Shown here: in pieces, positions 1-64,000 of the stretch
How the letters are laid out: each line of letters begins with the position of its first letter
Position numbering within the stretch: position 1 is the first letter of the stretch
Assembly: GCA_017849585.1 (NCBI GenBank)
Contig: JAFIGT010000023.1
Coordinates: 62,001 to 126,000, forward strand
Direction: 5' to 3'
From: Verrucomicrobium sp.
Lineage (GTDB): Bacteria; Verrucomicrobiota; Verrucomicrobiia; Methylacidiphilales; UBA1321
DNA length: 64,000 nt
Made by a program: the position numbers and the translations under genes
The notes under the pieces: model-generated
The model's input: the letters and a program-made list of their open reading frames with translations, nothing else
What the model was told of the DNA's origin: nothing
The model's database searches: none

Positions 1-392
1 GAAGCAATCGTGGCCTTCACACTGCGATCGGAGTGGGTATCCGTGAGTTCCTGCACATCCACTATATAATTCTGGGGGGTCGAGAAACGTTTTTTTTCAT
101 CGGGGGCGATCTTGACGCCAATTCCCGTCAATGGAGATTCCACATTCCATGTGAAGGTCTGGGAGAGACCTCGGCGCTCGGTGGGAGTAACGAAACGTGC
201 CGAGATAATCTTAGCGTTGGCTTTGGTTTCCCCTGAAAATTCCTGGGTGATATTCACCCCCGTATTGGGTATTTCGTTGAGGGTGCTGATTTCTTGCGCA
301 TGCCCAAGAGATACTGACGTGATGCCGAACCAGAACGTCAAGGCCAGGGGCAGGCTGTTTTGTGGGATGATAGTGACAAGCATGGAGTTCAT
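1..392 (-). CDS. Secreted protein of unknown function, 3' end outside window
   Basis: An open frame of 130 codons runs from an ATG at 390-392 to the window edge without a stop. The product begins MNSMLVTIIPQNSLPL, has a hydrophobic stretch and a plausible signal cleavage site near residue 32 (SLGHAQ), then a polar segment that looks like a beta-rich extracellular protein. I recognise no family. A second in-frame ATG lies 9 bases downstream. It sits 20 bases after the pseudopilin gene on the same strand, so the two are probably co-transcribed. Confidence 0.6.
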   Translation of the reverse strand, partial: MNSMLVTIIPQNSLPLALTFWFGITSVSLGHAQEISTLNEIPNTGVNITQEFSGETKANAKIISARFVTPTERRGLSQTFTWNVESPLTGIGVKIAPDEKKRFSTPQNYIVDVQELTDTHSDRSVKATIA

Positions 393-412
393 AGAAAGGT
401 TGAGCGGAGTAT

Positions 413-1099
413 TTAGTCTGAGTCCTCCAGGGAAAGTCTTTCGACATGGCCATCCATATAGAGGCAATGTCTGAAGTTCTCATGGGCGGGCTTGGAAATG
501 AGATTGACGTTGCTACCACCCGCCCGGCCATAGCCTGCAAGTTGATCCGTCTCCCACCAAGCCTTCACCGTTGCAGGAGAACTGATCGCAGCAAAGGCTT
601 TGGGAGTTTCATTTCTCGAGTAATTTCCCATCTCTGTATCGTTGGCTTGAGTAGCGACACCTTGTTCACTTCGACCTTCGGCTTTGCGTTGCGCTTTCCA
701 GGCTGGACACAGTAAGGGATAACGTAATGAGTCGCTGCCCTTGGGCAGTTCAGGCTCGCCCAGATAGGGCTGGAGCAGCGCGAGAAGATTTCCCTGTATT
801 CGGACAACCCCGCCCGGATTAACACTGTAAAAAGTCGCCTGGCCCGCAGTGACTGGGCCGGGAAGTCGACCATTGTTTTCTCCAATATAAAGCATCATTG
901 CATGAGCTAACTGGTGGAAATTTGAGGAGCAAACCGCTGCTCTTCCGCTCTTTGTGGCGCGACTCACTGCAGGAACCAGTAGTGCGGCAAGTACCGCAAT
1001 GATGAGGGTAACCACCAACACCTCAGTGAGGGTAAAGCCTTGCATCGGCTTGTCATTCGATGAGCCGATCCAGATCTTTGGTGAGCGAGCAAGATTCAT
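413..1099 (-). CDS. Type II secretion-like pseudopilin (prepilin N-terminal methylation domain)
   Basis: The 228-aa product carries the class III prepilin signature near residue 20: a Gly followed by FTLTEVLVV and a hydrophobic helix of about 20 residues. Prepilin peptidase would cut after the Gly and methylate the Phe. The C-terminal part contains short aromatic motifs and a final region (HENFRHCLYMDGHVERL) of the kind seen in the abundant H-X9-DG pseudopilin family of Verrucomicrobiota and Planctomycetota. That family assignment is from memory of the motif. Such proteins are found singly beside secreted carbohydrate-active enzymes, as here next to a rhamnosidase. Confidence 0.8.
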   Translation of the reverse strand: MNLARSPKIWIGSSNDKPMQGFTLTEVLVVTLIIAVLAALLVPAVSRATKSGRAAVCSSNFHQLAHAMMLYIGENNGRLPGPVTAGQATFYSVNPGGVVRIQGNLLALLQPYLGEPELPKGSDSLRYPLLCPAWKAQRKAEGRSEQGVATQANDTEMGNYSRNETPKAFAAISSPATVKAWWETDQLAGYGRAGGSNVNLISKPAHENFRHCLYMDGHVERLSLEDSD

Positions 1100-1119
1100 G
1101 TTAAAGTGGTGAAAAGTGA

Positions 1120-3825
1120 TTACAGGTTGGGGACGACAAAGTGGTAAGTACCTGAGCCGACTCGGAAGACAGTCTTAGCGCCGCATACGGCAAGACGTTG
1201 AATACCGATAGTTTTTTCGGCGGCGGATTCGCCCTCACGAATCACGCCGGGCTCTCTCTCGGGGAGATGCAGGGTGGCACTCATATTCACTGGTACAACG
1301 ATCCGCACCGTTAATTGATTCGACTCGCGGCCCCAGGCGCTCTCGACTAGTCCCTGTGGACTCTGATAGGAGGCCTGCGCCCAATTGAGATTTGTGGGCA
1401 GATACGGATTGATGACAAGCTGGCTGCGTCCGGTCTCATCCAGTTCAAATTGAATGCCGGCCAGATATTTGTAGAACCAGCTACTAACGGAACCTGTCAT
1501 AGGATGGTTATGGGAGTTCATGGAGGCGCCCACGAGATGCTCCCAACGCTCCCAGAGGGTTGTCGCCCCTTTGCCCAGCATATAGCCCCAACTCGGATAG
1601 GTGGTTTGCGTGGCGAGTCGATAAGCCACATCGACCTGCCCGTTTTCAGTCAAGACTTCGAGGAGATACTTGGTGCAGAGATTACCTGTAGTCAGATGAA
1701 AATCCTGTTTGGCAATATCCACGACGAGGTTTTGAACCACGCGGGGAACGCGCTCCGGCGAGGCCATTTTCAAATGCAGAGCGAGGGCGTTGCAGGCCTG
1801 GTTATTGGAACCGTAACCGCCAGTCGTTTCATTCCAGAACCGGCGATTGAAGGCAATTTTAACGCTGTCGGCGACCTCACGCCATCTTGCGGCATCCCTC
1901 CTTTTGTCCAGAAAGAGCGACATGCGCGACAGCAGTTCGGCATGGTAATAGAGATAGCCCGTGGAAACGAGTTCGCCCGGAGTCCCGGAGGCGATTGCAC
2001 TCCCCCCGTCGCTTCCTTGAACAGCAAAGCCTTTGGGTGGTGCCCAGTCACCCCAACTGCTGTAGCTCAAGATGTAGTCGTCCGCCCTTGAAAGCAGATA
2101 CTCCGACCAACGCTCGAATCCAGCGTAATGGCACCGTATGAGATCAAGATCCTGATAGTGCGCACCACAAAGCCACGGAATCAGCAGGTAGCAGATCGAT
2201 ACGGGATCGGCCGGTCTCTTACCCCACTTGAACGGTGCCGTATCCGTGATCGTGCCATCGGGAGCCTGCGTGTCGGCAATATCCTCCAGCCATTTCGCAT
2301 AAAAGCGATCCAGTCGAAAATTATAGAGCGCCTGTTCCGCTCGCACGGTCATGTCGTTCAGCCACCCCATGCGTTCATTACGTTGTGGGCAGTCCGTGGG
2401 CACGCTGTGCAAGTTGCTCGCCTCGGTATTCACCACTGCGGTCTGAATGCGATTGATCAGATCATTGCTGCATGTGAAGCGACCATTTGGTTGCACCGCC
2501 GAGCGAATCACCCGGATGCGAAGGAAATCGGGCGCGGGGATGCCAGGAAGTCCTTCCACCTGAACATAGCGAAAACCGTGATAGGTAAATCGAGGCTCCC
2601 ACTCTTCGATCCCTTCTCCCTTGAGGATATAAACGTCGGTGGCAGCCGCTTTGCGTAGCGCGCGTTGATCGACTGTGCCGTCTTCGTATAGATTCTCGGC
2701 AAATTTCAACGTGAGGCGCGTTCCTCGCTTTCCTTGGATGCGAATCAACGCCCATCCCGCCAGATTGCGGCCCGCATCGTAGACATAAATTCCCGGGCGC
2801 GCTTCATTGACTGCTATGGGAGCAAGCGTTTCGACAATTCGAATCGGTTCGTTTGTCTGCGCGACGAGTTTGCCTCCCGGCGCACCGAGTGGAACGACGG
2901 TGTCCCACATTTCCTCGCGCTCTTCCATGCCAGACGTGACCGCCGCGTCCCATCCTTTCTGTTCCAGCCGCGCATCGTAGGTTTCACCATCGTAAATACT
3001 GTTACTAAGAATCGGTCCGCCTGTGACGTACCAGAGATGCGGGGCGCCCGAGTGGCCTCCCCGTGTAGCAATGATTTCCCGCGAGCCGTCGATGTAGGTG
3101 ACTTCGATCTGCAATTTCAGAATCACAGACCCATGCCAACCATGACCGACGATGACCCCCACGATGTTGGTTCCCGATTGCACGAAGGAATCGACATCAT
3201 GCGTCACATACAGCACGCGTTTGGAGGAATCGGTCCAGCCGGGATCCAGCACGTGATCGCCGACTTTTTTTCCATTGAATCGCAATTCGTGGTATCCCAA
3301 TCCGGCGATGTAAGCGCGGGCTTTTGCCGGTTTATTTTTCAACTCAAACGTATGCCGAAAATAAAGAGCCCTTCCCGTCCACCCGGCGGGATATCCCACC
3401 CATTGTGCCTCCCAATCTCCAGGCTGAAGCAATCCCATCTCCCAATGCTGTGGCGTACAGAATGCGCTGGGGCGATCATTGCTATCCCAGACCCGCACCT
3501 GCCAATAACACCGCTGGCGTGAACGCAAGGGCGAACCACCATACGGAACGGAAATCGATTGCGCTCCCACCGGTCCGGAAATTTTTCCGGAATCCCATAG
3601 ATCCGCCGCACCGGAATGGAGGAGCTGAGAGCTGGAAGCCACCTGCACCTGCCAGGCGCTCTGGTATTGATTGCGCAACGAGGAAACGAGTTGCCAGCTC
3701 AGACGCGGCTCGACTCTTTCGATACCGATGGGATTGATTGCGTTCTCACAAAGAGCGGAAGCAATTTTTAAGTCGCAGGAAGCACCCGCTGGAGAGTCAG
3801 CTTCATTTAGACGAGAAGATGCCAT
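1120..3825 (-). CDS. Alpha-L-rhamnosidase, GH78
   Basis: A 901-aa bacterial alpha-L-rhamnosidase that hydrolyses terminal rhamnose from glycans or glycosides. The order fits the family: N-terminal beta domains (DLKIASALCEN, EPRLSW), a jelly-roll region, then the (alpha/alpha)6 catalytic barrel with the GH78 signature DCPQRNERMGWLNDM near residue 480. The residue after CPQR is Asn where an acidic residue is usual, which could affect activity. I chose the ATG at 3823-3825 because family similarity starts just after it; the open frame extends 41 codons upstream but into the divergent promoter. No export signal is evident at this start, so it may be cytoplasmic or periplasmic. Confidence 0.9.
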   Translation of the reverse strand: MASSRLNEADSPAGASCDLKIASALCENAINPIGIERVEPRLSWQLVSSLRNQYQSAWQVQVASSSQLLHSGAADLWDSGKISGPVGAQSISVPYGGSPLRSRQRCYWQVRVWDSNDRPSAFCTPQHWEMGLLQPGDWEAQWVGYPAGWTGRALYFRHTFELKNKPAKARAYIAGLGYHELRFNGKKVGDHVLDPGWTDSSKRVLYVTHDVDSFVQSGTNIVGVIVGHGWHGSVILKLQIEVTYIDGSREIIATRGGHSGAPHLWYVTGGPILSNSIYDGETYDARLEQKGWDAAVTSGMEEREEMWDTVVPLGAPGGKLVAQTNEPIRIVETLAPIAVNEARPGIYVYDAGRNLAGWALIRIQGKRGTRLTLKFAENLYEDGTVDQRALRKAAATDVYILKGEGIEEWEPRFTYHGFRYVQVEGLPGIPAPDFLRIRVIRSAVQPNGRFTCSNDLINRIQTAVVNTEASNLHSVPTDCPQRNERMGWLNDMTVRAEQALYNFRLDRFYAKWLEDIADTQAPDGTITDTAPFKWGKRPADPVSICYLLIPWLCGAHYQDLDLIRCHYAGFERWSEYLLSRADDYILSYSSWGDWAPPKGFAVQGSDGGSAIASGTPGELVSTGYLYYHAELLSRMSLFLDKRRDAARWREVADSVKIAFNRRFWNETTGGYGSNNQACNALALHLKMASPERVPRVVQNLVVDIAKQDFHLTTGNLCTKYLLEVLTENGQVDVAYRLATQTTYPSWGYMLGKGATTLWERWEHLVGASMNSHNHPMTGSVSSWFYKYLAGIQFELDETGRSQLVINPYLPTNLNWAQASYQSPQGLVESAWGRESNQLTVRIVVPVNMSATLHLPEREPGVIREGESAAEKTIGIQRLAVCGAKTVFRVGSGTYHFVVPNL

Positions 3826-3883
3826 ATGGTTGTTAATTATTTCGGATGGCGTTGCATGCGAGAAAGGCCTGTCGGATACCGTG

Positions 3884-3905
3884 ATTGAAATAACGTTATT
3901 GCAAT
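3884..3905. promoter_or_regulatory. Palindromic operator between divergent rhamnosidase and isomerase genes
   Basis: An inverted repeat of two 11-base arms, ATTGAAATAAC and GTTATTGCAAT, with a single mismatch and a central CG. It lies in the 110-base gap between two divergent sugar genes. Palindromes centred on CG are typical of LacI-family operators. No regulator gene for it is seen in the window, so the binding protein is inferred only. Confidence 0.5.
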
Positions 3906-3935
3906 TCGCTTTTGAAGTCAATAGAATATGCTCTA

Positions 3936-5015
3936 ATGAATCCCGCAACCCCTAACCGCTACTCCGTCATCCTCGGCAATCTGGGCAACACCTGCGACCG
4001 CTTCCTTCCCACCGGCTACAAAGAGGTGGTTCCCAAGCCGGAGATGATCCGGCAGGCTGCGGCCATCCCCGGCATCGAGGGTATCGAATTGGTGGGGTCA
4101 TGGGATATTACGGAAGACAATGTGGTCGAGGTTAAAGAATTGTTGGAGGATGCCAGCCTTGCCTGCGTCTCCATCATTCCCGATCTCTTTTCCCAAAAAC
4201 GCTGGGGATTGGGCAGCCTCTCCGCGAAGTCTGCGGACACGCGGCGGCAGGCTTTTGAGGAGTGCCGCTCCGTCAGTCGCATCGCCCGTCAGATCGGCTG
4301 CCCGCTGATCAATCTTTGGCTGGGGCAGGATGGTTACGATTACCCACTCACCGCCGACTATCGCGGCCAGCGTTCTGCCCTGATGGAAAACATCCGCACG
4401 GTGGCGGCCGAGTTCCCTGACCTCAAATTTGCTCTCGAATATAAGCCCAAGGAACCCCGCAATTTCTCCTTTCAGGCCCGGGCGGCGGACACTCTGCTCA
4501 TGGCGCGGGAGACGGGCCTGTCTAACGTAGGAGTGTGCATCGATGTGGGTCACTCTTTCATGGCCGGAGAGAACGTAGCGGAGTCGGCTGTCCTGCTCCA
4601 GCATTATGGGGAAAAACTTTTTCACATGCACTTCAATGACAATTACCGTTCGTGGGACGACGACATGATCGTTGGCTCGGTGCACTTGGTGGAATACCTC
4701 GAACTGCTCTTCTGGCTGAAGGAAACGGGCTACAGAGGATGGTATTCGATGGACCAGTATCCCTACCGGGAGGACGGGGCCGCAGCAGTGCGCGAGAGCG
4801 TCGCCTTTCTGCGGGACATTGAAAAGCTTCTAACCGCCGAACGACGGCAACAAATCCGGACGCTGCTCGCAAAAGGCGACGCCACGCTCTCCACGAAATG
4901 GATGCGAGGGCTGCTCGCGGCTTACGGGGACAGCGTGATGCAAGGGGTGACGGAACACCGCCATCTCGACAACGGGAATGAGTCGGTGTCGGTTGAAACC
5001 GGGACGGAGTGCTAA
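3936..5015 (+). CDS. Sugar isomerase/epimerase, xylose isomerase-like TIM barrel
   Basis: A 359-aa protein of the AP-endonuclease-2/xylose isomerase-like fold. Metal-ligand motifs are visible in order: FALEYKPKEPRN with the strand-end Glu, GVCIDVGHSF with Asp and His, LFHMHFNDNY with His and Asp, and a late SMDQYPYRED. The sequence resembles sugar isomerases related to the Pseudomonas-type L-rhamnose isomerase, and the rhamnosidase next door makes rhamnose or a related deoxy sugar the likely substrate (inference). The ATG at 3936 starts where similarity begins (YSVILGNLGNTCDRF); an ATG 24 bases upstream is also possible. Its stop overlaps the next start by one base (TAATG). Confidence 0.75.
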   Translation: MNPATPNRYSVILGNLGNTCDRFLPTGYKEVVPKPEMIRQAAAIPGIEGIELVGSWDITEDNVVEVKELLEDASLACVSIIPDLFSQKRWGLGSLSAKSADTRRQAFEECRSVSRIARQIGCPLINLWLGQDGYDYPLTADYRGQRSALMENIRTVAAEFPDLKFALEYKPKEPRNFSFQARAADTLLMARETGLSNVGVCIDVGHSFMAGENVAESAVLLQHYGEKLFHMHFNDNYRSWDDDMIVGSVHLVEYLELLFWLKETGYRGWYSMDQYPYREDGAAAVRESVAFLRDIEKLLTAERRQQIRTLLAKGDATLSTKWMRGLLAAYGDSVMQGVTEHRHLDNGNESVSVETGTEC

Positions 5016-5959
5016 TGAAAATTGTCGTACTGGACGGATATACACTGAACCCCGGTGATTTATCGTGGAGTGGACTGGAAGAACTCGGGGAGATTACGGT
5101 CTATGACCGCACATCTCCGTCAGACGTTGTTTCACGAGCAAAAAGGGCAGCAGCTCTCTTTACTAATAAGGTTCTGATTACCGGGGAGATCCTGAACCAA
5201 CTGCCAGAGTTGCGGTATGTCGGGGTTTTGGCTACGGGCTACAATGTTGTGGATGTAAAAGCCTGCCATGCGCGCAACATCGTAGTCACGAATGTTCCTG
5301 AATATGGAACAGCTGCAGTGGTTCAGATGACATGGGCTCATATTTTTAATTTAGCCAATCGTGTTGCTGCGCATGCGGATAGCGTCAGAAATGGAGTTTG
5401 GTGCGTTAGTAAAGATTTCTGTTATTGGGAGACTCCGCAGATGGCGCTGGGCGAAATGACGTTGGGGTTGATCGGATTTGGAAAAATTGCACAGGGTGTA
5501 GCCTCGATCGCGCAAGGTTTGGGAATGAGAGTGCGCGTTTTTACTCGGACGCGCCACACAGTGCCGGGCATAGAATTTGTTTCTCGCGAAACCCTTTTTC
5601 GCGAGAGCGATATGATCAGTCTGCACTGTCCGCAAACGCCGGAAACCGAAAAACTGATCTGTGCAGAGAACATTGCCCGGATGAAGCCGGGGATCCTGCT
5701 GATTAACACATCCCGGGGCGGATTAATCGATGAGTTGGCATTGGCTGAGGCTTTGAATGCCGGGCGCATTGCTGGGGCTGGGCTCGACGTGCTCTCAACC
5801 GAACCGCCCTCGAAAGATAATCCTCTGTTGACTGCCAGAAACTGCTTCATCACCCCGCACATCGCATGGGCCGGTATAACGGCCAGACGAACTCTAATGC
5901 GGCAGGCGGGCGAAAACTTGAAACAGTTTTTAAGTGGAACTCCGGTTAATTGTGTATAG
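5015..5959 (+). CDS. D-2-hydroxyacid dehydrogenase (NAD-dependent)
   Basis: A 314-aa dehydrogenase of the glycerate/phosphoglycerate dehydrogenase family that interconverts 2-hydroxy and 2-oxo acids. The Rossmann motif GLIGFGKIAQG is near residue 145. The catalytic triad is visible as Arg in INTSRGGLIDE, Glu in STEPP and His in ITPHIAWAG. Length is normal for the family. The ATG at 5015 overlaps the preceding stop; a GTG 6 bases upstream gives two more residues but is a weaker choice. It probably reduces an oxo-acid from deoxy-sugar breakdown made by the upstream isomerase (inference). Confidence 0.85.
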   Translation: MKIVVLDGYTLNPGDLSWSGLEELGEITVYDRTSPSDVVSRAKRAAALFTNKVLITGEILNQLPELRYVGVLATGYNVVDVKACHARNIVVTNVPEYGTAAVVQMTWAHIFNLANRVAAHADSVRNGVWCVSKDFCYWETPQMALGEMTLGLIGFGKIAQGVASIAQGLGMRVRVFTRTRHTVPGIEFVSRETLFRESDMISLHCPQTPETEKLICAENIARMKPGILLINTSRGGLIDELALAEALNAGRIAGAGLDVLSTEPPSKDNPLLTARNCFITPHIAWAGITARRTLMRQAGENLKQFLSGTPVNCV

Positions 5960-6053
5960 GGGCAGTTTTGGTTTTGGTTGCTTTCTCATAAAATAATTTT
6001 GCGGACGACGAGCAGAATAGCAGTAAGTATCCAGTGTGGATTAAGTGCGATCT

Positions 6054-8921
6054 ATGAATAAGCGGATGTTAAGTCTATGTTTTTTGGGTGTAGTTATGTG
6101 CAATTCGACACTGTTTGCAGATAATCTTATTTTAGGAGGTGCTCAGCATCTCCCTTCTGTCATTACGGACACTATTCCTACCCAATCTCCCGGGCAGAAA
6201 ATCCCGTTGTTTATCCACCGCATGCCGTCAACTCCGCCGGCGGTTGCCTCCCGAAATCAACGGTTCATATTTGCAGACGAGACGCTGCTGCCACCGGATT
6301 CAAGCGTTGAGAAAGAATTTGAATGGTTAAAAAAGGCCGGAGTCGTTGCCGTTGTTCAAGACGATATGACCAAATCCTCCGTGACGGCCGCCCGCAATAC
6401 AGGCCTGAAGCTGATACTTCTTCCGAATTTGACTCCGATGAAAATGTTTTCGTATGGCGAAACGATGGATGATCCCGAGAGCGTTGCACGGTACTTTGTG
6501 AAAATGATTCAGGAAACCGAGCAGTATTCAGATGTTCTATACCATCAGGACGGGCGTCTGGTTATGTGGGTCTTTGAAGCATTTCGGCTGCCAGCTGAAT
6601 TTTACCAGACTGTCCGTCAGAAAGTGCGGGAGCTCGGATATGATCCGATAATTTATTATCAAGCCCTGCTGGGGGGGGATCACCGCACACCGGCAGATGC
6701 CGAAAAATATCTGCGGGTGTTTGACGGAGCGCTTATCTGGACCGAGGGTTATACAGCCAACAGGCAAATGGTGGAGATGGTTGTTTCCGCGCGAGATAAA
6801 ATCGAAAGCGAGACCGGTATTCGAAAGAAAATCATTCTGACAGCAAAACCGGGGCACTGGCGGCCCGAAAAAGGAAGTTTTATTGATCCGCACGGAACAC
6901 GGGAATTCCGGCAGATCATTGATCTGGCGTATCAGTCTAAGTTGGATGGTCTGACTGTGGAAAGCTGGAATGATTTCAGCGAGACGCATCATATTGAACC
7001 TTCCGTGCTGAAGTCGACCGTTCTTTCTGATTTGTGTACCTATTACGGAAAATTGGGAGCCGGCCAGCCTTCAACGGTTGAGTATCCGGGACTGTATGTC
7101 AGTCACCGGCGCGACATTATGGCGGGCGAGTATCTTGAGTGCGAGGTGCTGTACCTTCCGGTTGCAGAGGCCGAAAAGCGAACGGTTCGGTTGATTTTAC
7201 GGACATCGGACGGACGAGAAGTATTTGCGTCTGATCCATGGAATGTGGCTTCTGCTGAAGCCGGAGCCAAAACATTCAATATTCCTACCCGTGCGCTGAA
7301 TATACCGAAAACCGTTTTTCCCGTATTGGAAATCAACGGTAAGGCGCAGACGACGGGAACCTTTTGCGAAATCAATGCGAGCCGCACGCCGTATCCATTC
7401 ACAATGAACATGAGTATGGCGAAGTCTCTACATCCGGAAGCAGTTCAGTTCCGCATGGACGGCCACGACTCCGGGAGTTCATACGTCGGCACGAATACCC
7501 TACATGCTGAACTATCGATTCAATGCGAAAAGAAAATTTCCCGGATAGAGATCATAAAGAATTACAGGCCGGTTTACAGTTTGGGATTTGATCAATTTAT
7601 GCGGACGAAATCTACATCGAACAGCTATCAGATAGCCGGATTTTACTGGGATATTCCGGGGCCGGTCGATGCGCTGAAAAACGCATCACTGCACGGAATG
7701 GATTTCGCGGGCAGCATCACCCTGCAGGGCGGTGAAGCGCTTTATGCCGTCCATGTCAAAACGGCTATCCCTGTGCTGAACTCGCCATCTTTCATTAAAT
7801 GGAAAAACAGATCGCGCGCAGATGATCATGACGGTTTGGAAGTAGCCTTTGAGGGTGGTGAAGACACGATATTTAATTTAAATATGCCCGGTCAGTCTTC
7901 GCAGTTTAAAATCCGATGGGGCGATATTCTCCATAGAGGGTGGAAAGAATACCCATTGCTTTCACATACCAGACTGGTCATCAAGCCGATGTTCGAACCC
8001 ATGGGCCATCCTATTGACCTGGGAATAACCAATTATTCCGGTTCGGTGGAGATCCCTCAAAGCGAAGAGCTCCCAAATAGCATTTTAAACGATAAAAACT
8101 GGAGCAGTTATTTTCTGCGTGTTATTGCCGAGGACAATTCGATTTATCGCAGTGCACCAATTCATGTGACCGTCGGCAGTAGCAACGAGATGGTTCGGAC
8201 TTACATCTGGGATAGGGATAAAGAGAAACGATATGAAATAACTGTTCCAGAGAGCAGCCTGAAAGATATTATTTGGAAGCTCAAGGAGAATAGTCCCCGT
8301 CTGATTCTAGACAGTAATCGTACAGGTTATGCGCTCGGATTAGGCGGACTGTACGAACGGGATGGGCGATTTGATCCGGATCAAATCCCGGCCCTAGTTA
8401 AAGACGAGGATAGTTATGCGCTGAAATTTGACGGGAATGACATTGCGATGACCCGTCCGCAGCTGGTACCGACTGGCAGCTGGATGCTGGATATGTGGAT
8501 CAAGCCGACCCGGGTCGGTTCAGATCAGGAACAGTTTCTTTTCGATGTGCCGGAGACTGTTTCGATTGTGTTGCAAACTAATGGGATTCTCCGGGTTTGG
8601 TTTGGAGATTCGCAATCGTCCAACGTTCGGTTGACCGGTAAAACGGTTTTGAAAGACGGACACTGGTATCGCCTCAGTTTCATATATGACTTAAATGAGG
8701 CCCGATTGATGCTTGACGGGAATCCAGAGGCAGCAGCCTCGGTGGAAGGATTTCGTTACCGGATCACCCAAAGAGCCAATATCGGAGCGACTTTGCTCTC
8801 CGGGAAACACATGAGTCCCGCAGAACGCGGGTTTTATGGATTGATCAAGGATATTACCATAACAGCAGATGCCGATAAGATGGATGCCCTGTCGTTTTCA
8901 AAAAGCAAAAAGGATCGATAA
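6054..8921 (+). CDS. Secreted GH71/GH99-like glycosidase with C-terminal LamG domain
   Basis: A 955-aa exported protein. A signal peptide ends near residue 21 (STLFA-DN). Residues 50-330 form a TIM-barrel region with LVMWVFEAFRLP and VESWNDFSETHHIEPS; the latter is the WND-x-E-x-H-x-IEPS pattern of GH71 alpha-1,3-glucanases and GH99-like enzymes. The middle region is beta-rich. Residues 800-950 look like a LamG/concanavalin-type domain (SWMLDMWIKPT, YRLSFIYDLNEARLMLDG). I chose ATG 6054 over GTG 6045 because it gives a cleaner signal peptide. Base composition is more AT-rich than region 1 upstream, suggesting transfer. Exact substrate unknown. Confidence 0.7.
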   Translation: MNKRMLSLCFLGVVMCNSTLFADNLILGGAQHLPSVITDTIPTQSPGQKIPLFIHRMPSTPPAVASRNQRFIFADETLLPPDSSVEKEFEWLKKAGVVAVVQDDMTKSSVTAARNTGLKLILLPNLTPMKMFSYGETMDDPESVARYFVKMIQETEQYSDVLYHQDGRLVMWVFEAFRLPAEFYQTVRQKVRELGYDPIIYYQALLGGDHRTPADAEKYLRVFDGALIWTEGYTANRQMVEMVVSARDKIESETGIRKKIILTAKPGHWRPEKGSFIDPHGTREFRQIIDLAYQSKLDGLTVESWNDFSETHHIEPSVLKSTVLSDLCTYYGKLGAGQPSTVEYPGLYVSHRRDIMAGEYLECEVLYLPVAEAEKRTVRLILRTSDGREVFASDPWNVASAEAGAKTFNIPTRALNIPKTVFPVLEINGKAQTTGTFCEINASRTPYPFTMNMSMAKSLHPEAVQFRMDGHDSGSSYVGTNTLHAELSIQCEKKISRIEIIKNYRPVYSLGFDQFMRTKSTSNSYQIAGFYWDIPGPVDALKNASLHGMDFAGSITLQGGEALYAVHVKTAIPVLNSPSFIKWKNRSRADDHDGLEVAFEGGEDTIFNLNMPGQSSQFKIRWGDILHRGWKEYPLLSHTRLVIKPMFEPMGHPIDLGITNYSGSVEIPQSEELPNSILNDKNWSSYFLRVIAEDNSIYRSAPIHVTVGSSNEMVRTYIWDRDKEKRYEITVPESSLKDIIWKLKENSPRLILDSNRTGYALGLGGLYERDGRFDPDQIPALVKDEDSYALKFDGNDIAMTRPQLVPTGSWMLDMWIKPTRVGSDQEQFLFDVPETVSIVLQTNGILRVWFGDSQSSNVRLTGKTVLKDGHWYRLSFIYDLNEARLMLDGNPEAAASVEGFRYRITQRANIGATLLSGKHMSPAERGFYGLIKDITITADADKMDALSFSKSKKDR

Positions 8922-9028
8922 CTTTGAGCTGTCCGTGGTGTCTCCTGAAATCACGAAGGCTCTTTGAGCTCAGGGAATTCTTCATTGGGCACCGGGTGGA
9001 GTCGGAGTTTAAAAGAAGAATGTGCCGC

Positions 9029-9086
9029 ATGAATGAGAAATTATTGGAAGAATCATTATGAATGGAAAATTATTGGGAGAATCATT
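9029..9086 (+). repeat. Tandem duplication of a start-codon region, two 29-base units
   Basis: Units 9029-9057 and 9058-9086 match at 26 of 29 positions, each starting ATGAATG and ending AGAATCATT. The second unit is the true start of the aldolase gene. The first reads ten codons and then hits TGA at the junction. It is therefore a duplicated, dead or leader start upstream of the working one. Confidence 0.8.
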
Positions 9087-9885
9087 GCGTCAGGGACGTT
9101 CCGTGTTCGGAACACTAGTGGTGTCACCTTCACCGCAGTGGCCGCCGGTGCTTCGCCAACTTGGGCATGACTATGTGTTTATTGATACCGAGCACATTGC
9201 CCTGAATCGGGAACAGGTCAGCTGGATGTGCCGTGCTTATGCGGCGCTTGATCTCGCCCCGGTCGTTCGGATCACGTCCCCTAACTGCTTCGAGGCAAGC
9301 TGTGCTTTAGATGGTGGTGCCGCAGGCGTTGTCGCTCCTTATGTTGAACATCCGGATCAAGTTCGCGAATTGGTGGGAGCGGTGAAACTTAAGCCGTTGA
9401 AGGGAGATCGGCTTTGCACCGCGTTGAGTGGGAAAAACCGCCTTGAACCTCTGTTGCAGCAGTATGTTGAAAAACAAAATTCCAATCGGGTGGTCATTGT
9501 GAATATTGAAAGTGTTCCTGCCATTGAATCGCTTGACGCCATTCTCAATGTTTCGGGCCTTGATGCAGTGCTGGTAGGGCCGCATGATCTAACCTGCAGC
9601 TTGGGAATACCGGAGCAATATAGTCATCCCCATTATATCGAAGTCGTCGATATGATCATTTCAAAGGCGCGGAAGAAAGGAGTCGGCGCTGGAATTCATA
9701 TGATTTATCAGGATAACCGTATGGAACAAGAAATCCGATGGATGAAGCAAGGCGCCAATCTAATTTTGCATAGCGCAGATGTTGTTGCCTTTAAAGAAAC
9801 CATGATTCGTGAAATTCAGATCCTGAAAAAGGAGACTGGATTGATGGACGGTGTCACCGGCACCAATGTAAATATCAATATTTGA
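9058..9885 (+). CDS. HpcH/HpaI-family aldolase, 2-keto-3-deoxy-L-rhamnonate aldolase-like
   Basis: A 275-aa class II pyruvate aldolase of the HpcH/HpaI family. Signature elements are DYVFIDTEHIALNREQ, a glycine-rich GAAGVVAPYVEHP, and the metal-ligand pair Glu in VNIESVPAIE and Asp in VGPHDLTCSLGIP. The family cleaves 2-keto-3-deoxy acids to pyruvate and an aldehyde. The rhamnosidase, isomerase and dehydrogenase nearby make 2-keto-3-deoxy-L-rhamnonate a reasonable substrate, giving pyruvate and lactaldehyde (inference). The start lies in the second unit of the tandem duplication. Confidence 0.85.
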   Translation: MNGKLLGESLRQGRSVFGTLVVSPSPQWPPVLRQLGHDYVFIDTEHIALNREQVSWMCRAYAALDLAPVVRITSPNCFEASCALDGGAAGVVAPYVEHPDQVRELVGAVKLKPLKGDRLCTALSGKNRLEPLLQQYVEKQNSNRVVIVNIESVPAIESLDAILNVSGLDAVLVGPHDLTCSLGIPEQYSHPHYIEVVDMIISKARKKGVGAGIHMIYQDNRMEQEIRWMKQGANLILHSADVVAFKETMIREIQILKKETGLMDGVTGTNVNINI

Positions 9886-9897
9886 ACGAAAGAGAAA

Positions 9898-12282
9898 ATG
9901 AGCGTTGAAACAGCGAAAAAGCGGGATCTGTCTTCGGCATATATAATTTTTCCGGACTCTTTTTGCGAGGTCGAACTGAAAGCCGTGGAGGTGTTGCGGG
10001 AGGAGGTTCACAGGCGTAGCGGGTTCCTGCTTTCAGATGCAAGCGAAAAAAATCCAGAGGACAGACCTGTAATTTTTCTGATGACCGAAGAGAAGCGTCT
10101 TCCGCTTCCGGAGACGGTCGAACATCTGATGGAGTCTGTGGATGTTCCCGGGCCGGAGGGATTCCGATTGGTTGTTTGTCTGGAGAGGGAAGGCCGGATT
10201 CTGATTGTGGGCAGCGATGCTCGCGGACTTTTATACGGGATCGGTAGACTCCTGATGAAGGCTCGTTGGGACAAGGATTTTTTTGCCATTGATGTGCCGT
10301 ACGCGGTCTCGGAAACGCCTGTGAAATCATTGAGAGGACATCAACTGGGCTATCGTCCCAAGACGAATGCATATGATGCCTGGTCGGTTGAGCAGTTTGA
10401 TCAGTATATACGGGAACTGGCACTGTTCGGTGCTAACGCGATCGAAATTTTGCCGCCCGAAACCGACGATGAATCTAAAAATGAGCTTATGCAGGAAGAC
10501 CCTCTGAAAATGATGATCAAGTTGTCCGAGGTCATCGACAGTTACGGGTTAGATGTCTGGATATGGTATCCAAACATGGAAAAAAATCTTGAGGATCAGG
10601 CGACGCGGGCATTAGCGTTGAAAAAAAGAGCGGGCATCTTTCAGCAGTTAAAACGGGTTGATGCCGTGCTTATTCCGGGCGGTGATCCTGGGGATGTCCA
10701 TCCGGACGTTCTTTTTCCTTTTGCTGCGGAACTGGGAGCAGTATTGGCCGAGTATCATCCGTCGGCTAAAATTTGGCTGTCTCCCCAGAACTTTCGCCTG
10801 ACTCAGGATTGGGTCGATTCATTCCTGACGCATGCAAACCGTGAACCAGCCTGGTTGGGGGGCATTGCATCCGGACCATGGGAGAAGTACGATGTCGGCG
10901 AGCTTCGGGAAAAGGTTTCTTCCCGGTATCCGATTCGAAACTATCCGGACATCTGTCATAATTACCTGTGTCAGTATCCAGTTCGTGATTGGGACGAGGC
11001 CTTTGTTGTGACTCTGGGACGTGAATCGGTAAACCCGCGCCCGGAGGCCTTTAAGTATATTCACAACCGTACGTCGGATGTAACCATTGGGAGTATCGGG
11101 TATTCGGAAGGCATTTATGATGACCTTAACAAATTTCTCTGGTTAGGTTTGGAATGGAATCCCGAGACAACAGCACGATCGATCGTACAAGATTATGCTC
11201 ATCTGTTTATATCTCAAGAAGCTGCATGTGAAATAGCAGACGCATTTTTCGACTTAGAAAAAAACTGGAAAGGTCCTTTGCTGGGGAATGAGTCTGTGGA
11301 GTGGACGTTCAGCAAGTGGGGCAGACTTTTGGATGAGCTTCCTGTGAGTGCAACCGCACATTATCGATTCCAAATGGGCTGGTTAAGGGCATGCTGTGAT
11401 TATTACGTGAAACTGCGACTGCTGTATGAAACGGAACGAGAGGAGCGTGCTTTAGAACATCTGCGGCATTTTGGAGAAATCGGCATTGATCGGGCGGTTT
11501 CAGGAGCTGTTCAGATTCTGTCCGAAAATACGGAGAGTGTCACCCAGCAGAACCTGAGACGTGAATGTAACGCGATTGCGGACCGGCTTTTTGAAAGTAT
11601 TGGGGCACAGCTGACAGTCGGAAAACATCATGCGCAGGAGATCGGGCGCGGAGCATTTCTGGACAGTTTAGACACGCCGTTGACCAGTGCTCCCTGGCTG
11701 CTTCATCATTTGAACTCAATTCGGACGCTGCCCGGAGAAGCTGAGCAGATCGCGGCCCTGGAAAAGGTGCTGGAGCGGTATCACGGAGGAAAATCGGATC
11801 GGTATATTTCGTTCAGCAGTAAAATAGATTATTCGAGATTTGTTCGGTGTTCATCGTGGGAGGAAGATCCGGGATATTATCATACGCCGTATATCTGTAC
11901 GGCGGCGCCGTTACTTTACCGGCAGGACTGTAAAGAGACCTTCCCTCGCGATGCGCTTTCATTTCTTACATCGCCGGTCGACACGCCCATAACGGTGACA
12001 TTTGACGGGCTGGAACCGGTGGACTATCGGTTGAAGATCACGTATGTAAAAGATATTCCCGGCCATTGGCATAAGGACATAACATTAACTGCCGATAAGG
12101 GCCATGTTATACATAAGGACTACTGTGTTGAGGGATATTATGCTGAGCCCGAATACATCATTTCGAAGCAGGCTGTCAAGGGCAGACGTCTGAATCTTAC
12201 ATGGAAGACCAAAGACGGGCAGCGCGGGCCAAATATTGCATCGGTCGCGTTGTCTCGGACTTACGAGCAGAATGTAGGATAA
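9898..12282 (+). CDS. Glycoside hydrolase-like protein with GH20b-type N-terminal domain
   Basis: A 794-aa protein. The first 140 residues (ELKAVEVLREEVHRRSGF, LLYGIGRLLMKARW) match the small alpha/beta domain that precedes the catalytic barrel in GH20, GH67 and GH115 enzymes. The middle has TIM-barrel features (LFGANAIEILPPETDDE, IPGGDPGDVHP, SIGYSEGIYDDLNKFLWLGLEWNP), followed by a helical region and a C-terminal beta domain. The overall plan is closest to alpha-glucuronidase-like proteins, but I cannot identify the catalytic acids. No signal peptide. It starts 12 bases after the aldolase and is probably in the same operon. Confidence 0.55.
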   Translation: MSVETAKKRDLSSAYIIFPDSFCEVELKAVEVLREEVHRRSGFLLSDASEKNPEDRPVIFLMTEEKRLPLPETVEHLMESVDVPGPEGFRLVVCLEREGRILIVGSDARGLLYGIGRLLMKARWDKDFFAIDVPYAVSETPVKSLRGHQLGYRPKTNAYDAWSVEQFDQYIRELALFGANAIEILPPETDDESKNELMQEDPLKMMIKLSEVIDSYGLDVWIWYPNMEKNLEDQATRALALKKRAGIFQQLKRVDAVLIPGGDPGDVHPDVLFPFAAELGAVLAEYHPSAKIWLSPQNFRLTQDWVDSFLTHANREPAWLGGIASGPWEKYDVGELREKVSSRYPIRNYPDICHNYLCQYPVRDWDEAFVVTLGRESVNPRPEAFKYIHNRTSDVTIGSIGYSEGIYDDLNKFLWLGLEWNPETTARSIVQDYAHLFISQEAACEIADAFFDLEKNWKGPLLGNESVEWTFSKWGRLLDELPVSATAHYRFQMGWLRACCDYYVKLRLLYETEREERALEHLRHFGEIGIDRAVSGAVQILSENTESVTQQNLRRECNAIADRLFESIGAQLTVGKHHAQEIGRGAFLDSLDTPLTSAPWLLHHLNSIRTLPGEAEQIAALEKVLERYHGGKSDRYISFSSKIDYSRFVRCSSWEEDPGYYHTPYICTAAPLLYRQDCKETFPRDALSFLTSPVDTPITVTFDGLEPVDYRLKITYVKDIPGHWHKDITLTADKGHVIHKDYCVEGYYAEPEYIISKQAVKGRRLNLTWKTKDGQRGPNIASVALSRTYEQNVG

Positions 12283-12415
12283 ACCCGGAAAAGAAATAAC
12301 AGCAAACCTACCGAGAATCCCTCGTCTGCGTCGTCGCTGGCAGCATGCAGGCATGCACGTAGAACCTGCTCATCGATGTGGCGGCTCAAACGGGGCATTA
12401 TCCTAAGACGGCGGG

Positions 12416-12541
12416 GTGTTGGGCGACTTCCTCGTCGAAGGTGAGAAACGCTATTGGCTTTCGATTGCCATTGATCGCTACACGGGAAAGGTTGTTGGCC
12501 GGCAGTTGAAGTCGGCCAATGAATTGACCGGCTCATTATAG
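12416..12541 (+). pseudogene. Remnant of a DDE-type transposase
   Basis: A 42-codon frame ending in TAG encodes GEKRYWLSIAIDRYTGKVVG, the strand around the first catalytic Asp of IS1- or IS3-like transposases (WlAiDr-T-kvvG pattern). No start, no full catalytic domain and no terminal repeats are visible. The preceding bases in another frame (MWRLKRGIILRRRGVGRL) may be further transposase debris separated by a frameshift. It marks the right edge of the lower-GC block. The rest of 12283-12587 shows nothing else. Confidence 0.45.
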
Positions 12542-12587
12542 AATTATGAGCTTCACGCGGTAACGTAGATTAAAATATTGAAACGAG

Positions 12588-14591
12588 ATGACGCATTGGA
12601 TTGATTGGACGTTAATAATTCTGTCGGTGGCAAGCCTTCTTTCCATCGGAATCTATACGCAAAAACACCTGAAAAGCGTCTCGGATTTTTTGTCGGGAGG
12701 ACGGCTGGCCGGGCGCTATTTGCTCGCGGTAGCCAAGGGCGAAATGCAGGCGGGGGCCGTCGTCTTTGTCGCGATGTTCGAGATTATCGCCAAGTCCGGC
12801 TTTACGGTGACTTGGTGGGGATGGATCAGCGCGCCGGTCGCTTTGATCGTCGCCATCAGTGGATTTGTCATTTATCGTTACCGTGAGACACGCGCGCTCA
12901 CCTTGGCGCAATTTTTTGAAATCCGTTATAGCAAGTCATTTCGTGTCTTCACCGGATTTCTGGGGTTTACCGCAGGCCTGTTGAACTTTGGAATCATTCC
13001 GGCGGTTGGCTCACGCTTTCTGACTTATTTCCTTGGATTTCCGGCGGCGATTCATCTTGGGCCGTGGGAAATTCCGACCTTTATTGTCTTGATGGGAGTC
13101 CTTCTCGCCATCACGCTCTTTATCACATTGTCGGGCGGTCTGATTACCTTGATGGTAACCAACTGCCTGGAAGGCATTGTCTCCCAGGTTCTCTATTTGG
13201 CCATTATCGTCGGACTCGTGGCGATATTCAAATGGTCGGACATTGTCCAGGTCCTCGGAAACCATCCGCGCGGTGAATCGTTCCTCAATCCGTTCGATTC
13301 CATGGGGATCGAGGATTTTAACCTGGGATACGTCCTCATGAGCATGCTCGTCGGGATCTACGGGACGATGGCGTGGCAAAACCAAAGCGCCTACAACGCG
13401 GCGGCCATCACGGCGCATGAATCCGTTATGGGAGGCGTTCTGGGCCGCTGGCGGGAAATGGGGAAGGGAGCCGTTGTGACTCTTTTGGCCGTGTGTGCCA
13501 TGACTTATCTGGCGCACCCTCATTTCGCGGCGCAATCCGCTCCCGCGCAGGCCGAGATCTCCCGGATAGCCGATCCGAAACTTCAGGATCAAATGCGCAT
13601 TCCCATAGCGGTGGAGCATTTGCTGCCGGTGGGATTGAAGGGCGCCCTGTGCGTGATTCTCCTAATGGGAGTGTTTGGCGGCGATGGAACGCATCTGCAC
13701 TCCTGGGGCAGTCTTTTCATTCAGGATGTGCTTGTTCCGCTACGCCGCAAGCCTTTCACCCCCCAGCAACACATCGGCCTGTTGCGCTGGTCCATGGCCG
13801 GCGTGGCACTCTTTGCCTTTCTCTTTGGAGCCTTCTTCCATCAAACTGAATATATAGTCATGTGGTGGCAGGTGACGACGGGAATCTATGTCGCCGGAGC
13901 GGGAGCGGTCATCATCGGCGGCTTATACTGGAAAAAGGGAACCGCCGCGGGAGCATGGACGGCGTTGATCGCGGGCTCGGGACTCAGTGCCTTCGGCATT
14001 TTGGCAAGGCAATTCAATCCGAAATTTCCTCTTAACGGGATGGAAATCTTTTTCTATGCCTCCTTCATCGCGACGGCCTTGTACGTGATCGTCTCGCTGC
14101 TTACAAACCGGGAGGATTTCAACATGGATCGGATGCTCCATCGGGGGCAATATGGACGGCAGCAAGTGGATTCGGAAACCATACCGATCCGCACGGGATT
14201 CAACTGGTCCAAGCTCATCGGCATTGATGCGAATTATTCCAAACCTGACAAATGGATCGCCGGACTTCTGTTTGCCTGGGGAATCGGGTGGTTTGTGATC
14301 TTCATTGTCGGAACGATCTGGAATCTCCTGGCTCCCTGGCCTGATTTCGTATGGGTCGCATTTTGGCATGTATCGGCGATTGGCCTGCCGATTTTCCTCT
14401 CCGTGGTGACGGCGGTTTGGTTTACCTGGGGTGGCATCAAGGACACGCGCGATCTCTTTCGCCGTCTCAACGAGGAGAAAATCAACGCACTCGATAATGG
14501 CATGGTTATTAATCACCAGAATCTCGATGAAACGGCCTCCAATTTAGAGAACCATTCAAATCGCCGGGACGGACGACCGCTAAATCGATGA
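12588..14591 (+). CDS. Sodium/solute symporter (SSS family)
   Basis: A 667-aa multi-pass inner-membrane protein. It opens with a hydrophobic helix, then SVSDFLSGGRLAGRYLLA, the TM1 region of SSS transporters, followed by some 13 or more further hydrophobic segments and a hydrophilic C-terminus. The family couples Na+ entry to uptake of sugars or organic acids. Its position between glycosidase genes suggests uptake of a mono- or oligosaccharide (inference). No substrate residues can be assigned from sequence alone. Confidence 0.88.
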   Translation: MTHWIDWTLIILSVASLLSIGIYTQKHLKSVSDFLSGGRLAGRYLLAVAKGEMQAGAVVFVAMFEIIAKSGFTVTWWGWISAPVALIVAISGFVIYRYRETRALTLAQFFEIRYSKSFRVFTGFLGFTAGLLNFGIIPAVGSRFLTYFLGFPAAIHLGPWEIPTFIVLMGVLLAITLFITLSGGLITLMVTNCLEGIVSQVLYLAIIVGLVAIFKWSDIVQVLGNHPRGESFLNPFDSMGIEDFNLGYVLMSMLVGIYGTMAWQNQSAYNAAAITAHESVMGGVLGRWREMGKGAVVTLLAVCAMTYLAHPHFAAQSAPAQAEISRIADPKLQDQMRIPIAVEHLLPVGLKGALCVILLMGVFGGDGTHLHSWGSLFIQDVLVPLRRKPFTPQQHIGLLRWSMAGVALFAFLFGAFFHQTEYIVMWWQVTTGIYVAGAGAVIIGGLYWKKGTAAGAWTALIAGSGLSAFGILARQFNPKFPLNGMEIFFYASFIATALYVIVSLLTNREDFNMDRMLHRGQYGRQQVDSETIPIRTGFNWSKLIGIDANYSKPDKWIAGLLFAWGIGWFVIFIVGTIWNLLAPWPDFVWVAFWHVSAIGLPIFLSVVTAVWFTWGGIKDTRDLFRRLNEEKINALDNGMVINHQNLDETASNLENHSNRRDGRPLNR

Positions 14592-14649
14592 GAAAGTGAA
14601 GTGTGATCGTGGTTAATGGATCGTCCATTTCGAGTTCCAAAGAAATTTC

Positions 14650-15786
14650 ATGGGTATGTCACTTCGCAAATCCCATCTCAATCCCTCGATCCCGTTAATC
14701 TCTCCACTTCATCGAGGCGTCATCTTTGGCTTCTTTGCGCCTAATGGTTTCTATAGTTCTAGGCAAGCCCGGTTAGAAGTCGACAGAATGGTCACGCTTG
14801 GTATCGAATGGGTCTGCATCGTTGTTACTGTCTGGCAGGAAACTTTTGCCAGTACACGTCAGTTTCGGGATTTCAAAATGACGCCGTCGGATCATGAGTT
14901 GATCGGCATTATAGATTACATCCATAATAAGGGAATGAAGGTGCAATTGCGACCCATGCTTCAGGGATGGGACGGTTCATTCCGGATGACTATTCTGTTT
15001 CCACAAGAAAGCGAAATGCCTGTTTTTCTAGAAAAGAAACTCGATTACTGGACCCGTTGGTTTGACAGTTTTATTGAGCGGACCTTGCATTACTGTGCCA
15101 TCGCGCAAGCGACGGGGTGTGAAGCCTACGGACTTGATAGCGGTTTGGATTACACCGTCTGCCTGAATGACCATTGGAAGCAGGTGATTGCCGTGGCCCG
15201 CGATGCTTACTCTGGCCATTTGACTACAGGGCATACAATGGCTGTAGATTTTTTAGAGGTGCTTAACGAACGTCCCGATCACTGGCTCCGGGAACTGGAT
15301 TCGTTGGGTATAAGCTTTTATCCTCCCTTGGGCGAAAGCGCCCCAGGCATCAAAAAAATATCCCGCATCACCGCCTCCACTCCTCCCGCGCGTATCCATT
15401 CTTCTCCAGACTCCGAGGAAATGAAAGTTTGGCTGGATGGACCTCGTGAATACCTTGCTGAGATTGCTCGACGCCTTGCCAAGCCGGTATATTTTTCGGA
15501 GTGCGGCATCCGGTCCTCGACGGCGGGAGCATTTTCCGGATCAGGAACCGTCACAGATGACGGCGGACAATACGATGGAACAGTCCAAGCCTACTTTCTC
15601 GACAGCATCCTGCATTCCTTTTGGAACGAACCTTGGTGGATGGGAATGTACTGGTGGAAATGGGATGAACATATTGATCGGCCCCATTTTCGAAGCGATC
15701 CAAGAGGCGATCAAGGGCTCACAATCTGGGGAAAACCGGCCGCAGACGTAATGAAACGTTGGTATAGTCGTTCAGATCGGCGCTAA
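14650..15786 (+). CDS. GH113-like TIM-barrel glycosidase
   Basis: A 378-aa protein with no signal peptide. It has a family A TIM-barrel pattern: RGVIFGFFAPNGFYSSRQA at the first strand, LGIEWVCIVVTVWQE, GMKVQLRPMLQGWDG, SLGISFYPPLGE and a late KPVYFSECGIRSS in which Glu could be the nucleophile, then WWMGMYWWKWD. This layout matches GH113 beta-mannanases and related enzymes. Its 3' end lies 6 bases from the convergent relaxase gene. Confidence 0.6.
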   Translation: MGMSLRKSHLNPSIPLISPLHRGVIFGFFAPNGFYSSRQARLEVDRMVTLGIEWVCIVVTVWQETFASTRQFRDFKMTPSDHELIGIIDYIHNKGMKVQLRPMLQGWDGSFRMTILFPQESEMPVFLEKKLDYWTRWFDSFIERTLHYCAIAQATGCEAYGLDSGLDYTVCLNDHWKQVIAVARDAYSGHLTTGHTMAVDFLEVLNERPDHWLRELDSLGISFYPPLGESAPGIKKISRITASTPPARIHSSPDSEEMKVWLDGPREYLAEIARRLAKPVYFSECGIRSSTAGAFSGSGTVTDDGGQYDGTVQAYFLDSILHSFWNEPWWMGMYWWKWDEHIDRPHFRSDPRGDQGLTIWGKPAADVMKRWYSRSDRR

Positions 15787-15792
15787 ATTGCC

Positions 15793-18483
15793 TCACTGCT
15801 TAATTCCATACTTGGCCTCAATCGAATTCCAGTCCAATGATTCATTCTGTTTGGATTGAAGAGGCAATTCATTTTTCAACGCCACTTCTTCTTTGGAATT
15901 GAGGCTCGCTGGTTCCGGTAGTGTAGCTGTGATAATTTCTCCGGCCAACGGACGCTCCTCAAATCGCGCCATTGATTCAAAAGCTTGCTCCTTGTCCGTT
16001 GTAAAAATCGTCTGGGTCTGGCTGAAACGGGAATTGCTTACGTAAGCCTGTTTTACGTTCGCCGCCTGGTAACCTTCGTCTCCCAACACCAGAATGCCAT
16101 GATCGACGGTTTTACCCTGGGCCGTATGGGAAGTCGTGGCGTAACCATAGGTGAACTGGCGGAAATGAGCGGGGATCGTTCGGCCATCAGCTAACGCGAT
16201 GGAGCCGTCCTTTTTGAGTTCCTTCGCAGTGACAATATCACCGTTCTTTAGTTTAGACGGTGCGAAATTGGCGCGCACCAGCAGTTTTTCACCGAAAGCT
16301 ACCGCCAGTTTTCTCGGTAGTCCCACATCGAAGCCTTTCGTCTTTTGCGGGTCGAAAAACGAGCGGGAACCATCATTCCGCTCGATGACCAATCTCTTTT
16401 CGTCTTTAGAAACCACCGTGATGGATTCGTGCTTTTTGAATTCACCGCTATCCCGGTGAAACGTGAGCACGTCCCGGGGTTGGTAATTGGATACCTGTGA
16501 TTTTTCAGCAGGCGTCCATTGCAGCGATTGCACAGTCTGACATTCCTTTTCCTCCGTGCCCAAAAGTCCACGCTCCTTAAGATTGTCACGCACTACCGAC
16601 GTGAACGCGTTCACCTCTGACCAAACCGGGGAAAGTGCCAGGCATGATTGACCCGTAGCGATTTTGTCCGCATAGCTGGAGGCAGCCTGACGGAGCAATT
16701 TATCCCAGTCTCTCTCTTCCCGAATTCCGCCGAGTTCATTGAGTTTGGCAAACGAAGAATACGGCATGCCTTCAGCCAGATACTTTACGACTTGCTTATA
16801 TTCTTCATTTTTCTGGCGGTGGATTTCCTGCAATCGAACCGTCTCCACTTTCGCATACGACTGGAATGCGCGCAGGGCGTCGCCCGCTTCAACCGAATGA
16901 TGTTGCTTGGTGTCTCCCACCAGCAGAAGACGGCAATTCTGCCTTTCCGCAATTTCGAAAAGCCCGTTCATCTGACGCACCGAGAGCAATCCGGCTTCAT
17001 CTACGATAATGGTGCGACCAGCCATTTGCTCCTGTAATGATCCATTCACCAAAAGTTGCTGTACGGTGTTGGCTTCAATCCCAAGCTTGTCCTGCAATTC
17101 GTGGACCGCTCCCGCCGAAGGCGCACAGGCAAACGTCAGGCTCCCAGCTTCGTGAATACCGCGAATAATCACCGGAAGAGTCGTGCTTTTGCCCGCACCG
17201 GCATCACCGATCAAAACGACCACTCGGTCACGAGAGGCCAGCAACGTCTGAGCCGCGTCATTTTGTTCGGCGCTCAGGAACTTGCCAGGAGTATAATTCC
17301 CCATGACCGGGCAAATGTTTTTTCCGTTTCGACCCCACTCGACAAGGGCTTTTTCAAGCTGGACCATTTCCGGCGTCGTCAGCATTTCTCCTTTTCGTAA
17401 TAAGTCTTCCGAACCGACCCGCGAAGCCATGTCTTCCTTGAGCTGATCCAGCGTAACATCACCTCGTCCGGCAATAAGCGCTTCACGCAGCAAAATGCGT
17501 TCGTTAGCCACGGAAAGACGGTCGAAGACATGGGCCATGGCCCAGGACATTGCCTCATGCGGTGCCGTGCGTTCCCGCTCGTTAACTGACCGCGCTTGTG
17601 CGATGACTTGCCGAATGTGGGGAAGATGCTCGGAAGCATCACCCGTCCAGCGGGTCTTCAGTTCTTCCAGTTCTGTTTCCGTTTTTTCGGTACGAGTCTT
17701 TCCAGCGATGGTTTGAATGGCGTCCTGGCTATGCGCTTTCAAGGCGTCGGCGGTCCTTTCTATTTCCTCCCGACGCTTACTGAATCTCTCTCGAAGGTCG
17801 GAGGGAAATCCCTTGATATGGAATCCAATGAACCGGGCTTTTTCGATTTCATACCCGCCATCCTTCATTTTTTCAGCCAGCTTATTGTAGCTGACCTCGC
17901 GCAGATACCCTTGATATTTATAGTACCCATTCGGTTGAACCGCCTTCCATCGTTCTTCCACCGAGTCGTAGGTCAGGTTCATAATGCAGACATGCGTATG
18001 CAACTGCGGATCAAGCGAACGACTGGTATCGTGAGTCACCACGGCAGCGACCATACTGCCCGTTGGCCGGTCGTGCATCGCTCCGCCAGTACGAACGCGA
18101 GTTGCGGTGACATCCTCCAGTTCCTTAAGCGTTTCGGTTACCGATTCCTGCCACCACCCGGCGATACGACTATCTCCACCTACCAAATAGGCAATCGAGA
18201 CATCTTTCGGAGCGGAAATCTGGCCGAAGAAGCAGACCCGCCGTTTGTCGCCGGCGTCGCGTAACATCAGCTTTTCATCGGTGAAGGGATCGTGCCCCGA
18301 ACACAAGCGGGCGAAATGATCTTCATAAACCTGACCGGATAACCCCAGTTTGGCTGCGCCTTCACCATACCAGACCATTTCGATCTTTCCGCTTTCGGTC
18401 AGGTAATCCCGTTTAGCCATGTGACTTTCGAAATATTTCAGAGCATCCACTTTTCGACTACAGGGCTTATCGAACCGGACCAT
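15793..18483 (-). CDS. traI: MobF (TrwC/TraI-type) conjugative relaxase with helicase
   Basis: An 896-aa protein that nicks the transfer strand at oriT and unwinds it. The N-terminal relaxase domain (1-300) has candidate catalytic tyrosines near residues 27 and 39 (KRDYLTES, MVWYGEG) and the histidine triad LDPQLHTHVCIMN. The helicase domain has Walker A IGDAGAGKST near residue 425, Walker B IIVDEAGLLS, motif III VGDTKQHHSVEAGD and a late YGYATTSHTAQGKT, as in RecD/TraI helicases. It is slightly short of F TraI and TrwC and lacks an obvious extra C-terminal domain. It is convergent to the chromosomal GH113-like gene, so the element's edge lies near here. Confidence 0.92.
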   Translation of the reverse strand: MVRFDKPCSRKVDALKYFESHMAKRDYLTESGKIEMVWYGEGAAKLGLSGQVYEDHFARLCSGHDPFTDEKLMLRDAGDKRRVCFFGQISAPKDVSIAYLVGGDSRIAGWWQESVTETLKELEDVTATRVRTGGAMHDRPTGSMVAAVVTHDTSRSLDPQLHTHVCIMNLTYDSVEERWKAVQPNGYYKYQGYLREVSYNKLAEKMKDGGYEIEKARFIGFHIKGFPSDLRERFSKRREEIERTADALKAHSQDAIQTIAGKTRTEKTETELEELKTRWTGDASEHLPHIRQVIAQARSVNERERTAPHEAMSWAMAHVFDRLSVANERILLREALIAGRGDVTLDQLKEDMASRVGSEDLLRKGEMLTTPEMVQLEKALVEWGRNGKNICPVMGNYTPGKFLSAEQNDAAQTLLASRDRVVVLIGDAGAGKSTTLPVIIRGIHEAGSLTFACAPSAGAVHELQDKLGIEANTVQQLLVNGSLQEQMAGRTIIVDEAGLLSVRQMNGLFEIAERQNCRLLLVGDTKQHHSVEAGDALRAFQSYAKVETVRLQEIHRQKNEEYKQVVKYLAEGMPYSSFAKLNELGGIREERDWDKLLRQAASSYADKIATGQSCLALSPVWSEVNAFTSVVRDNLKERGLLGTEEKECQTVQSLQWTPAEKSQVSNYQPRDVLTFHRDSGEFKKHESITVVSKDEKRLVIERNDGSRSFFDPQKTKGFDVGLPRKLAVAFGEKLLVRANFAPSKLKNGDIVTAKELKKDGSIALADGRTIPAHFRQFTYGYATTSHTAQGKTVDHGILVLGDEGYQAANVKQAYVSNSRFSQTQTIFTTDKEQAFESMARFEERPLAGEIITATLPEPASLNSKEEVALKNELPLQSKQNESLDWNSIEAKYGIKQ

Positions 18484-18520
18484 GCCTGATTAGACACTAT
18501 AGATTTCTTCTTGTCTCAAA

Positions 18521-18560
18521 CTACGTGGTAGCGAAATTGGATGATTTCGCTACCGGGTAA
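18521..18560. repeat. Two inverted copies of a 17-base motif at the relaxase start
   Basis: Copy 1 (reverse strand, 18521-18537) reads ATTTCGCTACCACGTAG and copy 2 (18544-18560) reads ATTTCGCTACCGGGTAA. They face each other and form a perfect 11-base stem (GGTAGCGAAAT / ATTTCGCTACC). They lie 38 to 77 bases upstream of the relaxase start and so could repress it. Confidence 0.75.
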
Positions 18561-19048
18561 TCGAGAATGGAAAAGAGAGATAAAAAGATAGACGCACGCT
18601 CATTGATTTATGTGAATGAAGTGAAAACGGAACACGCCACCCCTTAGGGCTAAGGAGCAGACCCAGGCACAACCGAGCATCAGGTGGCGGCATCAGGCGG
18701 TAGGTGGCAACGATGAGCGGCGGTCAACGAGGAAGAGCGTCGGACAGCGGCAAGCGGCAGCGCTTGCGTTCAGTTCTTGCGCCAATAACTGTGCGGGACA
18801 AGCGGTAAGAGATGCTCTTTAGCGGGAAAATTCACTGGTGGTAAGCAGGGGCGCTTACCTTGCGTGAGATTTGTTTACGGCAAATAATAAGCTCTATGGA
18901 ATGGCGGCAGACGGTGAGATGCAGTCAGGTTTGAGAGCAACGGCAAGCAACAATGGATAGAAGCCAAAAATGACTGATCCAGTTTAGCGGCGGATAAAAA
19001 CAGGCAATACCTTGTAGCCTTGGTAAAACTATAGAAACTCCAGACAAG

Positions 19049-19094
19049 TTCTCGCTACCGGGTAGCGTAAACAGCGAATTTCGCTACCAAGTAG
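19049..19094 (+). repeat. Two direct copies of the same 17-base motif upstream of traK-like gene
   Basis: Copies 3 (19049-19065, TTCTCGCTACCGGGTAG) and 4 (19078-19094, ATTTCGCTACCAAGTAG) are 29 bases apart. They sit just upstream of a promoter-like AT-rich stretch (TATTATATAGAT at 19118-19129) for the rightward operon. The inner part CTACC-x-GGTAG is itself palindromic, as expected for a dimeric DNA-binding protein such as the product of the next gene. Confidence 0.75.
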
Positions 19095-19134
19095 TTTTAG
19101 CATTTTATAAAAGTGTGTATTATATAGATGGCGC

Positions 19135-19557
19135 ATGAGCACCGTTGCGCCTGATGGCCGGAACGCCAAACCCGCCACACTTGAAGAGGCAGCACTCACT
19201 TTTACAGCCACACGGAAAAACTCCGTAATCCTGGAGCAGCATCGGGCGGCGATCCTCAACCTTCGCGCGCGCGGCGCAACGATCACGCAAATTGAGGACA
19301 TCCTCAGTGAGTTTGGGGTTTCCGCCTCGGAATGGGCTCTCATCCGGTTTTGCCGCAAATACCGCGCCGAATGGCGGCGCATTCAATGTGAATTGCAGCA
19401 ACCTAGCAAGGCCACTTCAGCTCCCGTCACCATAGCGCGCGCTTCGGTCCCCAAACCCGTTCACGCGGAGCATCCGATTTCACCCTCCTCACAACAAACC
19501 CAAACTCCATCTGCCGCGCAATCACGCAAACAAGGTGATATGTCCGGCGATTTCTAG
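19135..19557 (+). CDS. Small DNA-binding transfer protein, TraK-like
   Basis: A 140-aa protein. Residues 28-80 (VILEQHRAAILNLRARGATITQIEDILSEFG in two runs, then a WALIRFCRKY helix) form a helix-turn-helix-like unit of the kind found in IncP TraK and related oriT-binding proteins. The C-terminal 50 residues are Pro/Ser/Gln-rich and disordered. It is the first gene after the four 17-base motifs, followed by TraL- and TraM-like genes, the IncP order. I infer that it binds those motifs, compacts oriT and autoregulates both divergent operons. Confidence 0.6.
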   Translation: MSTVAPDGRNAKPATLEEAALTFTATRKNSVILEQHRAAILNLRARGATITQIEDILSEFGVSASEWALIRFCRKYRAEWRRIQCELQQPSKATSAPVTIARASVPKPVHAEHPISPSSQQTQTPSAAQSRKQGDMSGDF

Positions 19558-19562
19558 AAAAT

Positions 19563-20279
19563 ATGACAACCCAACAATCCACATCCCCAATCAAACGCAT
19601 GATCTTTGTCACCGGCGATAAAGGAGGTGTCGGCAAAAGTTTTGTCGCCCGCACCCTCCTCCAATATCATCTCGACGGGAACCGGGCCTGCCATGCATTC
19701 GACATCGATCCGGTCAACGCCAACCTGTATCAATTTTATCCGAACAATACGGTACGCATCGAGGTAGACGAGATCTCCTCTTTGGACGCGATTCAGGATG
19801 ACATGGAATATAACTCGCTCATTCTGGTCGATTGTGCCGCACGATCCTTGCAGCAGCTAAACGCTTGGTTTGATGCCATCGTCATGATGGAGGCCCGGGA
19901 AAATCTCGATTTCCGGTTCACTTTTGTTTTTGTGATCACACCCGACAAAAGTTGTACGGCGATCATGGCGAACTCCATCGACACGTTCAGCCATAAGGCC
20001 GATTATATCGTCATCAAAAATTCGGCGTTGGGAAAGGACTTTTCCATTTACGAAAACTCGAAACTCAGAAAGCGGTTTCTGGAGGAATTTCACGGCAAGG
20101 AACTGGTCCTGCCGACGTTACTGGAACGGACCTCGCTCCTCCTCCAGCGAAACGATATTGGGTTCCGGGATGCGGTCTATGACAAGCGAGCCACCTTGTC
20201 GGATCGTTCCCGAGTGCATGCCTACCTTCGTCATGCCTACGCGCAATTCGATACCGTAAAGGAGATCCTTGGCGCATGA
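19563..20279 (+). CDS. ParA-like P-loop ATPase, TraL-like
   Basis: A 238-aa SIMIBI-class ATPase. It has the deviant Walker A GDKGGVGKSF near residue 18 and switch-like DIDPVN and LILVDCAARS motifs. It lacks ParA's longer DNA-binding extension. Together with the TraK-like gene before and the TraM-like gene after, it matches the traK-traL-traM cluster of IncP plasmids, where TraL is an ATPase of unclear role in transfer. The stop overlaps the next start (ATGA). Confidence 0.75.
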   Translation: MTTQQSTSPIKRMIFVTGDKGGVGKSFVARTLLQYHLDGNRACHAFDIDPVNANLYQFYPNNTVRIEVDEISSLDAIQDDMEYNSLILVDCAARSLQQLNAWFDAIVMMEARENLDFRFTFVFVITPDKSCTAIMANSIDTFSHKADYIVIKNSALGKDFSIYENSKLRKRFLEEFHGKELVLPTLLERTSLLLQRNDIGFRDAVYDKRATLSDRSRVHAYLRHAYAQFDTVKEILGA

Positions 20280-20761
20280 GCAATCCCAACCGAATCGATC
20301 CGCCCGAAGCCGGATTGGACGGAGACAGCTTGCCGGAAGATTTGAAATGGCTCATGACCCATTTTGATCTTCCTAAGGAAGATCCGACGGTCGTTTTTGC
20401 GGCCTGGCATTGGAGCCGCATTCATAAGCAATATGAGGCCATCACCACTGGAGGCATGCTGCTTAAATCGGTCCTCGATCCGCGGATTGCCCAAATTGGA
20501 AAACATTCCGAGGTTTTGGAAAAGCTGCAACCCAATCTCGAAAAGATGGTGAACTATTTGGGACAGGGCGAAGCCGGTTTGGTCGACAAGCTTCACGACG
20601 GGCTGCAAAAACCAATGGATCAAATCGCCCAGGAGTTCGGAAAACTCTTGAACGATATGAAACAGCAATGGTGGGAACTCACGTGGAAGCAATGGCTCAC
20701 TTGTTTCATTGGCGGCATGGCGCTTGGCTCCATTCTGACCCTCTGCGCTATTTCGCATTGA
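20276..20761 (+). CDS. Small membrane-anchored transfer protein, TraM-like
   Basis: A 161-aa protein: soluble, helical residues 1-135 with a coiled-coil-like stretch (VLEKLQPNLEKMVNYLGQ), then a C-terminal transmembrane helix (WLTCFIGGMALGSILTLCA). Size, C-terminal anchor and gene order match IncP TraM; sequence similarity alone would not identify it. It overlaps both neighbours, so translation is coupled. Confidence 0.55.
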   Translation: MSNPNRIDPPEAGLDGDSLPEDLKWLMTHFDLPKEDPTVVFAAWHWSRIHKQYEAITTGGMLLKSVLDPRIAQIGKHSEVLEKLQPNLEKMVNYLGQGEAGLVDKLHDGLQKPMDQIAQEFGKLLNDMKQQWWELTWKQWLTCFIGGMALGSILTLCAISH

Positions 20762-22197
20762 CCGGTGCCTGCATCGGCTACGCGATAGCACTCCTTGCCG
20801 TAAAATTGGGAGCGAGTCACTGGATCATCGCCATGGGGGGAATAATGGTAGGAGCGCTCTATCTTTATGCCCTCTGGCCTAAAAAGCGCGCTGCCAACGT
20901 CGTTCTGGTATTCGGCGGTATTGAATGGACCGAGGAGGAGTTTTGCCGGGGCTGGCAGATCGACGGACGTACCGGCTCCGGCAAAACTTCCAGCGGCGTG
21001 GTTCTCATCATTTATCAACTCAAGCAAAGACGGCCCGACGTGGGCATTCTGGCACTGGATACCAAGGGTGACTTGAGCGAGCCACTCTCTCGCATTGCAG
21101 AATCGTTGTATTGCAAGGATCAACTCCTGCAACTGGAAGTAAAGCCGGATGATGCGCCGCTGGATTGGAAGCCTCCGTTTACGATGAATTTCCTGAGCGA
21201 CACAACCATTCCGTATTCCACCTATGCCAAGCTACTGGTCGATGTGGCTACGGCTGCCGGCCAGAAAGGAGGACAAGCCTTTTTCAAAGTGGCGTCGCAA
21301 ACCGCCATCCAGAATACCTTCACCGCCCTGGCGATTCTAAATCGGCCTGTGACTGTTCCCGCATGCACGGAGGTAATCGCCAATATCGAGAGTTTCAAGG
21401 AAATGGCCTCCTGCCTCGAAACCTTTTCCAAGATCAACCCGGAAGTCGAGCCACTGGTAAAATACTTTTATGAATTCATCAAACAGCCACCGGAACAACT
21501 CGGGGGTGTGCGTTCGACGGTATTTAATTATCTCCAGCCCTTCTTGGCACCTGAAATTGCTCGGGTGTTTTGTTCTGAGCATCCGACCTTCTCCATGAGC
21601 ATGATCGACCAGGGCAAGCTTATCAGCGTCAAAATTCCCCAGAAATATCAGGTCGAGAAAAGGTACGTCAGTTTGTTGCTAAAGACACTGTTTTATCTGC
21701 ACGCCTTGCGGCGATACGATCTTTCTTACGAGGAACGGTCGAAAAGGAATTTGATCGTGATGGTGCTCGATGAAGCTCAGGAGACCGTTCTTGTCAGCGA
21801 GGACGGTATGTCCGATTTCAATGTGATCGACAAAATTCGTGGAGCCCGCGCCACGACGATCAATTCCACTCAATCCCCTACGTCATACATCCCGCCGATG
21901 GGGGGCAAGGACAAAGCCGAGGTATTTTTACTCAATCTCGGAAACCAAATCCACTTCACCGCTGCGGACAACCAAGCGTCCGAGATGATCGCTGATGCCC
22001 TTGGCAGACATACCATCAAACAACTGACCCAAGGTCGAACGGTAGGTGGCAATACCCTGAACTGGAAAGACGAAGACGAACATTGGATCAAACCTCACGA
22101 ACTTCGAGCCTTGCCAAAGCATTTCGCCATCATCAAGCATTGTGAGAAGCCATTTCGCCAGATTTATTTGGGGCCAACGAATTTCACCCGCTCTTAG
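20758..22197 (+). CDS. virD4: Type IV coupling protein (VirD4/TraD-like)
   Basis: The ATPase that brings the relaxase-DNA complex to the secretion channel. Two N-terminal transmembrane helices (GACIGYAIALLAV, WIIAMGGIMVGALYLYAL) precede Walker A GRTGSGKTSSG near residue 80 and Walker B LIVMVLDEAQE near 340, followed by ARATTINSTQSPTSY, a typical sensor region. I prefer the TTG at 20758, which overlaps the previous stop as TTGA; ATG codons at 20668 and 20692 in the same frame would overlap the TraM-like gene by 70-90 bases. About 480 aa, at the short end for the family; no C-terminal extension. Confidence 0.88.
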   Translation: MTGACIGYAIALLAVKLGASHWIIAMGGIMVGALYLYALWPKKRAANVVLVFGGIEWTEEEFCRGWQIDGRTGSGKTSSGVVLIIYQLKQRRPDVGILALDTKGDLSEPLSRIAESLYCKDQLLQLEVKPDDAPLDWKPPFTMNFLSDTTIPYSTYAKLLVDVATAAGQKGGQAFFKVASQTAIQNTFTALAILNRPVTVPACTEVIANIESFKEMASCLETFSKINPEVEPLVKYFYEFIKQPPEQLGGVRSTVFNYLQPFLAPEIARVFCSEHPTFSMSMIDQGKLISVKIPQKYQVEKRYVSLLLKTLFYLHALRRYDLSYEERSKRNLIVMVLDEAQETVLVSEDGMSDFNVIDKIRGARATTINSTQSPTSYIPPMGGKDKAEVFLLNLGNQIHFTAADNQASEMIADALGRHTIKQLTQGRTVGGNTLNWKDEDEHWIKPHELRALPKHFAIIKHCEKPFRQIYLGPTNFTRS

Positions 22198-22235
22198 TGA
22201 GGATTCCGAAATCTTCAGAACATCCGATATTAAAC

Positions 22236-22760
22236 TTATGAGGAGTCTTTTCCTAGCTCATCCGATGACAGGAATGGATTTGATGCCTCATATTCTTCAT
22301 CAATTAAAAGAGGAGCTTTGCGTGTGGATTCAACAGCCAGCAGATCACAACGATTGTTTTCTTGATCTTCGGCATGTCCTTTGATCCAACGAAACGAGGC
22401 TACATGAGGGGCGAGCAGAATATCCAATCGCTTCCATAAATCTTGATTCTGAACTGGATCTTTCGCGCTGTTCTTCCATCCGTTGTTCTTCCATTTCGCA
22501 ACCCAATCCTGCTCAAATCCTCCCATGAGATACCTGGAATCAGTATGAATTGTAATAATGCATGGCTCTTTGAGCGCCGTAAGGGCAGCTACAAGCGCCA
22601 TCAATTCCATGCGGTTATTTGTCGTCCAACGATAACCACCACTAAGCTCCTTTCGATGTCCCGCGTAGAGAAGGACAACACCATAGCCACCCGCTCCGGG
22701 ATTGCCGCTGCAAGCCCCATCGGTATAAACATCGATCTTTTTTTCAGGCGAACGTGCCAT
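22236..22760 (-). CDS. rnhA: Ribonuclease HI
   Basis: A 174-aa RNase HI that cuts RNA in RNA/DNA hybrids. All four catalytic acids are present: Asp in YTDGACSGNPG, Glu in NNRMELMA, Asp in HTDSRYLMGG and Asp in NNRCDLLA. About 20 residues of acidic tail exceed the E. coli length. Its ATG overlaps the stop of the upstream TIR gene (TAATG on the reverse strand), so the two are translated together. That makes a specialised role with the TIR protein more likely than housekeeping (inference). Convergent to the coupling-protein gene. Confidence 0.93.
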   Translation of the reverse strand: MARSPEKKIDVYTDGACSGNPGAGGYGVVLLYAGHRKELSGGYRWTTNNRMELMALVAALTALKEPCIITIHTDSRYLMGGFEQDWVAKWKNNGWKNSAKDPVQNQDLWKRLDILLAPHVASFRWIKGHAEDQENNRCDLLAVESTRKAPLLIDEEYEASNPFLSSDELGKDSS

Positions 22761-23515
22761 TAGGAGGAAGCGTGAGCGATACTGGTTGGATTGAACACAA
22801 ATCCTGCTTGTGTAAGACGATTAGCTAGCTTGGGGACGGCTTCCTTAACATGAGCATTAAAAGGAATGTATATGATTCCTTGCGCGTCCGAAGGAACTTC
22901 CAGATGCCCTTTTTTCAGTATTGCAACGTTGGAACGGCCTAGAGCGGAAATCAGCATGCCAGCCTCCAAAACTACATTTTGACGAGCTCTCGGCTGCACT
23001 TTATCCGCACCTTCACTCTGAGCATATCCCATATCATCTGGTGTCATCAAAACAATGCCAAACCGTGCGGCTCCCGGTCTTGGTCCAATTTCCTTTTCAA
23101 GTGCTTCAATAATTGTCAAACCACCGCCAGAGGAATTTTGCAAAACAAATGGATTTAATCCTAACTTGTGCAACACTAGCTCCAACTGTTCACGAGCCTG
23201 AGCATCGTGGCCGTGAACGACAAAGACCTTTTTGTTATTTGCCGGAGACTCGCTTGAATTCAAGCTAGGTGGCGTTGCACTAGATGCTTTTGCCTTTGGG
23301 AGTCCCGAAGCTTCCGATAAGGCAATCTTGAGTTTTTCTGCTTGTATTTTATTTCCTTGATATTGGAGGGTGCCCGTCTTGTACCAATTTAAGATGGCAC
23401 CTTCGTCTGTCTTGATTTGTTGAAGATTTTCTTTCTCTTCAGTTGATATGATGGTGAATCCCGCCGACGCAATTAATGTTTTTAAATCCTCGATAGACCC
23501 TCTGTATTGCTTCAT
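22760..23515 (-). CDS. TIR-like NADase-type protein with N-terminal TBP-like domain
   Basis: A 251-aa protein. Residues 95-240 match the TIR-like nucleotide-binding domain (PF10137 type): KKVFVVHGHDAQAREQLELV, GIVLMTPDDMGY and RARQNVVLEAGMLIS, where Glu is the expected catalytic residue. This domain occurs in phage-defence effectors. Residues 1-70 contain GAILNWYKTGTLQYQGNK, resembling the YxSGKxxFQG motif of the TBP-like N-terminal hybrid-binding domain of RNase HIII. A Ser/Pro-rich linker joins the two. It is coupled to rnhA and lies 68 bases downstream of an AAA+ gene on the same strand. Probable effector of a defence module carried by the element. Confidence 0.75.
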   Translation of the reverse strand: MKQYRGSIEDLKTLIASAGFTIISTEEKENLQQIKTDEGAILNWYKTGTLQYQGNKIQAEKLKIALSEASGLPKAKASSATPPSLNSSESPANNKKVFVVHGHDAQAREQLELVLHKLGLNPFVLQNSSGGGLTIIEALEKEIGPRPGAARFGIVLMTPDDMGYAQSEGADKVQPRARQNVVLEAGMLISALGRSNVAILKKGHLEVPSDAQGIIYIPFNAHVKEAVPKLANRLTQAGFVFNPTSIAHASS

Positions 23516-23582
23516 GCTCCCTCCAAGTTCTTACGGGCAAACATTGGCAAGAAAAATGCAATCGTCGAGTCTCGAATGCGCC

Positions 23583-24431
23583 TCATTTTGCGGTCAAATG
23601 GGCTACGACGGCCTCCTGCAAAAGGCGATCCACAGCATTTCTCATTGGGCGAGCGCCAAGCGTGCGGTGATAACCTTCCCGTAGAAGCTTCTCGATCATT
23701 TCGGCATTGGTTTTGATTTCAAATCCTAATCCCCTTAACCGCTCGGCTTCCCGTTTTACCATCGCCTCGCAGATTTCCCTCTGCGTTTCGTAACTCAGTC
23801 TTGCAAACACGACCTTATCCGTTATGCGTGCGACCAACTCCGGTCGCAACGTCTGGTCAATTTTGCGCAAAACCGTGCGTTCGATTGTGGCGAAGACGGA
23901 CTTCTCCATTCGCATCGCCTCCGCGGAGCCAATGTTCGACGTGAAAACGATGTAATAGCCATTCAGATTTTTGGTTTCTCCATTGGCCAGGGTGATGTGT
24001 CCGGCATCCAGAATTTGCAAAAACAAATCCAGCACGAGGGGATGCGCCTTCTCCATCTCGTCGAAAAGCAGGGTTCCTTTCTCCGAACGTTTCAGCGCTT
24101 TACCCAGCATCCCGGTTTCGTTTGAAGATTGACCAAGTAATAGCCCAACCGAGGATTGATTCTGGAATTCCGACATGTCGAACCGGTGAAGATGTCCCGG
24201 TCCGAAAAGATATTCCGTAAAGCAAGTGGCAAGCTCGGTTTTGCCGACTCCAGTCGGCCCGACGAACAGGAATGAGCCTTTGGGACGCGATTGCTGTGCC
24301 AGTCCCATTTCGCCGCGGCGCAGCACGGACACTACTCGCGGGATCACATGATTTTGACCTTTGATTGAGGAGAGGAGAGCGCTCTCCAGATTGCGAAGCT
24401 TTTCGATGAGTTCGGGTTGAAATGTATTCAT
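23583..24431 (-). CDS. Single-domain AAA+ ATPase like the ClpA/ClpB D2 domain
   Basis: A 282-aa ATPase with the Clp/Hsp100 second-domain layout: Walker A VGPTGVGKTEL near residue 75, Walker B LLFDEMEKAHP, sensor 1 FTSNIGS, Arg finger LRPELVARI and sensor 2 LGARPMRNAV. There is no N-domain, no first AAA domain and no ClpP-binding loop that I can see. The ATG at 24431 fits; the frame extends 14 codons further. It is divergent from the T4SS operon, and could serve the TIR/RNase H pair downstream or the secretion machine, which lacks VirB11. Confidence 0.8.
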   Translation of the reverse strand: MNTFQPELIEKLRNLESALLSSIKGQNHVIPRVVSVLRRGEMGLAQQSRPKGSFLFVGPTGVGKTELATCFTEYLFGPGHLHRFDMSEFQNQSSVGLLLGQSSNETGMLGKALKRSEKGTLLFDEMEKAHPLVLDLFLQILDAGHITLANGETKNLNGYYIVFTSNIGSAEAMRMEKSVFATIERTVLRKIDQTLRPELVARITDKVVFARLSYETQREICEAMVKREAERLRGLGFEIKTNAEMIEKLLREGYHRTLGARPMRNAVDRLLQEAVVAHLTAK

Positions 24432-24534
24432 GGGTTTTCGCGGAACATACGCCCTCAAAAGCGTCGTTTTCAAAGCCTAAAAAGCAGCACCGCCAATATT
24501 CTCAAAAATTCCGTTTAACTCTCCGTCTGCTCTT

Positions 24535-24549
24535 TAACGGTAACCGTTA
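24535..24549. promoter_or_regulatory. Perfect palindrome upstream of the T4SS operon
   Basis: TAACGGT-A-ACCGTTA is a perfect 15-base inverted repeat 21 bases before the virB2 start and 103 bases before the divergent AAA+ gene. Such a site is likely an operator for the secretion operon. The binding protein is unknown. Confidence 0.5.
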
Positions 24550-24570
24550 GTTCTATGGCTTAATGAAGTC

Positions 24571-24864
24571 ATGATCAATCGCACCATCTTCTATATCAGC
24601 TCGTCTTTATTGGCTCAGACTTCCGGCGGCGATCTCTCCGCGCTCCGGCAGGGATTCGGCACGGCGCTTGGAATCCTTTTCATGTTCGGATTCATCTGGG
24701 GCGTCATCAAAATCTGGTCGGGCGCCAACGCCATCAGCAAAGGCGAGGCCGATGGCAAAATGGGAATCATTGCCGGCATCGTCATCGCGGGAGCCGCCGC
24801 CATCATGGGCGCGCTTTACGCCATCTTCAATTTGAACGGGGCCATTCTCACGCCCTCGTTCTAG
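24571..24864 (+). CDS. virB2: T4SS pilin, VirB2/TrbC-like
   Basis: A 97-aa protein with a short N-terminal signal-like stretch (IFYISSSLLAQ), then two hydrophobic helices (GTALGILFMFGFIWGVIK and MGIIAGIVIAGAAAIMGAL) separated by a short charged loop, the shape of VirB2/TrbC major pilins. It is first in the operon, followed by VirB3- and VirB4-like genes, the standard order. Confidence 0.8.
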   Translation: MINRTIFYISSSLLAQTSGGDLSALRQGFGTALGILFMFGFIWGVIKIWSGANAISKGEADGKMGIIAGIVIAGAAAIMGALYAIFNLNGAILTPSF

Positions 24865-24904
24865 ACCCTGTGGCATCGCTCCGGGCCAGGCTCATCCATC
24901 CACT

Positions 24905-25234
24905 ATGAACGAACTCAGACTCACGGACACCAACGCCGCGGACGATTCCGCCGGATCGGTCTGGGGCCTTGACGGCAACCTATTTATGCCCGTCATCGCC
25001 TCGGCCGTCCTCTCCATCGGGGTGCTCATGGTTCTGTTCGGGTTGTTTCAGGTGGTCTGGTGGCTGAGTTTCGCGCTCGGGGCGGTGCCCTTCGTTTTGA
25101 CACTCAGTTACGTGCTCCTCTTCAAACAAGGCAAGCCGCCCGGTTACGACCGCGATCTCTTCGAACTTTGGATTCTGGGACCGGGATTCTCCTTCAACGC
25201 CCGCCAACAAACCGCCTTTCGCCGCCCGCAATGA
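24905..25234 (+). CDS. virB3: T4SS inner-membrane protein VirB3/TrbD-like
   Basis: A 109-aa protein with two adjacent membrane helices at residues 27-75 and a hydrophilic C-terminus. Size, topology and place between the pilin and the VirB4 ATPase identify it as VirB3. The stop overlaps the virB4 start (ATGA). Confidence 0.75.
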   Translation: MNELRLTDTNAADDSAGSVWGLDGNLFMPVIASAVLSIGVLMVLFGLFQVVWWLSFALGAVPFVLTLSYVLLFKQGKPPGYDRDLFELWILGPGFSFNARQQTAFRRPQ

Positions 25235-27849
25235 AACGCCACGACCACGCTCCCAATGGACATTTTGCCGATGGAATGATTCTCTATGGCAATCTGGAAA
25301 CCGGTTCGCTCGCCAGCCAGGGATTTCTTCTGGAACCGCCCGACTTGCAGAACGCTTCCATTGCGCTCCGCAATGAATTTCAGGACAAGCTCCGCATCTT
25401 TCTGGCCACACTCGGCCCCAAGCAGCGCGCCCAACTCCAATGGACGTGCCATTCCGATTATCGCAAGGAACTGATCGCCTATCATCGTCACACCGGATCG
25501 GTCATAGATGAAGGTGTCCGAGCAGCCCGGCAGGAACGCTATTCGCGGTATTGGGGGCGGATGCTGGAGCGCGCCTTGCGCCGCGAACAACTCGTCCTTT
25601 TTATCTCCCAGGATATCGATACCGCTCCCGACTCCACGGCAGGCCGCTCTGGTCTTCTCGATTACTACACCCAAACGCTCAAGCAACTCCGTAGCGGCTT
25701 TGGCGAGATTGGTACGACCCTGAACACGATCTTTGGCGCGGGCACGACGATCCGCCCCATGACCGATTTGGAGCACTTCACTTACTATAAGCGCTTTCTT
25801 AATCCGTCTCTGTCCGACCGGCTCGAAGTCGATTTCGATTCGCTCTACTGGTCCGATCTCTCGCTGCAAGAACTGACCTGGGATGGCGACGGTATTGGAC
25901 GGGCGCAATCCGGTTTTCGTCTCGACGACCGTTATCAGGCGCTTTTTTCCGTGAAACGCTGGCCGCAGAAAACCTATCCGGGAATCGTTCAGCGGCTCAC
26001 TAATCTGCCGTTTCTCGATTATCAAATCACTATCAATCTCGAACCGATTCCGGTACGGGAGGAAATCTCCCGCGAAGAAAAGGCCATCGACCGTCTGCGG
26101 GGCGACCTCGAATCGGAAGGCAAGTATTCGCTCAATGTCGCCCTCCAGAAGAAAGAACGCAAAATCGACTCACTGGCACAGGGTTTTGCGTTTCCGTTCT
26201 ACGTCCAGTATTTCATCCGTGTGTGGGACGAGAGCGAAACGGGACTGCACAACAAATGCGCCGCCATCAAAAATGCGGTGAATCAAATGAACGGGGCGCA
26301 ACTCTACGACGTAGCGCTTCCCACCACCGCCAAGAAACTTTTCTTTGCCACATGGCCGGGATGGACCGGAAGCAGTTACCGTCACCGTGACCTATACGCC
26401 GAAGACCGTTATCTGGCCGATTTATTGCCGTTTTCATCCACGTTCACCGCGCACTTGGACGAGGCCGAGGCACTCTATGACGGCACCAATGGCAATCTTG
26501 TCGGCGTTCGCACTTTCGTCGGTGGCACGCCGCAGCATGCGGTGCTGATCGGCATGACCGGCGCAGGCAAGTCCTATTTCATGGATGACCTGCTCACGCA
26601 GACCCGGCCCTTCTATCACTACGAGGTGATTATCGAAGAAGGCCGCTCCTACAAGCATTACACCGAGAGCCTCGGGGAAAAGATTATTGATATTCATCCG
26701 GACGGCCAACTCACCATCAATTATCTCGATACCCAGGGATTGCCCCTGAGCCAGCTTCAAATTGCGAGTGCCGTGGCACTGGTCTCCAAAATGATCGGCG
26801 AGGCTTCCGACTTGGAGAAACAACAGCTCCGGCAGGCGCAGATCGGCCAATACATCCAGCAGCTTTACCGGGATACATTCGAGGAATGGTCTAGGTCTCA
26901 TGCGGAGAAACTTCCCGCCATTCAGCGACTGGCCTGTGCCGTGAACCATTGGCGACGCGAGAAGATGGAAACCGGAGCGACGTTGCTGGAAGCCTATGCC
27001 GAATTGCGCGACCGGATGGAGGCGCTCGAAGCCGAAGCACTGGAGTTTTACGCGAACGTCACCGAAGCCGAGATTACCCGCTTCGCGAAAGAATCGCAGA
27101 CGGAGCGCGAAGTGATGGTGATGGCCTACAGCGCCTTTAGCCCTGACGAATATCCCACCCATTCGGCGCTGATCGACGAACTTCTTTACTCCCGGTTCCC
27201 TGAGCACAAGGAAGAGGAGATCAACCACATTGCGAGCCTGCTGCAAGCGTGGACGCCTGCCGGTTCCTATGGGCGACTCTTCGACGGAATTACCAACGTT
27301 TCGTTGACCGGCAGAGTCGCTCATTTCGAGTTAGGCAATATTCCCGAACAGGCCGTTGAACTCAAAACCGCCGCAGGACTTCTGATCTCCGGGTTTACCC
27401 GCCAGCACATCATCACACTCCCACGGCAACTGCGCAAACGGATCATCTTCGAGGAAGTGGCCCGTTTTCTCGACGTACCCGGAGGCGAGAAAATCGTCGC
27501 GGAAAGTTACGCCCAGCTTCGCAAGTTCAACTGCTGGACCATTTCCATCGTCCAGCAGTACAGCAAATTCAAATCCTCGCGCATCCGTCCCGTCGTCATG
27601 GGGAACAGCAAACAATTCTTCCTCATGCGGCAGTTCGACGGTTCGGATCTGGAAGACATCTCCCGCGACATCAAGTTGCCCGAAGTGATGGTGGACGCGG
27701 TGCAGCATTATCCATTGCCCGAGCAGCAAGCCGAAGGGCGAAAATTTTCCTCGCTCTGCTATTACGCGCCCTCCACTCAGCCGGCTCTTTGCGGCACGTT
27801 GCGCCACATCGGCGCGCCTGCTTCCTCTTCCACTCTGATCACTCATTAA
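25231..27849 (+). CDS. virB4: T4SS ATPase VirB4/TrbE-like
   Basis: An 872-aa ATPase that powers pilus assembly and substrate export. Walker A LIGMTGAGKSYFMDD is near residue 435 and Walker B KRIIFEEVARFLD near 745. A late ISIVQQYSKF stretch occupies the position of the conserved Gln-rich motif. The ATG at 25231 overlaps the virB3 stop; the frame is open further upstream but only within virB3. Full length for the family. Confidence 0.92.
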   Translation: MKRHDHAPNGHFADGMILYGNLETGSLASQGFLLEPPDLQNASIALRNEFQDKLRIFLATLGPKQRAQLQWTCHSDYRKELIAYHRHTGSVIDEGVRAARQERYSRYWGRMLERALRREQLVLFISQDIDTAPDSTAGRSGLLDYYTQTLKQLRSGFGEIGTTLNTIFGAGTTIRPMTDLEHFTYYKRFLNPSLSDRLEVDFDSLYWSDLSLQELTWDGDGIGRAQSGFRLDDRYQALFSVKRWPQKTYPGIVQRLTNLPFLDYQITINLEPIPVREEISREEKAIDRLRGDLESEGKYSLNVALQKKERKIDSLAQGFAFPFYVQYFIRVWDESETGLHNKCAAIKNAVNQMNGAQLYDVALPTTAKKLFFATWPGWTGSSYRHRDLYAEDRYLADLLPFSSTFTAHLDEAEALYDGTNGNLVGVRTFVGGTPQHAVLIGMTGAGKSYFMDDLLTQTRPFYHYEVIIEEGRSYKHYTESLGEKIIDIHPDGQLTINYLDTQGLPLSQLQIASAVALVSKMIGEASDLEKQQLRQAQIGQYIQQLYRDTFEEWSRSHAEKLPAIQRLACAVNHWRREKMETGATLLEAYAELRDRMEALEAEALEFYANVTEAEITRFAKESQTEREVMVMAYSAFSPDEYPTHSALIDELLYSRFPEHKEEEINHIASLLQAWTPAGSYGRLFDGITNVSLTGRVAHFELGNIPEQAVELKTAAGLLISGFTRQHIITLPRQLRKRIIFEEVARFLDVPGGEKIVAESYAQLRKFNCWTISIVQQYSKFKSSRIRPVVMGNSKQFFLMRQFDGSDLEDISRDIKLPEVMVDAVQHYPLPEQQAEGRKFSSLCYYAPSTQPALCGTLRHIGAPASSSTLITH

Positions 27850-27864
27850 CCTGAAAGGACTCTC

Positions 27865-28701
27865 ATGAAATTCATTCCAATCCTCGCCCTGATTCTTCTC
27901 ACCGGCATTCGGGGTTTCGCACAGCAAGTCTTCGTTGATCCTTCTTCGGTCTCCCTCACCAAACCGGGAGTGGTGACGATCATTGACACCGACTTGAAAG
28001 GATCATCCGACGGTGGGAGCTCCGCCACGGTCGGCACGTTGACCGCAACGTACTCGAATTACGTCAGTGGTTACGCCGCCAATCAGGGATTCAATTATCT
28101 CGGATTCAGCGCGGCGGCTACCGGCACCCTGAGCGCCGGAACCTATGCCGTCACGACGCACAATAATCCGAAACAGGTGACGGTGATTCTCTGGAACGAA
28201 AGCAGTGACGGCGGCTTCACCATCAATGACGTGGAATTGGCCTATGACTCGGCCAGCGCCGCCGATCAGGCTTTATTCCAATCCTTCATCGCTTCGTTAG
28301 TTCAGCAGCAACTGACGAATCTGCAAAACCAGATTGATTCTCAGCAGAGTCAGATTTCCATTCTGCAACAGTCCGACACGGATCAATCCGCCGCCATCGC
28401 GCAATTACAGAAGCAAGTCGGCGAGTTGATCAATTCCTATAACCAGCTCGCCGAACAAAACACTGCTGTTCAGGACAGGCTTGAGGCCCTTGAAGCGCAG
28501 CTTGCCAGTATCAGCGTTACCAACGGCGCGAACGGGAGTGATGGAAAGAACGGTAAAAGCGCCAATAACACATGGGGATATATTGGAGCGGGTCTGGGTG
28601 CCGCCGGGGTCATCACCGCCATTCTCAATTTTTCCTCCCAGAGCAATCACGCGGAAGACGAACCGCCTTGCAGGGGTTCGTTTGACGGGAGCGACAAATA
28701 G
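27865..28701 (+). CDS. Secreted coiled-coil protein A of the T4SS operon
   Basis: A 278-aa protein with a signal peptide (to GFAQQ, residue 20), a beta-rich head of about 120 residues (PKQVTVILWNESSDGGFTI), a Gln-rich coiled coil at 145-215 (QQQLTNLQNQIDSQQSQIS), then a Gly-rich segment and a hydrophobic helix (WGYIGAGLGAAGVITAI) near the end. The plan recalls surface or pilus-tip adhesins. It is a paralogue of the next gene. I know no named T4SS component like it. Confidence 0.7.
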   Translation: MKFIPILALILLTGIRGFAQQVFVDPSSVSLTKPGVVTIIDTDLKGSSDGGSSATVGTLTATYSNYVSGYAANQGFNYLGFSAAATGTLSAGTYAVTTHNNPKQVTVILWNESSDGGFTINDVELAYDSASAADQALFQSFIASLVQQQLTNLQNQIDSQQSQISILQQSDTDQSAAIAQLQKQVGELINSYNQLAEQNTAVQDRLEALEAQLASISVTNGANGSDGKNGKSANNTWGYIGAGLGAAGVITAILNFSSQSNHAEDEPPCRGSFDGSDK

Positions 28702-28729
28702 GAACCCTCATCGCCCAAGGAACCAATCT

Positions 28730-29764
28730 ATGAAATTTATTCCGGCCATTCTTTTATTTCTCCTTCTGGAGATGACCAACGGCTTTTCGCAACGGGTCTA
28801 TATCAATCCCGGAGGGATTGACGCCACCGTGGCTGGTCCCGTGACTATTATTCTCACGGATAACCGCACTAATGTCAGTGGGCCAAGTTCCGCAACTGTA
28901 GGAAATGTTACGGCTATCTTTAGCGTTGCGCCCGGAGGCAATGGGCATGCCGCGGCAAGCTCTGTGGCCAGCGGCACACTGCCCGCACCGGGTAACTACC
29001 GGGTGACGACAACAGCCGGTCCTCAGCAATGGACCGTGATTCTCTGGAACGAACCCGCCGATGGCTCGGACGGAAGCATCACGCTCAACGATCTCACATT
29101 AATCTATAACTCCGCCACATCGGAGGACCAGACGGCGTTTCAAACGCTGATCGTTTCGCTCGTTCAACATCAGCTCGATGTTTTGCAGGTTCAGATTACA
29201 GCCCAGCAGAGCCAGATCGATGCGCTCAATGATCTCGTGGGCGAGCAGCAGTCGGCCATTTTAAACCTGCAAGGCACTCAATCCGCGATGGCAGGCCAGA
29301 TCGATTCGATCCTGAGCCAGCTCGCCTTACTGCAAACCTCGGATGGTTCGCAAAACGCCGCCATTGCCAGCTTGCAGCAGTCGCAAGCACTTCTTCAGTC
29401 CCAGTACGCCAGTCTCCAAAGCCAACTCGGAGCCCTGCAAGATACGGTGACGAGCCAGCAAAGTGCGATTGAGTCGTTGCAGGAATCGATGGCAGCGATG
29501 CAGGACCAGTATTCGCACCTGTCCGACAGCCTCAATGACCTGCAAACCCAGGTCGATTCGACGCCTCCTCCCGTAACTTCGACCGCGACAACCGTCGTGC
29601 GGGAGTCCGGCACCAAATCCGACGACACGCTTATTCAGGCCGCTCTCGGGCTTGGCGCTGCCGGTGTGATTGGAAGTGTGATCCATTTTTTTACCGAAAG
29701 CGGAGAGGACAAAGACATCTCCGCTACCGGTGTCCCCGCTTTTCCCGAAGGGAGCGCGAAATGA
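28730..29764 (+). CDS. Secreted coiled-coil protein B of the T4SS operon (paralogue of A)
   Basis: A 344-aa protein with the same plan as its neighbour: MKFIPA start and signal peptide, beta-rich head sharing the VTVILWNE-type strand (here WTVILWNEPADGSDGSITL), longer coiled coil at 135-280 with repeated QSQxxxL heptads, and a C-terminal glycine-rich hydrophobic helix. The coiled coil is roughly twice as long as in protein A. Tandem duplication followed by coil expansion is the simplest explanation. Its stop overlaps the lipoprotein start (ATGA). Confidence 0.7.
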   Translation: MKFIPAILLFLLLEMTNGFSQRVYINPGGIDATVAGPVTIILTDNRTNVSGPSSATVGNVTAIFSVAPGGNGHAAASSVASGTLPAPGNYRVTTTAGPQQWTVILWNEPADGSDGSITLNDLTLIYNSATSEDQTAFQTLIVSLVQHQLDVLQVQITAQQSQIDALNDLVGEQQSAILNLQGTQSAMAGQIDSILSQLALLQTSDGSQNAAIASLQQSQALLQSQYASLQSQLGALQDTVTSQQSAIESLQESMAAMQDQYSHLSDSLNDLQTQVDSTPPPVTSTATTVVRESGTKSDDTLIQAALGLGAAGVIGSVIHFFTESGEDKDISATGVPAFPEGSAK

Positions 29765-30174
29765 GCTTTCGACTCTACACGGCCTTGTCGCTGGTTTGTC
29801 TCTTTGTCCTCACGGCTTGTTCCAGCACGCGCGGCCTTTATGACGCCGGAGCCGCCGCCGCGGGAGGCGTGATCGCCAACAAGCTAAGCGACGGCGATCC
29901 GCTCATGACCGGAGTGGGCGCGGCGGGAGGCGTGGCCGTTTCCGAAATCGCCCAGACGTTGTCAGCCAAGCAGGGACAGACGCAATACACCAACGGTTAT
30001 CAGCAGGGACGAAGCGATGCGGTCAAGCAGCAGTACTGGATTGTCCAGAACCAGCAAAAGCAGTCGAAAACCCCGCCGCCGCAGACCTCCTATCTGCCCA
30101 TCACCGTGCCCGGAGCGACGACCAACGGCGTCACCACGCTCCCGCGCACCGAATACATCCGCGTGGAGCAATAA
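29761..30174 (+). CDS. Outer-membrane lipoprotein of the T4SS operon
   Basis: A 137-aa protein with a clear lipobox, LTAC-SS, at residue 20. The mature part is Gly/Ala-rich (AGAAAAGGVIANKL, GVGAAGGVAVSEI) and then Gln- and Pro-rich. It could play the VirB7 role of anchoring the outer-membrane ring, but sequence does not prove it. It overlaps the upstream gene by 4 bases and is followed after 1 base by the VirB5-like gene. Confidence 0.7.
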   Translation: MSFRLYTALSLVCLFVLTACSSTRGLYDAGAAAAGGVIANKLSDGDPLMTGVGAAGGVAVSEIAQTLSAKQGQTQYTNGYQQGRSDAVKQQYWIVQNQQKQSKTPPPQTSYLPITVPGATTNGVTTLPRTEYIRVEQ

Positions 30175-30175
30175 C

Positions 30176-30961
30176 ATGAAAATTCTCCTCATCCTCCTCT
30201 CACTTCTCGCCGTCCCGCTGGCCCGAGCACAATACGCCGTATCGGTGGTCAATGACCCTGTGGCCGTCCAGAACCACATGGAAGAACTGTTGAAATGGAA
30301 CGAATCGATCCAGCAGTTGAACCAACAGTTGCAGCAAATGCAGCAGGCGGTGCAGCTCGCCCAGCAGATGAAAAGCGTGGTTGGCAACCCGGCGGCAGCG
30401 GCGCAGTCGATGCAGTTGCAACTTCTCGGTTCCTCGCAAATCGGGCAATCCGCTGGCCAGCTCAGCTCCGCGCTCAACCAGACGGCAAATGGAGCCGTGG
30501 CGCTCGAAAACAGCGGATCGGCGTTGTTCCGTCCGGTGGAAATGAAAACGCCGGGCGGATTTTCGATGAGCTTTGCGGCGGATTCCTTCAAACCGTTCGC
30601 CTCGATTCAGAGCCATGACGCGAATGTGAACACGGTCACGTCGGACACCGCCGCCCGCATTGCCGCCTTGGAGCAGCAGAAAGCGACGACGCTCGAGCAG
30701 ATCCAGACCGCGACCGACCAGAGCACCGTGCAAAAACTGACCGCCCAGGCGAGCGCCCTTGATGGACAAATTGCCGCCCTGGGACAGCAACAGCAGACCG
30801 CCACCAACCAGCTCGTTTCCCAGCAAATCAGCAATGAGAACGATGCGGCGATGAAGGCGCAGGCGGCCAATCAGTCCGCCGACCATGAACTCAGCCTTTC
30901 TTTGCAAAACCTGATGCAGTGGCAGGGGCAGGTCACGAGCGACCACACACCGTTCAAATAA
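30176..30961 (+). CDS. virB5: T4SS pilus-tip protein VirB5/TrbJ-like
   Basis: A 261-aa exported protein: signal peptide ending ARA-QY near residue 19, then long Gln-rich helices (IQQLNQQLQQMQQAVQLAQQ and IAALEQQKATTLEQIQTA), as in TrbJ/VirB5. Its place directly before the VirB6-like gene is the canonical order. The ATG at 30176 lies 1 base after the preceding stop. Confidence 0.75.
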   Translation: MKILLILLSLLAVPLARAQYAVSVVNDPVAVQNHMEELLKWNESIQQLNQQLQQMQQAVQLAQQMKSVVGNPAAAAQSMQLQLLGSSQIGQSAGQLSSALNQTANGAVALENSGSALFRPVEMKTPGGFSMSFAADSFKPFASIQSHDANVNTVTSDTAARIAALEQQKATTLEQIQTATDQSTVQKLTAQASALDGQIAALGQQQQTATNQLVSQQISNENDAAMKAQAANQSADHELSLSLQNLMQWQGQVTSDHTPFK

Positions 30962-30973
30962 ACCGACATCCTT

Positions 30974-32224
30974 ATGAGCATCAGCGATCTCATTCCCAAT
31001 TTGCGGCCGATGGTGGAAAGCCTGAACACACAGTTCCGGTTCATCTGCTTCTTCATCCTCACCGCTTCGATCATCGTGCGTACGGGGAAGGGCAGCCAAT
31101 CCATCTCGAATCTGCTGCGTCCGATTGTCACCGCGATTGGCGTGTGTGCCCTCATCGCCTCGCTTCCATTTTGGTTCAACCTCGTTCGCGACACGTTCTG
31201 GAATATTGCCGTCGCGATTCGGCGTGAGACCACCGGCAGCGTCGATGGAGTTGGCGCGTCTTTGATGCAATTGCTGCAGCCGCCGGAAGACGGGATCAAC
31301 TGGCTCGATGTCAGCAACTCGCTGATGAAAGCGGTTCAATACGCCCTCGGCTGGATCATCGTCTGGCTCGGATGCCTCATCCAAGTGCCCATGATGCTCG
31401 TGCAGTATGTCATGGAATGTCTCTGTTACTTATTCCTGCCGATTGCTGTCTCGCTTTTTGCCTTCGATGGCACCAAGGGACTCGCCACCCGCTATATTCA
31501 ACAGACCCTTGCCATTTTGGCATGGCCGATTGGATTTGCGGTGGTTGATCTCGTCGGATACGCGCTGCTCACCAGCGTCACTTCCGCTGTCAGCGCGGGG
31601 GCCATCGTACAAGGAGCCGCCACGCAGTTTACGCCCGCCAACATGGCCATCGGCGGTGTCGTCGCCGTCTGGCTGATTCTCGGCAGCCTAGTGACGCCGG
31701 TCGTCATGCAGATGCTTTTCTGTTCCGGCGTCCCGCTTTCCTCCTCCATCGGACAGTCCGTGCAGATGGGATTGGCCGTCGCTGGCTTGAGCCGGATGAT
31801 TGCCGCGGGAGGAGTCGGCGGGAAAAGTATCGCCAGTTCCAGCCAAAGTAGTTCCGGCCCGGATGCGCCCCCGGCTTCTTCGATCGCTTCGACAACGCCG
31901 CCACCACGTTCACCGCAACCCGTCGATTTACAGCCAGCCGCGCGGTTCGCATCGCAACCGGAAACCGCGCCATCGAGCGGCGGAGCGTCCGGCGCGAAGA
32001 TACCGGGAGTCGTTCAGACTTCACGCGGCTCATTTGCCGTGGGACGCGCCGCCGATGCGATCACGGCCCAGCAGGCCCAGGGCGTCGCCAACGAAAACGG
32101 CACGCCTTTCACCCAAGCCTTTTCGGATGGAACGGTCGTCACGCATCAGCCGCAACCGCCCGCCAATCCCCACGCCCACTCGAAACTCGTTTCATTCCTT
32201 CACTCCGAGCCCACCACCGTATGA
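30974..32224 (+). CDS. virB6: T4SS polytopic inner-membrane protein VirB6/TrbL-like
   Basis: A 416-aa protein. Residues 20-280 hold six or more membrane helices (FICFFILTASIIV, YALGWIIVWLGCLIQVPMML, CYLFLPIAVSLFAF, MAIGGVVAVWLILGSLV), and the last 130 residues are Pro/Ser/Ala-rich and soluble. This is the VirB6/TrbL layout. Overlaps the next start by 4 bases. Confidence 0.82.
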   Translation: MSISDLIPNLRPMVESLNTQFRFICFFILTASIIVRTGKGSQSISNLLRPIVTAIGVCALIASLPFWFNLVRDTFWNIAVAIRRETTGSVDGVGASLMQLLQPPEDGINWLDVSNSLMKAVQYALGWIIVWLGCLIQVPMMLVQYVMECLCYLFLPIAVSLFAFDGTKGLATRYIQQTLAILAWPIGFAVVDLVGYALLTSVTSAVSAGAIVQGAATQFTPANMAIGGVVAVWLILGSLVTPVVMQMLFCSGVPLSSSIGQSVQMGLAVAGLSRMIAAGGVGGKSIASSSQSSSGPDAPPASSIASTTPPPRSPQPVDLQPAARFASQPETAPSSGGASGAKIPGVVQTSRGSFAVGRAADAITAQQAQGVANENGTPFTQAFSDGTVVTHQPQPPANPHAHSKLVSFLHSEPTTV

Positions 32225-32868
32225 ATACGCTCCACGAAACCCGCGTTACAATACCGTCCAGCGTCCCCACGCCGAAACCGGCTCCCACGGTCCTGCGGCT
32301 CTTTGCCGATCATGGCTGGGCGGCGCGGGTTTGGTGTGCCATCGCACTCGTTGCGGTCGCAGCAGCCATCGTCCAGCCCTTCTTAATCATTAGCTCGCTT
32401 CGCACCAAGGAGCGCGTCGTCATTCTGGACGAGACCGGCACCTATCATATTTCGCCGCTCCTGAACTTCGAGGATGCGACCAAATTGCATACCTCGCAGA
32501 CCTTGCTCGCCTGTCTCGCTCTCTTGGAACGAAACCCCAACGGTTTTGATTATCCCGAGCTGTTGGAGAAATTGTTTCTGCCGGAGGCGGTAAAGCAGGC
32601 CAAGGCGATCCAGAGCACGCAAGCCACCGAATTCAAGGCGAAGCAGATTCACCAGAAGGTGGAAGTATTCCGGCTCGACGTGCTCCAAACCCGCAATGAC
32701 CGGGTGTTGGTTGAAGCCACCGGACAACTGATTCGTGTCGGGCTCTTCAACGATGAGTCGTTCACCGAAAGCACGCCGTTCCGCGCCCGCTTCACTCTTC
32801 TTCGCAACCCCAACCTAACCACGAATGGTCGTTTCCCCCTCGCTATATGGAAATTCCAAATCGATTAA
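32221..32868 (+). CDS. virB8: T4SS inner-membrane assembly protein VirB8-like
   Basis: A 215-aa bitopic protein with one membrane helix at 38-58 (VWCAIALVAVAAAIVQPFL) and a periplasmic domain of about 150 residues, the size of VirB8/TraE-type NTF2-like domains. Identification rests on topology, length and position between VirB6- and VirB9-like genes. Overlaps the next gene by 22 bases. Confidence 0.65.
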   Translation: MNTLHETRVTIPSSVPTPKPAPTVLRLFADHGWAARVWCAIALVAVAAAIVQPFLIISSLRTKERVVILDETGTYHISPLLNFEDATKLHTSQTLLACLALLERNPNGFDYPELLEKLFLPEAVKQAKAIQSTQATEFKAKQIHQKVEVFRLDVLQTRNDRVLVEATGQLIRVGLFNDESFTESTPFRARFTLLRNPNLTTNGRFPLAIWKFQID

Positions 32869-33716
32869 TCCTCACCGCGCTCCTGTTCTCCGTCTCGCTG
32901 GCGATTGCCTCGGCTCAGGCCATTAAAACCTTTCCGCTCGACGAGCAGACCGTTTACCACCTGAAGGTCGGAACGGACAAAGTAACGACGATTACGTTCC
33001 CCATCGCCATTACCGCGATGGAAGGAAGTGGACTGACTCTGGATCCAAAAACACCGGCCAAACTGTTGCTGAGCTACCACGCTGGCGACCGGTTCTTTTC
33101 GGTTCGCACTTTGGTCGAGGGAGCTACTGGCAGCCTGAACGTCATCTGCAATCGCGCCGTCTACGTGCTGGAATTCATCACCGACAAGGAACCGTTTCAA
33201 TCGGTGCAATTCTATATAAACGATGGTCCGGCAGGAATGAGCCAGGGCGTGCGCAGGAACGTTGACCCTGCGCGTTTGCTTGGATTGCTCGATAAGGCCA
33301 AGGCGTATCCGCTTCTTTCCAAGCAGTACCCGGAAATGGTCTCGCAGATCGCTAAAGCTGAGCCGTTCTCGACTGCTCTCTATAGCGGCTTCGATGTGAT
33401 CCTGACGCGGGTATTCCGGTTCGATGCGGACGATGCACTCGCTTTCAAAATCGAATTGGTGAACCGCACCGACCATCCGATTCTCTACGTCCCGCAGTCA
33501 CTTGCGGTTCGAGTGGGTCCTACAGTTTATTGGAGCGCCCTGTCCGATGCCTCGGGAATCATGCCTGCCGGGGTGAAGGATTCCCAAACGGGCGAGATCA
33601 CTCCCAGTCACAGCCAGGCATGGTTCGTCATCTGCGGCACTGCAGGACATGGCCGCAATCATCTCTCGGTAACGAACAAGTTCAACGTGCTCGTTTTTCG
33701 GCGGGAGGCTTTATGA
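32847..33716 (+). CDS. virB9: T4SS outer-ring protein VirB9/TrbG-like
   Basis: A 289-aa exported protein with a signal peptide ending near residue 23 (IASAQA). The N-terminal beta domain (VYHLKVGTDKVTTITFP) corresponds to the start of VirB9/TrbG proteins, where the mature chain opens with a transport-associated beta strand. The C-terminal part is beta-rich. It is directly followed (ATGA overlap) by the VirB10-like gene. Confidence 0.65.
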   Translation: MEIPNRLILTALLFSVSLAIASAQAIKTFPLDEQTVYHLKVGTDKVTTITFPIAITAMEGSGLTLDPKTPAKLLLSYHAGDRFFSVRTLVEGATGSLNVICNRAVYVLEFITDKEPFQSVQFYINDGPAGMSQGVRRNVDPARLLGLLDKAKAYPLLSKQYPEMVSQIAKAEPFSTALYSGFDVILTRVFRFDADDALAFKIELVNRTDHPILYVPQSLAVRVGPTVYWSALSDASGIMPAGVKDSQTGEITPSHSQAWFVICGTAGHGRNHLSVTNKFNVLVFRREAL

Positions 33717-34717
33717 ATCCCCGAAAATTCCTCGACTTTTTCAAAACCCGAACCGGGCATTTCTGCCTCTTCGCCGTGGCTTTCATCGTCGGAGGCGTTC
33801 TCCTCTACACCTTCAATCACCGGCCATCGGCGACGGTCAGTGTTGTTCAGCCGCCGAAACCAGTCATCTCAAAAGAGCAGATCGAAACCGAGCTTCGCAA
33901 TGGAGCCAGCGCGGACCAGTTGAACAATCGCAAACCGAAGCTCGCCACCCCGTCGGCTCCCATCGCTTCCATTCCGGTTCCTCCCTCATTGCCGATTTCG
34001 CTCTATCACAGCGGCACCGCCGAAAAGGAACTGTCCGAGAATTACGCTCCCTATGGACGGCTCATTCCCTGTGAGACGGTGATTACAATCGATTCGGCCA
34101 AGATCGAAACGCCGATCATCGGTTTTGTCACCGAGGATGTTTGGCACGAGGGAAAGCTCATCATCCCGGCCGGAGCGGAAGTACACGGCAAAGCGCAGGT
34201 TGACCCTTCCCGCGAACGCATCGCCAGTGATAGCAGTTGGGTCATCGTTTGGCGCACGACCGACCGGCTCAATGGCGCGGAACTTCCTTTGCGCGGCATC
34301 GCGCTCGACATGGAACGCCATTACGGAGCGAATTCGTGGGAAATTACGGACGGTTCCGCCGGATTACGCGGGCAGGTTTTGAAAACCGATAACATGGCGG
34401 AGATCAAACTGTTTGCCTCCACGTTCCTGAGCGCCGCCGCTTCCGGCTTTCTCGATACCGAGACCAGCTTTAACAGTCTCACGGGTCAGACGGCGCAAAC
34501 GGCCTTGAGCACACCGAAAAACGCCGCCTTGCAGGGAGTCAGCGCCGTGCTTGCCAGTTACGCGCAGCAAATCGCCAATTCGATCAAGCGTGACGGATTC
34601 TATGTCCGCGTGCCGGCAGGGAAACAGTTTTATCTCTACGTCACTCAACCGATCGATTTGGAAAACGCCCAGCGCGGCAATTCCCGAATCGCTCTCAAAC
34701 CCGAAGGAAAGAAATAG
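33713..34717 (+). CDS. virB10: T4SS channel scaffold VirB10/TrbI-like
   Basis: A 334-aa protein: cytoplasmic N-terminus, one membrane helix at 17-37 (FCLFAVAFIVGGVLLYTF), a Pro-rich linker (PPKPVISKEQI, IPVPPSLP), then a C-terminal beta-barrel-type domain (YGRLIPCETVITIDSA, GKLIIPAGAEVHGKAQV, VPAGKQFYLYVTQPI). These are the hallmark segments of VirB10/TrbI. The start overlaps the virB9 stop. Confidence 0.88.
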   Translation: MNPRKFLDFFKTRTGHFCLFAVAFIVGGVLLYTFNHRPSATVSVVQPPKPVISKEQIETELRNGASADQLNNRKPKLATPSAPIASIPVPPSLPISLYHSGTAEKELSENYAPYGRLIPCETVITIDSAKIETPIIGFVTEDVWHEGKLIIPAGAEVHGKAQVDPSRERIASDSSWVIVWRTTDRLNGAELPLRGIALDMERHYGANSWEITDGSAGLRGQVLKTDNMAEIKLFASTFLSAAASGFLDTETSFNSLTGQTAQTALSTPKNAALQGVSAVLASYAQQIANSIKRDGFYVRVPAGKQFYLYVTQPIDLENAQRGNSRIALKPEGKK

Positions 34718-35428
34718 ATGAAACAGCCCCGTCTCCTGTTACTCGCATTGGTCTCCTTGGTCATTCCCATCGGCTGCGCTTCCGGCCCCCGAATTACCGA
34801 CGTGGATACGACCGCCGCTTTACCGGCTCTTCCCGCCGATGAACCGGATTCCAGCACGGTTCGCCAGCCGGAGAATTTGAAAGCTTATCCGGTGGGACGC
34901 TACGCCGATCCCAGTTCGCCCGATGTCATGCACGAAGCGCATACCGTCTATCGCGCCGAAACATCACCGCAATGGAATCTCGCTCCCAGCGCACCCACGA
35001 CGGTTCCGCTTGGGCCGGATGCGAACGCCACGTTGGAAGCGGTTGCCGATCCTTCCCGGCAGCATGTCGCGTTGACCGCGGAACTGGAACAGCGGCTCAA
35101 GCAGGAGGATCAACTTTTGCAAACCACCTATGAACAGAACGAGCGGATGTCCCAGGAAATCAAAACGCTTCAGGACCAGATTATAAAACTGAACCAACCG
35201 GTAAAATCGCAGCAGCCGCAGATCTCCACCGACGCTCCCGAATTGCCGGGGGCTACTGATTCTGCTTCACAGGCGGTTGCCGTCACCAACCCGGAACCGG
35301 CCCACGAGCGCACCTGGACGGAGTGGGCCCGATCATTCTGGACGAAGTCCGAGCCCACTTCTTCCGCAAACTCTTCCCCCGGGGAAAAGAGTGCCGGAAC
35401 AACCTTCAACCCCAAAGAAAGGAAATAA
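34718..35428 (+). CDS. Lipoprotein of the T4SS operon
   Basis: A 236-aa protein with lipobox IPIG-C-AS at residue 20. The mature chain is low-complexity with a short coiled coil at 125-160 (LEQRLKQEDQLLQTTYEQ, SQEIKTLQDQIIKL), and a Ser/Lys-rich C-terminus. It starts immediately after the virB10 stop. It may be the VirB7/TraV-type ring lipoprotein, or an unrelated accessory part; the other lipoprotein at 29761 competes for that role. Confidence 0.65.
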   Translation: MKQPRLLLLALVSLVIPIGCASGPRITDVDTTAALPALPADEPDSSTVRQPENLKAYPVGRYADPSSPDVMHEAHTVYRAETSPQWNLAPSAPTTVPLGPDANATLEAVADPSRQHVALTAELEQRLKQEDQLLQTTYEQNERMSQEIKTLQDQIIKLNQPVKSQQPQISTDAPELPGATDSASQAVAVTNPEPAHERTWTEWARSFWTKSEPTSSANSSPGEKSAGTTFNPKERK

Positions 35429-35434
35429 CAAACC

Positions 35435-35686
35435 GTGATTCATATCACCGTCGCGCTGCCCGACCATGTCGCGCAGCAATACTACGAAGCCTCCGAAAAG
35501 CTGGCTCATTATCTCGGCGAACCCGCCCCCAACGCGCAAACGCTCATGCGTTGCATGCTGGCAACGTTCTCCGCCGACGAGATCGCCCGCAATTTCGACA
35601 TCGGGCTTCGCAATCATCTGGGCCTTCCGATGCCGGGAGAAACGGACACTTACGTCTTTCCTCCCGAGTTCGAGAACGCGCCTTAA
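35435..35686 (+). CDS. Small protein of unknown function
   Basis: An 83-aa product with a GTG start 6 bases after the preceding stop. It reads MIHITVALPDHVAQQYYEAS and contains two predicted helices; the start resembles ribbon-helix-helix proteins (short beta strand, then a helix), but I cannot confirm a DNA-binding motif. Same operon as the T4SS genes. Confidence 0.55.
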   Translation: MIHITVALPDHVAQQYYEASEKLAHYLGEPAPNAQTLMRCMLATFSADEIARNFDIGLRNHLGLPMPGETDTYVFPPEFENAP

Positions 35687-35728
35687 TCCCCAAGAACCTC
35701 ATTCACCCTCAGCACAGAAAGCAATCCT

Positions 35729-36166
35729 ATGGCTACATCCACCAAAAATCCTCCCGAATCCAAAATCGAAAAAAATGATCCGCCGAAAACGAGCGAACGC
35801 TTCAACACCATCAATGCCCAAGTCAACCAACGCCTGCATACGTTCAAGGAAAACAATCCCAAGTGGGTTGCCTACTACGCCGATATGGTGAAAACGAGTC
35901 CCGACCGCGCCGTCGATTCCCTCCTGCTCAACCGGATGTTCCGGTTTGAAGCTGACACCCGCCAGGCCAAGACTTTGACGCCCGGCGCCGAAGAATGGCT
36001 CAACAAACAATCGCCCGACGTGCAGCAGCGCGTGCATGAACGGGTGGAACAGGCTCGGCCCGAGGAACGGGCGACGGTGTTCATTGATCTGGTGAGCCAG
36101 GAAAAGGCCAAAATCGATTTCAGCCCGCGAACCGCCACGGGGCACGGACAATCCATGGGCGTCTAG
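35729..36166 (+). CDS. Hydrophilic protein of unknown function, end of T4SS operon
   Basis: A 145-aa protein with a Lys/Pro-rich disordered start and a helical, charged core (FNTINAQVNQRLHTFKENNP, QQRVHERVEQARPEERATV). No family recognised, no signal peptide, no membrane helix. It is the last gene before a strong hairpin terminator. Confidence 0.6.
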   Translation: MATSTKNPPESKIEKNDPPKTSERFNTINAQVNQRLHTFKENNPKWVAYYADMVKTSPDRAVDSLLLNRMFRFEADTRQAKTLTPGAEEWLNKQSPDVQQRVHERVEQARPEERATVFIDLVSQEKAKIDFSPRTATGHGQSMGV

Positions 36167-36253
36167 TCATCCAGCGAAAGAACAACAATTGGTTGCCCCA
36201 GCGCGTCGAACCGTCGGCCTCAGCTGCCCCCGGTTCCACGCGCTACGGGGCTC

Positions 36254-36315
36254 GCGCCCGGAAAGGCGAGCGGCCTCCCATCCACCCTCCCACCGCTCGC
36301 TTTCCCGGCGCTTTT
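36254..36315 (+). terminator. Rho-independent terminator after the T4SS operon
   Basis: A long GC-rich hairpin: left arm 36254-36273 (GCGCCCGGAAAGGCGAGCGG) pairs with right arm 36293-36311, with one mismatch and one bulge, around a 19-base loop. TTTT follows at 36312-36315. It separates the secretion operon from the small gene at 36335. Confidence 0.75.
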
Positions 36316-36334
36316 ACCCATTGGAAAAATCACT

Positions 36335-36607
36335 ATGGAACCCATCAAACCGCTCAGTGTTAAATTCGATCCTGCCGTGCGCAAGAATATCCGGCATGTC
36401 TCGGGTCTGCTTAACTGGCCCGAAGGTCAGTTCGTCAACGATTGCGTTGGCATCGTGCTTGAACTGATTGCCGACCGGACGATTTCTCCCATCCACAAGA
36501 CCATTCTGCTTTCGCAGCAAGCCATTGACTGCGAGAAGGCCAAGTTTCTTCTACCCGTGGCAACTGATCTCTCATCAGACCGATTGCCGCGAAAAGCAAG
36601 TCCCTGA
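36335..36607 (+). CDS. Small ribbon-helix-helix-like protein
   Basis: A 90-aa protein, MEPIKPLSVKFDPAVRKNI then a helix-rich core ending in LLSQQAIDCEKAK. The pattern M-x-P-x-KP-x-SVK followed by two helices is shared with the gene at 57924, so the two are paralogues. A short strand followed by two helices suggests a ribbon-helix-helix fold, often a DNA-binding regulator; this is a fold guess. Confidence 0.6.
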   Translation: MEPIKPLSVKFDPAVRKNIRHVSGLLNWPEGQFVNDCVGIVLELIADRTISPIHKTILLSQQAIDCEKAKFLLPVATDLSSDRLPRKASP

Positions 36608-36666
36608 TTTCGAAGCTTTGTCTTCACGTCATTCGTTTGCCTCACCTCAACCTCATCCATGAATCT

Positions 36667-37404
36667 ATGAAAAAATTGCTCCTCCTCATCTCTGCCGGTT
36701 TGTTTGTCTTCCTCTTTTCACCCGTTCCGCACGGTTTCGCCGCCGTGATCGCCACGTGGGATTACGAGGGCTATCGGTACGATCCCTCACTCCCCGCCAA
36801 CTCCGTGCCAGCACATCGAACGCTCGCCACCCACCTCAGCGCCGTGGATCTGGCCATTCACGGTTGGGCCATCCAAAGCGACTCGGCCGATGAATTCCGG
36901 GCGTATAACTGGGCCGCGGGAAGTAATACATTCAATACCTATTATCCCTACGCGGGATTTACCGTATCGGTGGACAGCGGATATGTCCTCAAATTGAATT
37001 CGTTTCAGTATGCCCAGGCTTGGACGAGTGACAGTTCCGCTCCCAGCATCGGCATATGGGGTTACCGGATCGACGGCGGTTCGTGGGTCATCCAATCCGC
37101 GCCTTCGGAAATCCTGCGGGGCGCACCTTCCACCCTAACGACGTGGAATTTCGGCCAAACCCTCAATGTGAGTCAAAGCATCGAATTCGCTTTTTGGGCC
37201 TACGGCACTACCAGCCCGTGTGGTGGGCTCTCGTATGGAAGCGATTTACGAGTGCTTTCCAATATCACTGGCAGCAACGAACTCGTTCTTAACGGCTCCG
37301 TTGTACAGGCCGTGCCCGAGCCTCTCTCCGTGGCACTGATCGCTTTGGGATTCGCTCTTCTGATCTGGCGAGTGCGCTGGCACACCGGATCAGTCCAGAT
37401 CTAG
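36667..37404 (+). CDS. Exported PEP-CTERM protein
   Basis: A 245-aa protein with a signal peptide ending near residue 25 (HGFAA), a beta-rich body typical of extracellular PEP-CTERM proteins (YAGFTVSVDSGYVLKLNSF, GIWGYRIDGGSWV) and a C-terminal sorting signal: VPEP, a hydrophobic helix (LSVALIALGFALLIW) and a basic end (RVRWH). Exosortase would cut at the PEP motif. The ATG at 36667 gives the proper signal peptide. Its presence in a conjugative element is unusual. Confidence 0.85.
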   Translation: MKKLLLLISAGLFVFLFSPVPHGFAAVIATWDYEGYRYDPSLPANSVPAHRTLATHLSAVDLAIHGWAIQSDSADEFRAYNWAAGSNTFNTYYPYAGFTVSVDSGYVLKLNSFQYAQAWTSDSSAPSIGIWGYRIDGGSWVIQSAPSEILRGAPSTLTTWNFGQTLNVSQSIEFAFWAYGTTSPCGGLSYGSDLRVLSNITGSNELVLNGSVVQAVPEPLSVALIALGFALLIWRVRWHTGSVQI

Positions 37405-37417
37405 TAGAAACAGGACG

Positions 37418-37466
37418 GCATGGCGGATCGGTCTTGCCGACGACCGCCATGCGTTTTCCTATTTTT
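37418..37466. terminator. Hairpin terminator between convergent genes
   Basis: A perfect 9-base stem GCATGGCGG (37418-37426) / CCGCCATGC (37444-37452) encloses a second small stem (CGG-TCTTG-CCG). The T-rich stretch GTTTTCCTATTTTT follows in the rightward direction, so it ends the PEP-CTERM transcript. It overlaps the last codons of the convergent methyltransferase gene. Confidence 0.8.
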
Positions 37467-38343
37467 CACGTAGCAGTTCGATGATTTGGGGTCTTTTATT
37501 CGAGACCGCCACGTAATTGGGACCAAAGTACATGTCGAACAGGGCCGCATCGGCGGTATCGTAAGGAGCAAATTCGACCCCCTTGGGGTAGAGCTTTCCC
37601 AGGCTGAAATTTTTCGCACCGAGAAGATCGTAAAAATCTTTCAGGAAGAATTGCGTTCGGGAATTCATCGTCCCGTATTCGAACTGGATGATGTCGATGA
37701 ATTCGTCATTGAGGTATTGCTCGAAGCCCTTAAGCACGAGCGGTTCTGCTCCCTCGGTATCGATCTTCAGGAAGTCAACGTGAGCGATACTCTTTTCGGC
37801 GATGTACGAACTGGCCTTTCTCACCGGGCAGGAAATCTTCCTTCCTTCGCCATGTTGCGGGTATTCGAAGATCGACGAAAATCCGGTGGACGCTTCGTAC
37901 ACATTGACGTCCACTGTTGTCTCTTCATCTGATAACCCGAAATTATTTCCCATAATACGCTCCCGCCCACCCGTAAGCGCGGAAAATCTCTCGTAAGTGC
38001 TGGGGACGATTTCAAACGAATGAATCGTCGCGGTATGAATGTACTTCGAGGCAATGAAAGCCCACTCGCCTTCGTTGGCACCCACGTCGAAAATGATCTT
38101 GGGATCGAGCGATGCCAGTTGCTGCATCAGCCAATATTCTCCGTTGGTCCTCGGATCGTAATTGATGTTGTTGTACCGCTTGGTGTAGGTATCGCAAAAG
38201 ATCATCAACGCCTTGGCTCCCCAATCGCCGCGCTCACAGGGAAGCGTTTCGGCCGCCTTCAAAATCTCGGCTTTGCCGACCGGCTGCACCTGGCCCACCG
38301 TCCCGTGCAAAATATGGTAAAAAACCTCTTTGGGCGTAAGCAT
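37459..38343 (-). CDS. FkbM-family methyltransferase
   Basis: A 294-aa SAM-dependent methyltransferase. The SAM-binding motif FDVGANEGEWAF is near residue 85, with the acidic IHSFEIVPSTYERF after it. HVDFLKIDTEGAEPLVLKGF near residue 190 is the FkbM family signature. The family O-methylates sugars and small molecules, often in surface polysaccharides. As cargo beside a PEP-CTERM gene it may modify the cell surface (inference). It has its own upstream gap of 157 bases. Confidence 0.88.
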   Translation of the reverse strand: MLTPKEVFYHILHGTVGQVQPVGKAEILKAAETLPCERGDWGAKALMIFCDTYTKRYNNINYDPRTNGEYWLMQQLASLDPKIIFDVGANEGEWAFIASKYIHTATIHSFEIVPSTYERFSALTGGRERIMGNNFGLSDEETTVDVNVYEASTGFSSIFEYPQHGEGRKISCPVRKASSYIAEKSIAHVDFLKIDTEGAEPLVLKGFEQYLNDEFIDIIQFEYGTMNSRTQFFLKDFYDLLGAKNFSLGKLYPKGVEFAPYDTADAALFDMYFGPNYVAVSNKRPQIIELLREK

Positions 38344-38500
38344 AACTCTAGCAGCAACTGGTTTGTCAGATGCCCTTCAGAGGAATAACGGCCCGTTTAG
38401 GCAGCTTTTTGAATGATTTTTTAAGGCAAAAGCTCGCAAACATCATCGCTATTCGGAAGCAGAAGGTAAACAGCAAAAGCTTCTGGATGCTCTGAATAAA

Positions 38501-39166
38501 CTACGCTTTTTTCCAAATGACCTCTAGGCATGTGTCACGTTTGCGATGTTCTGCTGAAATAGCAACTTCACACATATCTGAAACAGAATAATCGACGACA
38601 AGCTCGGCTACAGCACCCTGCTTTCCTCGTGTTTTCTTCCTTTCCGAAAATGGATAATCTGCCACCTTATAAAAGGTACTTTCATCACGAACTGGCGGAT
38701 TGTAGAGAGTACTTCCAGAGTTGATTGGACAAAGCGTTATTCTATCTTCGTGACGTTCGATAAGAGCACGAGTATCAACGGTTATTACGCAATGATCTTT
38801 ATTTCGATACGCCCTAGCGTTAAGTAGGGTCGAAAGTCTCTCGGGCGTGAGCCAAAAAAAAGTTTTCCGGTTGAGAATCTCGTACCATTGAGACGGTTTC
38901 AAATTGTTTAGACACTTTCGAAGTGCTGATTCTCTTAATGGCTTTTGATCGCGTATCACCGCGGACCCGTACTTCGGGTGTTCTATGGTAACAGATTCAG
39001 GGCGACGCATGGATTCGATTTTTCTCCGTTGTGGAGGGTCCACTTGGAATAAATCAAGCAGAGCCGTTGTGCTTAGCAATCCATGTTTGGAAATCGAAGG
39101 CCATGTCCCGGCTTCGGCCATGTGGTATAATCTCGGATAATTCTGAATTAATTCTTCGATGGTCAT
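38501..39166 (-). CDS. DUF7002-like protein, possible ADP-ribosyltransferase-fold enzyme
   Basis: A 221-aa protein opening with PRLYHMAEAGTWPSISKHGLLST, similar in pattern to the start of DarT and other ART-fold enzymes (YH...I...GLlst). Further conserved-looking blocks are AVIRDQKPL, ILNRKTFFWLTPERL and CPINSGSTLYNPPVRDESTFY. I associate these blocks with the family of unknown function DUF7002. The link to ADP-ribosylation is inference, supported by the macrodomain two genes upstream. The ATG at 39166 lies 5 bases after the PurZ-like stop; a TTG 12 bases earlier overlaps that stop. Last gene of a three-gene operon. GC content is lower than the T4SS backbone. Confidence 0.6.
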   Translation of the reverse strand: MTIEELIQNYPRLYHMAEAGTWPSISKHGLLSTTALLDLFQVDPPQRRKIESMRRPESVTIEHPKYGSAVIRDQKPLRESALRKCLNNLKPSQWYEILNRKTFFWLTPERLSTLLNARAYRNKDHCVITVDTRALIERHEDRITLCPINSGSTLYNPPVRDESTFYKVADYPFSERKKTRGKQGAVAELVVDYSVSDMCEVAISAEHRKRDTCLEVIWKKA

Positions 39167-39171
39167 GCAGA

Positions 39172-40800
39172 TTACCAAGCTCTTCGATCAATGATGCTGC
39201 GTTCATGAAATCGGGTGGAAATTAATGTCACTGGTGCAGCAGAAACACGCTCCACTTCTTCTATAAATCGAATCGTTGGATCAGTAAGTTGCTCAAAACG
39301 TCGCGCATTTACATTCTGTCGATCAATATAATCGGCAAAAGTCAGCGCAATGTCTGTAGGCGCGTTTAACGAAGCTGCTTTTCGAAGCAAAACCCAATCA
39401 AACTCTGCAACCCGGCGAGGATTGCCACTTACAGAGCCAACCTCATGCGAGGCAATCTTTCCGCGTTTAAAGTGAGCCCGCCGCTCCACTTCTGCCCAAG
39501 TGATTTCTTTCGACATGAATCCAGAGGTATATTCTTTGCTTGGTGAACCCACCCGAATCGGATAGCTGCGACAAACCATAACTACTTTACGCACCCGACT
39601 TGGTGAAATTCCTGCTTCAGCCAAGCAGCCTGCCACTGTTGTATCTCGTGACGTAGTATGGGGATAATGTCCATGATAGAGGCTTAATCCTGTGCCTTGA
39701 GTGCCTTCTAATAGAGCCCTCCTTCCCGCCCGAAAAATACGTTGAAGTACATCGCAAGAATCATGTAGATAAGGTCTCAAGGCGGGGATATCCTGCGCAA
39801 GTTTTACACCGGATTTACCGCGGCCCGTAATACGTCGCGCTGTCGCTAATCCAACACCTTGACCAGTCGAACCAATCAAACCTTTTACTCCCCCTTTTCC
39901 AGATTCTCGATTTCGATCGATCTCACTAATTGTCATGACTTGCGGATCGATCATTAACCTATTAACGTCAATCTTTGCGTTTGCAATTTCCTCAAGAAGG
40001 GTTGGTACATGTACGACAGCACCAGCTCCGATAAGCAATTTAGCTTCGCTGGAAAGCGATCCGGAGGGAAGATGCCGGAACGTAAAGTTTTTGTCTGTTC
40101 CGGGAATTTTGACCTTATGACCTGCATTTGGGCCGCCAACCCGAATGAGAAGCTCGTATTCGGGGCTCAAATACGACGCTACTTGGCCCTTACCTTCACT
40201 CCCATACTGGCCACCCACCATCACGTCTACGAGACGAACGTATTCGCGTCCATACCAGCCAAGATGACTCGCAACGCGGACGACGATATCCTCTTCATTG
40301 CAGAGATTGCTATCGATGACGACGTCGGCTATGCGACGAAGATCCTCGACCTTGGATTCAGTGCGATTGGAAAGGACATCGGCGTATTTTCCCAACTCAG
40401 CAATATCGGTTTTGCGCTTTTTTCGCTGTTCGTACCGTCGCTTTAACTCCTTTAATGGCGCGGTAAGGTGGACGTGAACAATGCGCCTTCCATACGCTTT
40501 ACGAAGAAAGTCGATTTGGCCGGGATGCCTAACAGAATCGACAACGATGCCACCTTTTACAGATTCCTGTCGTTCGATTTTCTGTAAATCGTCACGCACC
40601 CATGCTCCACGCGTCTGGCGATCTAACCGCTCACCAAGTTGCTGTAGTGCAGTGCGCTCTAGCTTTAAGTTCTCACCACGCGCCTTAATGAAGCTCCACG
40701 TCTTTACATGTCGAAAATTGAAATGCTCTGCGAGATTTTCCGCAAGTCTGCTCTTTCCCGCACAAACGTGCCCGGAAAGGATCACAATTTGTTCAGCCAT
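39172..40800 (-). CDS. P-loop nucleotide kinase fused to a PurZ-like adenylosuccinate synthetase
   Basis: A 542-aa fusion. Residues 1-180 are a P-loop kinase (VILSGHVCAGKSRLAENLAE; IVVDSVRHPGQIDFLRKAYG; lid region LKRRYEQRKKRKT) like dNMP or dephospho-CoA kinases. Residues 190-540 are an adenylosuccinate synthetase: GGQYGSEGKGQ, VGGPNAGHKV, GSTGQGVGLATARR, EGTQGTGLSLYHGHYPHTTS, EVGSVSGNPRRVAEFDWV. In ordinary PurA the first motif is WGDEGKGK; here the catalytic Asp is Ser, as I recall for phage PurZ enzymes, which act on dGMP. The C-terminal part is shorter than E. coli PurA (about 350 vs 432 residues). So it is unlikely to be housekeeping purine synthesis. It lies 17 bases after the IrrE-macro gene. 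Confidence 0.85.
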   Translation of the reverse strand: MAEQIVILSGHVCAGKSRLAENLAEHFNFRHVKTWSFIKARGENLKLERTALQQLGERLDRQTRGAWVRDDLQKIERQESVKGGIVVDSVRHPGQIDFLRKAYGRRIVHVHLTAPLKELKRRYEQRKKRKTDIAELGKYADVLSNRTESKVEDLRRIADVVIDSNLCNEEDIVVRVASHLGWYGREYVRLVDVMVGGQYGSEGKGQVASYLSPEYELLIRVGGPNAGHKVKIPGTDKNFTFRHLPSGSLSSEAKLLIGAGAVVHVPTLLEEIANAKIDVNRLMIDPQVMTISEIDRNRESGKGGVKGLIGSTGQGVGLATARRITGRGKSGVKLAQDIPALRPYLHDSCDVLQRIFRAGRRALLEGTQGTGLSLYHGHYPHTTSRDTTVAGCLAEAGISPSRVRKVVMVCRSYPIRVGSPSKEYTSGFMSKEITWAEVERRAHFKRGKIASHEVGSVSGNPRRVAEFDWVLLRKAASLNAPTDIALTFADYIDRQNVNARRFEQLTDPTIRFIEEVERVSAAPVTLISTRFHERSIIDRRAW

Positions 40801-40817
40801 GTATTGCCTTTTAAATT

Positions 40818-42173
40818 CTATTGAAAAAGACTCTCCTGAGAGAGTTGCCTCCTTCTACTATTTGGCAAGTCGTAAACTGTAACCGAAATTCCCGCACTAC
40901 ACAATATTTCGTCAATTAAGGCTGCAACCAATGGCCATGCACCTCCAGCCTCACCAGTACCAATGCGAGGCATATGAATGGTAGCTTTTAAATCCAACGC
41001 ATAGTCTCGTATTTCTAAGAGGCAGTCGCGAAGAGCGGCATACCGTAATCTCGGACGGTCGGATGGGCCATAACCGTGCTGACAAATCATCTGACATACG
41101 ATCAAGTCACTATCTGCATTACTGAAAAATACCTTTCCTAAACGCTTATGTGATAAACCCGACCATGAATTCTTAAAAAGATTCTGAACCTGTGGCCATT
41201 TCTGTTGAACAACTTTGCCAAATCCAGCCCCCCAGTTTGGAGTCGAATCATTCACCACATGAGCCAGAATTCTTATTCCACCGCCATGTGGCATCGTCGC
41301 ATCACCCGTTACAAATTGGATATCCGCTACTGATTCGGTCCGGCTCCTAGCCGGTTGCAATAGTCCTACTACTCGCGGATAGACGTGACCTGGATAAGGA
41401 GAAATTCCAGCGCATTCAACGTGAACGCTCCCAACGCCAGACCATTCCTCGTTGCCAGTCGAAGTATATCCTATCGCCGTGCAATCGTTTAAAACCGATT
41501 GTTTAGGTGGAACTAAAGCCTGCGATTGCTTTCTACGAATCGCCCGTGAAGGTACCCAGTAATTTATGTCATAATGCCTCTGCTTGGACGGCATCTGTGA
41601 AGCCACAAACATGATGTACGGTTGATGCGTAACTCGAATTAGCCGAAGAAGCACGCTCTCAGTTGAAACTTCAAAACTTTCTCGTAACTCTAAAATATTC
41701 TGAATCGAAAGAATCTTGTCTTTGAACTCACTAAGACAGCCCGTTGGCATCAACAATTCAGCGGCGCCCAAGTTGCAGAGCATTTCGAGCTCCCATTCGT
41801 TGGGCTGGTAGCTGGCACGCGACGCTCTATTGCGTATTTGCTCTGAGCAATCGGGGAAAAACGTGTGCGCAATTTCGTGTGCGACAGAGTATCGCACCCG
41901 CGCGCGCGGACGATTAGGATTGTACTCGATTTGTACGCGATCTTTGCCCAACGGAACAGTTCTAGCATCAAGAATCGCGTTATTGGGAACTACGGTAATG
42001 CGTCTTAGTTCAGCAAGTATAAACGGATCAAAGGGAGGCCCTTGCCATCCCGATTGCATCGCATTAAGGGCGGCCTCTGCCGCCGTACGCAACATCAAAT
42101 CCACAGGATCGTCATCAGCGGCAAACATCCTTACCGAGGGATGTTTCCATTGATGGGAGAGAGGAACGCTCAT
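40818..42173 (-). CDS. ImmA/IrrE-type metalloprotease fused to a macrodomain
   Basis: A 451-aa fusion. The N-terminal half has the zinc motif VAHEIAHTFFPD (HExxH) near residue 100 and ELEMLCNLGAAELLMP, the ImmA/IrrE signature. ImmA-type proteases cut repressors or antitoxins. The C-terminal half (about 285-440) is a macrodomain: FVTGDATMP, GIRILAHVVNDSTPNWGAGF, HMPRIGTGEAGGAWPLV. Such domains bind or hydrolyse ADP-ribose. I chose ATG 42173 over the preceding TTG. First gene of the operon with the PurZ-like fusion and the DUF7002-like gene. Confidence 0.85.
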   Translation of the reverse strand: MSVPLSHQWKHPSVRMFAADDDPVDLMLRTAAEAALNAMQSGWQGPPFDPFILAELRRITVVPNNAILDARTVPLGKDRVQIEYNPNRPRARVRYSVAHEIAHTFFPDCSEQIRNRASRASYQPNEWELEMLCNLGAAELLMPTGCLSEFKDKILSIQNILELRESFEVSTESVLLRLIRVTHQPYIMFVASQMPSKQRHYDINYWVPSRAIRRKQSQALVPPKQSVLNDCTAIGYTSTGNEEWSGVGSVHVECAGISPYPGHVYPRVVGLLQPARSRTESVADIQFVTGDATMPHGGGIRILAHVVNDSTPNWGAGFGKVVQQKWPQVQNLFKNSWSGLSHKRLGKVFFSNADSDLIVCQMICQHGYGPSDRPRLRYAALRDCLLEIRDYALDLKATIHMPRIGTGEAGGAWPLVAALIDEILCSAGISVTVYDLPNSRRRQLSQESLFQ

Positions 42174-42753
42174 CAACCATGAATGTGGGGGGAATTAGCT
42201 AATCTCGCAAGCACAACCCCCGAGATTACAGCTTTCAGCTTTTTTACTTCGTTCGTGCCCGCTGCCCACCTTTGTTCTTTGGGAGGGAAACGCCTTTCCC
42301 TCGCGGCTAGCTGGCGCTACGCCGCTACCCTTTCTAGCGGGATGAAACCAGGGTTTCCTCCCGCAACGCCCTCCTTCCGGCCCCGCGCCGGACGCTGTGC
42401 CAGGAAACGGCACCTGTCACAGTTCCGGCTAGCCCCAGTTCTTTCGTCGCGGCTGGCTCGCGCCTCTTCGGGATTTTGGGGAGGCGCTCGCTGTCGCCGC
42501 CCTGTTGGTGAGAGGGCAGGAGAAAGGCGGAAAGGTCGCGCTTGCCTCCGGTCGGCTGCGCCGTCTTTTGAGCCTCGTTTTCCGTCTCTTTTTCGTGTGC
42601 CAACTCTGCGTTTTTCCCTCTGAAAAGCGCATATTTTCTCACTTTAATTTCTATACATAACCATAGCTGCTATGATACTATTTCCGTCATAACAAGGTCA
42701 GTATCAAACTCTAACCGTCCCGACCGGACGTAATCACAGGTCGCCTAAACACG
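42174..42753. other. Long non-coding stretch rich in hairpins upstream of the DUF932 gene
   Basis: No convincing gene. Many short perfect stems occur at 42283-42302 (GAGGGAAA/TTTCCCTC), 42344-42357 (GAAACC/GGTTTC), 42377-42391 (CCGGC/GCCGG) and 42397-42413 (GTGCC/GGCAC). The GC-rich block 42250-42600 gives way to an AT-rich promoter-like stretch at 42640-42720 with palindrome CATAGC-T-GCTATG (42662-42674). It could be a structured RNA, a replication or partition site, or decayed sequence. Confidence 0.45.
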
Positions 42754-43593
42754 ATGAATACATTCCAAGTTCCCACCCGTTACATGATGCGTTCCGCCGC
42801 CGTCGAACTCTCCCGCGAAGAACTGTCTGCACGTGTGCCTTCGGCATTTGCCGAAAAAGCGCACGAAGACACGACTTCGCGTTATAGTTTCTTTCCCACC
42901 GCTACGGTGATTGAAGCCTTGCGGGATTCCGGTTGGGCTCCGGTTTCCGTGCAGGAGCAGACTGCCCGGGAGGAAGGCCGCAAGGGCTTCCAGAAACATC
43001 TGGTGCGGTTCCACCGCCGCAGCGAGATCAACACGACACCGTTAGGGGATAGCCGTATCGAATTGGTAATGATGAATTCCCATGACGGCGGTTGCGCGTT
43101 CCGTCTCTATGCGGGAGTTTTCCGCCAAGTATGCAGTAACGGCCTTGTGGTCTCGGATGCGACTTATGGGGCGGTTTCGATCCGCCACACGCACCGCACC
43201 ATTGAGGAAGTCATCACGACTTCTCAGAAGATCGCGGGGGATTCTGGCCGGATTGGCGATAGTATCGAATCGTTTCGCCAGCGGACGCTTACGGACGAAG
43301 AAAAACTCAATTTCGCCTCGCGGGCGCTGACCCTCCGTTACGACAGCGTAGAAGAGTCGCCCGTTTATCCCGCCAAGTTGCTGGAGCCGGTGCGGCTTGC
43401 GGATCAGGGCAATTCGCTTTGGCAGACCTTCAATGTCGTTCAGGAACGCATGATGCGTGGTTCCCGGCCCGACCGTCTGAAAGCGTTGCGGGAAGGCCGC
43501 CGCTTGGGGCGCGTGCGGAAAATTACCGGTCTGGATTCACAGCTTGCGATGAACCGCGACCTGTGGGAACTCGCCGCCAGCTATCTCAATTAG
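42754..43593 (+). CDS. DUF932 (plasmid/phage-type) protein
   Basis: A 279-aa protein of the DUF932 family, common on plasmids and conjugative elements. Recognisable blocks are SRYSFFPTATVIEALRDSGW near residue 42, HLVRFHRR, ELVMMNSHDGGCAFRLYAGVFRQ in two runs, VCSNGLVVSD and the C-terminal NSLWQTFNVVQERMMRG. Role unknown; it is usually found in maintenance or regulation regions of mobile elements, as here before a ParB-like gene. A terminator follows. Confidence 0.85.
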   Translation: MNTFQVPTRYMMRSAAVELSREELSARVPSAFAEKAHEDTTSRYSFFPTATVIEALRDSGWAPVSVQEQTAREEGRKGFQKHLVRFHRRSEINTTPLGDSRIELVMMNSHDGGCAFRLYAGVFRQVCSNGLVVSDATYGAVSIRHTHRTIEEVITTSQKIAGDSGRIGDSIESFRQRTLTDEEKLNFASRALTLRYDSVEESPVYPAKLLEPVRLADQGNSLWQTFNVVQERMMRGSRPDRLKALREGRRLGRVRKITGLDSQLAMNRDLWELAASYLN

Positions 43594-43603
43594 TTATTCA
43601 CCG

Positions 43604-43638
43604 GAGAGGGCGGGATATTCCCGCCCTCTCATTTCTTT
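43604..43638 (+). terminator. Rho-independent terminator after the DUF932 gene
   Basis: A perfect 12-base stem GAGAGGGCGGGA (43604-43615) / TCCCGCCCTCTC (43619-43630) with loop TAT, followed by ATTTCTTT. Confidence 0.85.
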
Positions 43639-43684
43639 CAATCACTCATCGTCAAGGCCGGACGTGAAATTGGCCACTCCAGAT

Positions 43685-45361
43685 ATGTCTACACCCACCA
43701 TCACCGAAGAAGTATTGAACCTGCCGTTAACCGACCTCATCCGGTCAGTAACCAATCGCAAAACCTTCAGCCCGGAAGCTCTCAAGGAAATGTCGGAATC
43801 GATCAAGGAAAAGGGCGTGCTGCAACCCATCGTTGCACGTCCCGTCAAATCGATTGAAGACGAGGCGGTACGCGCCGCCGCGATCAAGGCGGGAGCGAAA
43901 TATGAAATTATCATGGGTGAGCGCCGTTACCGCGCCTCCAAGCTGGCCGGAAAAACAGACATCAAGGCAATTATTCGCCCGGTGTCCGATTATGACGCAC
44001 TCATGGTGCAATTAATGGAAAATGTCCACCGGGAAGAACTGCCGCCCCTCGAAGAGGCCGAGCAATTCCATGGATTGCTCGCCAATGGCAAGACAACCAT
44101 TGCCGACCTTGTGGTGAAGATCGGTAAGCCTCGGCTGTACGTATATCAGCGTGTCAGCTTGTTGAAATTACCTGATAAGGCAAAGAAGGCATTGCGCGAG
44201 GGAAAGCTGTCGCTTCCGGTGGCACTGTTGATTGCCCGCATTCCCAATCGGACGGTTGCAGAGTATGCGACGACCCGCATTCTTAAGGGAGACATGCGCG
44301 GCAATCCGTTCTCCCTCTCGGAGGCGCATCATCTCATCCTGAATGAGTGCATGATGCAGTTGAAGGAAGCGCCGTTCGACACTAAGGATAAGGAACTCGT
44401 AGCAGAGGCGGGACCGTGCTCGACATGCCCCAAACGCACCGGGAACGAAAAGGAATTATTTGCGGACGTGGGCCGTTGCGATGTCTGCACCGATCCGGTC
44501 TGCTTCCAGAAGAAGCGGGAAGCGGCTCGCGCTCTCGTGCTGGCGAAAGCGAAGGGGGAGGGCAAGAAAGTCCTGACCCCGGACGAGTCGGCCAAATTGT
44601 ACCCGTACCAGCATGGGCAGCTTGGCTATGACGCGCCCTATATCGACCTCGATACGCAATGTCCCTTCGCACCCAGGAAGACTTGGGGACAGGTCATTGC
44701 CCGGTTACCCAAGAACGAACGGCCCGAGATCACCGTGGCGGTTGATAAGATCGGCGGGATTCACGAACTTATCGGACGTAAGGAAGCGGGAGAAGCGGCC
44801 CGTTCGTTGGAACTGGCCACACCAACCGAGACGCGCGGCGATCTTTCGCCCTCTGCCATTCAGCAGCGGCAGCAGGCCCGTGAGACCCGCGAACGGCACG
44901 AGCGGATGATTCGCACGGTCGATCTGGTGATTACTGCCGTGCTCGAAAAACAGGCTAAGGCGAAAGACGCCAAGGCGCTGGCGCGGCTTTTACTTGCGGT
45001 CGCGGTGAAAGCGTCGAACTTCGACACGAAACGCCGTGTCAGCAAACGGCACGGCTTCACCACGCCGAAGCAGAACGGTGAATTGATTCCGTACTATCTG
45101 AAGCAGGCCAAAGCCGCCGCTGCCGATCCGCTCCCGTTCGCGCTGGAAACGCTGCTCTGGCAGGAGTCGCTTTTCGCCGACAGAGCCTTGCCGGAAATCC
45201 TCGTGGAAGCGTGCAAACTCTACGGTATCGACGCGAAGAAAATCGAAGCCGCAGCCAAGGAAAAGTCCGCGAAGGATGAATCGGAGGCAGCGCCAGTCAA
45301 GGAAGTCAATCGCTTGGCGCAGAAGCCGCTTTCTCCCGCCAAACTCGTAGCCTCGAAATAA
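43685..45361 (+). CDS. ParB/RepB/Spo0J-family protein with Cys-rich insert
   Basis: A 558-aa DNA-binding protein. The ParB nuclease-like/CTP-binding fold spans residues 8-110 (LKEMSESIKEKGVLQPIVAR, IIMGERRYRASKLAG, QLMENVHREELPPLEEA), followed by the helix-turn-helix (TTIADLVVKIGKPRLYVYQR). A Cys cluster CSTCPKRTG ... CDVC ... CFQKK near 245-285 suggests a metal site. The long C-terminus is helical and charged. It is roughly double the size of chromosomal ParB and resembles plasmid and ICE versions. ATG 43685 chosen; GTG 21 bases upstream possible. No ParA partner is adjacent. Confidence 0.88.
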   Translation: MSTPTITEEVLNLPLTDLIRSVTNRKTFSPEALKEMSESIKEKGVLQPIVARPVKSIEDEAVRAAAIKAGAKYEIIMGERRYRASKLAGKTDIKAIIRPVSDYDALMVQLMENVHREELPPLEEAEQFHGLLANGKTTIADLVVKIGKPRLYVYQRVSLLKLPDKAKKALREGKLSLPVALLIARIPNRTVAEYATTRILKGDMRGNPFSLSEAHHLILNECMMQLKEAPFDTKDKELVAEAGPCSTCPKRTGNEKELFADVGRCDVCTDPVCFQKKREAARALVLAKAKGEGKKVLTPDESAKLYPYQHGQLGYDAPYIDLDTQCPFAPRKTWGQVIARLPKNERPEITVAVDKIGGIHELIGRKEAGEAARSLELATPTETRGDLSPSAIQQRQQARETRERHERMIRTVDLVITAVLEKQAKAKDAKALARLLLAVAVKASNFDTKRRVSKRHGFTTPKQNGELIPYYLKQAKAAAADPLPFALETLLWQESLFADRALPEILVEACKLYGIDAKKIEAAAKEKSAKDESEAAPVKEVNRLAQKPLSPAKLVASK

Positions 45362-45370
45362 ATATCCGGC

Positions 45371-45401
45371 GGCAAAGGCTGGTCCGATCCCGGCCTTTGC
45401 C
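45371..45401 (+). terminator. Hairpin after the ParB-like gene
   Basis: A perfect 9-base stem GGCAAAGGC / GCCTTTGCC with a 13-base loop, 9 bases after the stop codon. It lacks a T-run, so it may end transcription weakly or protect the message 3' end. Confidence 0.5.
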
Positions 45402-45497
45402 AGCCCAAGATCCGTTGGCTTGCGATTGGGAAAAAATAACCGAATCTTGCTCTCCCTTCCTTCGCTCGGCATGCTTAGGTCCATTCTCAAGCGGCCT

Positions 45498-45779
45498 ATG
45501 AGTTCTCCAAAACCGAGTATGGAAGTGCGCCAGTATCTTGCCAAGATTGGCCGGAAGGGTGGAAAAACCGTCACTCCCAAAAAAATCGCCCATCTCACTA
45601 GTATCGCGGGCAAGGGTGGCTCAACCGTCACGAAAAAGAAGCTCGCACATTTGGCAGCGATCCAGTCTCAAGGCGGAAAAACCGTCACCCCGCGCAAACT
45701 TGAACATTTGGCCAGAGCCCGAGCGGCGCGACTCGCCAAGCTCGCGCAGCAAAAGCGAGAAACAGATTCTGGCCGATAA
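45498..45779 (+). CDS. Small basic protein with three 19-residue repeats
   Basis: A 93-aa Lys-rich protein made almost entirely of three copies of a unit with consensus GGKTVTPKKLAHLAxI (from GGKTVTPKKIAHLTSI, GGSTVTKKKLAHLAAI, GGKTVTPRKLEHLARA). The pattern suggests a nucleic-acid-binding protein with repeated short helices. I do not recognise the family. The ATG at 45498 begins the repeat-containing part; an upstream in-frame ATG at 45420 adds 26 residues. Confidence 0.6.
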   Translation: MSSPKPSMEVRQYLAKIGRKGGKTVTPKKIAHLTSIAGKGGSTVTKKKLAHLAAIQSQGGKTVTPRKLEHLARARAARLAKLAQQKRETDSGR

Positions 45780-46095
45780 CCGTCCGGTTCAGGCAAGAAA
45801 TCGCATTTCTGCAAATTTTGTCTAATTCCCCGGGTGTTCCTCCCGATGCATAAGGAAATATAATATTCAATGTATTACATAAGTGGCTTTGTGTTGTTCG
45901 CTGGAGATTACTATGTCTCAATGAGTGATTTAATTAGGGGGATGCAAGTCGTAATATGTACAGTTGTTTGTTTGGGCTCAGGTGTCATCCGCTTTTGTTC
46001 TATGATCGCACCGCGTTCGTTCCGCTCGAATGGCCGGCTTCTGAAGAAGCCCCTATTGGAATCGGAACGTTCTTCATGGCGGGAATGCAGGCGCT
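45780..46095. other. Gene-free stretch with an AT-rich promoter-like region
   Basis: No supported gene. Around 45850-45880 the sequence is AT-rich (ATATAATATTC) and could be a promoter for the small HTH gene at 46096. Nothing else stands out. Confidence 0.35.
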
Positions 46096-46410
46096 ATGAA
46101 ACTGGATCAAAAGCAGCTTTTCCAAATCGCCCGCCAGTACCATTGGTACCTTTTCACGGGAGAAGAAATCGCGGAACTTTGCAATGTGGGAGAGCATCAG
46201 GTGAGGCGCGTGAGAAATGCGCCGGACAGTCCCTTTCGTCAGAATAAGTGCCGTCCCGAGTGGTTCACCGACTGGATATTCACCCATCCGGAAATAGAGG
46301 CGAGGGGCTCTCCATCTCTTAAGCCCGACTTGATCTCCCCAAGCTCGCCGCCGCCATCACCGTCCTCAATCCGTTCAGCGGCGTGTATTTTCGGAGCGGT
46401 TTTCGCCTGA
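46096..46410 (+). CDS. Small helix-turn-helix protein
   Basis: A 104-aa product. Residues 20-45 (FTGEEIAELCNVGEHQVRRV) have the spacing of a helix-turn-helix. The last 30 residues are Pro/Ser-rich and may be spurious read-through if the true gene was truncated. It may regulate the element; no target known. Confidence 0.5.
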   Translation: MKLDQKQLFQIARQYHWYLFTGEEIAELCNVGEHQVRRVRNAPDSPFRQNKCRPEWFTDWIFTHPEIEARGSPSLKPDLISPSSPPPSPSSIRSAACIFGAVFA

Positions 46411-46520
46411 TCGATCCCGGCTCTCCATTTGGCCGGTTGCTCCGGTAAACTTCTGCCCTGTTCGCAGGGAAGGGAGTCTCCTGCATATTTGAATATTTCC
46501 AGAGGCCGTCAAATTTTTTA

Positions 46521-46578
46521 TTTGCGGGAATCCGCGGGTAAATTTGGGAAAAGGCGGTTTTTTGCGGGAATTCGCGGG
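46521..46578 (+). repeat. Two 18-base direct repeats 40 bases apart
   Basis: TTTGCGGGAATCCGCGGG (46521-46538) and TTTGCGGGAATTCGCGGG (46561-46578) differ at one base. The second is followed by a GGCGG/CCGCC hairpin. Spacing of four helical turns places both on the same face of DNA. They lie 50-100 bases before the gene at 46627, suggesting iterons or an operator. Confidence 0.7.
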
Positions 46579-46626
46579 CGGTCCCAACCCGCCTAAAATG
46601 GCTGTGATAGAAAAGGGCTTATAAAT

Positions 46627-47160
46627 ATGAACCCGTCCCTATCTCGAAATAATCCGGCTCTCGTCCGTCTGTTGCTTTCCTCATGTGATCATTTGCACGA
46701 CCACCTGTTGGTGGAGAGGGGGTATGCGCTTCATCTCGAAATCACCAAACTGACCGAGGAGCTCCAGTTCATCCAGAAGCAACTTGGGAAAAGAGCCGCC
46801 GCCTGTCCTTTGTCATGGCGTCCACTCGCTTTTGACCAAGGCGGGAAAGAATGGGTGGCCTTGGGCCGTGGCTGCGAATTCCATCTGCTCCGTCCCACTC
46901 CACCCTTGAAATCCCAGATCGAAGCCACGGCTCGACAGTTCTCCAAAATCAGGGAACTCAGTGCCGGAGCCTTTTCCTCTCTCTTCCGCAAAATCACCGC
47001 TATCCAAATCCGCCATCCTGAAACGTTCCGCGATCAGATCGCGACGCTGTTTCCCCAGGACAAGGCAGATCGGCTCATCGGCCTTTGTTCCACCCATCGG
47101 AAAAACGAAATCATCTGGACCCGCTACGCCCGGTCACGGACTCAAAGGACTTTGCGGTAA
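46627..47160 (+). CDS. Protein of unknown function, maintenance region
   Basis: A 177-aa protein with an N-terminal helical segment (YALHLEITKLTEELQFIQKQ) and a helical C-terminal half (ATARQFSKIRELSAGAFSSL, RKITAIQIRHPETFRDQI). No family recognised. It follows the 18-base direct repeats and precedes an excisionase-like gene by 11 bases. Confidence 0.55.
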   Translation: MNPSLSRNNPALVRLLLSSCDHLHDHLLVERGYALHLEITKLTEELQFIQKQLGKRAAACPLSWRPLAFDQGGKEWVALGRGCEFHLLRPTPPLKSQIEATARQFSKIRELSAGAFSSLFRKITAIQIRHPETFRDQIATLFPQDKADRLIGLCSTHRKNEIIWTRYARSRTQRTLR

Positions 47161-47171
47161 CGGGATTGGCC

Positions 47172-47507
47172 ATGAACTCCGACCGTTACCAATTCATCAG
47201 TCTCCCGCGTATGCCGGGACGCATGAACACGGAGGAAACAGCCTGGTATCTGGGATTCTCGGCTCACGATATTCCGGTCCTTGTGACGCACCGGCTTCTG
47301 AAGCCGTTGGGCAATCCCCCGCCCAACGGTGGCCGCTATTTCGCTGCCAGCGATCTGGAACGCCTTCGCCTTGACCCCAAATGGCTCGACAAGGCATCCG
47401 CGCTGCTGGTCAAGCATTGGAAAATGAAAAACGACAGCCGTAAATCTTTATGCTCAAATCCCATAGAGCAAAGGTCGACACATAAACAGCCTAAAACCTC
47501 AGATTGA
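47172..47507 (+). CDS. Helix-turn-helix protein, excisionase-like
   Basis: A 111-aa protein with MNTEETAWYLGFSAHDIPVL, then GRYFAASDLERLRLD. This is a MerR/AlpA-like winged helix with a typical start (T-ETA-LG) as in element-encoded Xis/AlpA proteins. It could act with the integrase or control transfer genes. Start ATG 47172 chosen because the open frame upstream overlaps the previous gene. Confidence 0.6.
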   Translation: MNSDRYQFISLPRMPGRMNTEETAWYLGFSAHDIPVLVTHRLLKPLGNPPPNGGRYFAASDLERLRLDPKWLDKASALLVKHWKMKNDSRKSLCSNPIEQRSTHKQPKTSD

Positions 47508-47538
47508 AAATATTCCGTAAATCGGGTAGGTTAATGTC

Positions 47539-47832
47539 ATGAAGAAGGCCAAGAAAAAGATCAAATCGAGTCCTCTTGACTCGGATTTTCGTGCCGATGG
47601 CACTCGCCGGGACTTAATGGAGTCGCTCTTGATCAAAATTGGCCAAGCCAACGGCTGCATCGTCAAGGAAGTCTCTTTTCGTTCCTTGGCCCGCGCCAAA
47701 GCTCGCTCACGCGCCCGCGATCAAAGGCTTATCAAAACCGGGCAAGCGACCCCTGAAGAAATTCAAAAAAAGAATTATCCCTTCTCGGAAGGGATTGTCA
47801 TTTGTGATATGAGCAAGGCTTTGGCTCCTTAA
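47539..47832 (+). CDS. Small basic protein of unknown function
   Basis: A 97-aa Lys/Arg-rich protein (MKKAKKKIKSS start; SLARAKARSRARDQRLIKTG). No known family. It ends at 47832 and is followed after 18 bases by another small basic gene, so the two may form a pair. Confidence 0.5.
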   Translation: MKKAKKKIKSSPLDSDFRADGTRRDLMESLLIKIGQANGCIVKEVSFRSLARAKARSRARDQRLIKTGQATPEEIQKKNYPFSEGIVICDMSKALAP

Positions 47833-47850
47833 AATGTATGGAGAAAGGCG

Positions 47851-48054
47851 ATGCCCCAGCCTAAGAAAATATCCCCGTTAAAGCCTCGCCACCCATTCAC
47901 TAAGCTGGTGGATCGCGCCCTTCGTCGTACCGCACGCAAGGTTCAAAAGGAGGCTGCGCAGCGTGGCGTCCGTTTGGTAATTGCCAAATATAGTCCCTTA
48001 ACGAAATCGCACTTCAAAAGAAAATCGTTATCGGACGATGAAAATAGTTTTTAA
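47851..48054 (+). CDS. Small basic protein of unknown function
   Basis: A 67-aa highly basic product (KISPLKPRHPFTKLVDRALR, RTARKVQKEAAQRGVRLV). It may bind nucleic acid. No family recognised. Last gene of the backbone before the CBASS island; base composition drops after it. Confidence 0.45.
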   Translation: MPQPKKISPLKPRHPFTKLVDRALRRTARKVQKEAAQRGVRLVIAKYSPLTKSHFKRKSLSDDENSF

Positions 48055-48262
48055 AAGCCCTAATTGCTCAAAAACAGTTACCCGGACATTCGGAAGCTAG
48101 CCAGTTCAGCAAGCGATCCTGGGTTTAGTGGAATTACCTACTCGGCCTAGTATAGAGCGAAGCTGATCGTTACGTTGCGCCAATATGACGCTAGCCGCAG
48201 AAAATCCGGTCCATATTGTCTCTTATTTTTTTAGCTTTAGTAAACCACAGCTATTGTATTTA

Positions 48263-48289
48263 TCTAATTATTAGAATCTTATAGATTCT
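48263..48289. promoter_or_regulatory. Overlapping palindromes upstream of the CBASS operon
   Basis: TCTAAT-T-ATTAGA (48263-48275) overlaps AGAATCT-TAT-AGATTCT (48273-48289); both are perfect inverted repeats, 43-69 bases before the effector start. They are likely operator or promoter elements of the CBASS operon. No regulator such as CapW or CapH is adjacent. Confidence 0.45.
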
Positions 48290-48331
48290 CAAGAAAACGG
48301 AACGACTTATGCGCAGGTCAATCCGGGGATT

Positions 48332-49486
48332 ATGGCGAAAGAGATTACTCGATATATTCGGCGGGAAACCGAGCGTGAATTATGGGCTAGATCAGCTGGT
48401 CGTTGCCAATTTGATGGATGCAATAAGCCCCTATATAAATCCCCCTTAACCCAGGAACAGGTTAACATCTCCGAAAAAGCTCACATCTATTCTTTTTCGG
48501 AACTGGGTCCACGAGGTTGGGGGCCTTTCATTACAAACACGAAGCAGCTCAATGACGTGAGCAATCTCATGCTCATTTGCCATGACTGCCACAAAACCAT
48601 CGACGCCGATAAAGCCGGTGAGCGCTATCCGGGAGATCTCTTGCTCAAGTGGAAGGAGGAGCACGAAAAGCGTATTTATGTGGTCACAGGCGTGGATCCT
48701 ACAAAAATATCATGCGTTATTCTCTACGGAGCTAACATCGGGAACGAAAGTTCTATGCTGCAGCCCGCCGCAACAAAACAGGCACTTTTTCCCGATTGGT
48801 ACCCCTCTGAGGAACGTCCGGTTTGCCTTTCCATGAGTTGGGAGGGGAAAGACAGCGATCCGCACTATTGGGAGACAGAGGCGAGAAATCTTGAAAGTGC
48901 CTTCGACCGTCGAGTTCGTCCGCTTCTGAATGGTACTGAGCATGCCCATTTTTCACTGTTCGCGCTTGCACCGATGCCGCTCCTGATTTTGTTTGGCTCG
49001 CTCCTCACCGATAAAATTCCAGCACAGACCTATCAGTTACATCGTGAGCCTTTCCAAACATGGAGATGGCTGGAAGACGCAAGTGGGATCGAGTTTGAGA
49101 TGAAACGGCCGCCCTCCTTCGATCACGCCCCAGTGCTAATCATTTCGTTGAGTGACCATATAGCGCGATCGCGCGTTACGGGCGTCGTGGGAGAAAACAT
49201 TTCTGTCTGGGAACTAACGATTCACTCGCCCCATAATGATTTCCTTAAATCCAAGGACCAGTTATCCCTATTCAGACAGGCAACTCGGCGCTTGTTTGTG
49301 GAGATTGGTCAGATGCACGGAAAAGATATCCCAATCCTGATTTTCCCCGCCATGCCTGTCGCTTGTGCGGTCGAGTTGGGCAGAGTGCGTATGCCCAAAG
49401 CGGATAATCCCTGGATCGTATACGATCAGAATAACAAACATGGGAAGTTTATACGCACTTTAGAAATTGGAGTTCATAATGAATGA
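48332..49486 (+). CDS. cap5: CBASS effector: HNH nuclease fused to SAVED sensor (Cap5)
   Basis: A 384-aa protein. Residues 1-110 are an HNH nuclease: zinc-type Cys pair CQFDGC, AHIYSFSELGPRG, and NLMLICHDCHKTIDAD. Residues 125-384 fit the SAVED domain that binds cyclic oligonucleotides (VCLSMSWEGK, FSLFALAPMPLLILFGSLLT, PVLIISLSDHI, GKDIPILIFPAMPVACAVEL). Cap5 proteins degrade double-stranded DNA when the phage-triggered signal binds. First gene of the operon; its last 8 bases overlap the CD-NTase. Confidence 0.92.
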   Translation: MAKEITRYIRRETERELWARSAGRCQFDGCNKPLYKSPLTQEQVNISEKAHIYSFSELGPRGWGPFITNTKQLNDVSNLMLICHDCHKTIDADKAGERYPGDLLLKWKEEHEKRIYVVTGVDPTKISCVILYGANIGNESSMLQPAATKQALFPDWYPSEERPVCLSMSWEGKDSDPHYWETEARNLESAFDRRVRPLLNGTEHAHFSLFALAPMPLLILFGSLLTDKIPAQTYQLHREPFQTWRWLEDASGIEFEMKRPPSFDHAPVLIISLSDHIARSRVTGVVGENISVWELTIHSPHNDFLKSKDQLSLFRQATRRLFVEIGQMHGKDIPILIFPAMPVACAVELGRVRMPKADNPWIVYDQNNKHGKFIRTLEIGVHNE

Positions 49487-50693
49487 CGTTTTCGCATCAA
49501 AGTTGATCCAGGAAATTGCTGAAACCATCGACATACCGCAATCCGCTTACGACAAGGCGGAGTCCCGATATGAGGATCTGGGAAAATGGTTCGGTAGTGC
49601 TGAAGCTTACTGCAGCCGCTTTAAACCCCACGTTTACACACAAGGATCGTTCCGACTGGGAACAGTCATTCGTCCAATCGATCCCACAAGTGAATATGAT
49701 TTGGACATGGGATGCCGTCTTGAGTCGGGAATAACAAAAGCCAGTCACTCTCAGAAGCAATTGAAGGAGTTGGTCGGGCGTGACATTGAGCAATACCGGA
49801 TCGCTCGCGGAATCAAAGAAGCTAAAGAGGAGAAGCATAGATGTTGGAGGCTAAAATATGCTGATACCCTGAGATTTCATCTAGATACTGTACCGTCCAT
49901 TCCTGAAAGTGCTGAGCGCCGACGACAAATCTCCGAATCTGTCATGCGGGAAGGAGCGTCGCTCGATCTAGCAAAGTTAGTCGCGGATTTAACAGGAGCC
50001 ATTACCGATAATCGCATGGCGAACTATTCGATTCTGGATTCCAACTGGCGTCTAAGTAACTCAGAGGGGTTTGCTCGTTGGTTTGAGTCACGAATGAAAT
50101 TGGCAAAGACCTTGATGGTGGAGCGCGCATCAATTGAACGAAAGGCGACCATCGACGACCTCCCCGCCTATCGGTGGAAATCCCCCCTTCAAAGATCGGT
50201 ACAGCTTCTGAAGCGTCATAGAGATGCGATGTTCGTAAACAATCCTGACAGTAAACCAGCCTCTATTATAATCACGACTCTAGCGGCTCGGGCCTATCAA
50301 GGCGAAGTCGATATAGCGGTGGCTTTACAGGGAATACTAACAAAGATGGGGACCCTCGTGCGTCCGAATGCGCCCCGCGTGCCAAACCCAGTAAATCCGG
50401 CAGAAGATTTCGCAGATAGATGGGTGGATCCCTCGTTAAACTTGGAAGCCAATTTCTGGCGATGGCTGCGGCAAGCACAAAATGACTTCGCTGCGATTGG
50501 AAAGGAAAAGAAAGTAGAGTTGATCGTTGAAAACTCGAAGAAAAATTTCGCTGTCAATCTTAGCTCGGCTGAATTAGTCAAAAAATTTGGGACTCCGTCT
50601 GGAGAAGGACTTTTGAAAACTGCAGCCATACCTGCCGGATTAAGCTTTCCCTCAAAACCTTTGATTCCTTCGAAGCCAGCTGGGTTTGCGTAA
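49479..50693 (+). CDS. CD-NTase, cyclic oligonucleotide synthase of CBASS
   Basis: A 404-aa nucleotidyltransferase that makes the CBASS second messenger. The active site is visible: YTQGSFRLGTVIRP (GS motif) followed by EYDLDMGCRL (metal Asp pair) at residues 50-80 and a third acidic residue in RFHLDTVPSIPE near 135. The C-terminal helical part ends in a Pro/Lys/Ala-rich tail (KPLIPSKPAGFA), the kind of C-terminus that the Cap2 ligase conjugates in type II systems (family knowledge). Clade not assignable by eye. ATG 49479 overlaps the effector stop. Confidence 0.9.
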   Translation: MNDVFASKLIQEIAETIDIPQSAYDKAESRYEDLGKWFGSAEAYCSRFKPHVYTQGSFRLGTVIRPIDPTSEYDLDMGCRLESGITKASHSQKQLKELVGRDIEQYRIARGIKEAKEEKHRCWRLKYADTLRFHLDTVPSIPESAERRRQISESVMREGASLDLAKLVADLTGAITDNRMANYSILDSNWRLSNSEGFARWFESRMKLAKTLMVERASIERKATIDDLPAYRWKSPLQRSVQLLKRHRDAMFVNNPDSKPASIIITTLAARAYQGEVDIAVALQGILTKMGTLVRPNAPRVPNPVNPAEDFADRWVDPSLNLEANFWRWLRQAQNDFAAIGKEKKVELIVENSKKNFAVNLSSAELVKKFGTPSGEGLLKTAAIPAGLSFPSKPLIPSKPAGFA

Positions 50694-50700
50694 TTGTGAT

Positions 50701-52500
50701 ATGACACCTTGGTTTTTGAGAGATCCGAAACGCCTTACAGCAGAACGGTCCGGCATAGATGAGTTGCTCGCTAGACCTGAAAGCTGGCTCATAGGAGCTC
50801 AATGGACTCTGGTCGACGGCGGTCTTTGTATCGATGCAATAATTCGTTCGCACGGCTACGATTATGAAATTAGGTTGACGTTTCCAACCTTATTTCCAGA
50901 TGTTCCAATATACATTTGCCCTCAGAACGAGAACCTCCGGATTTCAACACATCAGTACGGTGGGGTAGATGGCCCTCTTTGCCTCGAATGGGGACCGGAT
51001 AACTGGCACTCGGGAATTACTGCGGTACAAATGCTTGAAAGTACCTATCGACTTTTAGAAATCGAGAATCCTCGAGGCAAGGCTGCGACCGGTTCCTCGA
51101 TCATCGCACCATCCCGGCATCACCTAAGTGTAGGACAAGAACTTCGCACTGAGCGCTCCCGGTGGTACTATAGCAAGGAGTTTGAAAATTTTCTCCGTGG
51201 GCAGGCGGCTTTTGCGGTGGGAGGCTTTAAATTTTCATGGCGAATTTTGGAGAATAGTCAAATTGTTCTCATACACGAAGCAAAGCTCATTGGACAAGAA
51301 CCGGCGTGGTGCGATAAGAGCGTGCCGACTGTTATTCCCGATGCTACAGATACGACACAATTTAGCGGAATTTGGATTAAAACAGATCTCCCCGCTGATG
51401 TCATAAGCGGAATTCAAAAGCTGAATGAATTGCGAGTTCTCCTCGCTAATCAGAATGGTCATGCATTGTTTGCCACAGATGGCAGCGCTCCGGTTGAAGG
51501 GTTCAACAGAACCATAGCAGGAGTATTGATCGTCGACTCTGCTGGACTACCGCATTTCTCGCTGGTGCTGCATGGCGAGGACGTGATTTCTCGCTCAATG
51601 GTACAGTCAAACGGTGCCCCAGATCCAGCTCGGGCGCCTGACGAAGCCGGTCTTCGTGGCAAGAGCGTGGGAATCGTCGGACTGGGTTCTGCAGGGAGCA
51701 AAATTGCGTTATCATTGGCACGCATGGGAATCAAAACATTCTATCTTTCCGATTATGATGTGCTGTTACCTGAAAATCTGAGAAGAAACGCTCTTAATTG
51801 GCAAAATGTCACCGAACACAAGGTCGATGCGGTATCCCATGCTATCCGATTGATTGCTCCCGATGCTAAAGTCGAGGTAAGTCGATTGCATTTGACAGGG
51901 CAGGAATCAAGCGCGTCGGTCAGCGGCGTCCTGGCAAGACTAGGCGGTTGCGATCTTATCATTGATGCTACAGCGAACCCTCGAGTCTTTAATCTTTTGG
52001 CGTCAGTAGCACGGATGGCGAACCGGCCAATGGTATGGCTGGAAATATTTGCAGGCGGAATCGGTGGCCTGATTGCCCGCAGTCGACCTGGACTCGACTC
52101 CTCACCCCAGGAGATTCGCAGTTCCTATCTCCAGTTTTGTTCCAACAACCCATTCCCGCTCCTGGCCAAAATACCAAGGAATTACTCGCTAGAGACCGAG
52201 GACGGAGAGGTTCTCTCCGCTTCTGACGCAGATGTGGGCGTTATTGCAGATCACAGTGCCCGGCTTGCCTGTGATTGTCTTGCTTCAAAAGAAGCATCGA
52301 TTTTCCCTCACTCATTCTATCTAATTGGATTAAAGAAAGGATGGATTTTCGAGGCTCCGTTTGCAACGGTTCCCTTGGCCTTAGACAACCTTAATACCGC
52401 ACCAAATGCTCCGGTGAATGATCCTCAGCTCGATCCTGAAAATGTTGCGTTTCTAATAAATCTTTTGGGAGAGAAAGATGCGCCTCCTTCTTCCTCCTGA
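50701..52500 (+). CDS. cap2: CBASS E2-E1 ubiquitin-like ligase (Cap2)
   Basis: A 599-aa fusion. The N-terminal E2-like domain carries GGVDGPLCLEWGPDNW with the predicted catalytic Cys near residue 95. The C-terminal ThiF/E1 adenylation domain begins with VGIVGLGSAGSKIALSLAR near residue 325, followed by FYLSDYDVLLPENLRRN and DLIIDATANPRV. In type II CBASS Cap2 links the CD-NTase C-terminus to targets and primes it. ATG 50701 is preferred; GTG- or TTG-type extensions of 5 residues are possible. Overlaps the JAB gene by 23 bases. Confidence 0.9.
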   Translation: MTPWFLRDPKRLTAERSGIDELLARPESWLIGAQWTLVDGGLCIDAIIRSHGYDYEIRLTFPTLFPDVPIYICPQNENLRISTHQYGGVDGPLCLEWGPDNWHSGITAVQMLESTYRLLEIENPRGKAATGSSIIAPSRHHLSVGQELRTERSRWYYSKEFENFLRGQAAFAVGGFKFSWRILENSQIVLIHEAKLIGQEPAWCDKSVPTVIPDATDTTQFSGIWIKTDLPADVISGIQKLNELRVLLANQNGHALFATDGSAPVEGFNRTIAGVLIVDSAGLPHFSLVLHGEDVISRSMVQSNGAPDPARAPDEAGLRGKSVGIVGLGSAGSKIALSLARMGIKTFYLSDYDVLLPENLRRNALNWQNVTEHKVDAVSHAIRLIAPDAKVEVSRLHLTGQESSASVSGVLARLGGCDLIIDATANPRVFNLLASVARMANRPMVWLEIFAGGIGGLIARSRPGLDSSPQEIRSSYLQFCSNNPFPLLAKIPRNYSLETEDGEVLSASDADVGVIADHSARLACDCLASKEASIFPHSFYLIGLKKGWIFEAPFATVPLALDNLNTAPNAPVNDPQLDPENVAFLINLLGEKDAPPSSS

Positions 52501-52942
52501 AATTGTCTCTCAGCTTGCTCTTGCGCTGAAGAAAGCAGGCCGTCGAGAAATTGGTGGCGTCCTTATGGGCGAGCACTTGGGCCCGGATCTCTTCATTGTT
52601 AAAGAGGTAACAGTGCAATACAAAGGAGGCTCGTTTGCGGCCTTCCTAAGAAGGGCCTCGGAAATTCTTGGTCCACTCAGAGCATTTTTTGAAAAAACAG
52701 GAAATGATTTTACTAGATTCAATTATCTAGGAGAATGGCATTCGCATCATTCTTTTGCTCTAATTCCCAGCACCAAAGATCACAAATCGATGTTGGGAAT
52801 TATTATGGATCGGGAGTTCGGGGCTCATTTTGTTATTCTGTTGCTAGTCGCCATGAACGGCAATGGTGCGCTGTTAACGGATCTCACGGTATACCAACCA
52901 AGCAGAGTCCCTTATAAGGGAACCGTCGATCAAACCAGTTAG
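52478..52942 (+). CDS. cap3: CBASS JAB/JAMM isopeptidase (Cap3)
   Basis: A 154-aa metalloprotease with the JAMM motif complete: Glu in IGGVLMGEHLG near residue 31, His-x-His in GEWHSHHSF near 88, and the distal Ser/Asp in PSTKDHKSM. Cap3 removes conjugates formed by Cap2. Standard size. Confidence 0.9.
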   Translation: MRLLLPPEIVSQLALALKKAGRREIGGVLMGEHLGPDLFIVKEVTVQYKGGSFAAFLRRASEILGPLRAFFEKTGNDFTRFNYLGEWHSHHSFALIPSTKDHKSMLGIIMDREFGAHFVILLLVAMNGNGALLTDLTVYQPSRVPYKGTVDQTS

Positions 52943-53048
52943 TAAGGTGCGAGATGTCGTCTCTCATGCGGAAGTCAGACAATTCAGTACACGGCCCTTG
53001 GCATGTTGAAATTAACGGCTTAGCTTTGATCTAGATTGGAAAAACATT

Positions 53049-54209
53049 GTGAATGCAGAGTTAAAAGAGCCCTATATACTCGATAAGTTTTACCCTCATG
53101 ATTTCGATCTTCACGAGATCCGGTCTTCTTGGGAGCCTCCTTGCTGGATCTCGATATATTCGGTACTCCGGCCTACAAGCGCGACCGCTAAAGCTGCATT
53201 CATTCTCCCAATAAAGTACGAATTTAAAGTAGATGCTTTCGCCAAACGCTCAATGCAAGAGCAATTATACTCTCACATTTGGAAGGAAATTAAAGAGCGG
53301 GATTCCGATTCACCTCAATGGGCTCAATACCTCTTGGAGCGAATCGATCAATTCCAGGAAGCCATAAAAAATCCATCGAGGCTTTTGATTCCTCCACTTT
53401 GCTTTATTCCACGATCTGAATTCCGAAACGCACAATTGGACGAGGTGATTAATCGACCTTGTGATGAAATGGAGATTTATTTGGCTTATGATACCAATTA
53501 CGATAAAAGGGGAATTACGGTTCTGCGGATTCACTCCAGCCTAATGCATTCCCGATCTAGGCAGGCTCCCATTTGGTACGAAAAGAAAATACCTTGGCGA
53601 CTTGAGGACGAAGATGTTCTTTTTTGGTTCCATGCCACGCTTAAAAAGCTTTCGAAAAAAAAGCAACCCAAAGACTATGAAGCATGGGATAGAAAATTGC
53701 TTATAGAACATCCAGAGCTTGAGGTTCCGATTAAGGCTAGAGATAATGCTTGGGGCGAACCGTCTCGAATAACATTCGTATTCGGAACGCTCGATCAAGT
53801 GGGATACGCCGCACTCTTTCATCTTAACATGAACTTAATAGAGAAACTCATTCGAAAGGAGAGTGTAATCGAAATTAGGACTTCACTAAAGCGTCGATTT
53901 GACAATACGATTGAGAAAGACTGGATATTCTATTTATTTACGCCCAGCCCCCTTCACGCCGAAGTTTTGGAAAACCTGCTCTTAAAAGGAAGTGATACCC
54001 ATTTTGGAATCGGTCCGCATATCACAGGGATTATTGCGTGCCATGAAAATTTAGTGAACTGCATCGGAGTTGATAAGCAGACGATAAAAGCTTACTGCGA
54101 CAGGCCCAACATGATTCTCGCTTCTTATGACCCCATCCGCTTCAAGCACAAGGTATACAGCTATCGCCCCAAAGATAGCGACCTGCAGCAAGTTACAGAG
54201 TCACTTTAG
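53049..54209 (+). CDS. Unknown 386-aa protein downstream of CBASS
   Basis: The frame starts at GTG 53049, 106 bases after cap3, on the same strand and with the same AT-rich composition. No signal peptide or membrane helix. It is a mixed alpha/beta protein (PPCWISIYSVLRPTSATAKA, KKLSKKKQPKDYEAWDRKLL, GIGPHITGIIACHENLVNCI). I recognise no family and see no nuclease or ATPase motif. It may be an accessory part of the CBASS island or a separate single-gene system. Confidence 0.6.
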   Translation: MNAELKEPYILDKFYPHDFDLHEIRSSWEPPCWISIYSVLRPTSATAKAAFILPIKYEFKVDAFAKRSMQEQLYSHIWKEIKERDSDSPQWAQYLLERIDQFQEAIKNPSRLLIPPLCFIPRSEFRNAQLDEVINRPCDEMEIYLAYDTNYDKRGITVLRIHSSLMHSRSRQAPIWYEKKIPWRLEDEDVLFWFHATLKKLSKKKQPKDYEAWDRKLLIEHPELEVPIKARDNAWGEPSRITFVFGTLDQVGYAALFHLNMNLIEKLIRKESVIEIRTSLKRRFDNTIEKDWIFYLFTPSPLHAEVLENLLLKGSDTHFGIGPHITGIIACHENLVNCIGVDKQTIKAYCDRPNMILASYDPIRFKHKVYSYRPKDSDLQQVTESL

Positions 54210-54216
54210 TGCCTGT

Positions 54217-55065
54217 TTAGGCTGCTTTTAAGAGCCGCATAGCAGCACTCACCATGTTCTGTTGGATGTTACGGCGTCGGTATTGAATGTCTTCTGGCTC
54301 ACCGGGTGTAACGGCTCCTAAAACAAAATGCGCAGCCTTGACCGGCCCCGGAAATGATTCTTCCTTAAAATGTTCCCGCAGTGTACAGAGAGCATCCCCG
54401 CAGGCAGGATTTCCAATTCGAACCTCTTCCGCAAATGCCCCAATGGCAGCATCTGTTCCCGCATCATAATGTAATATGGTATACAGGACATCAAACGCAT
54501 CCTTGGGCTGTTGTCGGCGGCAAAAAGCGCGAAGCTTTAGAGTCAGAAATGGTCCTACTTCACAGACGCGAATGGGCATGGACTGTCTCGCTCCCTGTAA
54601 ATCAGTACCCTCTACCTGTACAGTGCGCGCTTTGGCCAAAGCGCGATTAATACCGGGAGCGATACTGGCCGGAGCATCTCCAACCGTTACCGTTCCCTCC
54701 TGATAACTTTCGTGCTCCGCTAAAAGATCCACATAAATGGTAAAACCTTCGACGTTTTTGGCGAAGCGTTGACCTCCACCCTCGCTCATTACCAATAAAA
54801 ATCCCTGGCCTCTCAAATCCCAGCTGATGTTGCCATATTGTCCCTCTCCGGCAGCCAAGGCGATTCCAATATCCACATCCAATGTTGCAGGACGTGGCAA
54901 ACCACTGCCCCCTTGATTTTGGCCACATAGATATTTCGGAACCAATCCACCGATAAGCACCAAATCTTGGCTGTAGCTGCCAAGCCCAGCCCAAACGGAA
55001 AGCAATGCCGCCTCAGCCAATGCCACACCTCGCGGGTCGTACTCACGGTAAGTTTCGTATTTCAT
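54217..55065 (-). CDS. abiEii: AbiEii-like nucleotidyltransferase toxin
   Basis: A 282-aa MNT-type nucleotidyltransferase. LVLIGGLVPKYLCG and PATLDVDIGIAL form the GG...DxD active site near residues 35-65, and LTLKLRAFCRRQQPKDAFDV fits the K-x-K...KD helix of AbiEii proteins. These toxins stop growth in type IV toxin-antitoxin systems. Its start overlaps the stop of the upstream antitoxin gene (ATGA). Confidence 0.75.
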   Translation of the reverse strand: MKYETYREYDPRGVALAEAALLSVWAGLGSYSQDLVLIGGLVPKYLCGQNQGGSGLPRPATLDVDIGIALAAGEGQYGNISWDLRGQGFLLVMSEGGGQRFAKNVEGFTIYVDLLAEHESYQEGTVTVGDAPASIAPGINRALAKARTVQVEGTDLQGARQSMPIRVCEVGPFLTLKLRAFCRRQQPKDAFDVLYTILHYDAGTDAAIGAFAEEVRIGNPACGDALCTLREHFKEESFPGPVKAAHFVLGAVTPGEPEDIQYRRRNIQQNMVSAAMRLLKAA

Positions 55066-56117
55066 TGCCGACAGAATCCTTCCCAATTCCGCAAGGCTTC
55101 CGCTTGGTCAGGGCCTCGCAATCCTGTTTTTTTCAGATCTACAAAAATTTGCGCGTCGCTCACCAAAGTAAATTCAGAAGTTTTGGTTGTTTCAAGAAAA
55201 ACACCTTCCTCTTCTGGAACATGCAACCATACTCCTCCACCCCCATTCACAGGTCTCCATCCTAATTGCTCTAGCGCGTTGGCGTCAGGGAGGCGGGCAA
55301 CATAAGCGCTAGTAATCACCGGCGCGGTGTAAGGATGTCGCAGCCAACCCGCAATCCATTGAGTCAAAGCAAACGAAATATTTTCCTTGGCCGCCCACTG
55401 CGCCAAGCTCCGGGCAGTTTCAGCCGGGTCCGCACTTAACACCGAATATTGGGAAGTACTAACTCGTCGACTAAATTGATCCTTTTGGCTCCATTCATCA
55501 ACCAAACCAAAAAAATCAATCACCTTCAATTCACGAGAATTCGTTTTTTCAACGAAACCTTGCGCAATCAGATATTGAACAATGCGGGAAACCAGCCCGG
55601 AACTAGCCTTGGTACGCTCCACAAGTTCAGCCTGTGTCCAGAGATGATCTCGGTTCGTGAGAAGGGCGCGAACAATGCGAACGCTCTTCCCCACAAAAAT
55701 ATTACGAGGTTCCACCTCGTAACGGAATTTACGGGTAGGTAACGGGGCTCGATCCACCAATAAGCCTGGAGCCCTCAACCATGCGCGACCATTTAAATCG
55801 ACAGCGGCAATACCATTCTGTTTGCAAAACTCCAAAACACGATTGGAAAGCTCAGGCGTCACCAATAAAGGAGGCTTTCCAGTTTTCGTTTCAAGATGTT
55901 TGAGCCATGGAAAGCTGGGGTTAAGTTCGTAGACAGGCACAAACTCCAATTGACGCTTATCGAGCTTAAGTTCGAGAATTTCAGAAAGTTCATTTTCTTT
56001 TTTCTCGGCGATAGTCCACCGCAAATCGGCATCTTCTGGTAGCAACCGATGGAAATGGTGCACCAATTCGCTTTTATGGCGAATGGGCGTTTTTTTACTA
56101 GAAAGCGATAGTTTCAC
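55062..56117 (-). CDS. abiEi: AbiEi-like winged-helix antitoxin/repressor
   Basis: A 351-aa protein with a winged-helix region (IVRALLTNRDHLWTQAELVE, RTKASSGLVSRIVQYLIAQ) at 145-185 and a C-terminal domain of the AbiEi antitoxin type. AbiEi proteins bind inverted repeats and repress their own operon. The start codon is GTG; the upstream inverted repeat 1 overlaps it. Pairs with the nucleotidyltransferase downstream. Confidence 0.75.
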   Translation of the reverse strand: MKLSLSSKKTPIRHKSELVHHFHRLLPEDADLRWTIAEKKENELSEILELKLDKRQLEFVPVYELNPSFPWLKHLETKTGKPPLLVTPELSNRVLEFCKQNGIAAVDLNGRAWLRAPGLLVDRAPLPTRKFRYEVEPRNIFVGKSVRIVRALLTNRDHLWTQAELVERTKASSGLVSRIVQYLIAQGFVEKTNSRELKVIDFFGLVDEWSQKDQFSRRVSTSQYSVLSADPAETARSLAQWAAKENISFALTQWIAGWLRHPYTAPVITSAYVARLPDANALEQLGWRPVNGGGGVWLHVPEEEGVFLETTKTSEFTLVSDAQIFVDLKKTGLRGPDQAEALRNWEGFCRQ

Positions 56118-56196
56118 TAATTAGTAAAAAAGCATGATTCAGTAAAAATTTCAAATAGATTCTTACTGAAATACCATATCTTCACTGACCAGTGAA
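56112..56196. promoter_or_regulatory. Array of three inverted repeats upstream of the AbiE pair
   Basis: Repeat 1 (56112-56129) is TTTCACTAA/TTAGTAAAA, overlapping the antitoxin start. Repeat 2 is TTCAGTAA (56138-56145) / TTACTGAA (56163-56170). Repeat 3 (56181-56196) is TTCACTG-AC-CAGTGAA. All share the half-site TTCAxT(A/G)A, so one protein, most likely the AbiEi antitoxin, could bind all of them cooperatively. Confidence 0.65.
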
Positions 56197-56217
56197 AAGC
56201 TCTTTTATGATAAAAAG

Positions 56218-56262
56218 TGCGACCAGATTTGCGACCACTGCGACCGAAAATGCGACCAGATT
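56218..56262 (+). repeat. Four direct TGCGACC repeats
   Basis: TGCGACC occurs at 56218, 56230, 56238 and 56251; the first and last read TGCGACCAGATT. They lie 90 bases before the tRNA-like fragment and could be arm-type sites for the recombinase or remnants of older att junctions. Confidence 0.5.
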
Positions 56263-56348
56263 AGTAGTTCCGAGTTACGTTGAATTTTGACGGATTACGC
56301 TTGATAATGAAGGTGTTAGGAATACAATAAAAACATCTCGTAAGTGTG

Positions 56349-56379
56349 GAAGTAGGGCCGAGCCCTACCTCCGGAGCCA
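56349..56379 (+). other. tRNA 3'-end fragment, probable attachment site
   Basis: The sequence folds as the end of a tRNA: T-stem GTAGG / CCTAC (56352-56368), then the acceptor 3' strand CTCCGGA, discriminator G and CCA (56369-56379). The T-loop reads CCGAG where TTCGA would be normal, and there is no 5' part to the left. So it is a degraded copy of a tRNA 3' end, the usual target of tyrosine-recombinase elements, and lies 206 bases before the integrase start. Confidence 0.6.
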
Positions 56380-56428
56380 CTTTATAAGTTGTTGACCTGC
56401 AAGTGGAACTGCTTCGTGTTTGGCTCGC

Positions 56429-56447
56429 TGGGCCCAAATTGGGCCCA
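56429..56447. promoter_or_regulatory. Perfect 19-base palindrome before the integrase
   Basis: TGGGCCCAA-A-TTGGGCCCA is a perfect inverted repeat; a third half-site TTTTGGGCC follows at 56449-56457. It may control integrase expression or be a recombinase core or arm site. Confidence 0.5.
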
Positions 56448-56584
56448 CTTTTGGGCCTAAACCTCCTTGAGAAGACAACAGGTGCCGAGTGCTCGCCACA
56501 AGGCGGCTCACAGGCTCCCGCTATCTTCTGAGGGGTTGGGCGCAAAGGCTGATATTCTTGTTGAGGCTACTGGAGGGATTGGCC

Positions 56585-57673
56585 TTGAAAGACCGTTATC
56601 GACTCTTCCGCCGCTCGGGAGGCATCTACTACGTTCGGGACACCGTCACGCTGCGCAAGCAAAGTCTGGAAACCGACGACGTGGTGAAAGCGCGCCGTTT
56701 GCTCGCCGCCAAAAACCAAGCCGTCGAACAACCGGCGCTCAACCGGAGCATGGCCAAGGCGTACTTGTCCGGCATCTCGCCGGAATTCACCACCCGCACC
56801 TGGACCGATGTGATGGATATGTATGTGCGTACCGGAGTCGAATCGACCCGCGACCGCAAGGAACGGGCGTTCAAGAGCCGTCCGTTTGCGCTCCTGCGGA
56901 AGGTGAAAATTATCGACACCGAAGCGATTCATTTGTTTGCCGTGCTGGAGCACAAGCAGTCCGGCAATTCCACGCATCATTACCTGAAGCGGATTCATAA
57001 TTTCGCCCTGCACTTGGGCTGGCTCTTGTCGCCGGTCATGGCCGAGGCCGCGTGGCCGTCCATGCGCAAACAACACTACTCCGCGCTCACCACCGACGAA
57101 CACAACCGGATCATCGAGAAAGAAGGCAATCTGGAGCGGAAGCTGTTTTACCAGTTGCTCTGGGAAACAGGCGGTTCGCAGTCCGACATTGCGAATTTGA
57201 GTTGGGAGAATGTGGACGGGGAAAACAGCGTGCTCTCGTTTCAACGCCAGAAATTGCTGAACCGTGGCGAGGGATCGAGCTGTCTCCATATCGGTCCCCG
57301 CATTCGCGCTCTTCTCGACCAGTTACCGCAGGAGGGCTTTTTCTTTCCGAAGATTCGACTGGAAGAACCCAAACACCGCGCTGCTGAATTCAAGCGCCGC
57401 TGCCGCACCCTGAAGATCGAAGGCCGTGTCCTGCACTCGTATCGCTACGCATGGGCGCAGCGCGCCCGCAACGCTGGAATGCCCGAGCGCGAGGCGATGA
57501 TTCATCTCGGGCACAAGTCTCGTGCGATACATGCGGCCTACGCGGGCGGGGCGCAAGTTGCGGTGCTGCCGTTGGAATTCTACGAAGCTCAAAAAGAGAA
57601 GAAGGTGATTCAGTTCAATAGTTCCCCTGACCAAAATAGCAGAGATCAAGAACGACAGAGCGCTGCCCTGTAA
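56585..57673 (+). CDS. int: Tyrosine recombinase/integrase with altered catalytic site
   Basis: A 362-aa site-specific recombinase. C-terminal catalytic motifs are LHSYRYAWAQRARNAG (H-x-x-R) near residue 285, IHLGHKSRAIHAAYA with the second His and the nucleophilic Tyr near 320. The first Arg, normally in a TGLRxxEL motif, is replaced: the block reads ETGGSQSDIANLSW. This variant is one I associate with Verrucomicrobiota integrases. A TTG start at 56585 is supported by GGAGGG at 56572-56577, 7 bases upstream; the open frame extends upstream to GTG 56489 but overlaps regulatory sequence. Confidence 0.8.
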   Translation: MKDRYRLFRRSGGIYYVRDTVTLRKQSLETDDVVKARRLLAAKNQAVEQPALNRSMAKAYLSGISPEFTTRTWTDVMDMYVRTGVESTRDRKERAFKSRPFALLRKVKIIDTEAIHLFAVLEHKQSGNSTHHYLKRIHNFALHLGWLLSPVMAEAAWPSMRKQHYSALTTDEHNRIIEKEGNLERKLFYQLLWETGGSQSDIANLSWENVDGENSVLSFQRQKLLNRGEGSSCLHIGPRIRALLDQLPQEGFFFPKIRLEEPKHRAAEFKRRCRTLKIEGRVLHSYRYAWAQRARNAGMPEREAMIHLGHKSRAIHAAYAGGAQVAVLPLEFYEAQKEKKVIQFNSSPDQNSRDQERQSAAL

Positions 57674-57923
57674 GCGCAAAAAAAGCTTAACCTCGTTAGA
57701 AATCTCTCTTGATATGAAATACATATAAGCTACAATGTGACGCATCGAAGATGAGGCCGAGGCCCTCAATTACTAGGTGGCTATCTTCGGAGGACTTCAG
57801 ACTGGCAAGACTCCGGTTATCCCCTTGTCGCCTCAAAATTGCCCCTCTCCCAGAAACCCTTGGTAAAAAAATTGTCCTGCTACAGCGGATACCAACGACG
57901 AGGAGGTTACTCCATCCGCCGTC

Positions 57924-58292
57924 ATGATTCCGCTGAAACCCAAATCGGTCAAGGTGACCCCGGAACTCAATGAGCGCATCCGCAAGATAGCTCAAAGTAT
58001 TGAATATTCGGATAGTCAGTTAATCTCAATTGGCATGAAGGCCATTTTAGACCTGATTGAAGCTCCCGGTCCGCTGGTGATTCCCCGAATTGTAGTCATG
58101 GCCCGGGCCGCGCTCAACTACGACAAGTCCCCACCTGAATTTATGAATCAACATGAAGCTCATCGCCGAAAAACAGCTTCGATAAAATCCAAGACCTCCA
58201 CATCAACCGGCAACTCTTCCCATCGAAAGCGGAACGCTTTTTTCAACTACACGATCCAGCCTAAATCTAACTCAGGGAGAAATCGCCTTTGA
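57924..58292 (+). CDS. Small ribbon-helix-helix-like protein
   Basis: A 122-aa protein, MIPLKPKSVKVTPELNERIR, then helices QLISIGMKAILDLIEAPGP. The start and helical pattern match the gene at 36335, so the two are paralogues. The C-terminal 45 residues are basic and Ser-rich. Probable DNA-binding regulator. Its stop overlaps the next start as TTGA. Confidence 0.6.
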   Translation: MIPLKPKSVKVTPELNERIRKIAQSIEYSDSQLISIGMKAILDLIEAPGPLVIPRIVVMARAALNYDKSPPEFMNQHEAHRRKTASIKSKTSTSTGNSSHRKRNAFFNYTIQPKSNSGRNRL

Positions 58293-58540
58293 ATAAGAAG
58301 AACCATATCAAAGCCCAATCAATTATGAGTTTTCCCAACAACGACAAATCCGAATACGTATTTTCAGAAGAAACCCAGCAAAGGGTTGAAAAACTAGCCC
58401 GGCTACTAAACTGTTCCGAACAGGAAGCTGGAGAAGGACTGCTTAATTCGTTTCTAAATTTGATTGAAAATCCAAAATCTCCGGAATTGACCGGGTTTGC
58501 CAAAGAAGCCCGAGAGAAACTTTATCCCCCCAAGCATTAA
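58289..58540 (+). CDS. Small ribbon-helix-helix-like protein, second copy
   Basis: An 83-aa product. A TTG start overlaps the previous stop and is preceded by GGGAGA at 58275-58280; ATG at 58325 is an alternative. The core YVFSEETQQRVEKLARLLNC, then EAGEGLLNSFLNLIEN, follows the same strand-helix-helix plan as the neighbour. Likely a DNA-binding partner. Confidence 0.55.
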   Translation: MNKKNHIKAQSIMSFPNNDKSEYVFSEETQQRVEKLARLLNCSEQEAGEGLLNSFLNLIENPKSPELTGFAKEAREKLYPPKH

Positions 58541-58593
58541 AATTAGGCAAGCAACGGCTTTTATGAATCTTTAAGCACCCCGGCCTGCTAAAT

Positions 58594-58797
58594 TCAGGAG
58601 CCACATTTAGAATTGTCATCATTCTTGAGTTCCTTTTGCCTTTTTCTGATTTCCAAAAGAAACTCGGGTATTTGCTTTTCGTCTTTCCCGCTAACCCATT
58701 CAATCATTGCCTCAATACCTTTTACTCTTAGCTCTTCATAGGAATAGCCAAGTTTTGTCGCCAATTTCCTCAGTCGTTCGTCATCTGCTTTATTCAT
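58594..58797 (-). CDS. Small ribbon-helix-helix-like protein, opposite strand
   Basis: A 67-aa product, DDERLRKLATKLGYSYEELR, then GIEAMIEWVSG. The helix-turn-helix spacing parallels the two genes before it, so it is probably a third diverged member of the family. Convergent to 58289. Start preceded by AT-rich sequence. Confidence 0.5.
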   Translation of the reverse strand: MNKADDERLRKLATKLGYSYEELRVKGIEAMIEWVSGKDEKQIPEFLLEIRKRQKELKNDDNSKCGS

Positions 58798-58914
58798 ACA
58801 TATTTAATTCCAAAATATTCTACAGAGCTATAAGACTACCAATTTTACAATGGGGTTATTGGCAACTTTATCGCCAGGCAATTGGCGAGGAACGACGCAA
58901 GTTGCATTTCTGTT

Positions 58915-59015
58915 ATTTCAATCCGCGCCCGGAAACTGTTCTCCGAGCGATTTATCTTTTACTGCCTTACGAACAGGTTCGACAATTTCAATCCGCGGCA
59001 TGTTCTCTGCCGATC
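58915..59015 (-). CRISPR. Minimal CRISPR array: two degenerate type I-C repeats and one spacer
   Basis: The core ATTTCAATCCGCG occurs at 58915-58927 and 58985-58997, exactly 70 bases apart. On the reverse strand both read ...CGCGGATTGAAAT, the hallmark 3' end of type I-C repeats. Each is followed (plus-strand order) by a hairpin whose loop holds TGTTCT: CGGCA-TGTTCTC-TGCCG for the second, CGCCCGG/CCGAGCG with one mismatch for the first. The repeats differ by 6 bases in length, so they are degenerate. The intervening 34-38 bases have the size of a spacer. The right-hand repeat begins within the cas7 stop codon region. Confidence 0.65.
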
Positions 59016-59925
59016 AAAGAAGCTCCAGAATCTCCACCTCCTGCGATAGATTTTCCCTATCAATTTCAACTGAATAGTCCGAAAAAGAACGAGCCGTAAC
59101 CACATCGGGTTTGCGTCGGACCGAGATGCGCTCGAAAAGCTTGTGGGCGGGAGCATTTCCCAGCATTGAAGAATGCTTGAAGACGATAAGCTTCTGAGGT
59201 GCCATGATGCCGCGAGTAGCGGAACGGTCATGCTCAAATAAACCTAGGAAGGATTCCCACAAAAGAGCCAGATCATCCCCATTAAACCCCGTTTGATTGG
59301 CCAAATGTGCACTGATAAAGCCATGTGTCCGGTAGAGCCCATAAGGAATGATATTTTTGCGGCCCATCGTAGTATCCTTGGTCTCCTTCTCCTTTTCATT
59401 GGCGACGGCAATTCGCGTGACGCAAAGATCCAGAGGGAGAATCGGATCGACAGAACGGGAAAAAGAGATTTGCACCGGCCCTCGCACTTGCCCCGCATTG
59501 AAAATTTTGAGCGACATCACCGCTCCAAAGGTGCGCACATCGAAATAATGCTCGCATATCCATCGCTTAATTTTCTCCAAATCATGCGGAGATTGACGAC
59601 CTCTTTTTTTCCTATATGGAGCTCTTCGTTCTTCGCCCTCCGGTGATTCTACCGGACTCACTACAGCCTCAAGCCCCAAAGTCTCGTAGGCAGCCCTGTG
59701 AACCAACTCCAGAACCCCGTGATGGGAGACATATATGCGGTAACGTTCTTGTGGGGAGCGAGTCAAAGAAACGTAGTCTCTAATTTTTCGCTTCAGGCAA
59801 ACATCGGAAACCAAGCCATGCATGTTTTGAGGATCGATCCTAGGGGCATTTCCAGCGTCGGGATCGCCGTTTGGGTTGCCATCCTTACAATCGAAAAGAT
59901 AAACAAAGTCATAACGGTTGTTCAT
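59014..59925 (-). CDS. cas7c: Type I-C Cas7 (Csd2) backbone protein
   Basis: A 303-aa RAMP protein that coats the crRNA. The start YDFVYLFDCKDGNPNGDPDA is the Csd2 signature, followed by MHGLVSDVCLKRKIRDYV and FGAVMSLKIFNAGQVRGPVQ. Normal length. ATGA-type overlap with cas8c. Its stop codon abuts the CRISPR repeat; in ordinary I-C loci cas4-cas1-cas2 would come next. Confidence 0.93.
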   Translation of the reverse strand: MNNRYDFVYLFDCKDGNPNGDPDAGNAPRIDPQNMHGLVSDVCLKRKIRDYVSLTRSPQERYRIYVSHHGVLELVHRAAYETLGLEAVVSPVESPEGEERRAPYRKKRGRQSPHDLEKIKRWICEHYFDVRTFGAVMSLKIFNAGQVRGPVQISFSRSVDPILPLDLCVTRIAVANEKEKETKDTTMGRKNIIPYGLYRTHGFISAHLANQTGFNGDDLALLWESFLGLFEHDRSATRGIMAPQKLIVFKHSSMLGNAPAHKLFERISVRRKPDVVTARSFSDYSVEIDRENLSQEVEILELL

Positions 59926-61703
59926 AAATTCTTTGGTGTAGTGTGAAATAAGGTTGGAATATAAGACTTTTTCTCTTCGTACTTCTTCTTACGTTCCGTG
60001 CTGCGACGGCGATAGAACGCCTTTTGGTGATAATAGCCGAGCGCGAATCGCCCTTGGCCTTCGAGATCGAGTAATTGAGGAAATTTGCCTTCAAGAGTTT
60101 CACTAAGTTCATTCAGATCCTGGCAAACATTTGCTTCAATGCCCCACTCGACCCGTGCCAGATGAAACTGGGCATTGCGAAACAAGCGTCCCATCACCAA
60201 AGCCGGAGTAGTGCTGGCACTCGTATAAAATCGTTCAATAATGCCGGAGTTAAGCTCGCCTTGGGCAAGACATTGCAAGCGATCAAATACAGCGAAAAGC
60301 CTGCCGCAAAGATAGGCAGGATCTTTGTTCTCAGGGGTCAATTGTTCGGTCACGGCATCACCTCTATTTCGATTAGGAGAGCGGATGAGACAGAGCTTAA
60401 TAAGGGCCGTTCGTGCCACATTTAACTTCGTCTGCTGGTCAAGCAATTGACGGCGGACAGCACTCGCCAGTATTGCACGGGATAAATAAACGGATCGTCC
60501 TGTAAATGCGCCACGAAACAGCGTCGAGGATGCTGATGCAGACAGTTCGCGTAGGTCAGAACGAACAAGGCTGTAAAGAATCTCCCTAAATTTAAAATTC
60601 CTTTTTATATGTTCACCGTCAAGCCGCACCAGACTCAAATCTTCAAACCATTCAGAAATATTTTGGGCCATCTGCGGAATGGTAGACTCCAGCCAATCCC
60701 GAACGATGATTCGGGTGCCATTTCCAGAAAGACCCAATGCATAGTAAGCGTTCGGATCTATGGATAGATCAGCGTGCCCCTGTTGAATGGAGTGCAACAG
60801 ATGTTCGGCGGCGCAACTCTCGCCCGAGAGAAGGATTTCAGATGGACTCCAATCCAATGACTGTTTAGTCCAATGGATGTAAATGGTGTTATTGAAGATC
60901 AATTTCTGTTGGCGACTCTTCTTGATGAGGTGAGTTAAGGCAGAGCGGATTTTTAATTCTGCGTATGGAGATAGTGGCGCGTTTTGGGCCTGTTCGAATC
61001 CATAAGAGCAGAAAGCTTCTTTATCGAAACTGACAAGGTTGGCACCGACAGCCATTGTTCCCGGAATTCCCTTAATTTTGTCCGTAGTATTTAAGGCCAC
61101 GGTCAATTTTCCCGAGACAAGACAAATGCGTTTTGGCTTTCCTTTCTCTTTTTCTTCCATTTCACGCTTGCTTCGCCGAAGCCAGTAATTTCTAAGCTTT
61201 TTTAATTCTAAAAGATTGGTGCCTGCGACAAAGAATGTTGCATTATGAATGGCCTTGGCTTTTTGCCCTCGAAGGTCGGCGTGACACAACCCGATTCCAG
61301 TTTCATCCTCTAGAAAGTTTAGCACAGGATAGAGATAGTCTGATTCCGTAGGGCATTCGCCAATAGCTTCCCTTAGAAGACCCTTGAAATAGGAATGTTG
61401 TTTTCGTCGTGTGCCTTCCTTTTTTGAAGAAGAATCATCAAGATAAAGCACTACGCGCTCCAACGTATCGCAGAGAAAATGAGACTTCTTTCCGCTTGTT
61501 AGGTGATTGGGAGAAACGTAAGGACGAGAAAATATCGCCGGACGAACGTGATTGGGTTTGATTTCCTGAAACAAACGTAGCGTTCCGTTAAATTGCCCGG
61601 AACGGTCTAGGAAAATTCCCCAACGAACGGAAACGGATTCCACGCCATCGGTCCGCCCGAGCCCTTCGTATTCTGCGTATGATACCAGTGCCGGAAGGAT
61701 CAT
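59922..61703 (-). CDS. cas8c: Type I-C Cas8c (Csd1) large subunit
   Basis: A 593-aa protein: MILPALVSYAEYEGLG at the start is typical of Csd1, with blocks KPKRICLVSGKLTVALNTT, GANLVSFDKEAFCSYGFEQA and a C-terminal FALGYYHQKAFYRRRS, the usual C-terminus of Csd1 proteins. It recognises the PAM and, in I-C, also encodes the small subunit by internal start. Overlaps cas5 and cas7 by 4 bases each. Confidence 0.9.
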   Translation of the reverse strand: MILPALVSYAEYEGLGRTDGVESVSVRWGIFLDRSGQFNGTLRLFQEIKPNHVRPAIFSRPYVSPNHLTSGKKSHFLCDTLERVVLYLDDSSSKKEGTRRKQHSYFKGLLREAIGECPTESDYLYPVLNFLEDETGIGLCHADLRGQKAKAIHNATFFVAGTNLLELKKLRNYWLRRSKREMEEKEKGKPKRICLVSGKLTVALNTTDKIKGIPGTMAVGANLVSFDKEAFCSYGFEQAQNAPLSPYAELKIRSALTHLIKKSRQQKLIFNNTIYIHWTKQSLDWSPSEILLSGESCAAEHLLHSIQQGHADLSIDPNAYYALGLSGNGTRIIVRDWLESTIPQMAQNISEWFEDLSLVRLDGEHIKRNFKFREILYSLVRSDLRELSASASSTLFRGAFTGRSVYLSRAILASAVRRQLLDQQTKLNVARTALIKLCLIRSPNRNRGDAVTEQLTPENKDPAYLCGRLFAVFDRLQCLAQGELNSGIIERFYTSASTTPALVMGRLFRNAQFHLARVEWGIEANVCQDLNELSETLEGKFPQLLDLEGQGRFALGYYHQKAFYRRRSTERKKKYEEKKSYIPTLFHTTPKNL

Positions 61704-62479
61704 AGGAAGCCGACCCCCAAACTTTTTTTAAGTTGCCGCCACTCTGGAACAACAACAATTCCGTCTTTTAATCTGGATGGGAAGAAGCTGACTCTCGGAC
61801 GCGGAACTTGATGTTTCGCATTTTTCCCTGGCAAAACATCCAGATCAAAAACATCGTAAAGCATCAAACCAAAATCTGAATCCACATTCAGATTGGGAAT
61901 GATTTGCATCTCTTGAGGGGTTGCCAACTCGAAGTTAGCCGGAAATTCACGGCAACCCAAGCTAGGCTGGGTAAAACACTGCCCTTTCTCAGCCCGCCGT
62001 CGAAACATCGCCATGTATTTACCTATTGAGTCGCCGTCACCATTTATCTTTGTTCGTGAACGTTGCGAAAGACATCCCGCCAACTGTGTTAGCTCCATGC
62101 TCGCTTCGATCACATATTCCACGTCTCGCAATGCTAACGTATTGCGCTGGGTATGGTCTTCATCCGTCAGAAGGCATTCAGCAAGGGCCGCTTGTTCTGG
62201 AGAAACAGGGAATTCTCCCGCTCCACGTCCTGCATTCAGAGAAAAGAGACGCAGAGACAACCTAGATTTCACTTCGTTTCGTCGGAACGAAAGGAATTGA
62301 ATTGGCTTTCTCACCGCAATCCGATGAATGCGCCATCGGAATTGCGGTTTGTAAAGAATTGCCTCCAACACACCACGCGCCGCGCTGGGCGTTATAACGG
62401 GATAGCTTACCCGTTCCACTTTCATTTCAGGACGGGTAAAGCAGGCCCAATCACCCCAAATGCGCAAGTAAATGTTCAT
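61700..62479 (-). CDS. cas5c: Type I-C Cas5 (Cas5c/d) pre-crRNA nuclease
   Basis: A 259-aa protein, IYLRIWGDWACFTRPEMKVE at the start as in Cas5d, then SYPVITPSAARGVLEAILYK. In type I-C Cas5 replaces Cas6 and cuts the repeat hairpin. The start ATG is clear. No cas3 lies upstream; the gene begins 22 bases after the PII-like stop, leaving little room for a separate promoter. Confidence 0.9.
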   Translation of the reverse strand: MNIYLRIWGDWACFTRPEMKVERVSYPVITPSAARGVLEAILYKPQFRWRIHRIAVRKPIQFLSFRRNEVKSRLSLRLFSLNAGRGAGEFPVSPEQAALAECLLTDEDHTQRNTLALRDVEYVIEASMELTQLAGCLSQRSRTKINGDGDSIGKYMAMFRRRAEKGQCFTQPSLGCREFPANFELATPQEMQIIPNLNVDSDFGLMLYDVFDLDVLPGKNAKHQVPRPRVSFFPSRLKDGIVVVPEWRQLKKSLGVGFL

Positions 62480-62501
62480 GCTTTAGATTGAAAAAATCGC
62501 C

Positions 62502-62852
<351 letters not shown>

Positions 62853-62970
62853 TTATTGCAAACAGGCGGATAGAGATTGCCTATTTAGTAAGTTTTGAAT
62901 GAGTTGCGTTCTAGACTTCAAATAGTATCTTCGGAGAACTTCTCTAACGCATAGCATTATTAATCATGCA

Positions 62971-63429
62971 CTAACTGGCATGTTCGCAGGTGCAGGCATA
63001 TTCGGCTTGCTTGCATTCTTGACAAATACCTGCCTTGTAATCGATGCGAAAATTTTGCGGCTTGGCTGCCACATCATTCTTGATCTGCACCACAACACGG
63101 TAACCATCCCCTTCCGGCAAGATGGCCTTGGAAATAAAAGCATCACCGTTTTTTTCAAATTCCAGCGTGGTTTTTCCTGTTTTAGATTCTGCAATTACTT
63201 TGATTTGTTGAGAGGTGGGTGCGACTGGTTTCAAAGTCGAATTGTAAAATATGACACTTACTTTCTTGTCTGCTTGAACAAAAAATTCCGCGTGCAATGG
63301 CTCGCTATCTAGAATTTTACCCCCTCTAGGTCCCGCAATGGTTTTGTGCGAATGACCGCCTTCAGCCGCAAAGACGGTGGAGCTGAGAAGAGCCGAGACG
63401 ACGACGGTGGTTAGGAGTTGTTTTATCAT
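62971..63429 (-). CDS. Small exported protein of a metal-efflux operon
   Basis: A 152-aa protein with a signal peptide ending SSTVFA-AE near residue 22. The mature N-terminus has GGHSHKTIAGPRGGKILDSE and the C-terminus CQECKQAEYACTCEHAS, both with potential metal ligands (His, Cys). It follows the RND pump gene with one base between them. A periplasmic metal-binding role is likely. The ATG at 63429 gives the signal peptide; upstream codons of the frame do not. Confidence 0.7.
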   Translation of the reverse strand: MIKQLLTTVVVSALLSSTVFAAEGGHSHKTIAGPRGGKILDSEPLHAEFFVQADKKVSVIFYNSTLKPVAPTSQQIKVIAESKTGKTTLEFEKNGDAFISKAILPEGDGYRVVVQIKNDVAAKPQNFRIDYKAGICQECKQAEYACTCEHAS

Positions 63430-63430
63430 T

Positions 63431-64000
63431 TTATGTTTTTGGTTGTTGGGTTTTACGCAGGACACGACTTTCCATCCATTCATATAGAATGGGGAGAATC
63501 ACCAGGGTTAAAAAAGTGGAGCTAAGAATGCCGCCAATGACCACGGTGGCCAGGGGGCGTTGGACTTCCGCCCCGGCGCCTGACCCGAACGCCATGGGAA
63601 GAAAGCCAAGGCTCGCAACGAGCGCCGTCATGATGATAGGACGCAGCCGTGTGAGCGATCCCTCCCGGACGGCTTCTCCAAGACTCTTTCCGGACTCGCG
63701 TAATTGGTTGAAATAGGTGACCAGCATCACGCCGTTCAAAACCGCGACTCCCGAAAGCGCGATGAATCCGATGCCTGCGCTAATGCTGAACAGCATGCCG
63801 CGCAGCCACAACGCATAGATTCCGCCGGTGACGGCCAGCGGAATGCCCGTGTAGATCAGGGCTGCCTGACGCAGACTGCCGAAGGCCATGAAGATCAAGA
63901 CGAAGATCACAAGCAGCGCAACGGGAACAATGACGGTCAGCCGAGCCCGGGCCTCCTGCAGGTTCTTGAACTGCCCCCCGAATTCGATTGTGTAACCTTG
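63431..64000 (-). CDS. Heavy-metal efflux RND pump (CusA/CzcA-like), N-terminal part outside window
   Basis: The last 189 codons of an RND transporter, open to the window edge. Segments VIVPVALLVIFVLIFMAFGS, then GIGFIALSGVAVLNGVMLVT and RLRPIIMTALVASLGFLPMA, end with VVIGGILSSTFLTLVILPIL. These are helices TM8-TM12 of the HAE-1/HME family; the GVAVLNGVM motif points to the heavy-metal (CusA/CzcA) branch. It exports Cu, Ag, Co, Zn or Cd across both membranes. Confidence 0.92.
   Translation of the reverse strand, partial: QGYTIEFGGQFKNLQEARARLTVIVPVALLVIFVLIFMAFGSLRQAALIYTGIPLAVTGGIYALWLRGMLFSISAGIGFIALSGVAVLNGVMLVTYFNQLRESGKSLGEAVREGSLTRLRPIIMTALVASLGFLPMAFGSGAGAEVQRPLATVVIGGILSSTFLTLVILPILYEWMESRVLRKTQQPKT

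What the first reader, a model, noticed from the sequence alone, without database searches (positions are those of the whole stretch)
38501..42173. Candidate undescribed system: IrrE-macrodomain / kinase-PurZ fusion / DUF7002-like operon
Three genes on one strand with 17- and 5-base gaps and lower GC than the surrounding T4SS backbone. Seen: HExxH plus macrodomain in the first; P-loop kinase plus adenylosuccinate synthetase in the second; a DarT-like YH...GLLST start in the third. Known: macrodomains reverse ADP-ribosylation, ImmA/IrrE proteases cut repressors, ART-fold proteins modify DNA or protein, PurZ makes 2-aminoadenine precursors from dGMP. Inference: the fusion makes a modified (deoxy)nucleotide, used either as a signal or to alter DNA, while the ART-like and macro parts form a toxin/reversal pair, with IrrE releasing the response. 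No defence system I know has this combination.
Basis: partly seen in the sequence, partly recalled or inferred. Interest (0 to 1): 0.88.

Follow-up and report, generated by a model that had tools for sequence, protein, structure and literature searches.

The report
PurZ-kinase and DarT-like enzyme operon
A rare, widely shared set of bacterial genes pairs an enzyme related to the one that phages use to make the alternative DNA letter 2-aminoadenine with an enzyme shaped like the DNA-tagging toxin DarT, probably as an undescribed anti-virus system.

Summary
Of 90 loci encoding DUF7002, 64 have an adenylosuccinate-synthetase (AdSS) gene beside it, nearly always kinase-fused. IrrE-macrodomain lies upstream in 22 of these, across six phyla. 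In 37, all alphaproteobacterial, a YfbR-like HD hydrolase and an ATP-grasp protein take its place; the two sets never mix. From the other direction, every kinase-AdSS fusion found by its own sequence also has DUF7002 (8/8 plasmids, 5/5 genomes).

The AdSS half carries Ser instead of catalytic Asp13 in 64/64 sequences, the hallmark of phage 2-aminoadenine synthetase PurZ, and forms a third clade beside phage PurZ and PurZ0, apart from PurA. DUF7002 folds confidently (pLDDT 97) as an ADP-ribosyltransferase nearest DarT1, with invariant His15 and Glu188. The macrodomain resembles SCO6735, which removes DarT-type thymidine ADP-ribose (PMC11833690).

The window's copy sits between a conjugation region and CBASS and CRISPR I-C. 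I infer an inducible defence module coupling 2-amino-(deoxy)adenylate synthesis to ADP-ribosylation. Chemistry and phage protection are untested. No matching description was found in the libraries searched.

The parts
40818..42173 (-). Gene 1: IrrE/ImmA-type metallopeptidase fused to an ALC1/TARG1-like (SCO6735-like) macrodomain
   Evidence: homologues in the same place in 22 loci
41640..41936 (-). Peptidase_M78 (IrrE) match
   Evidence: Pfam PF06114 E 9e-11, residues 75-173 of P0001; the CapP profile covers 27-231
41865..41879 (-). HEIAH zinc-peptidase motif
   Evidence: Read from the sequence; HExxH in 20 of 21 fused homologues, HDLAH in L040
40866..41327 (-). Macrodomain
   Evidence: 2afc, 2fg1 and 5e3b matches, E 1e-27 to 4e-32
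39172..40800 (-). Gene 2: nucleotide kinase fused to a PurZ-like adenylosuccinate synthetase
40267..40800 (-). P-loop (d)NMP-kinase-like domain
   Evidence: AAA_18; UPF0200/AdkA-like and adenylate kinases by profile; phage (deoxy)nucleotide kinases
39181..40230 (-). Adenylosuccinate synthetase domain, PurZ side of the tree
   Evidence: PF00709 7e-54; phrog_1211 9e-67; tree
40198..40200 (-). Ser201 in QYGSEGKG, at the place of PurA's catalytic Asp13
   Evidence: Ser in 64/64 sequences
38501..39166 (-). Gene 3: DUF7002, ADP-ribosyltransferase fold
   Evidence: PF22531 1.9e-70; AF2 model pLDDT 97; DarT1 nearest
39122..39124 (-). His15, predicted NAD-binding His in beta-1
   Evidence: Invariant 57/57; aligns with DarT1 LFHFT
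38603..38605 (-). Glu188, predicted catalytic Glu (VAELVV, compare DarT QAEFLV)
   Evidence: Invariant 57/57; compared with 13 DarT sequences

Best explanation
This is a horizontally spread, defence-island-type module whose core is two genes: a bifunctional (deoxy)nucleotide kinase / PurZ-like synthetase and a DarT-fold ADP-ribosyltransferase (DUF7002). Inferred working: the synthetase joins aspartate to (d)GMP, host PurB removes fumarate to give a 2-aminoadenine nucleotide, and the fused kinase phosphorylates it. Phage infection, which frees dNMPs by breaking down host DNA, would feed this reaction. The unusual nucleotide then acts as the signal or the substrate that lets the transferase put ADP-ribose on nucleic acid or nucleotides and stop phage replication, probably by growth arrest. 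In the window's form, the macrodomain removes ADP-ribose in healthy cells and the IrrE peptidase is the switch or regulator. In the alphaproteobacterial form, a YfbR-like dNMP phosphatase and an ATP-grasp enzyme take over the control. Shown by computation: gene order, co-conservation, domain identity, intact active-site residues, PurZ-type Ser, ART fold. Inferred: substrate, product, order of steps, trigger and phage protection.
For: Core pair conserved: 64 of 90 DUF7002 loci have AdSS beside it, and 8/8 plasmid and 5/5 genome kinase-AdSS fusions found by their own sequence have DUF7002 beside them. The stop of AdSS overlaps or lies within 9 bases of the DUF7002 start in nearly all. D13 to S 64/64 with K16 and H41 kept 64/64; a clade beside phage PurZ and PurZ0, split from PurA at 100/99. 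The published rule is Asp in 99% of PurA and Ser in 100% of 147 phage PurZ (PMC12884076). Kinase profile hits include phage deoxynucleoside monophosphate kinases (20 of 37 members), phage guanylate kinase (31 of 37) and the kinase part of anti-phage dCTP deaminase. PurB is encoded in the same genome. DUF7002 model and fold matches. The macrodomain is near SCO6735, which removes thymidine-linked ADP-ribose (PMC11833690). Defence surroundings: CBASS and CRISPR I-C in the window; KwaB-like, SIR2 + DUF87, AbiEi/AbiEii, AbiJ-NTD4, VapBC and adenosine-deaminase neighbours on plasmids. Rare and patchy: 1/388 in its own phylum, 6 AdSS hits (5 kinase-fused) in 298 of a rhizobial family.
Against: No experiment. 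The NCBIfam PurZ cut-off is not reached (176 of 300 bits). The ribo/deoxy choice is unresolved: Arg303 is kept in 18/64. No Z-specific polymerase or MazG-like gene was recognised as a conserved partner. The macrodomain is missing from 37 loci, so reversal is not general. DUF7002 also occurs alone (26 loci, a few cut short by contig ends). The defence-neighbour count (151 PADLOC families against 60 in a control) is only suggestive.
Confidence: 0.42

Rival explanations
1. A toxin-antitoxin (addiction) module of a mobile element: DUF7002 is the toxin, the macrodomain undoes its mark, IrrE controls expression, and the kinase-AdSS makes the substrate or a neutralising nucleotide. Phage protection is secondary.
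For: DarT-like fold plus SCO6735-like macrodomain; carried on plasmids, five of them typed conjugative, and beside a conjugation region in the window.
Against: A simple TA pair would not need a 540-aa two-domain synthetase; the antitoxin candidate is missing in 37 of 64 loci; DUF7002 also occurs alone.
Confidence: 0.22
2. Nucleotide-pool poisoning: PurZ-kinase drains dGMP and makes 2-amino-dATP, which is itself the effector, stalling or mutating phage replication; the ART tunes or reinforces this.
For: PurZ-type Ser 64/64; the S-2L Z cluster was toxic to E. coli (PMC8342488); dNTP-depleting defences exist; the alphaproteobacterial form has a YfbR-like hydrolase, the fold class of phage DatZ (own knowledge).
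Against: Does not explain the nearly obligatory DUF7002 gene.
Confidence: 0.17
3. Self-marking or anti-restriction: the modified nucleotide enters the element's DNA, or is conjugated to it, and protects it from host nucleases or from the ART.
For: Z-DNA resists restriction enzymes (own knowledge); conjugative and plasmid setting.
Against: No Z-specific polymerase among conserved partners; many copies are chromosomal.
Confidence: 0.07
4. Ordinary accessory nucleotide metabolism or biosynthesis of a secreted nucleoside, not a defence.
For: All core enzymes are nucleotide- or NAD-using; a deazaguanine-type AdSS cluster exists in Rhizobium.
Against: No transporter or other biosynthetic genes conserved; rare, patchy, defence-rich context; ART nearest to a toxin.
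Confidence: 0.12

Closest known systems
Phage PurZ / PurZ0 2-aminoadenine pathway (S-2L, phiVC8, Arthrobacter phages)
   Same: Asp13 to Ser, His41 and Lys16 kept, sister clades in the tree; the alphaproteobacterial form also has a YfbR-like HD hydrolase
   Different: Bacterial rather than phage (3 DUF7002 relatives found in 2.9 million viral contigs), fused to a kinase, coupled to an ART, no Z polymerase or MazZ; guanine-binding Asp333 kept as in PurA and PurZ0
DarTG (DarT ART + DarG macrodomain or NADAR)
   Same: ART fold nearest DarT1, His in beta-1, AExLV Glu strand; a macrodomain in the operon in the window's form
   Different: DUF7002 does not match the DarT family profile; the macrodomain is ALC1/SCO6735-type and fused to a peptidase, not DarG; two extra enzymatic activities
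SCO6735 macrodomain of Streptomyces coelicolor
   Same: Closest characterised solved relative of the macrodomain (5e3b, E 1.5e-27); removes thymidine-linked ADP-ribose (PMC11833690)
   Different: SCO6735 is a stand-alone macrodomain
CapP of CapH-CapP (CBASS control)
   Same: IrrE half is a CapP-like HExxH peptidase (E 4.5e-21)
   Different: Fused to a macrodomain; no CapH-like repressor gene recognised in the window operon
dNTP-targeting anti-phage enzymes (dCTP deaminase with kinase domain, dGTPase, Clover)
   Same: Related P-loop kinase domain (1.5e-11); theme of altering deoxynucleotide pools
   Different: Adds an amino group to a purine via aspartate rather than deaminating or dephosphorylating; coupled to an ART

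Membership tests
PurZ (succino-2-amino-deoxyadenylate synthase) | Ser at the place of PurA Asp13 | tested here: met
   64/64 fused homologues and the window
PurZ (succino-2-amino-deoxyadenylate synthase) | Catalytic Lys16 and His41 kept | tested here: met
   64/64
PurZ (succino-2-amino-deoxyadenylate synthase) | Groups with phage PurZ/PurZ0, away from PurA | tested here: met
   Split 100/99; own clade 100/98 beside them; sparse references, some long branches
PurZ (succino-2-amino-deoxyadenylate synthase) | Reaches NCBIfam NF038379 cut-off | tested here: not met
   176.3 of 300 bits
PurZ (succino-2-amino-deoxyadenylate synthase) | Uses dGMP + aspartate | not testable with these tools
   Needs enzyme assay
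PurA (adenylosuccinate synthase) | Catalytic Asp13 | tested here: not met
   Ser in all; the genome has a separate normal PurA with Asp
DarT (PF14487) | Matches the DarT family profile | tested here: not met
   Only PF22531 reported at E up to 1; DarT profile comparison weak, probability 7% over 30 columns
DarT (PF14487) | ART fold with His in beta-1 and catalytic Glu | tested here: met
   Foldseek 1.2e-5, Z 10.9 to DarT1; H15 and E188 57/57, Glu strand motif as in DarT. Residue roles inferred from alignment
DarT (PF14487) | ADP-ribosylates DNA bases | not testable with these tools
   Needs assay
DarTG toxin-antitoxin system | DarG antitoxin (macrodomain plus DarT-binding domain, or NADAR) | tested here: not met
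   Best DarG score 11 bits, E 0.045; macrodomain is SCO6735-like
CapH-CapP | CapP-like HExxH peptidase | tested here: met
   E 4.5e-21 over residues 27-231
CapH-CapP | Adjacent CapH-type HTH repressor | tested here: inconclusive
   No obvious gene in the window operon; not searched for across all loci
Any described anti-phage system in PADLOC-DB 2.0.0 | Whole system modelled | tested here: not met
   DUF7002 has no match; others match only as domains

The most novel reading that the evidence does not exclude
Bacteria carry their own PurZ-type synthetase and make 2-aminoadenine (deoxy)nucleotides as an immune signal or as the substrate of an ADP-ribosyltransferase: a nucleotide chemistry known until now only from phages that rewrite their genomes, used on the host side in two alternative operon designs.
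Probability: 0.35. Interest if true: 0.92.

Novelty: categorically new. Interest (0 to 1): 0.8.

Why it matters
If the synthetase makes 2-aminoadenine nucleotides, the third purine route known from Z-genome phages also exists in bacteria, where it may be the older form or a capture from phages, and it is coupled to ADP-ribosylation. It would give DUF7002, a family with no assigned function, a fold and a likely activity. It would also offer a two-gene core, with two interchangeable control modules, that can be tested in E. coli within weeks.

Tried and rejected
FkbM methyltransferase (37459-38343) as a fourth member: rejected, no methyltransferase family recurs beside the core among the neighbour clusters. 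Ordinary PurA: rejected by Asp13 to Ser and by a separate PurA in the genome. DUF7002 as a plain DarT: sequence link is only the N-terminal motif, so the fold carries the claim. Phage origin of the operon: 3 DUF7002 hits in viral contigs and none in phage records. Guanine-N2 ADP-ribosylation, suggested by DarT1 being the nearest fold: kept open, but guanine marks are reversed by NADAR, not by DarG's macrodomain (PMC11543638). The PADLOC neighbour count with a control: suggestive only, as the tool does not give the number of distinct proteins and the control held one Septu locus. The 2012 NAD-pathway survey of de Souza and Aravind is not held. Literature searches for DUF7002, PurZ in bacteria, and AdSS with ART/IrrE found no description.
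Full report
1. Observation. Gene 1 (42173-40818) is an IrrE-type metallopeptidase with HEIAH plus a macrodomain; gene 2 (40800-39172) is a P-loop kinase plus adenylosuccinate synthetase (AdSS); gene 3 (39166-38501) is DUF7002, a Pfam family without known function.

2. Surroundings. Low-GC DNA separates the operon from a conjugation region on one side and DUF932/ParB genes on the other. From 48 to 62.5 kb lie a CBASS operon (SAVED-HNH, DncV-like cyclase, E1-E2), an integrase and type I-C cas genes. The element is accessory: 1 of 388 genomes sampled in its phylum has it. The closest relative is a Limisphaerales (Verrucomicrobiota) genome, 66% identical in DUF7002 and 84% in AdSS.

3. Conservation. 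I searched with DUF7002, not with the fusion, and fetched 80 loci, plus 10 plasmid loci. Profiles built from the window and a rhizobial plasmid were run over all ORFs and counted. Of 90 loci, 64 have AdSS directly upstream. 22 have IrrE-macro upstream of that: Verrucomicrobiota, Acidobacteriota, Planctomycetota, Actinomycetota, Myxococcota and Pseudomonadota. 37 have a YfbR-like HD hydrolase (Pfam 6e-6) and a 455-aa protein instead; one has that protein only; four have neither. No locus has both sets. The 90 include one duplicate (L004 and L032 are the same plasmid) and some truncated contigs. The reverse search, with kinase-AdSS as the query, found 8 full-length plasmid fusions and 5 genome fusions (one of them the genome of L023), all with DUF7002 next door. 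AdSS and DUF7002 overlap or nearly touch. In the tree the two operon designs are two sister groups, 92/93 and 100/96, so the partner set was exchanged once or very few times.

4. The synthetase. PurA needs Asp13; it is kept in 99% of PurA, while 100% of 147 phage PurZ have Ser (PMC12884076). In the kinase-fused family it is Ser in 64 of 64, with Lys16 and His41 kept in all. The genome has its own normal PurA with Asp and a PurB. In the tree, the fused family, phage PurZ and phage PurZ0 lie together on one side of a 100/99 branch, PurA on the other. Caution: few references, long branches for the genome's PurA, the Ochrobactrum phage and the Sinorhizobium medicae row, and the NCBIfam PurZ cut-off is not reached. 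PurA's Arg303, said to meet the 2'-OH of IMP (PMC8342488), is Lys in 32, Arg in 18 and Asn in 8, so ribo versus deoxy cannot be read off. Asp333 is kept in all, as in PurA and PurZ0.

5. The kinase. P-loop, Asp88 and Arg122 are invariant and Arg91 nearly so. The profile is nearest to UPF0200/AdkA-like and adenylate kinases among solved structures, and members match phage guanylate, thymidylate and deoxynucleoside monophosphate kinases and the kinase part of an anti-phage dCTP deaminase. A (d)NMP kinase acting on the synthetase's product, after PurB, is the natural reading; it is inference.

6. DUF7002. A 57-sequence alignment gave a model with pLDDT 97 and pTM 0.92. The best solved match is DarT1 (Foldseek 1.2e-5, probability 1.00), then other DarT proteins and more distant ARTs, including Tpt1/KptA. 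VIA-align gives Z 10.9, rmsd 3.4 over 163 residues for DarT1. His15 lies in the first strand and Glu188 starts a later one, as in ARTs; both are invariant in 57 of 57, including 19 loci without AdSS. VAELVV resembles DarT's QAEFLV. The DarT Pfam profile itself does not match, so this is a DarT-like ART, not a DarT.

7. The first gene. The macrodomain's closest solved relatives are BT1257 (2fg1/2afc) and 5e3b, which I take from own knowledge to be SCO6735. SCO6735 is a TARG1/ALC1-type macrodomain that removes thymidine-linked ADP-ribose and was proposed to guard against DarT-like toxins (PMC11833690). The IrrE half is closest to CapP, which by own knowledge cleaves the CapH repressor to switch on CBASS. 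So gene 1 plausibly both reverses the ART and controls the operon; neither is shown. HExxH is kept in 20 of 21 homologues; L040 has HDLAH.

8. The alternative partners. The 455-aa protein (A6) has no sequence relative in the PDB but models well (pLDDT 89.5) and matches ATP-grasp enzymes such as D-Ala ligases and pyruvate phosphate dikinase, 47 hits at E up to 0.001. With the YfbR-like hydrolase this makes a purely nucleotide-centred set.

9. Mechanism. I commit to an inducible defence in which a PurZ-type reaction on (d)GMP makes an unusual purine nucleotide that licenses, or is used by, a DarT-like ART. Shown: anatomy, conservation, intact residues, fold. Inferred: chemistry, order, trigger, outcome. 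Rivals are a toxin-antitoxin module, pool poisoning, self-marking, and ordinary metabolism.

10. Known or new. PADLOC, PHROGs, Pfam and NCBIfam hold the domains but no such system, and literature searches found none. Absence from these libraries is not proof of novelty. I rate the combination categorically new because it fits neither DarTG (no DarT family match, no DarG) nor the Z-genome pathway (bacterial, kinase-fused, ART-coupled); the parts taken singly are variants of known kinds.

Noticed in passing
window 48332-52500 (+): CBASS operon: SAVED-HNH effector, DncV-like cyclase, E1-E2 fusion.
   Followed up: partly
window 59014-62479 (-): Type I-C cas genes (cas7c, cas8c, cas5c), with an integrase at 56489-57673.
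   Followed up: partly
L110:6057-10611 and L012:5296-9937: A second bacterial PurZ-like form without a fused kinase (GSEGKG kept): in L110 beside a protein that ends in a P-loop kinase domain and a dCTP-deaminase-like membrane protein; in L012 (Sinorhizobium medicae plasmid) beside a YfbR-like HD hydrolase, a dCTP-deaminase-like protein and a ThiF-like protein.
   Followed up: partly
L102:5378-11632 (Rhizobium leguminosarum plasmid): AdSS (Asp kept) with FolE, PurB, QueE, QueC and IMP dehydrogenase: looks like a deazapurine pathway that adds an amino group, perhaps a modified base or antibiotic.
   Followed up: no
L052, L058, L060, L061, L063, L072, L079 and others: DUF7002 without AdSS in 26 loci, with His15 and Glu188 kept in all 19 aligned; partner genes not worked out.
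   Followed up: no
L004:1-5089: A 844-aa adenosine-deaminase-like protein after a large upstream gene beside the alphaproteobacterial form: resembles RADAR (RdrA/RdrB).
   Followed up: no
window 37459-38343 (-): FkbM methyltransferase just downstream on the same strand, not conserved with the operon.
   Followed up: partly

Follow-up and report, generated by a model that had tools for sequence, protein, structure and literature searches.

What does a bacterial gene encode that joins a nucleotide-kinase-like domain to an adenylosuccinate synthetase (AdSS) domain with Ser in place of the PurA Asp, and what purpose could such a protein serve? The gene lies in a 64,000-nt stretch of a Verrucomicrobium sp. 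contig, here called the window (Table 1). The initial annotation had read YGSEGKG instead of the PurA Asp motif and had noted that phage PurZ enzymes carry Ser at the Asp position. The ORF and the motif are located exactly as listed in Table 1, and a published analysis of 147 phage sequences gives Ser instead of Asp13 in 100% of them (PMC12884076). In the literature covered, PurZ chemistry is described only for phages and a few archaeal sequences.

Table 1. Features of the window and the data on which their assignment is based (positions counted from the first nucleotide of the window)
Feature	Position	Strand	Basis and remarks
Conjugation genes: TraG/T4SS coupling protein, TraG P-loop, TrbL, TrbI	20668-34717		
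DUF7002 gene, 225 aa	38501..39178	-	PF22531, 2e-70; model pLDDT 97.4; 7-nt overlap with 3' end of fusion gene
Kinase-AdSS fusion gene, 542 aa	39172..40800	-	ORF, ATG start; Pfam/NCBIfam; model pLDDT 93.5
PurZ-like AdSS domain, residues 188-542	39175..40239	-	Trees, residue table, fold matches
YGSEGKG motif, residues 199-205, Ser201 replacing PurA Asp13	40186..40206	-	Sequence
N-terminal P-loop NMP-kinase-like domain, residues 1-181	40258..40800	-	Profile; fold match 3lw7, Z 18.6
M78 metalloprotease with ALC1-like macro domain (M78-macro), 452 aa	40818..42176	-	PF06114, 9.2e-11; 17-nt gap upstream of fusion gene
ParB	43664-45361		
CBASS: HNH-SAVED effector, DncV-like cyclase, E2-E1 protein	48332-52500		
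CRISPR type I-C, cas7c and cas8c	59014-61703	-	

The AdSS domain and its relation to PurZ

Judged by its sequence, the C-terminal part of the fusion is a complete AdSS: residues 191-540 match the AdSS models PF00709 (7.1e-54) and archaeal-type NF003295 (1.7e-85). The nearest solved structure by sequence is Pyrococcus PurA (5k7x, 8e-56), which is also the best fold match (Z 46.0), followed by 6fm1 (Z 41.8) and 7vf6 (Z 41.7), which represent the PurZ/PurZ0 fold. The N-terminal domain matches Pfam AAA_18 (residues 6-135, 7e-10) and its model is nearest to the adenylate-kinase-related protein 3lw7, a predicted nucleotide-monophosphate-kinase fold in keeping with the fused nucleotide kinase proposed initially. 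Among defense proteins its closest profile is the N-terminal part of the PADLOC dCTPase (1.5e-11), and it matches NF041025 (5.6e-8). Residues G10, G15 and K16 of Walker A and residues R100, H109, H111 and R122 are invariant in 64 of 64 rows; the Lys of NAGHK was rejected as a family signature, since its position varies (K, T, S, Q, R, M, W).

When 84,980 species genomes were scanned, 305 relatives came up, and the best 79 of these 305 loci were kept: 74 from bacteria and 5 from archaea, with 15 phyla represented. The unanimity of Ser in the 79 loci is biased because they were partly selected by the pattern Q[YWF]GSEGKG. The Ser of YGSEGKG is kept in all 17 full-length relatives collected without motif selection: two from a whole-protein genome search (L005, L006), eight plasmid loci from whole-protein TBLASTN (L019-L024, L028, L029), two reached through DUF7002 (L294, L295), and five that entered via another pattern, with a motif outside the Ser scan pattern (L039, L042, L045, L047, L092). 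The Ser of the fusion family is not a chance feature.

In an 82-row tree, 29 fusions formed one clade (support 100). It lay within a larger clade (99) that comprised every Ser-type AdSS, phage PurZ and PurZ0 included, and counted 59 rows; next to this Ser clade stood the short Asp-type enzymes of archaea, and bacterial PurA lay beyond a long branch (100). In a second tree, which was calculated with the Ser column removed from 58 rows, thus dropping 24 of the 82, and whose bootstrap was not fully settled (0.986), the Ser rows again grouped together (41/41; 100/99), as did the fusions (100/100). The viral short sequences in the trees were partly motif-selected, while the PurZ, PurZ0, Bacillus phage, Sinorhizobium medicae and rhizobial rows were not. 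As placed by these trees, the AdSS domain of the fusion belongs to a third, bacterial and archaeal clade beside PurZ and PurZ0 and is nested in neither. The phylogeny suggested in the initial annotation thus sets it outside bacterial PurA, and an ordinary bacterial PurA is ruled out by the tree together with the residues described below; the TIGR00184 score reaches only 196.7 of 395.55 bits. Nor is the domain, by profile, a phage-type PurZ proper, because it misses the 300-bit cut-off of the NCBIfam PurZ model NF038379 (176.3 bits).

Several positions besides Ser agree with a PurZ-like rather than PurA-like enzyme. As the alignment has no E. coli row, the E. coli numbers used here were assigned by motif according to the PurA literature. 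The position of K331, the guanine-site Lys of PurA, is occupied by Phe in 29/29 fusions, as in PurZ, and the Asp following it is kept in 29/29, as in PurZ0; the aspartate-site Arg (R305 position) is kept in 29/29 as well. The amino donor would be aspartate and the acceptor a guanine nucleotide. Residue R303, which contacts the 2'-OH in PurA, is Asn in the window copy and Arg in 19 of the 29 fusions; because of this persistence it was rejected as a discriminator, and deoxy-specificity of the fusion AdSS appears likely rather than settled. Ile precedes RV in 59/59 Ser rows (29/29 fusions), whereas Thr or Ser is found there in 23/23 Asp rows. The loop after the PIRV block has at least 10 residues in 59/59 Ser rows (10-17 in 29/29 fusions) and 8 in 23/23 Asp rows; in S-2L PurZ, this insertion draws V241 nearer to the ribose 2' carbon (PMC8342488), and published work links it to the exclusion of the 2'-OH.

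A separate canonical PurA is encoded on contig C39 of the window organism's genome (PF00709, 584 bits), and a separate full-length PurA was found in 29 of 30 carrier genomes tested, these being 30 of the genomes of the 79 loci; the remaining genome, G242, carries the fusion but gave no match to a separate PurA. This genome, the kept aspartate-site residues and the closeness to Pyrococcus PurA would fit a divergent PurA isoform that stands in on IMP and provides adenine nucleotides, for instance to sustain the NAD turnover of the ADP-ribosyltransferase. We consider this very unlikely, as Asp13 is lost in all members seen, the clade is that of PurZ and PurZ0, and PurA is already present in the other 29 genomes.

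An AdSS paralog on an R. leguminosarum plasmid (L026) lies in a deazapurine-type cluster with FolE, QueE, QueC, nitrile hydratase, PurB and IMPDH. It is of the Asp type (GDEAKG) and falls outside the Ser clade, so that the deazapurine antibiotic cluster, considered as a candidate, belongs to a different AdSS paralog. That the fusion could likewise be part of a biosynthetic cluster for a secreted nucleoside, for which L026 offers an AdSS example, is barely credible, its constant partners being a predicted ADP-ribosyltransferase (ART) and a macro-protease.

Partner genes and distribution

Partner counts cover 78 of the 79 kept loci, the fusion of L077 being split over two ORFs. DUF7002 was found in 76 of these loci, directly downstream of the fusion in 70, and both loci without it terminate at a contig edge. 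M78-macro is immediately upstream of the fusion in 59/78. Some loci differ in composition: a trypsin-like protease with the effector-associated domain EAD1 occupies the usual M78-macro position in Sorangium cellulosum (L064, 6895-7902); in a Synergistaceae genome without a separate PurA match, the fusion is preceded by a Fic/DOC-family gene (L046, 5683-6288); and a Nitrososphaerota MAG (L078/L307) has two opposed fusion genes with one DUF7002 and one M78-macro.

The distribution of the fusion is rare and patchy. It occurs in 3/236 genomes of the window organism's class and is absent from the two other genomes of the genus, and in a phylum sample around one archaeal carrier it was found in 1/145 genomes, the carrier itself. 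A plasmid search matched 91 records, 8 of which cover at least 80% of the query; these eight and two others (S. medicae and R. leguminosarum) were examined. No fused form was seen among the 218 phage records with a match, none of which covers 80% of the query. IMG/VR contributed three full-length fusions (L109-L111) among 80 kept loci; near the fusion of L109, on a contig classed as viral, there is a DUF1937 gene (2144-2929), which may resemble phage DmtZ.

DUF7002 has a DarT-like ADP-ribosyltransferase fold according to its structural model. The best match is DarT1 (8baq; E 5.4e-6, probability 1.00, Z 10.6 over 162 residues), followed by DarTG and DarT and then by Tpt1 and other ADP-ribosylating enzymes; DarT-family rows have Z 8.6-10.6, and Tpt1 rows reach 8.8 over at most 98 residues. 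At the sequence level DUF7002 matched no DarT model, PF22531 being the only match at E up to 0.01, and its profile gives E 0.09 against DarT1. Residues H19 and E192, candidates for the NAD-binding His and the catalytic Glu, are invariant in 71/71 rows, and E192 may be equivalent to DarT Glu160. DarT1 modifies the guanine amino group (PMC11543638). The fusion was not found within the retrieved region of 11/13 further DUF7002 loci; therefore, DUF7002 as an obligate partner of the fusion was rejected. In six actinobacterial loci (L300-L303, L305, L306) DUF7002 is directly or closely downstream of dnaE (identified by Pfam in four and joined by BLAST in two) and there is no kinase-AdSS gene, which points to a DNA-related role. 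The operon analysis thereby provides DUF7002 with a predicted activity.

In M78-macro, HEIAH is found at residues 100-104 and the macro domain starts at about residue 285. The profile of 40 such proteins matches the ALC1-class macro domains 2afc (2.8e-49) and SCO6735 (5e3b, 2.2e-46) and the proteases IrrE (2.3e-12) and CapP (7t5t, 5.5e-11); the PADLOC capP match has E 4.7e-21. The macro position nearest to the TARG1-type Lys is K in 23 and R in 20 of 59 rows, the Lys thus not being kept, which at first suggested a reader. This is countered by Q366, which aligns with Gln85 of SCO6735 and is invariant in 40/40 rows and in 59/59 of an earlier set. SCO6735 hydrolyzes DarT-type thymidine ADP-ribosylation of DNA, and its Gln85 is catalytic and essential (PMC9411070).

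Relatives of the operon have variant partners. In eight of eight rhizobial and Methylobacterium plasmid loci an HD protein replaces M78-macro; it has a weak YfbR-like match (4.8e-5), and the protein at the DatZ position of phiVC8 is clearly within the YfbR-like family (1.7e-14). A further protein of these plasmid loci, 450 aa long, matched nothing in Pfam. The two fusion loci reached only through DUF7002 both contain the fusion, Ser and an HD protein of the same group, one of these HD proteins giving no Pfam match when scanned alone at E 1e-5. A PRA-PH/MazG-like gene, of the MazZ superfamily with DR2231 as the nearest solved relative, is beside the operon in 12/78 kept loci (11/13 actinobacterial and one betaproteobacterial). 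HD and MazG-like genes did not occur together in any locus among the relatives examined (8 and 12 loci, respectively). In the window operon neither gene adjoins, and there is no adenylosuccinate lyase gene. On an S. medicae plasmid (L025) an unfused Ser-type AdSS, which branches near the fusion clade (95/83), adjoins HD YfbR-like, dCTP-deaminase-like and ThiF proteins and possibly represents a second defense type.

Genomic setting and a probable role in conflict

The conjugation genes of the window suggest an integrative conjugative element or a plasmid, and with the bacterial and archaeal clade this setting bears out the initial proposal of a PurZ-like enzyme outside phages. The operon of the window has CBASS and CRISPR genes as neighbors (Table 1), and AbiE, AbiJ or SIR2/DUF87 genes neighbor several plasmid relatives. 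PADLOC families among neighbors (159 from 134 proteins, compared with 68 from 116 in matched control regions) indicate a modest, weak defense enrichment, the control regions also holding real defense genes. PADLOC-DB has no model of its own for DUF7002 (no match) or the fusion (partial matches only, the best being dCTPase, 41.9 bits). The partners, that is, the DarT-like ART, the macro-protease and the YfbR-like or MazG-like enzymes, and the defense island had no place in the initial annotation; with them, a conflict system becomes likelier than a biosynthetic pathway.

The architecture of the fusion, its clade, conserved partners, setting and folds are established by sequence, tree or predicted fold. 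We favor, at a probability of about 0.55, a mobile module of three genes that serves in conflict, most likely against phages, and in which the fusion is the nucleotide-modifying enzyme. The following account of substrate and product, of the targets of the kinase and the ART, and of trigger and purpose is inferred. The AdSS domain would convert a guanine deoxynucleotide (dGMP, perhaps GMP), aspartate and NTP into dSMP, an N6-succinyl-2-amino-purine nucleotide that would then be phosphorylated by the fused kinase. During infection this would drain the dGMP/dGTP pool and form a non-canonical deoxypurine nucleotide, of the dZ type after the action of host PurB. DUF7002 would ADP-ribosylate DNA or nucleotides and so stop replication, the macro domain would undo this modification in the resting cell, and the M78 protease could be the switch. 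In relatives, the YfbR-like HD protein or the MazG-like pyrophosphatase may supply dNMP or trim competing dNTPs, comparable to DatZ and MazZ, which in Z-phages accompany PurZ in a toolkit making and enriching dZTP. By this analogy, the recurrent pairing of Ser-type AdSS with YfbR-like or MazG-like enzymes, alongside enzymes of the DNA-ADP-ribosylation type, is the strongest indirect argument. The explanation is weakened because the domain is nearest, by sequence and by fold, to 5k7x, an archaeal PurA that uses IMP, and not to PurZ, because the window operon is devoid of HD, MazG and adenylosuccinate lyase genes, and because most of the further DUF7002 loci are without the fusion and the PADLOC enrichment is modest.

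The same HD and MazG-like hydrolases would be compatible with nucleotide depletion only. In that case the AdSS would be an effector of abortive infection that drains dGMP/GMP (or IMP), much as dCTP deaminases and dGTPases act against phages; its product would have no role, and the kinase would be a regulatory P-loop domain. The anti-phage dCTP deaminase, whose N-terminal part the kinase domain matches, provides a precedent for a kinase-like domain on a nucleotide-altering enzyme. The kinase residues invariant beyond Walker A and a second, separate kinase gene in some loci suggest real phosphorylation, and we regard depletion alone as somewhat unlikely.

Copies on conjugative plasmids and on the window's conjugative element, as well as a DarT fold adjoining a macro domain, could also indicate a toxin-antitoxin or plasmid-maintenance module with DUF7002 as toxin, M78-macro as antitoxin and a kinase-AdSS that adjusts the nucleotide target, and with no specific anti-phage role. 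We think this rather unlikely, as several copies are on long chromosomal contigs with differing gene surroundings and the one in the window has CBASS and CRISPR as neighbors. This reading and the anti-phage one overlap, because DarTG serves as a toxin-antitoxin pair and in phage defense alike (PMC11543638). Distinctly unlikely, in our estimate, is a variant in which, upon infection, the fusion produces a succinylated or 2-amino-purine deoxynucleotide, the DarT-like enzyme ADP-ribosylates this nucleotide or DNA carrying it, and M78-macro senses the product and fires its protease; such a writer, transferase and reader-protease operon would, if real, be a new class of nucleotide-based immunity.

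The anti-phage module that we favor looks like an unstudied defense system. A literature search found no paper joining AdSS with macro/ART, defense, antiphage kinase, conflict or toxin-antitoxin, and nothing on DUF7002 or on the combination of macro domain, DarT and ImmA; general defense papers surfaced in which the word PurZ was not found. Subscription papers were mostly outside the searches, so a prior description is possible. If the module functions as proposed, the Z-type purine route would serve not viruses alone but also hosts, perhaps as a weapon, and Ser-type AdSS with YfbR-like or MazG-like partners would suggest where, on the host side, phage Z-clusters could have originated.

Comparison with known systems

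The fusion shares with the phage N6-succino-2-amino-2'-deoxyadenylate synthases PurZ and PurZ0 the Ser for Asp13, the PIRV loop insertion, a common clade and the fold, as well as, in some relatives, the YfbR-like and MazG-like partners; it differs from them by its own bacterial and archaeal clade, the fused kinase, and the ART and macro-protease partners. Unlike the Z-cluster (purZ, datZ and mazZ), the window operon has no genes for an HD dATPase or a MazG-like dGTPase and is on a conjugative element, not in a phage. The archaeal short PurA (Pyrococcus horikoshii PH0438, 5k7x) is a similarly compact AdSS, the best structural match, and shares the long branch that separates both from bacterial PurA, but it has Asp13, Thr before RV and a short loop, and is unfused.

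Like DarTG, the module combines a DarT-like fold with an adjoining ALC1-class macro domain, whereas DUF7002 is a separate Pfam family, the macro domain is of the SCO6735 type and fused to M78, and the PurZ-like kinase fusion is a third gene. The anti-phage dCTP deaminase has a related N-terminal P-loop domain on a nucleotide-altering enzyme; in the fusion, AdSS takes the place of the deaminase, and the ART and macro-protease partners are added. Finally, CapP, the M78 protease of CBASS regulation, is an M78/IrrE-type metalloprotease like M78-macro; the latter, beside which no CapH-type repressor gene was noticed, in addition carries the macro domain.
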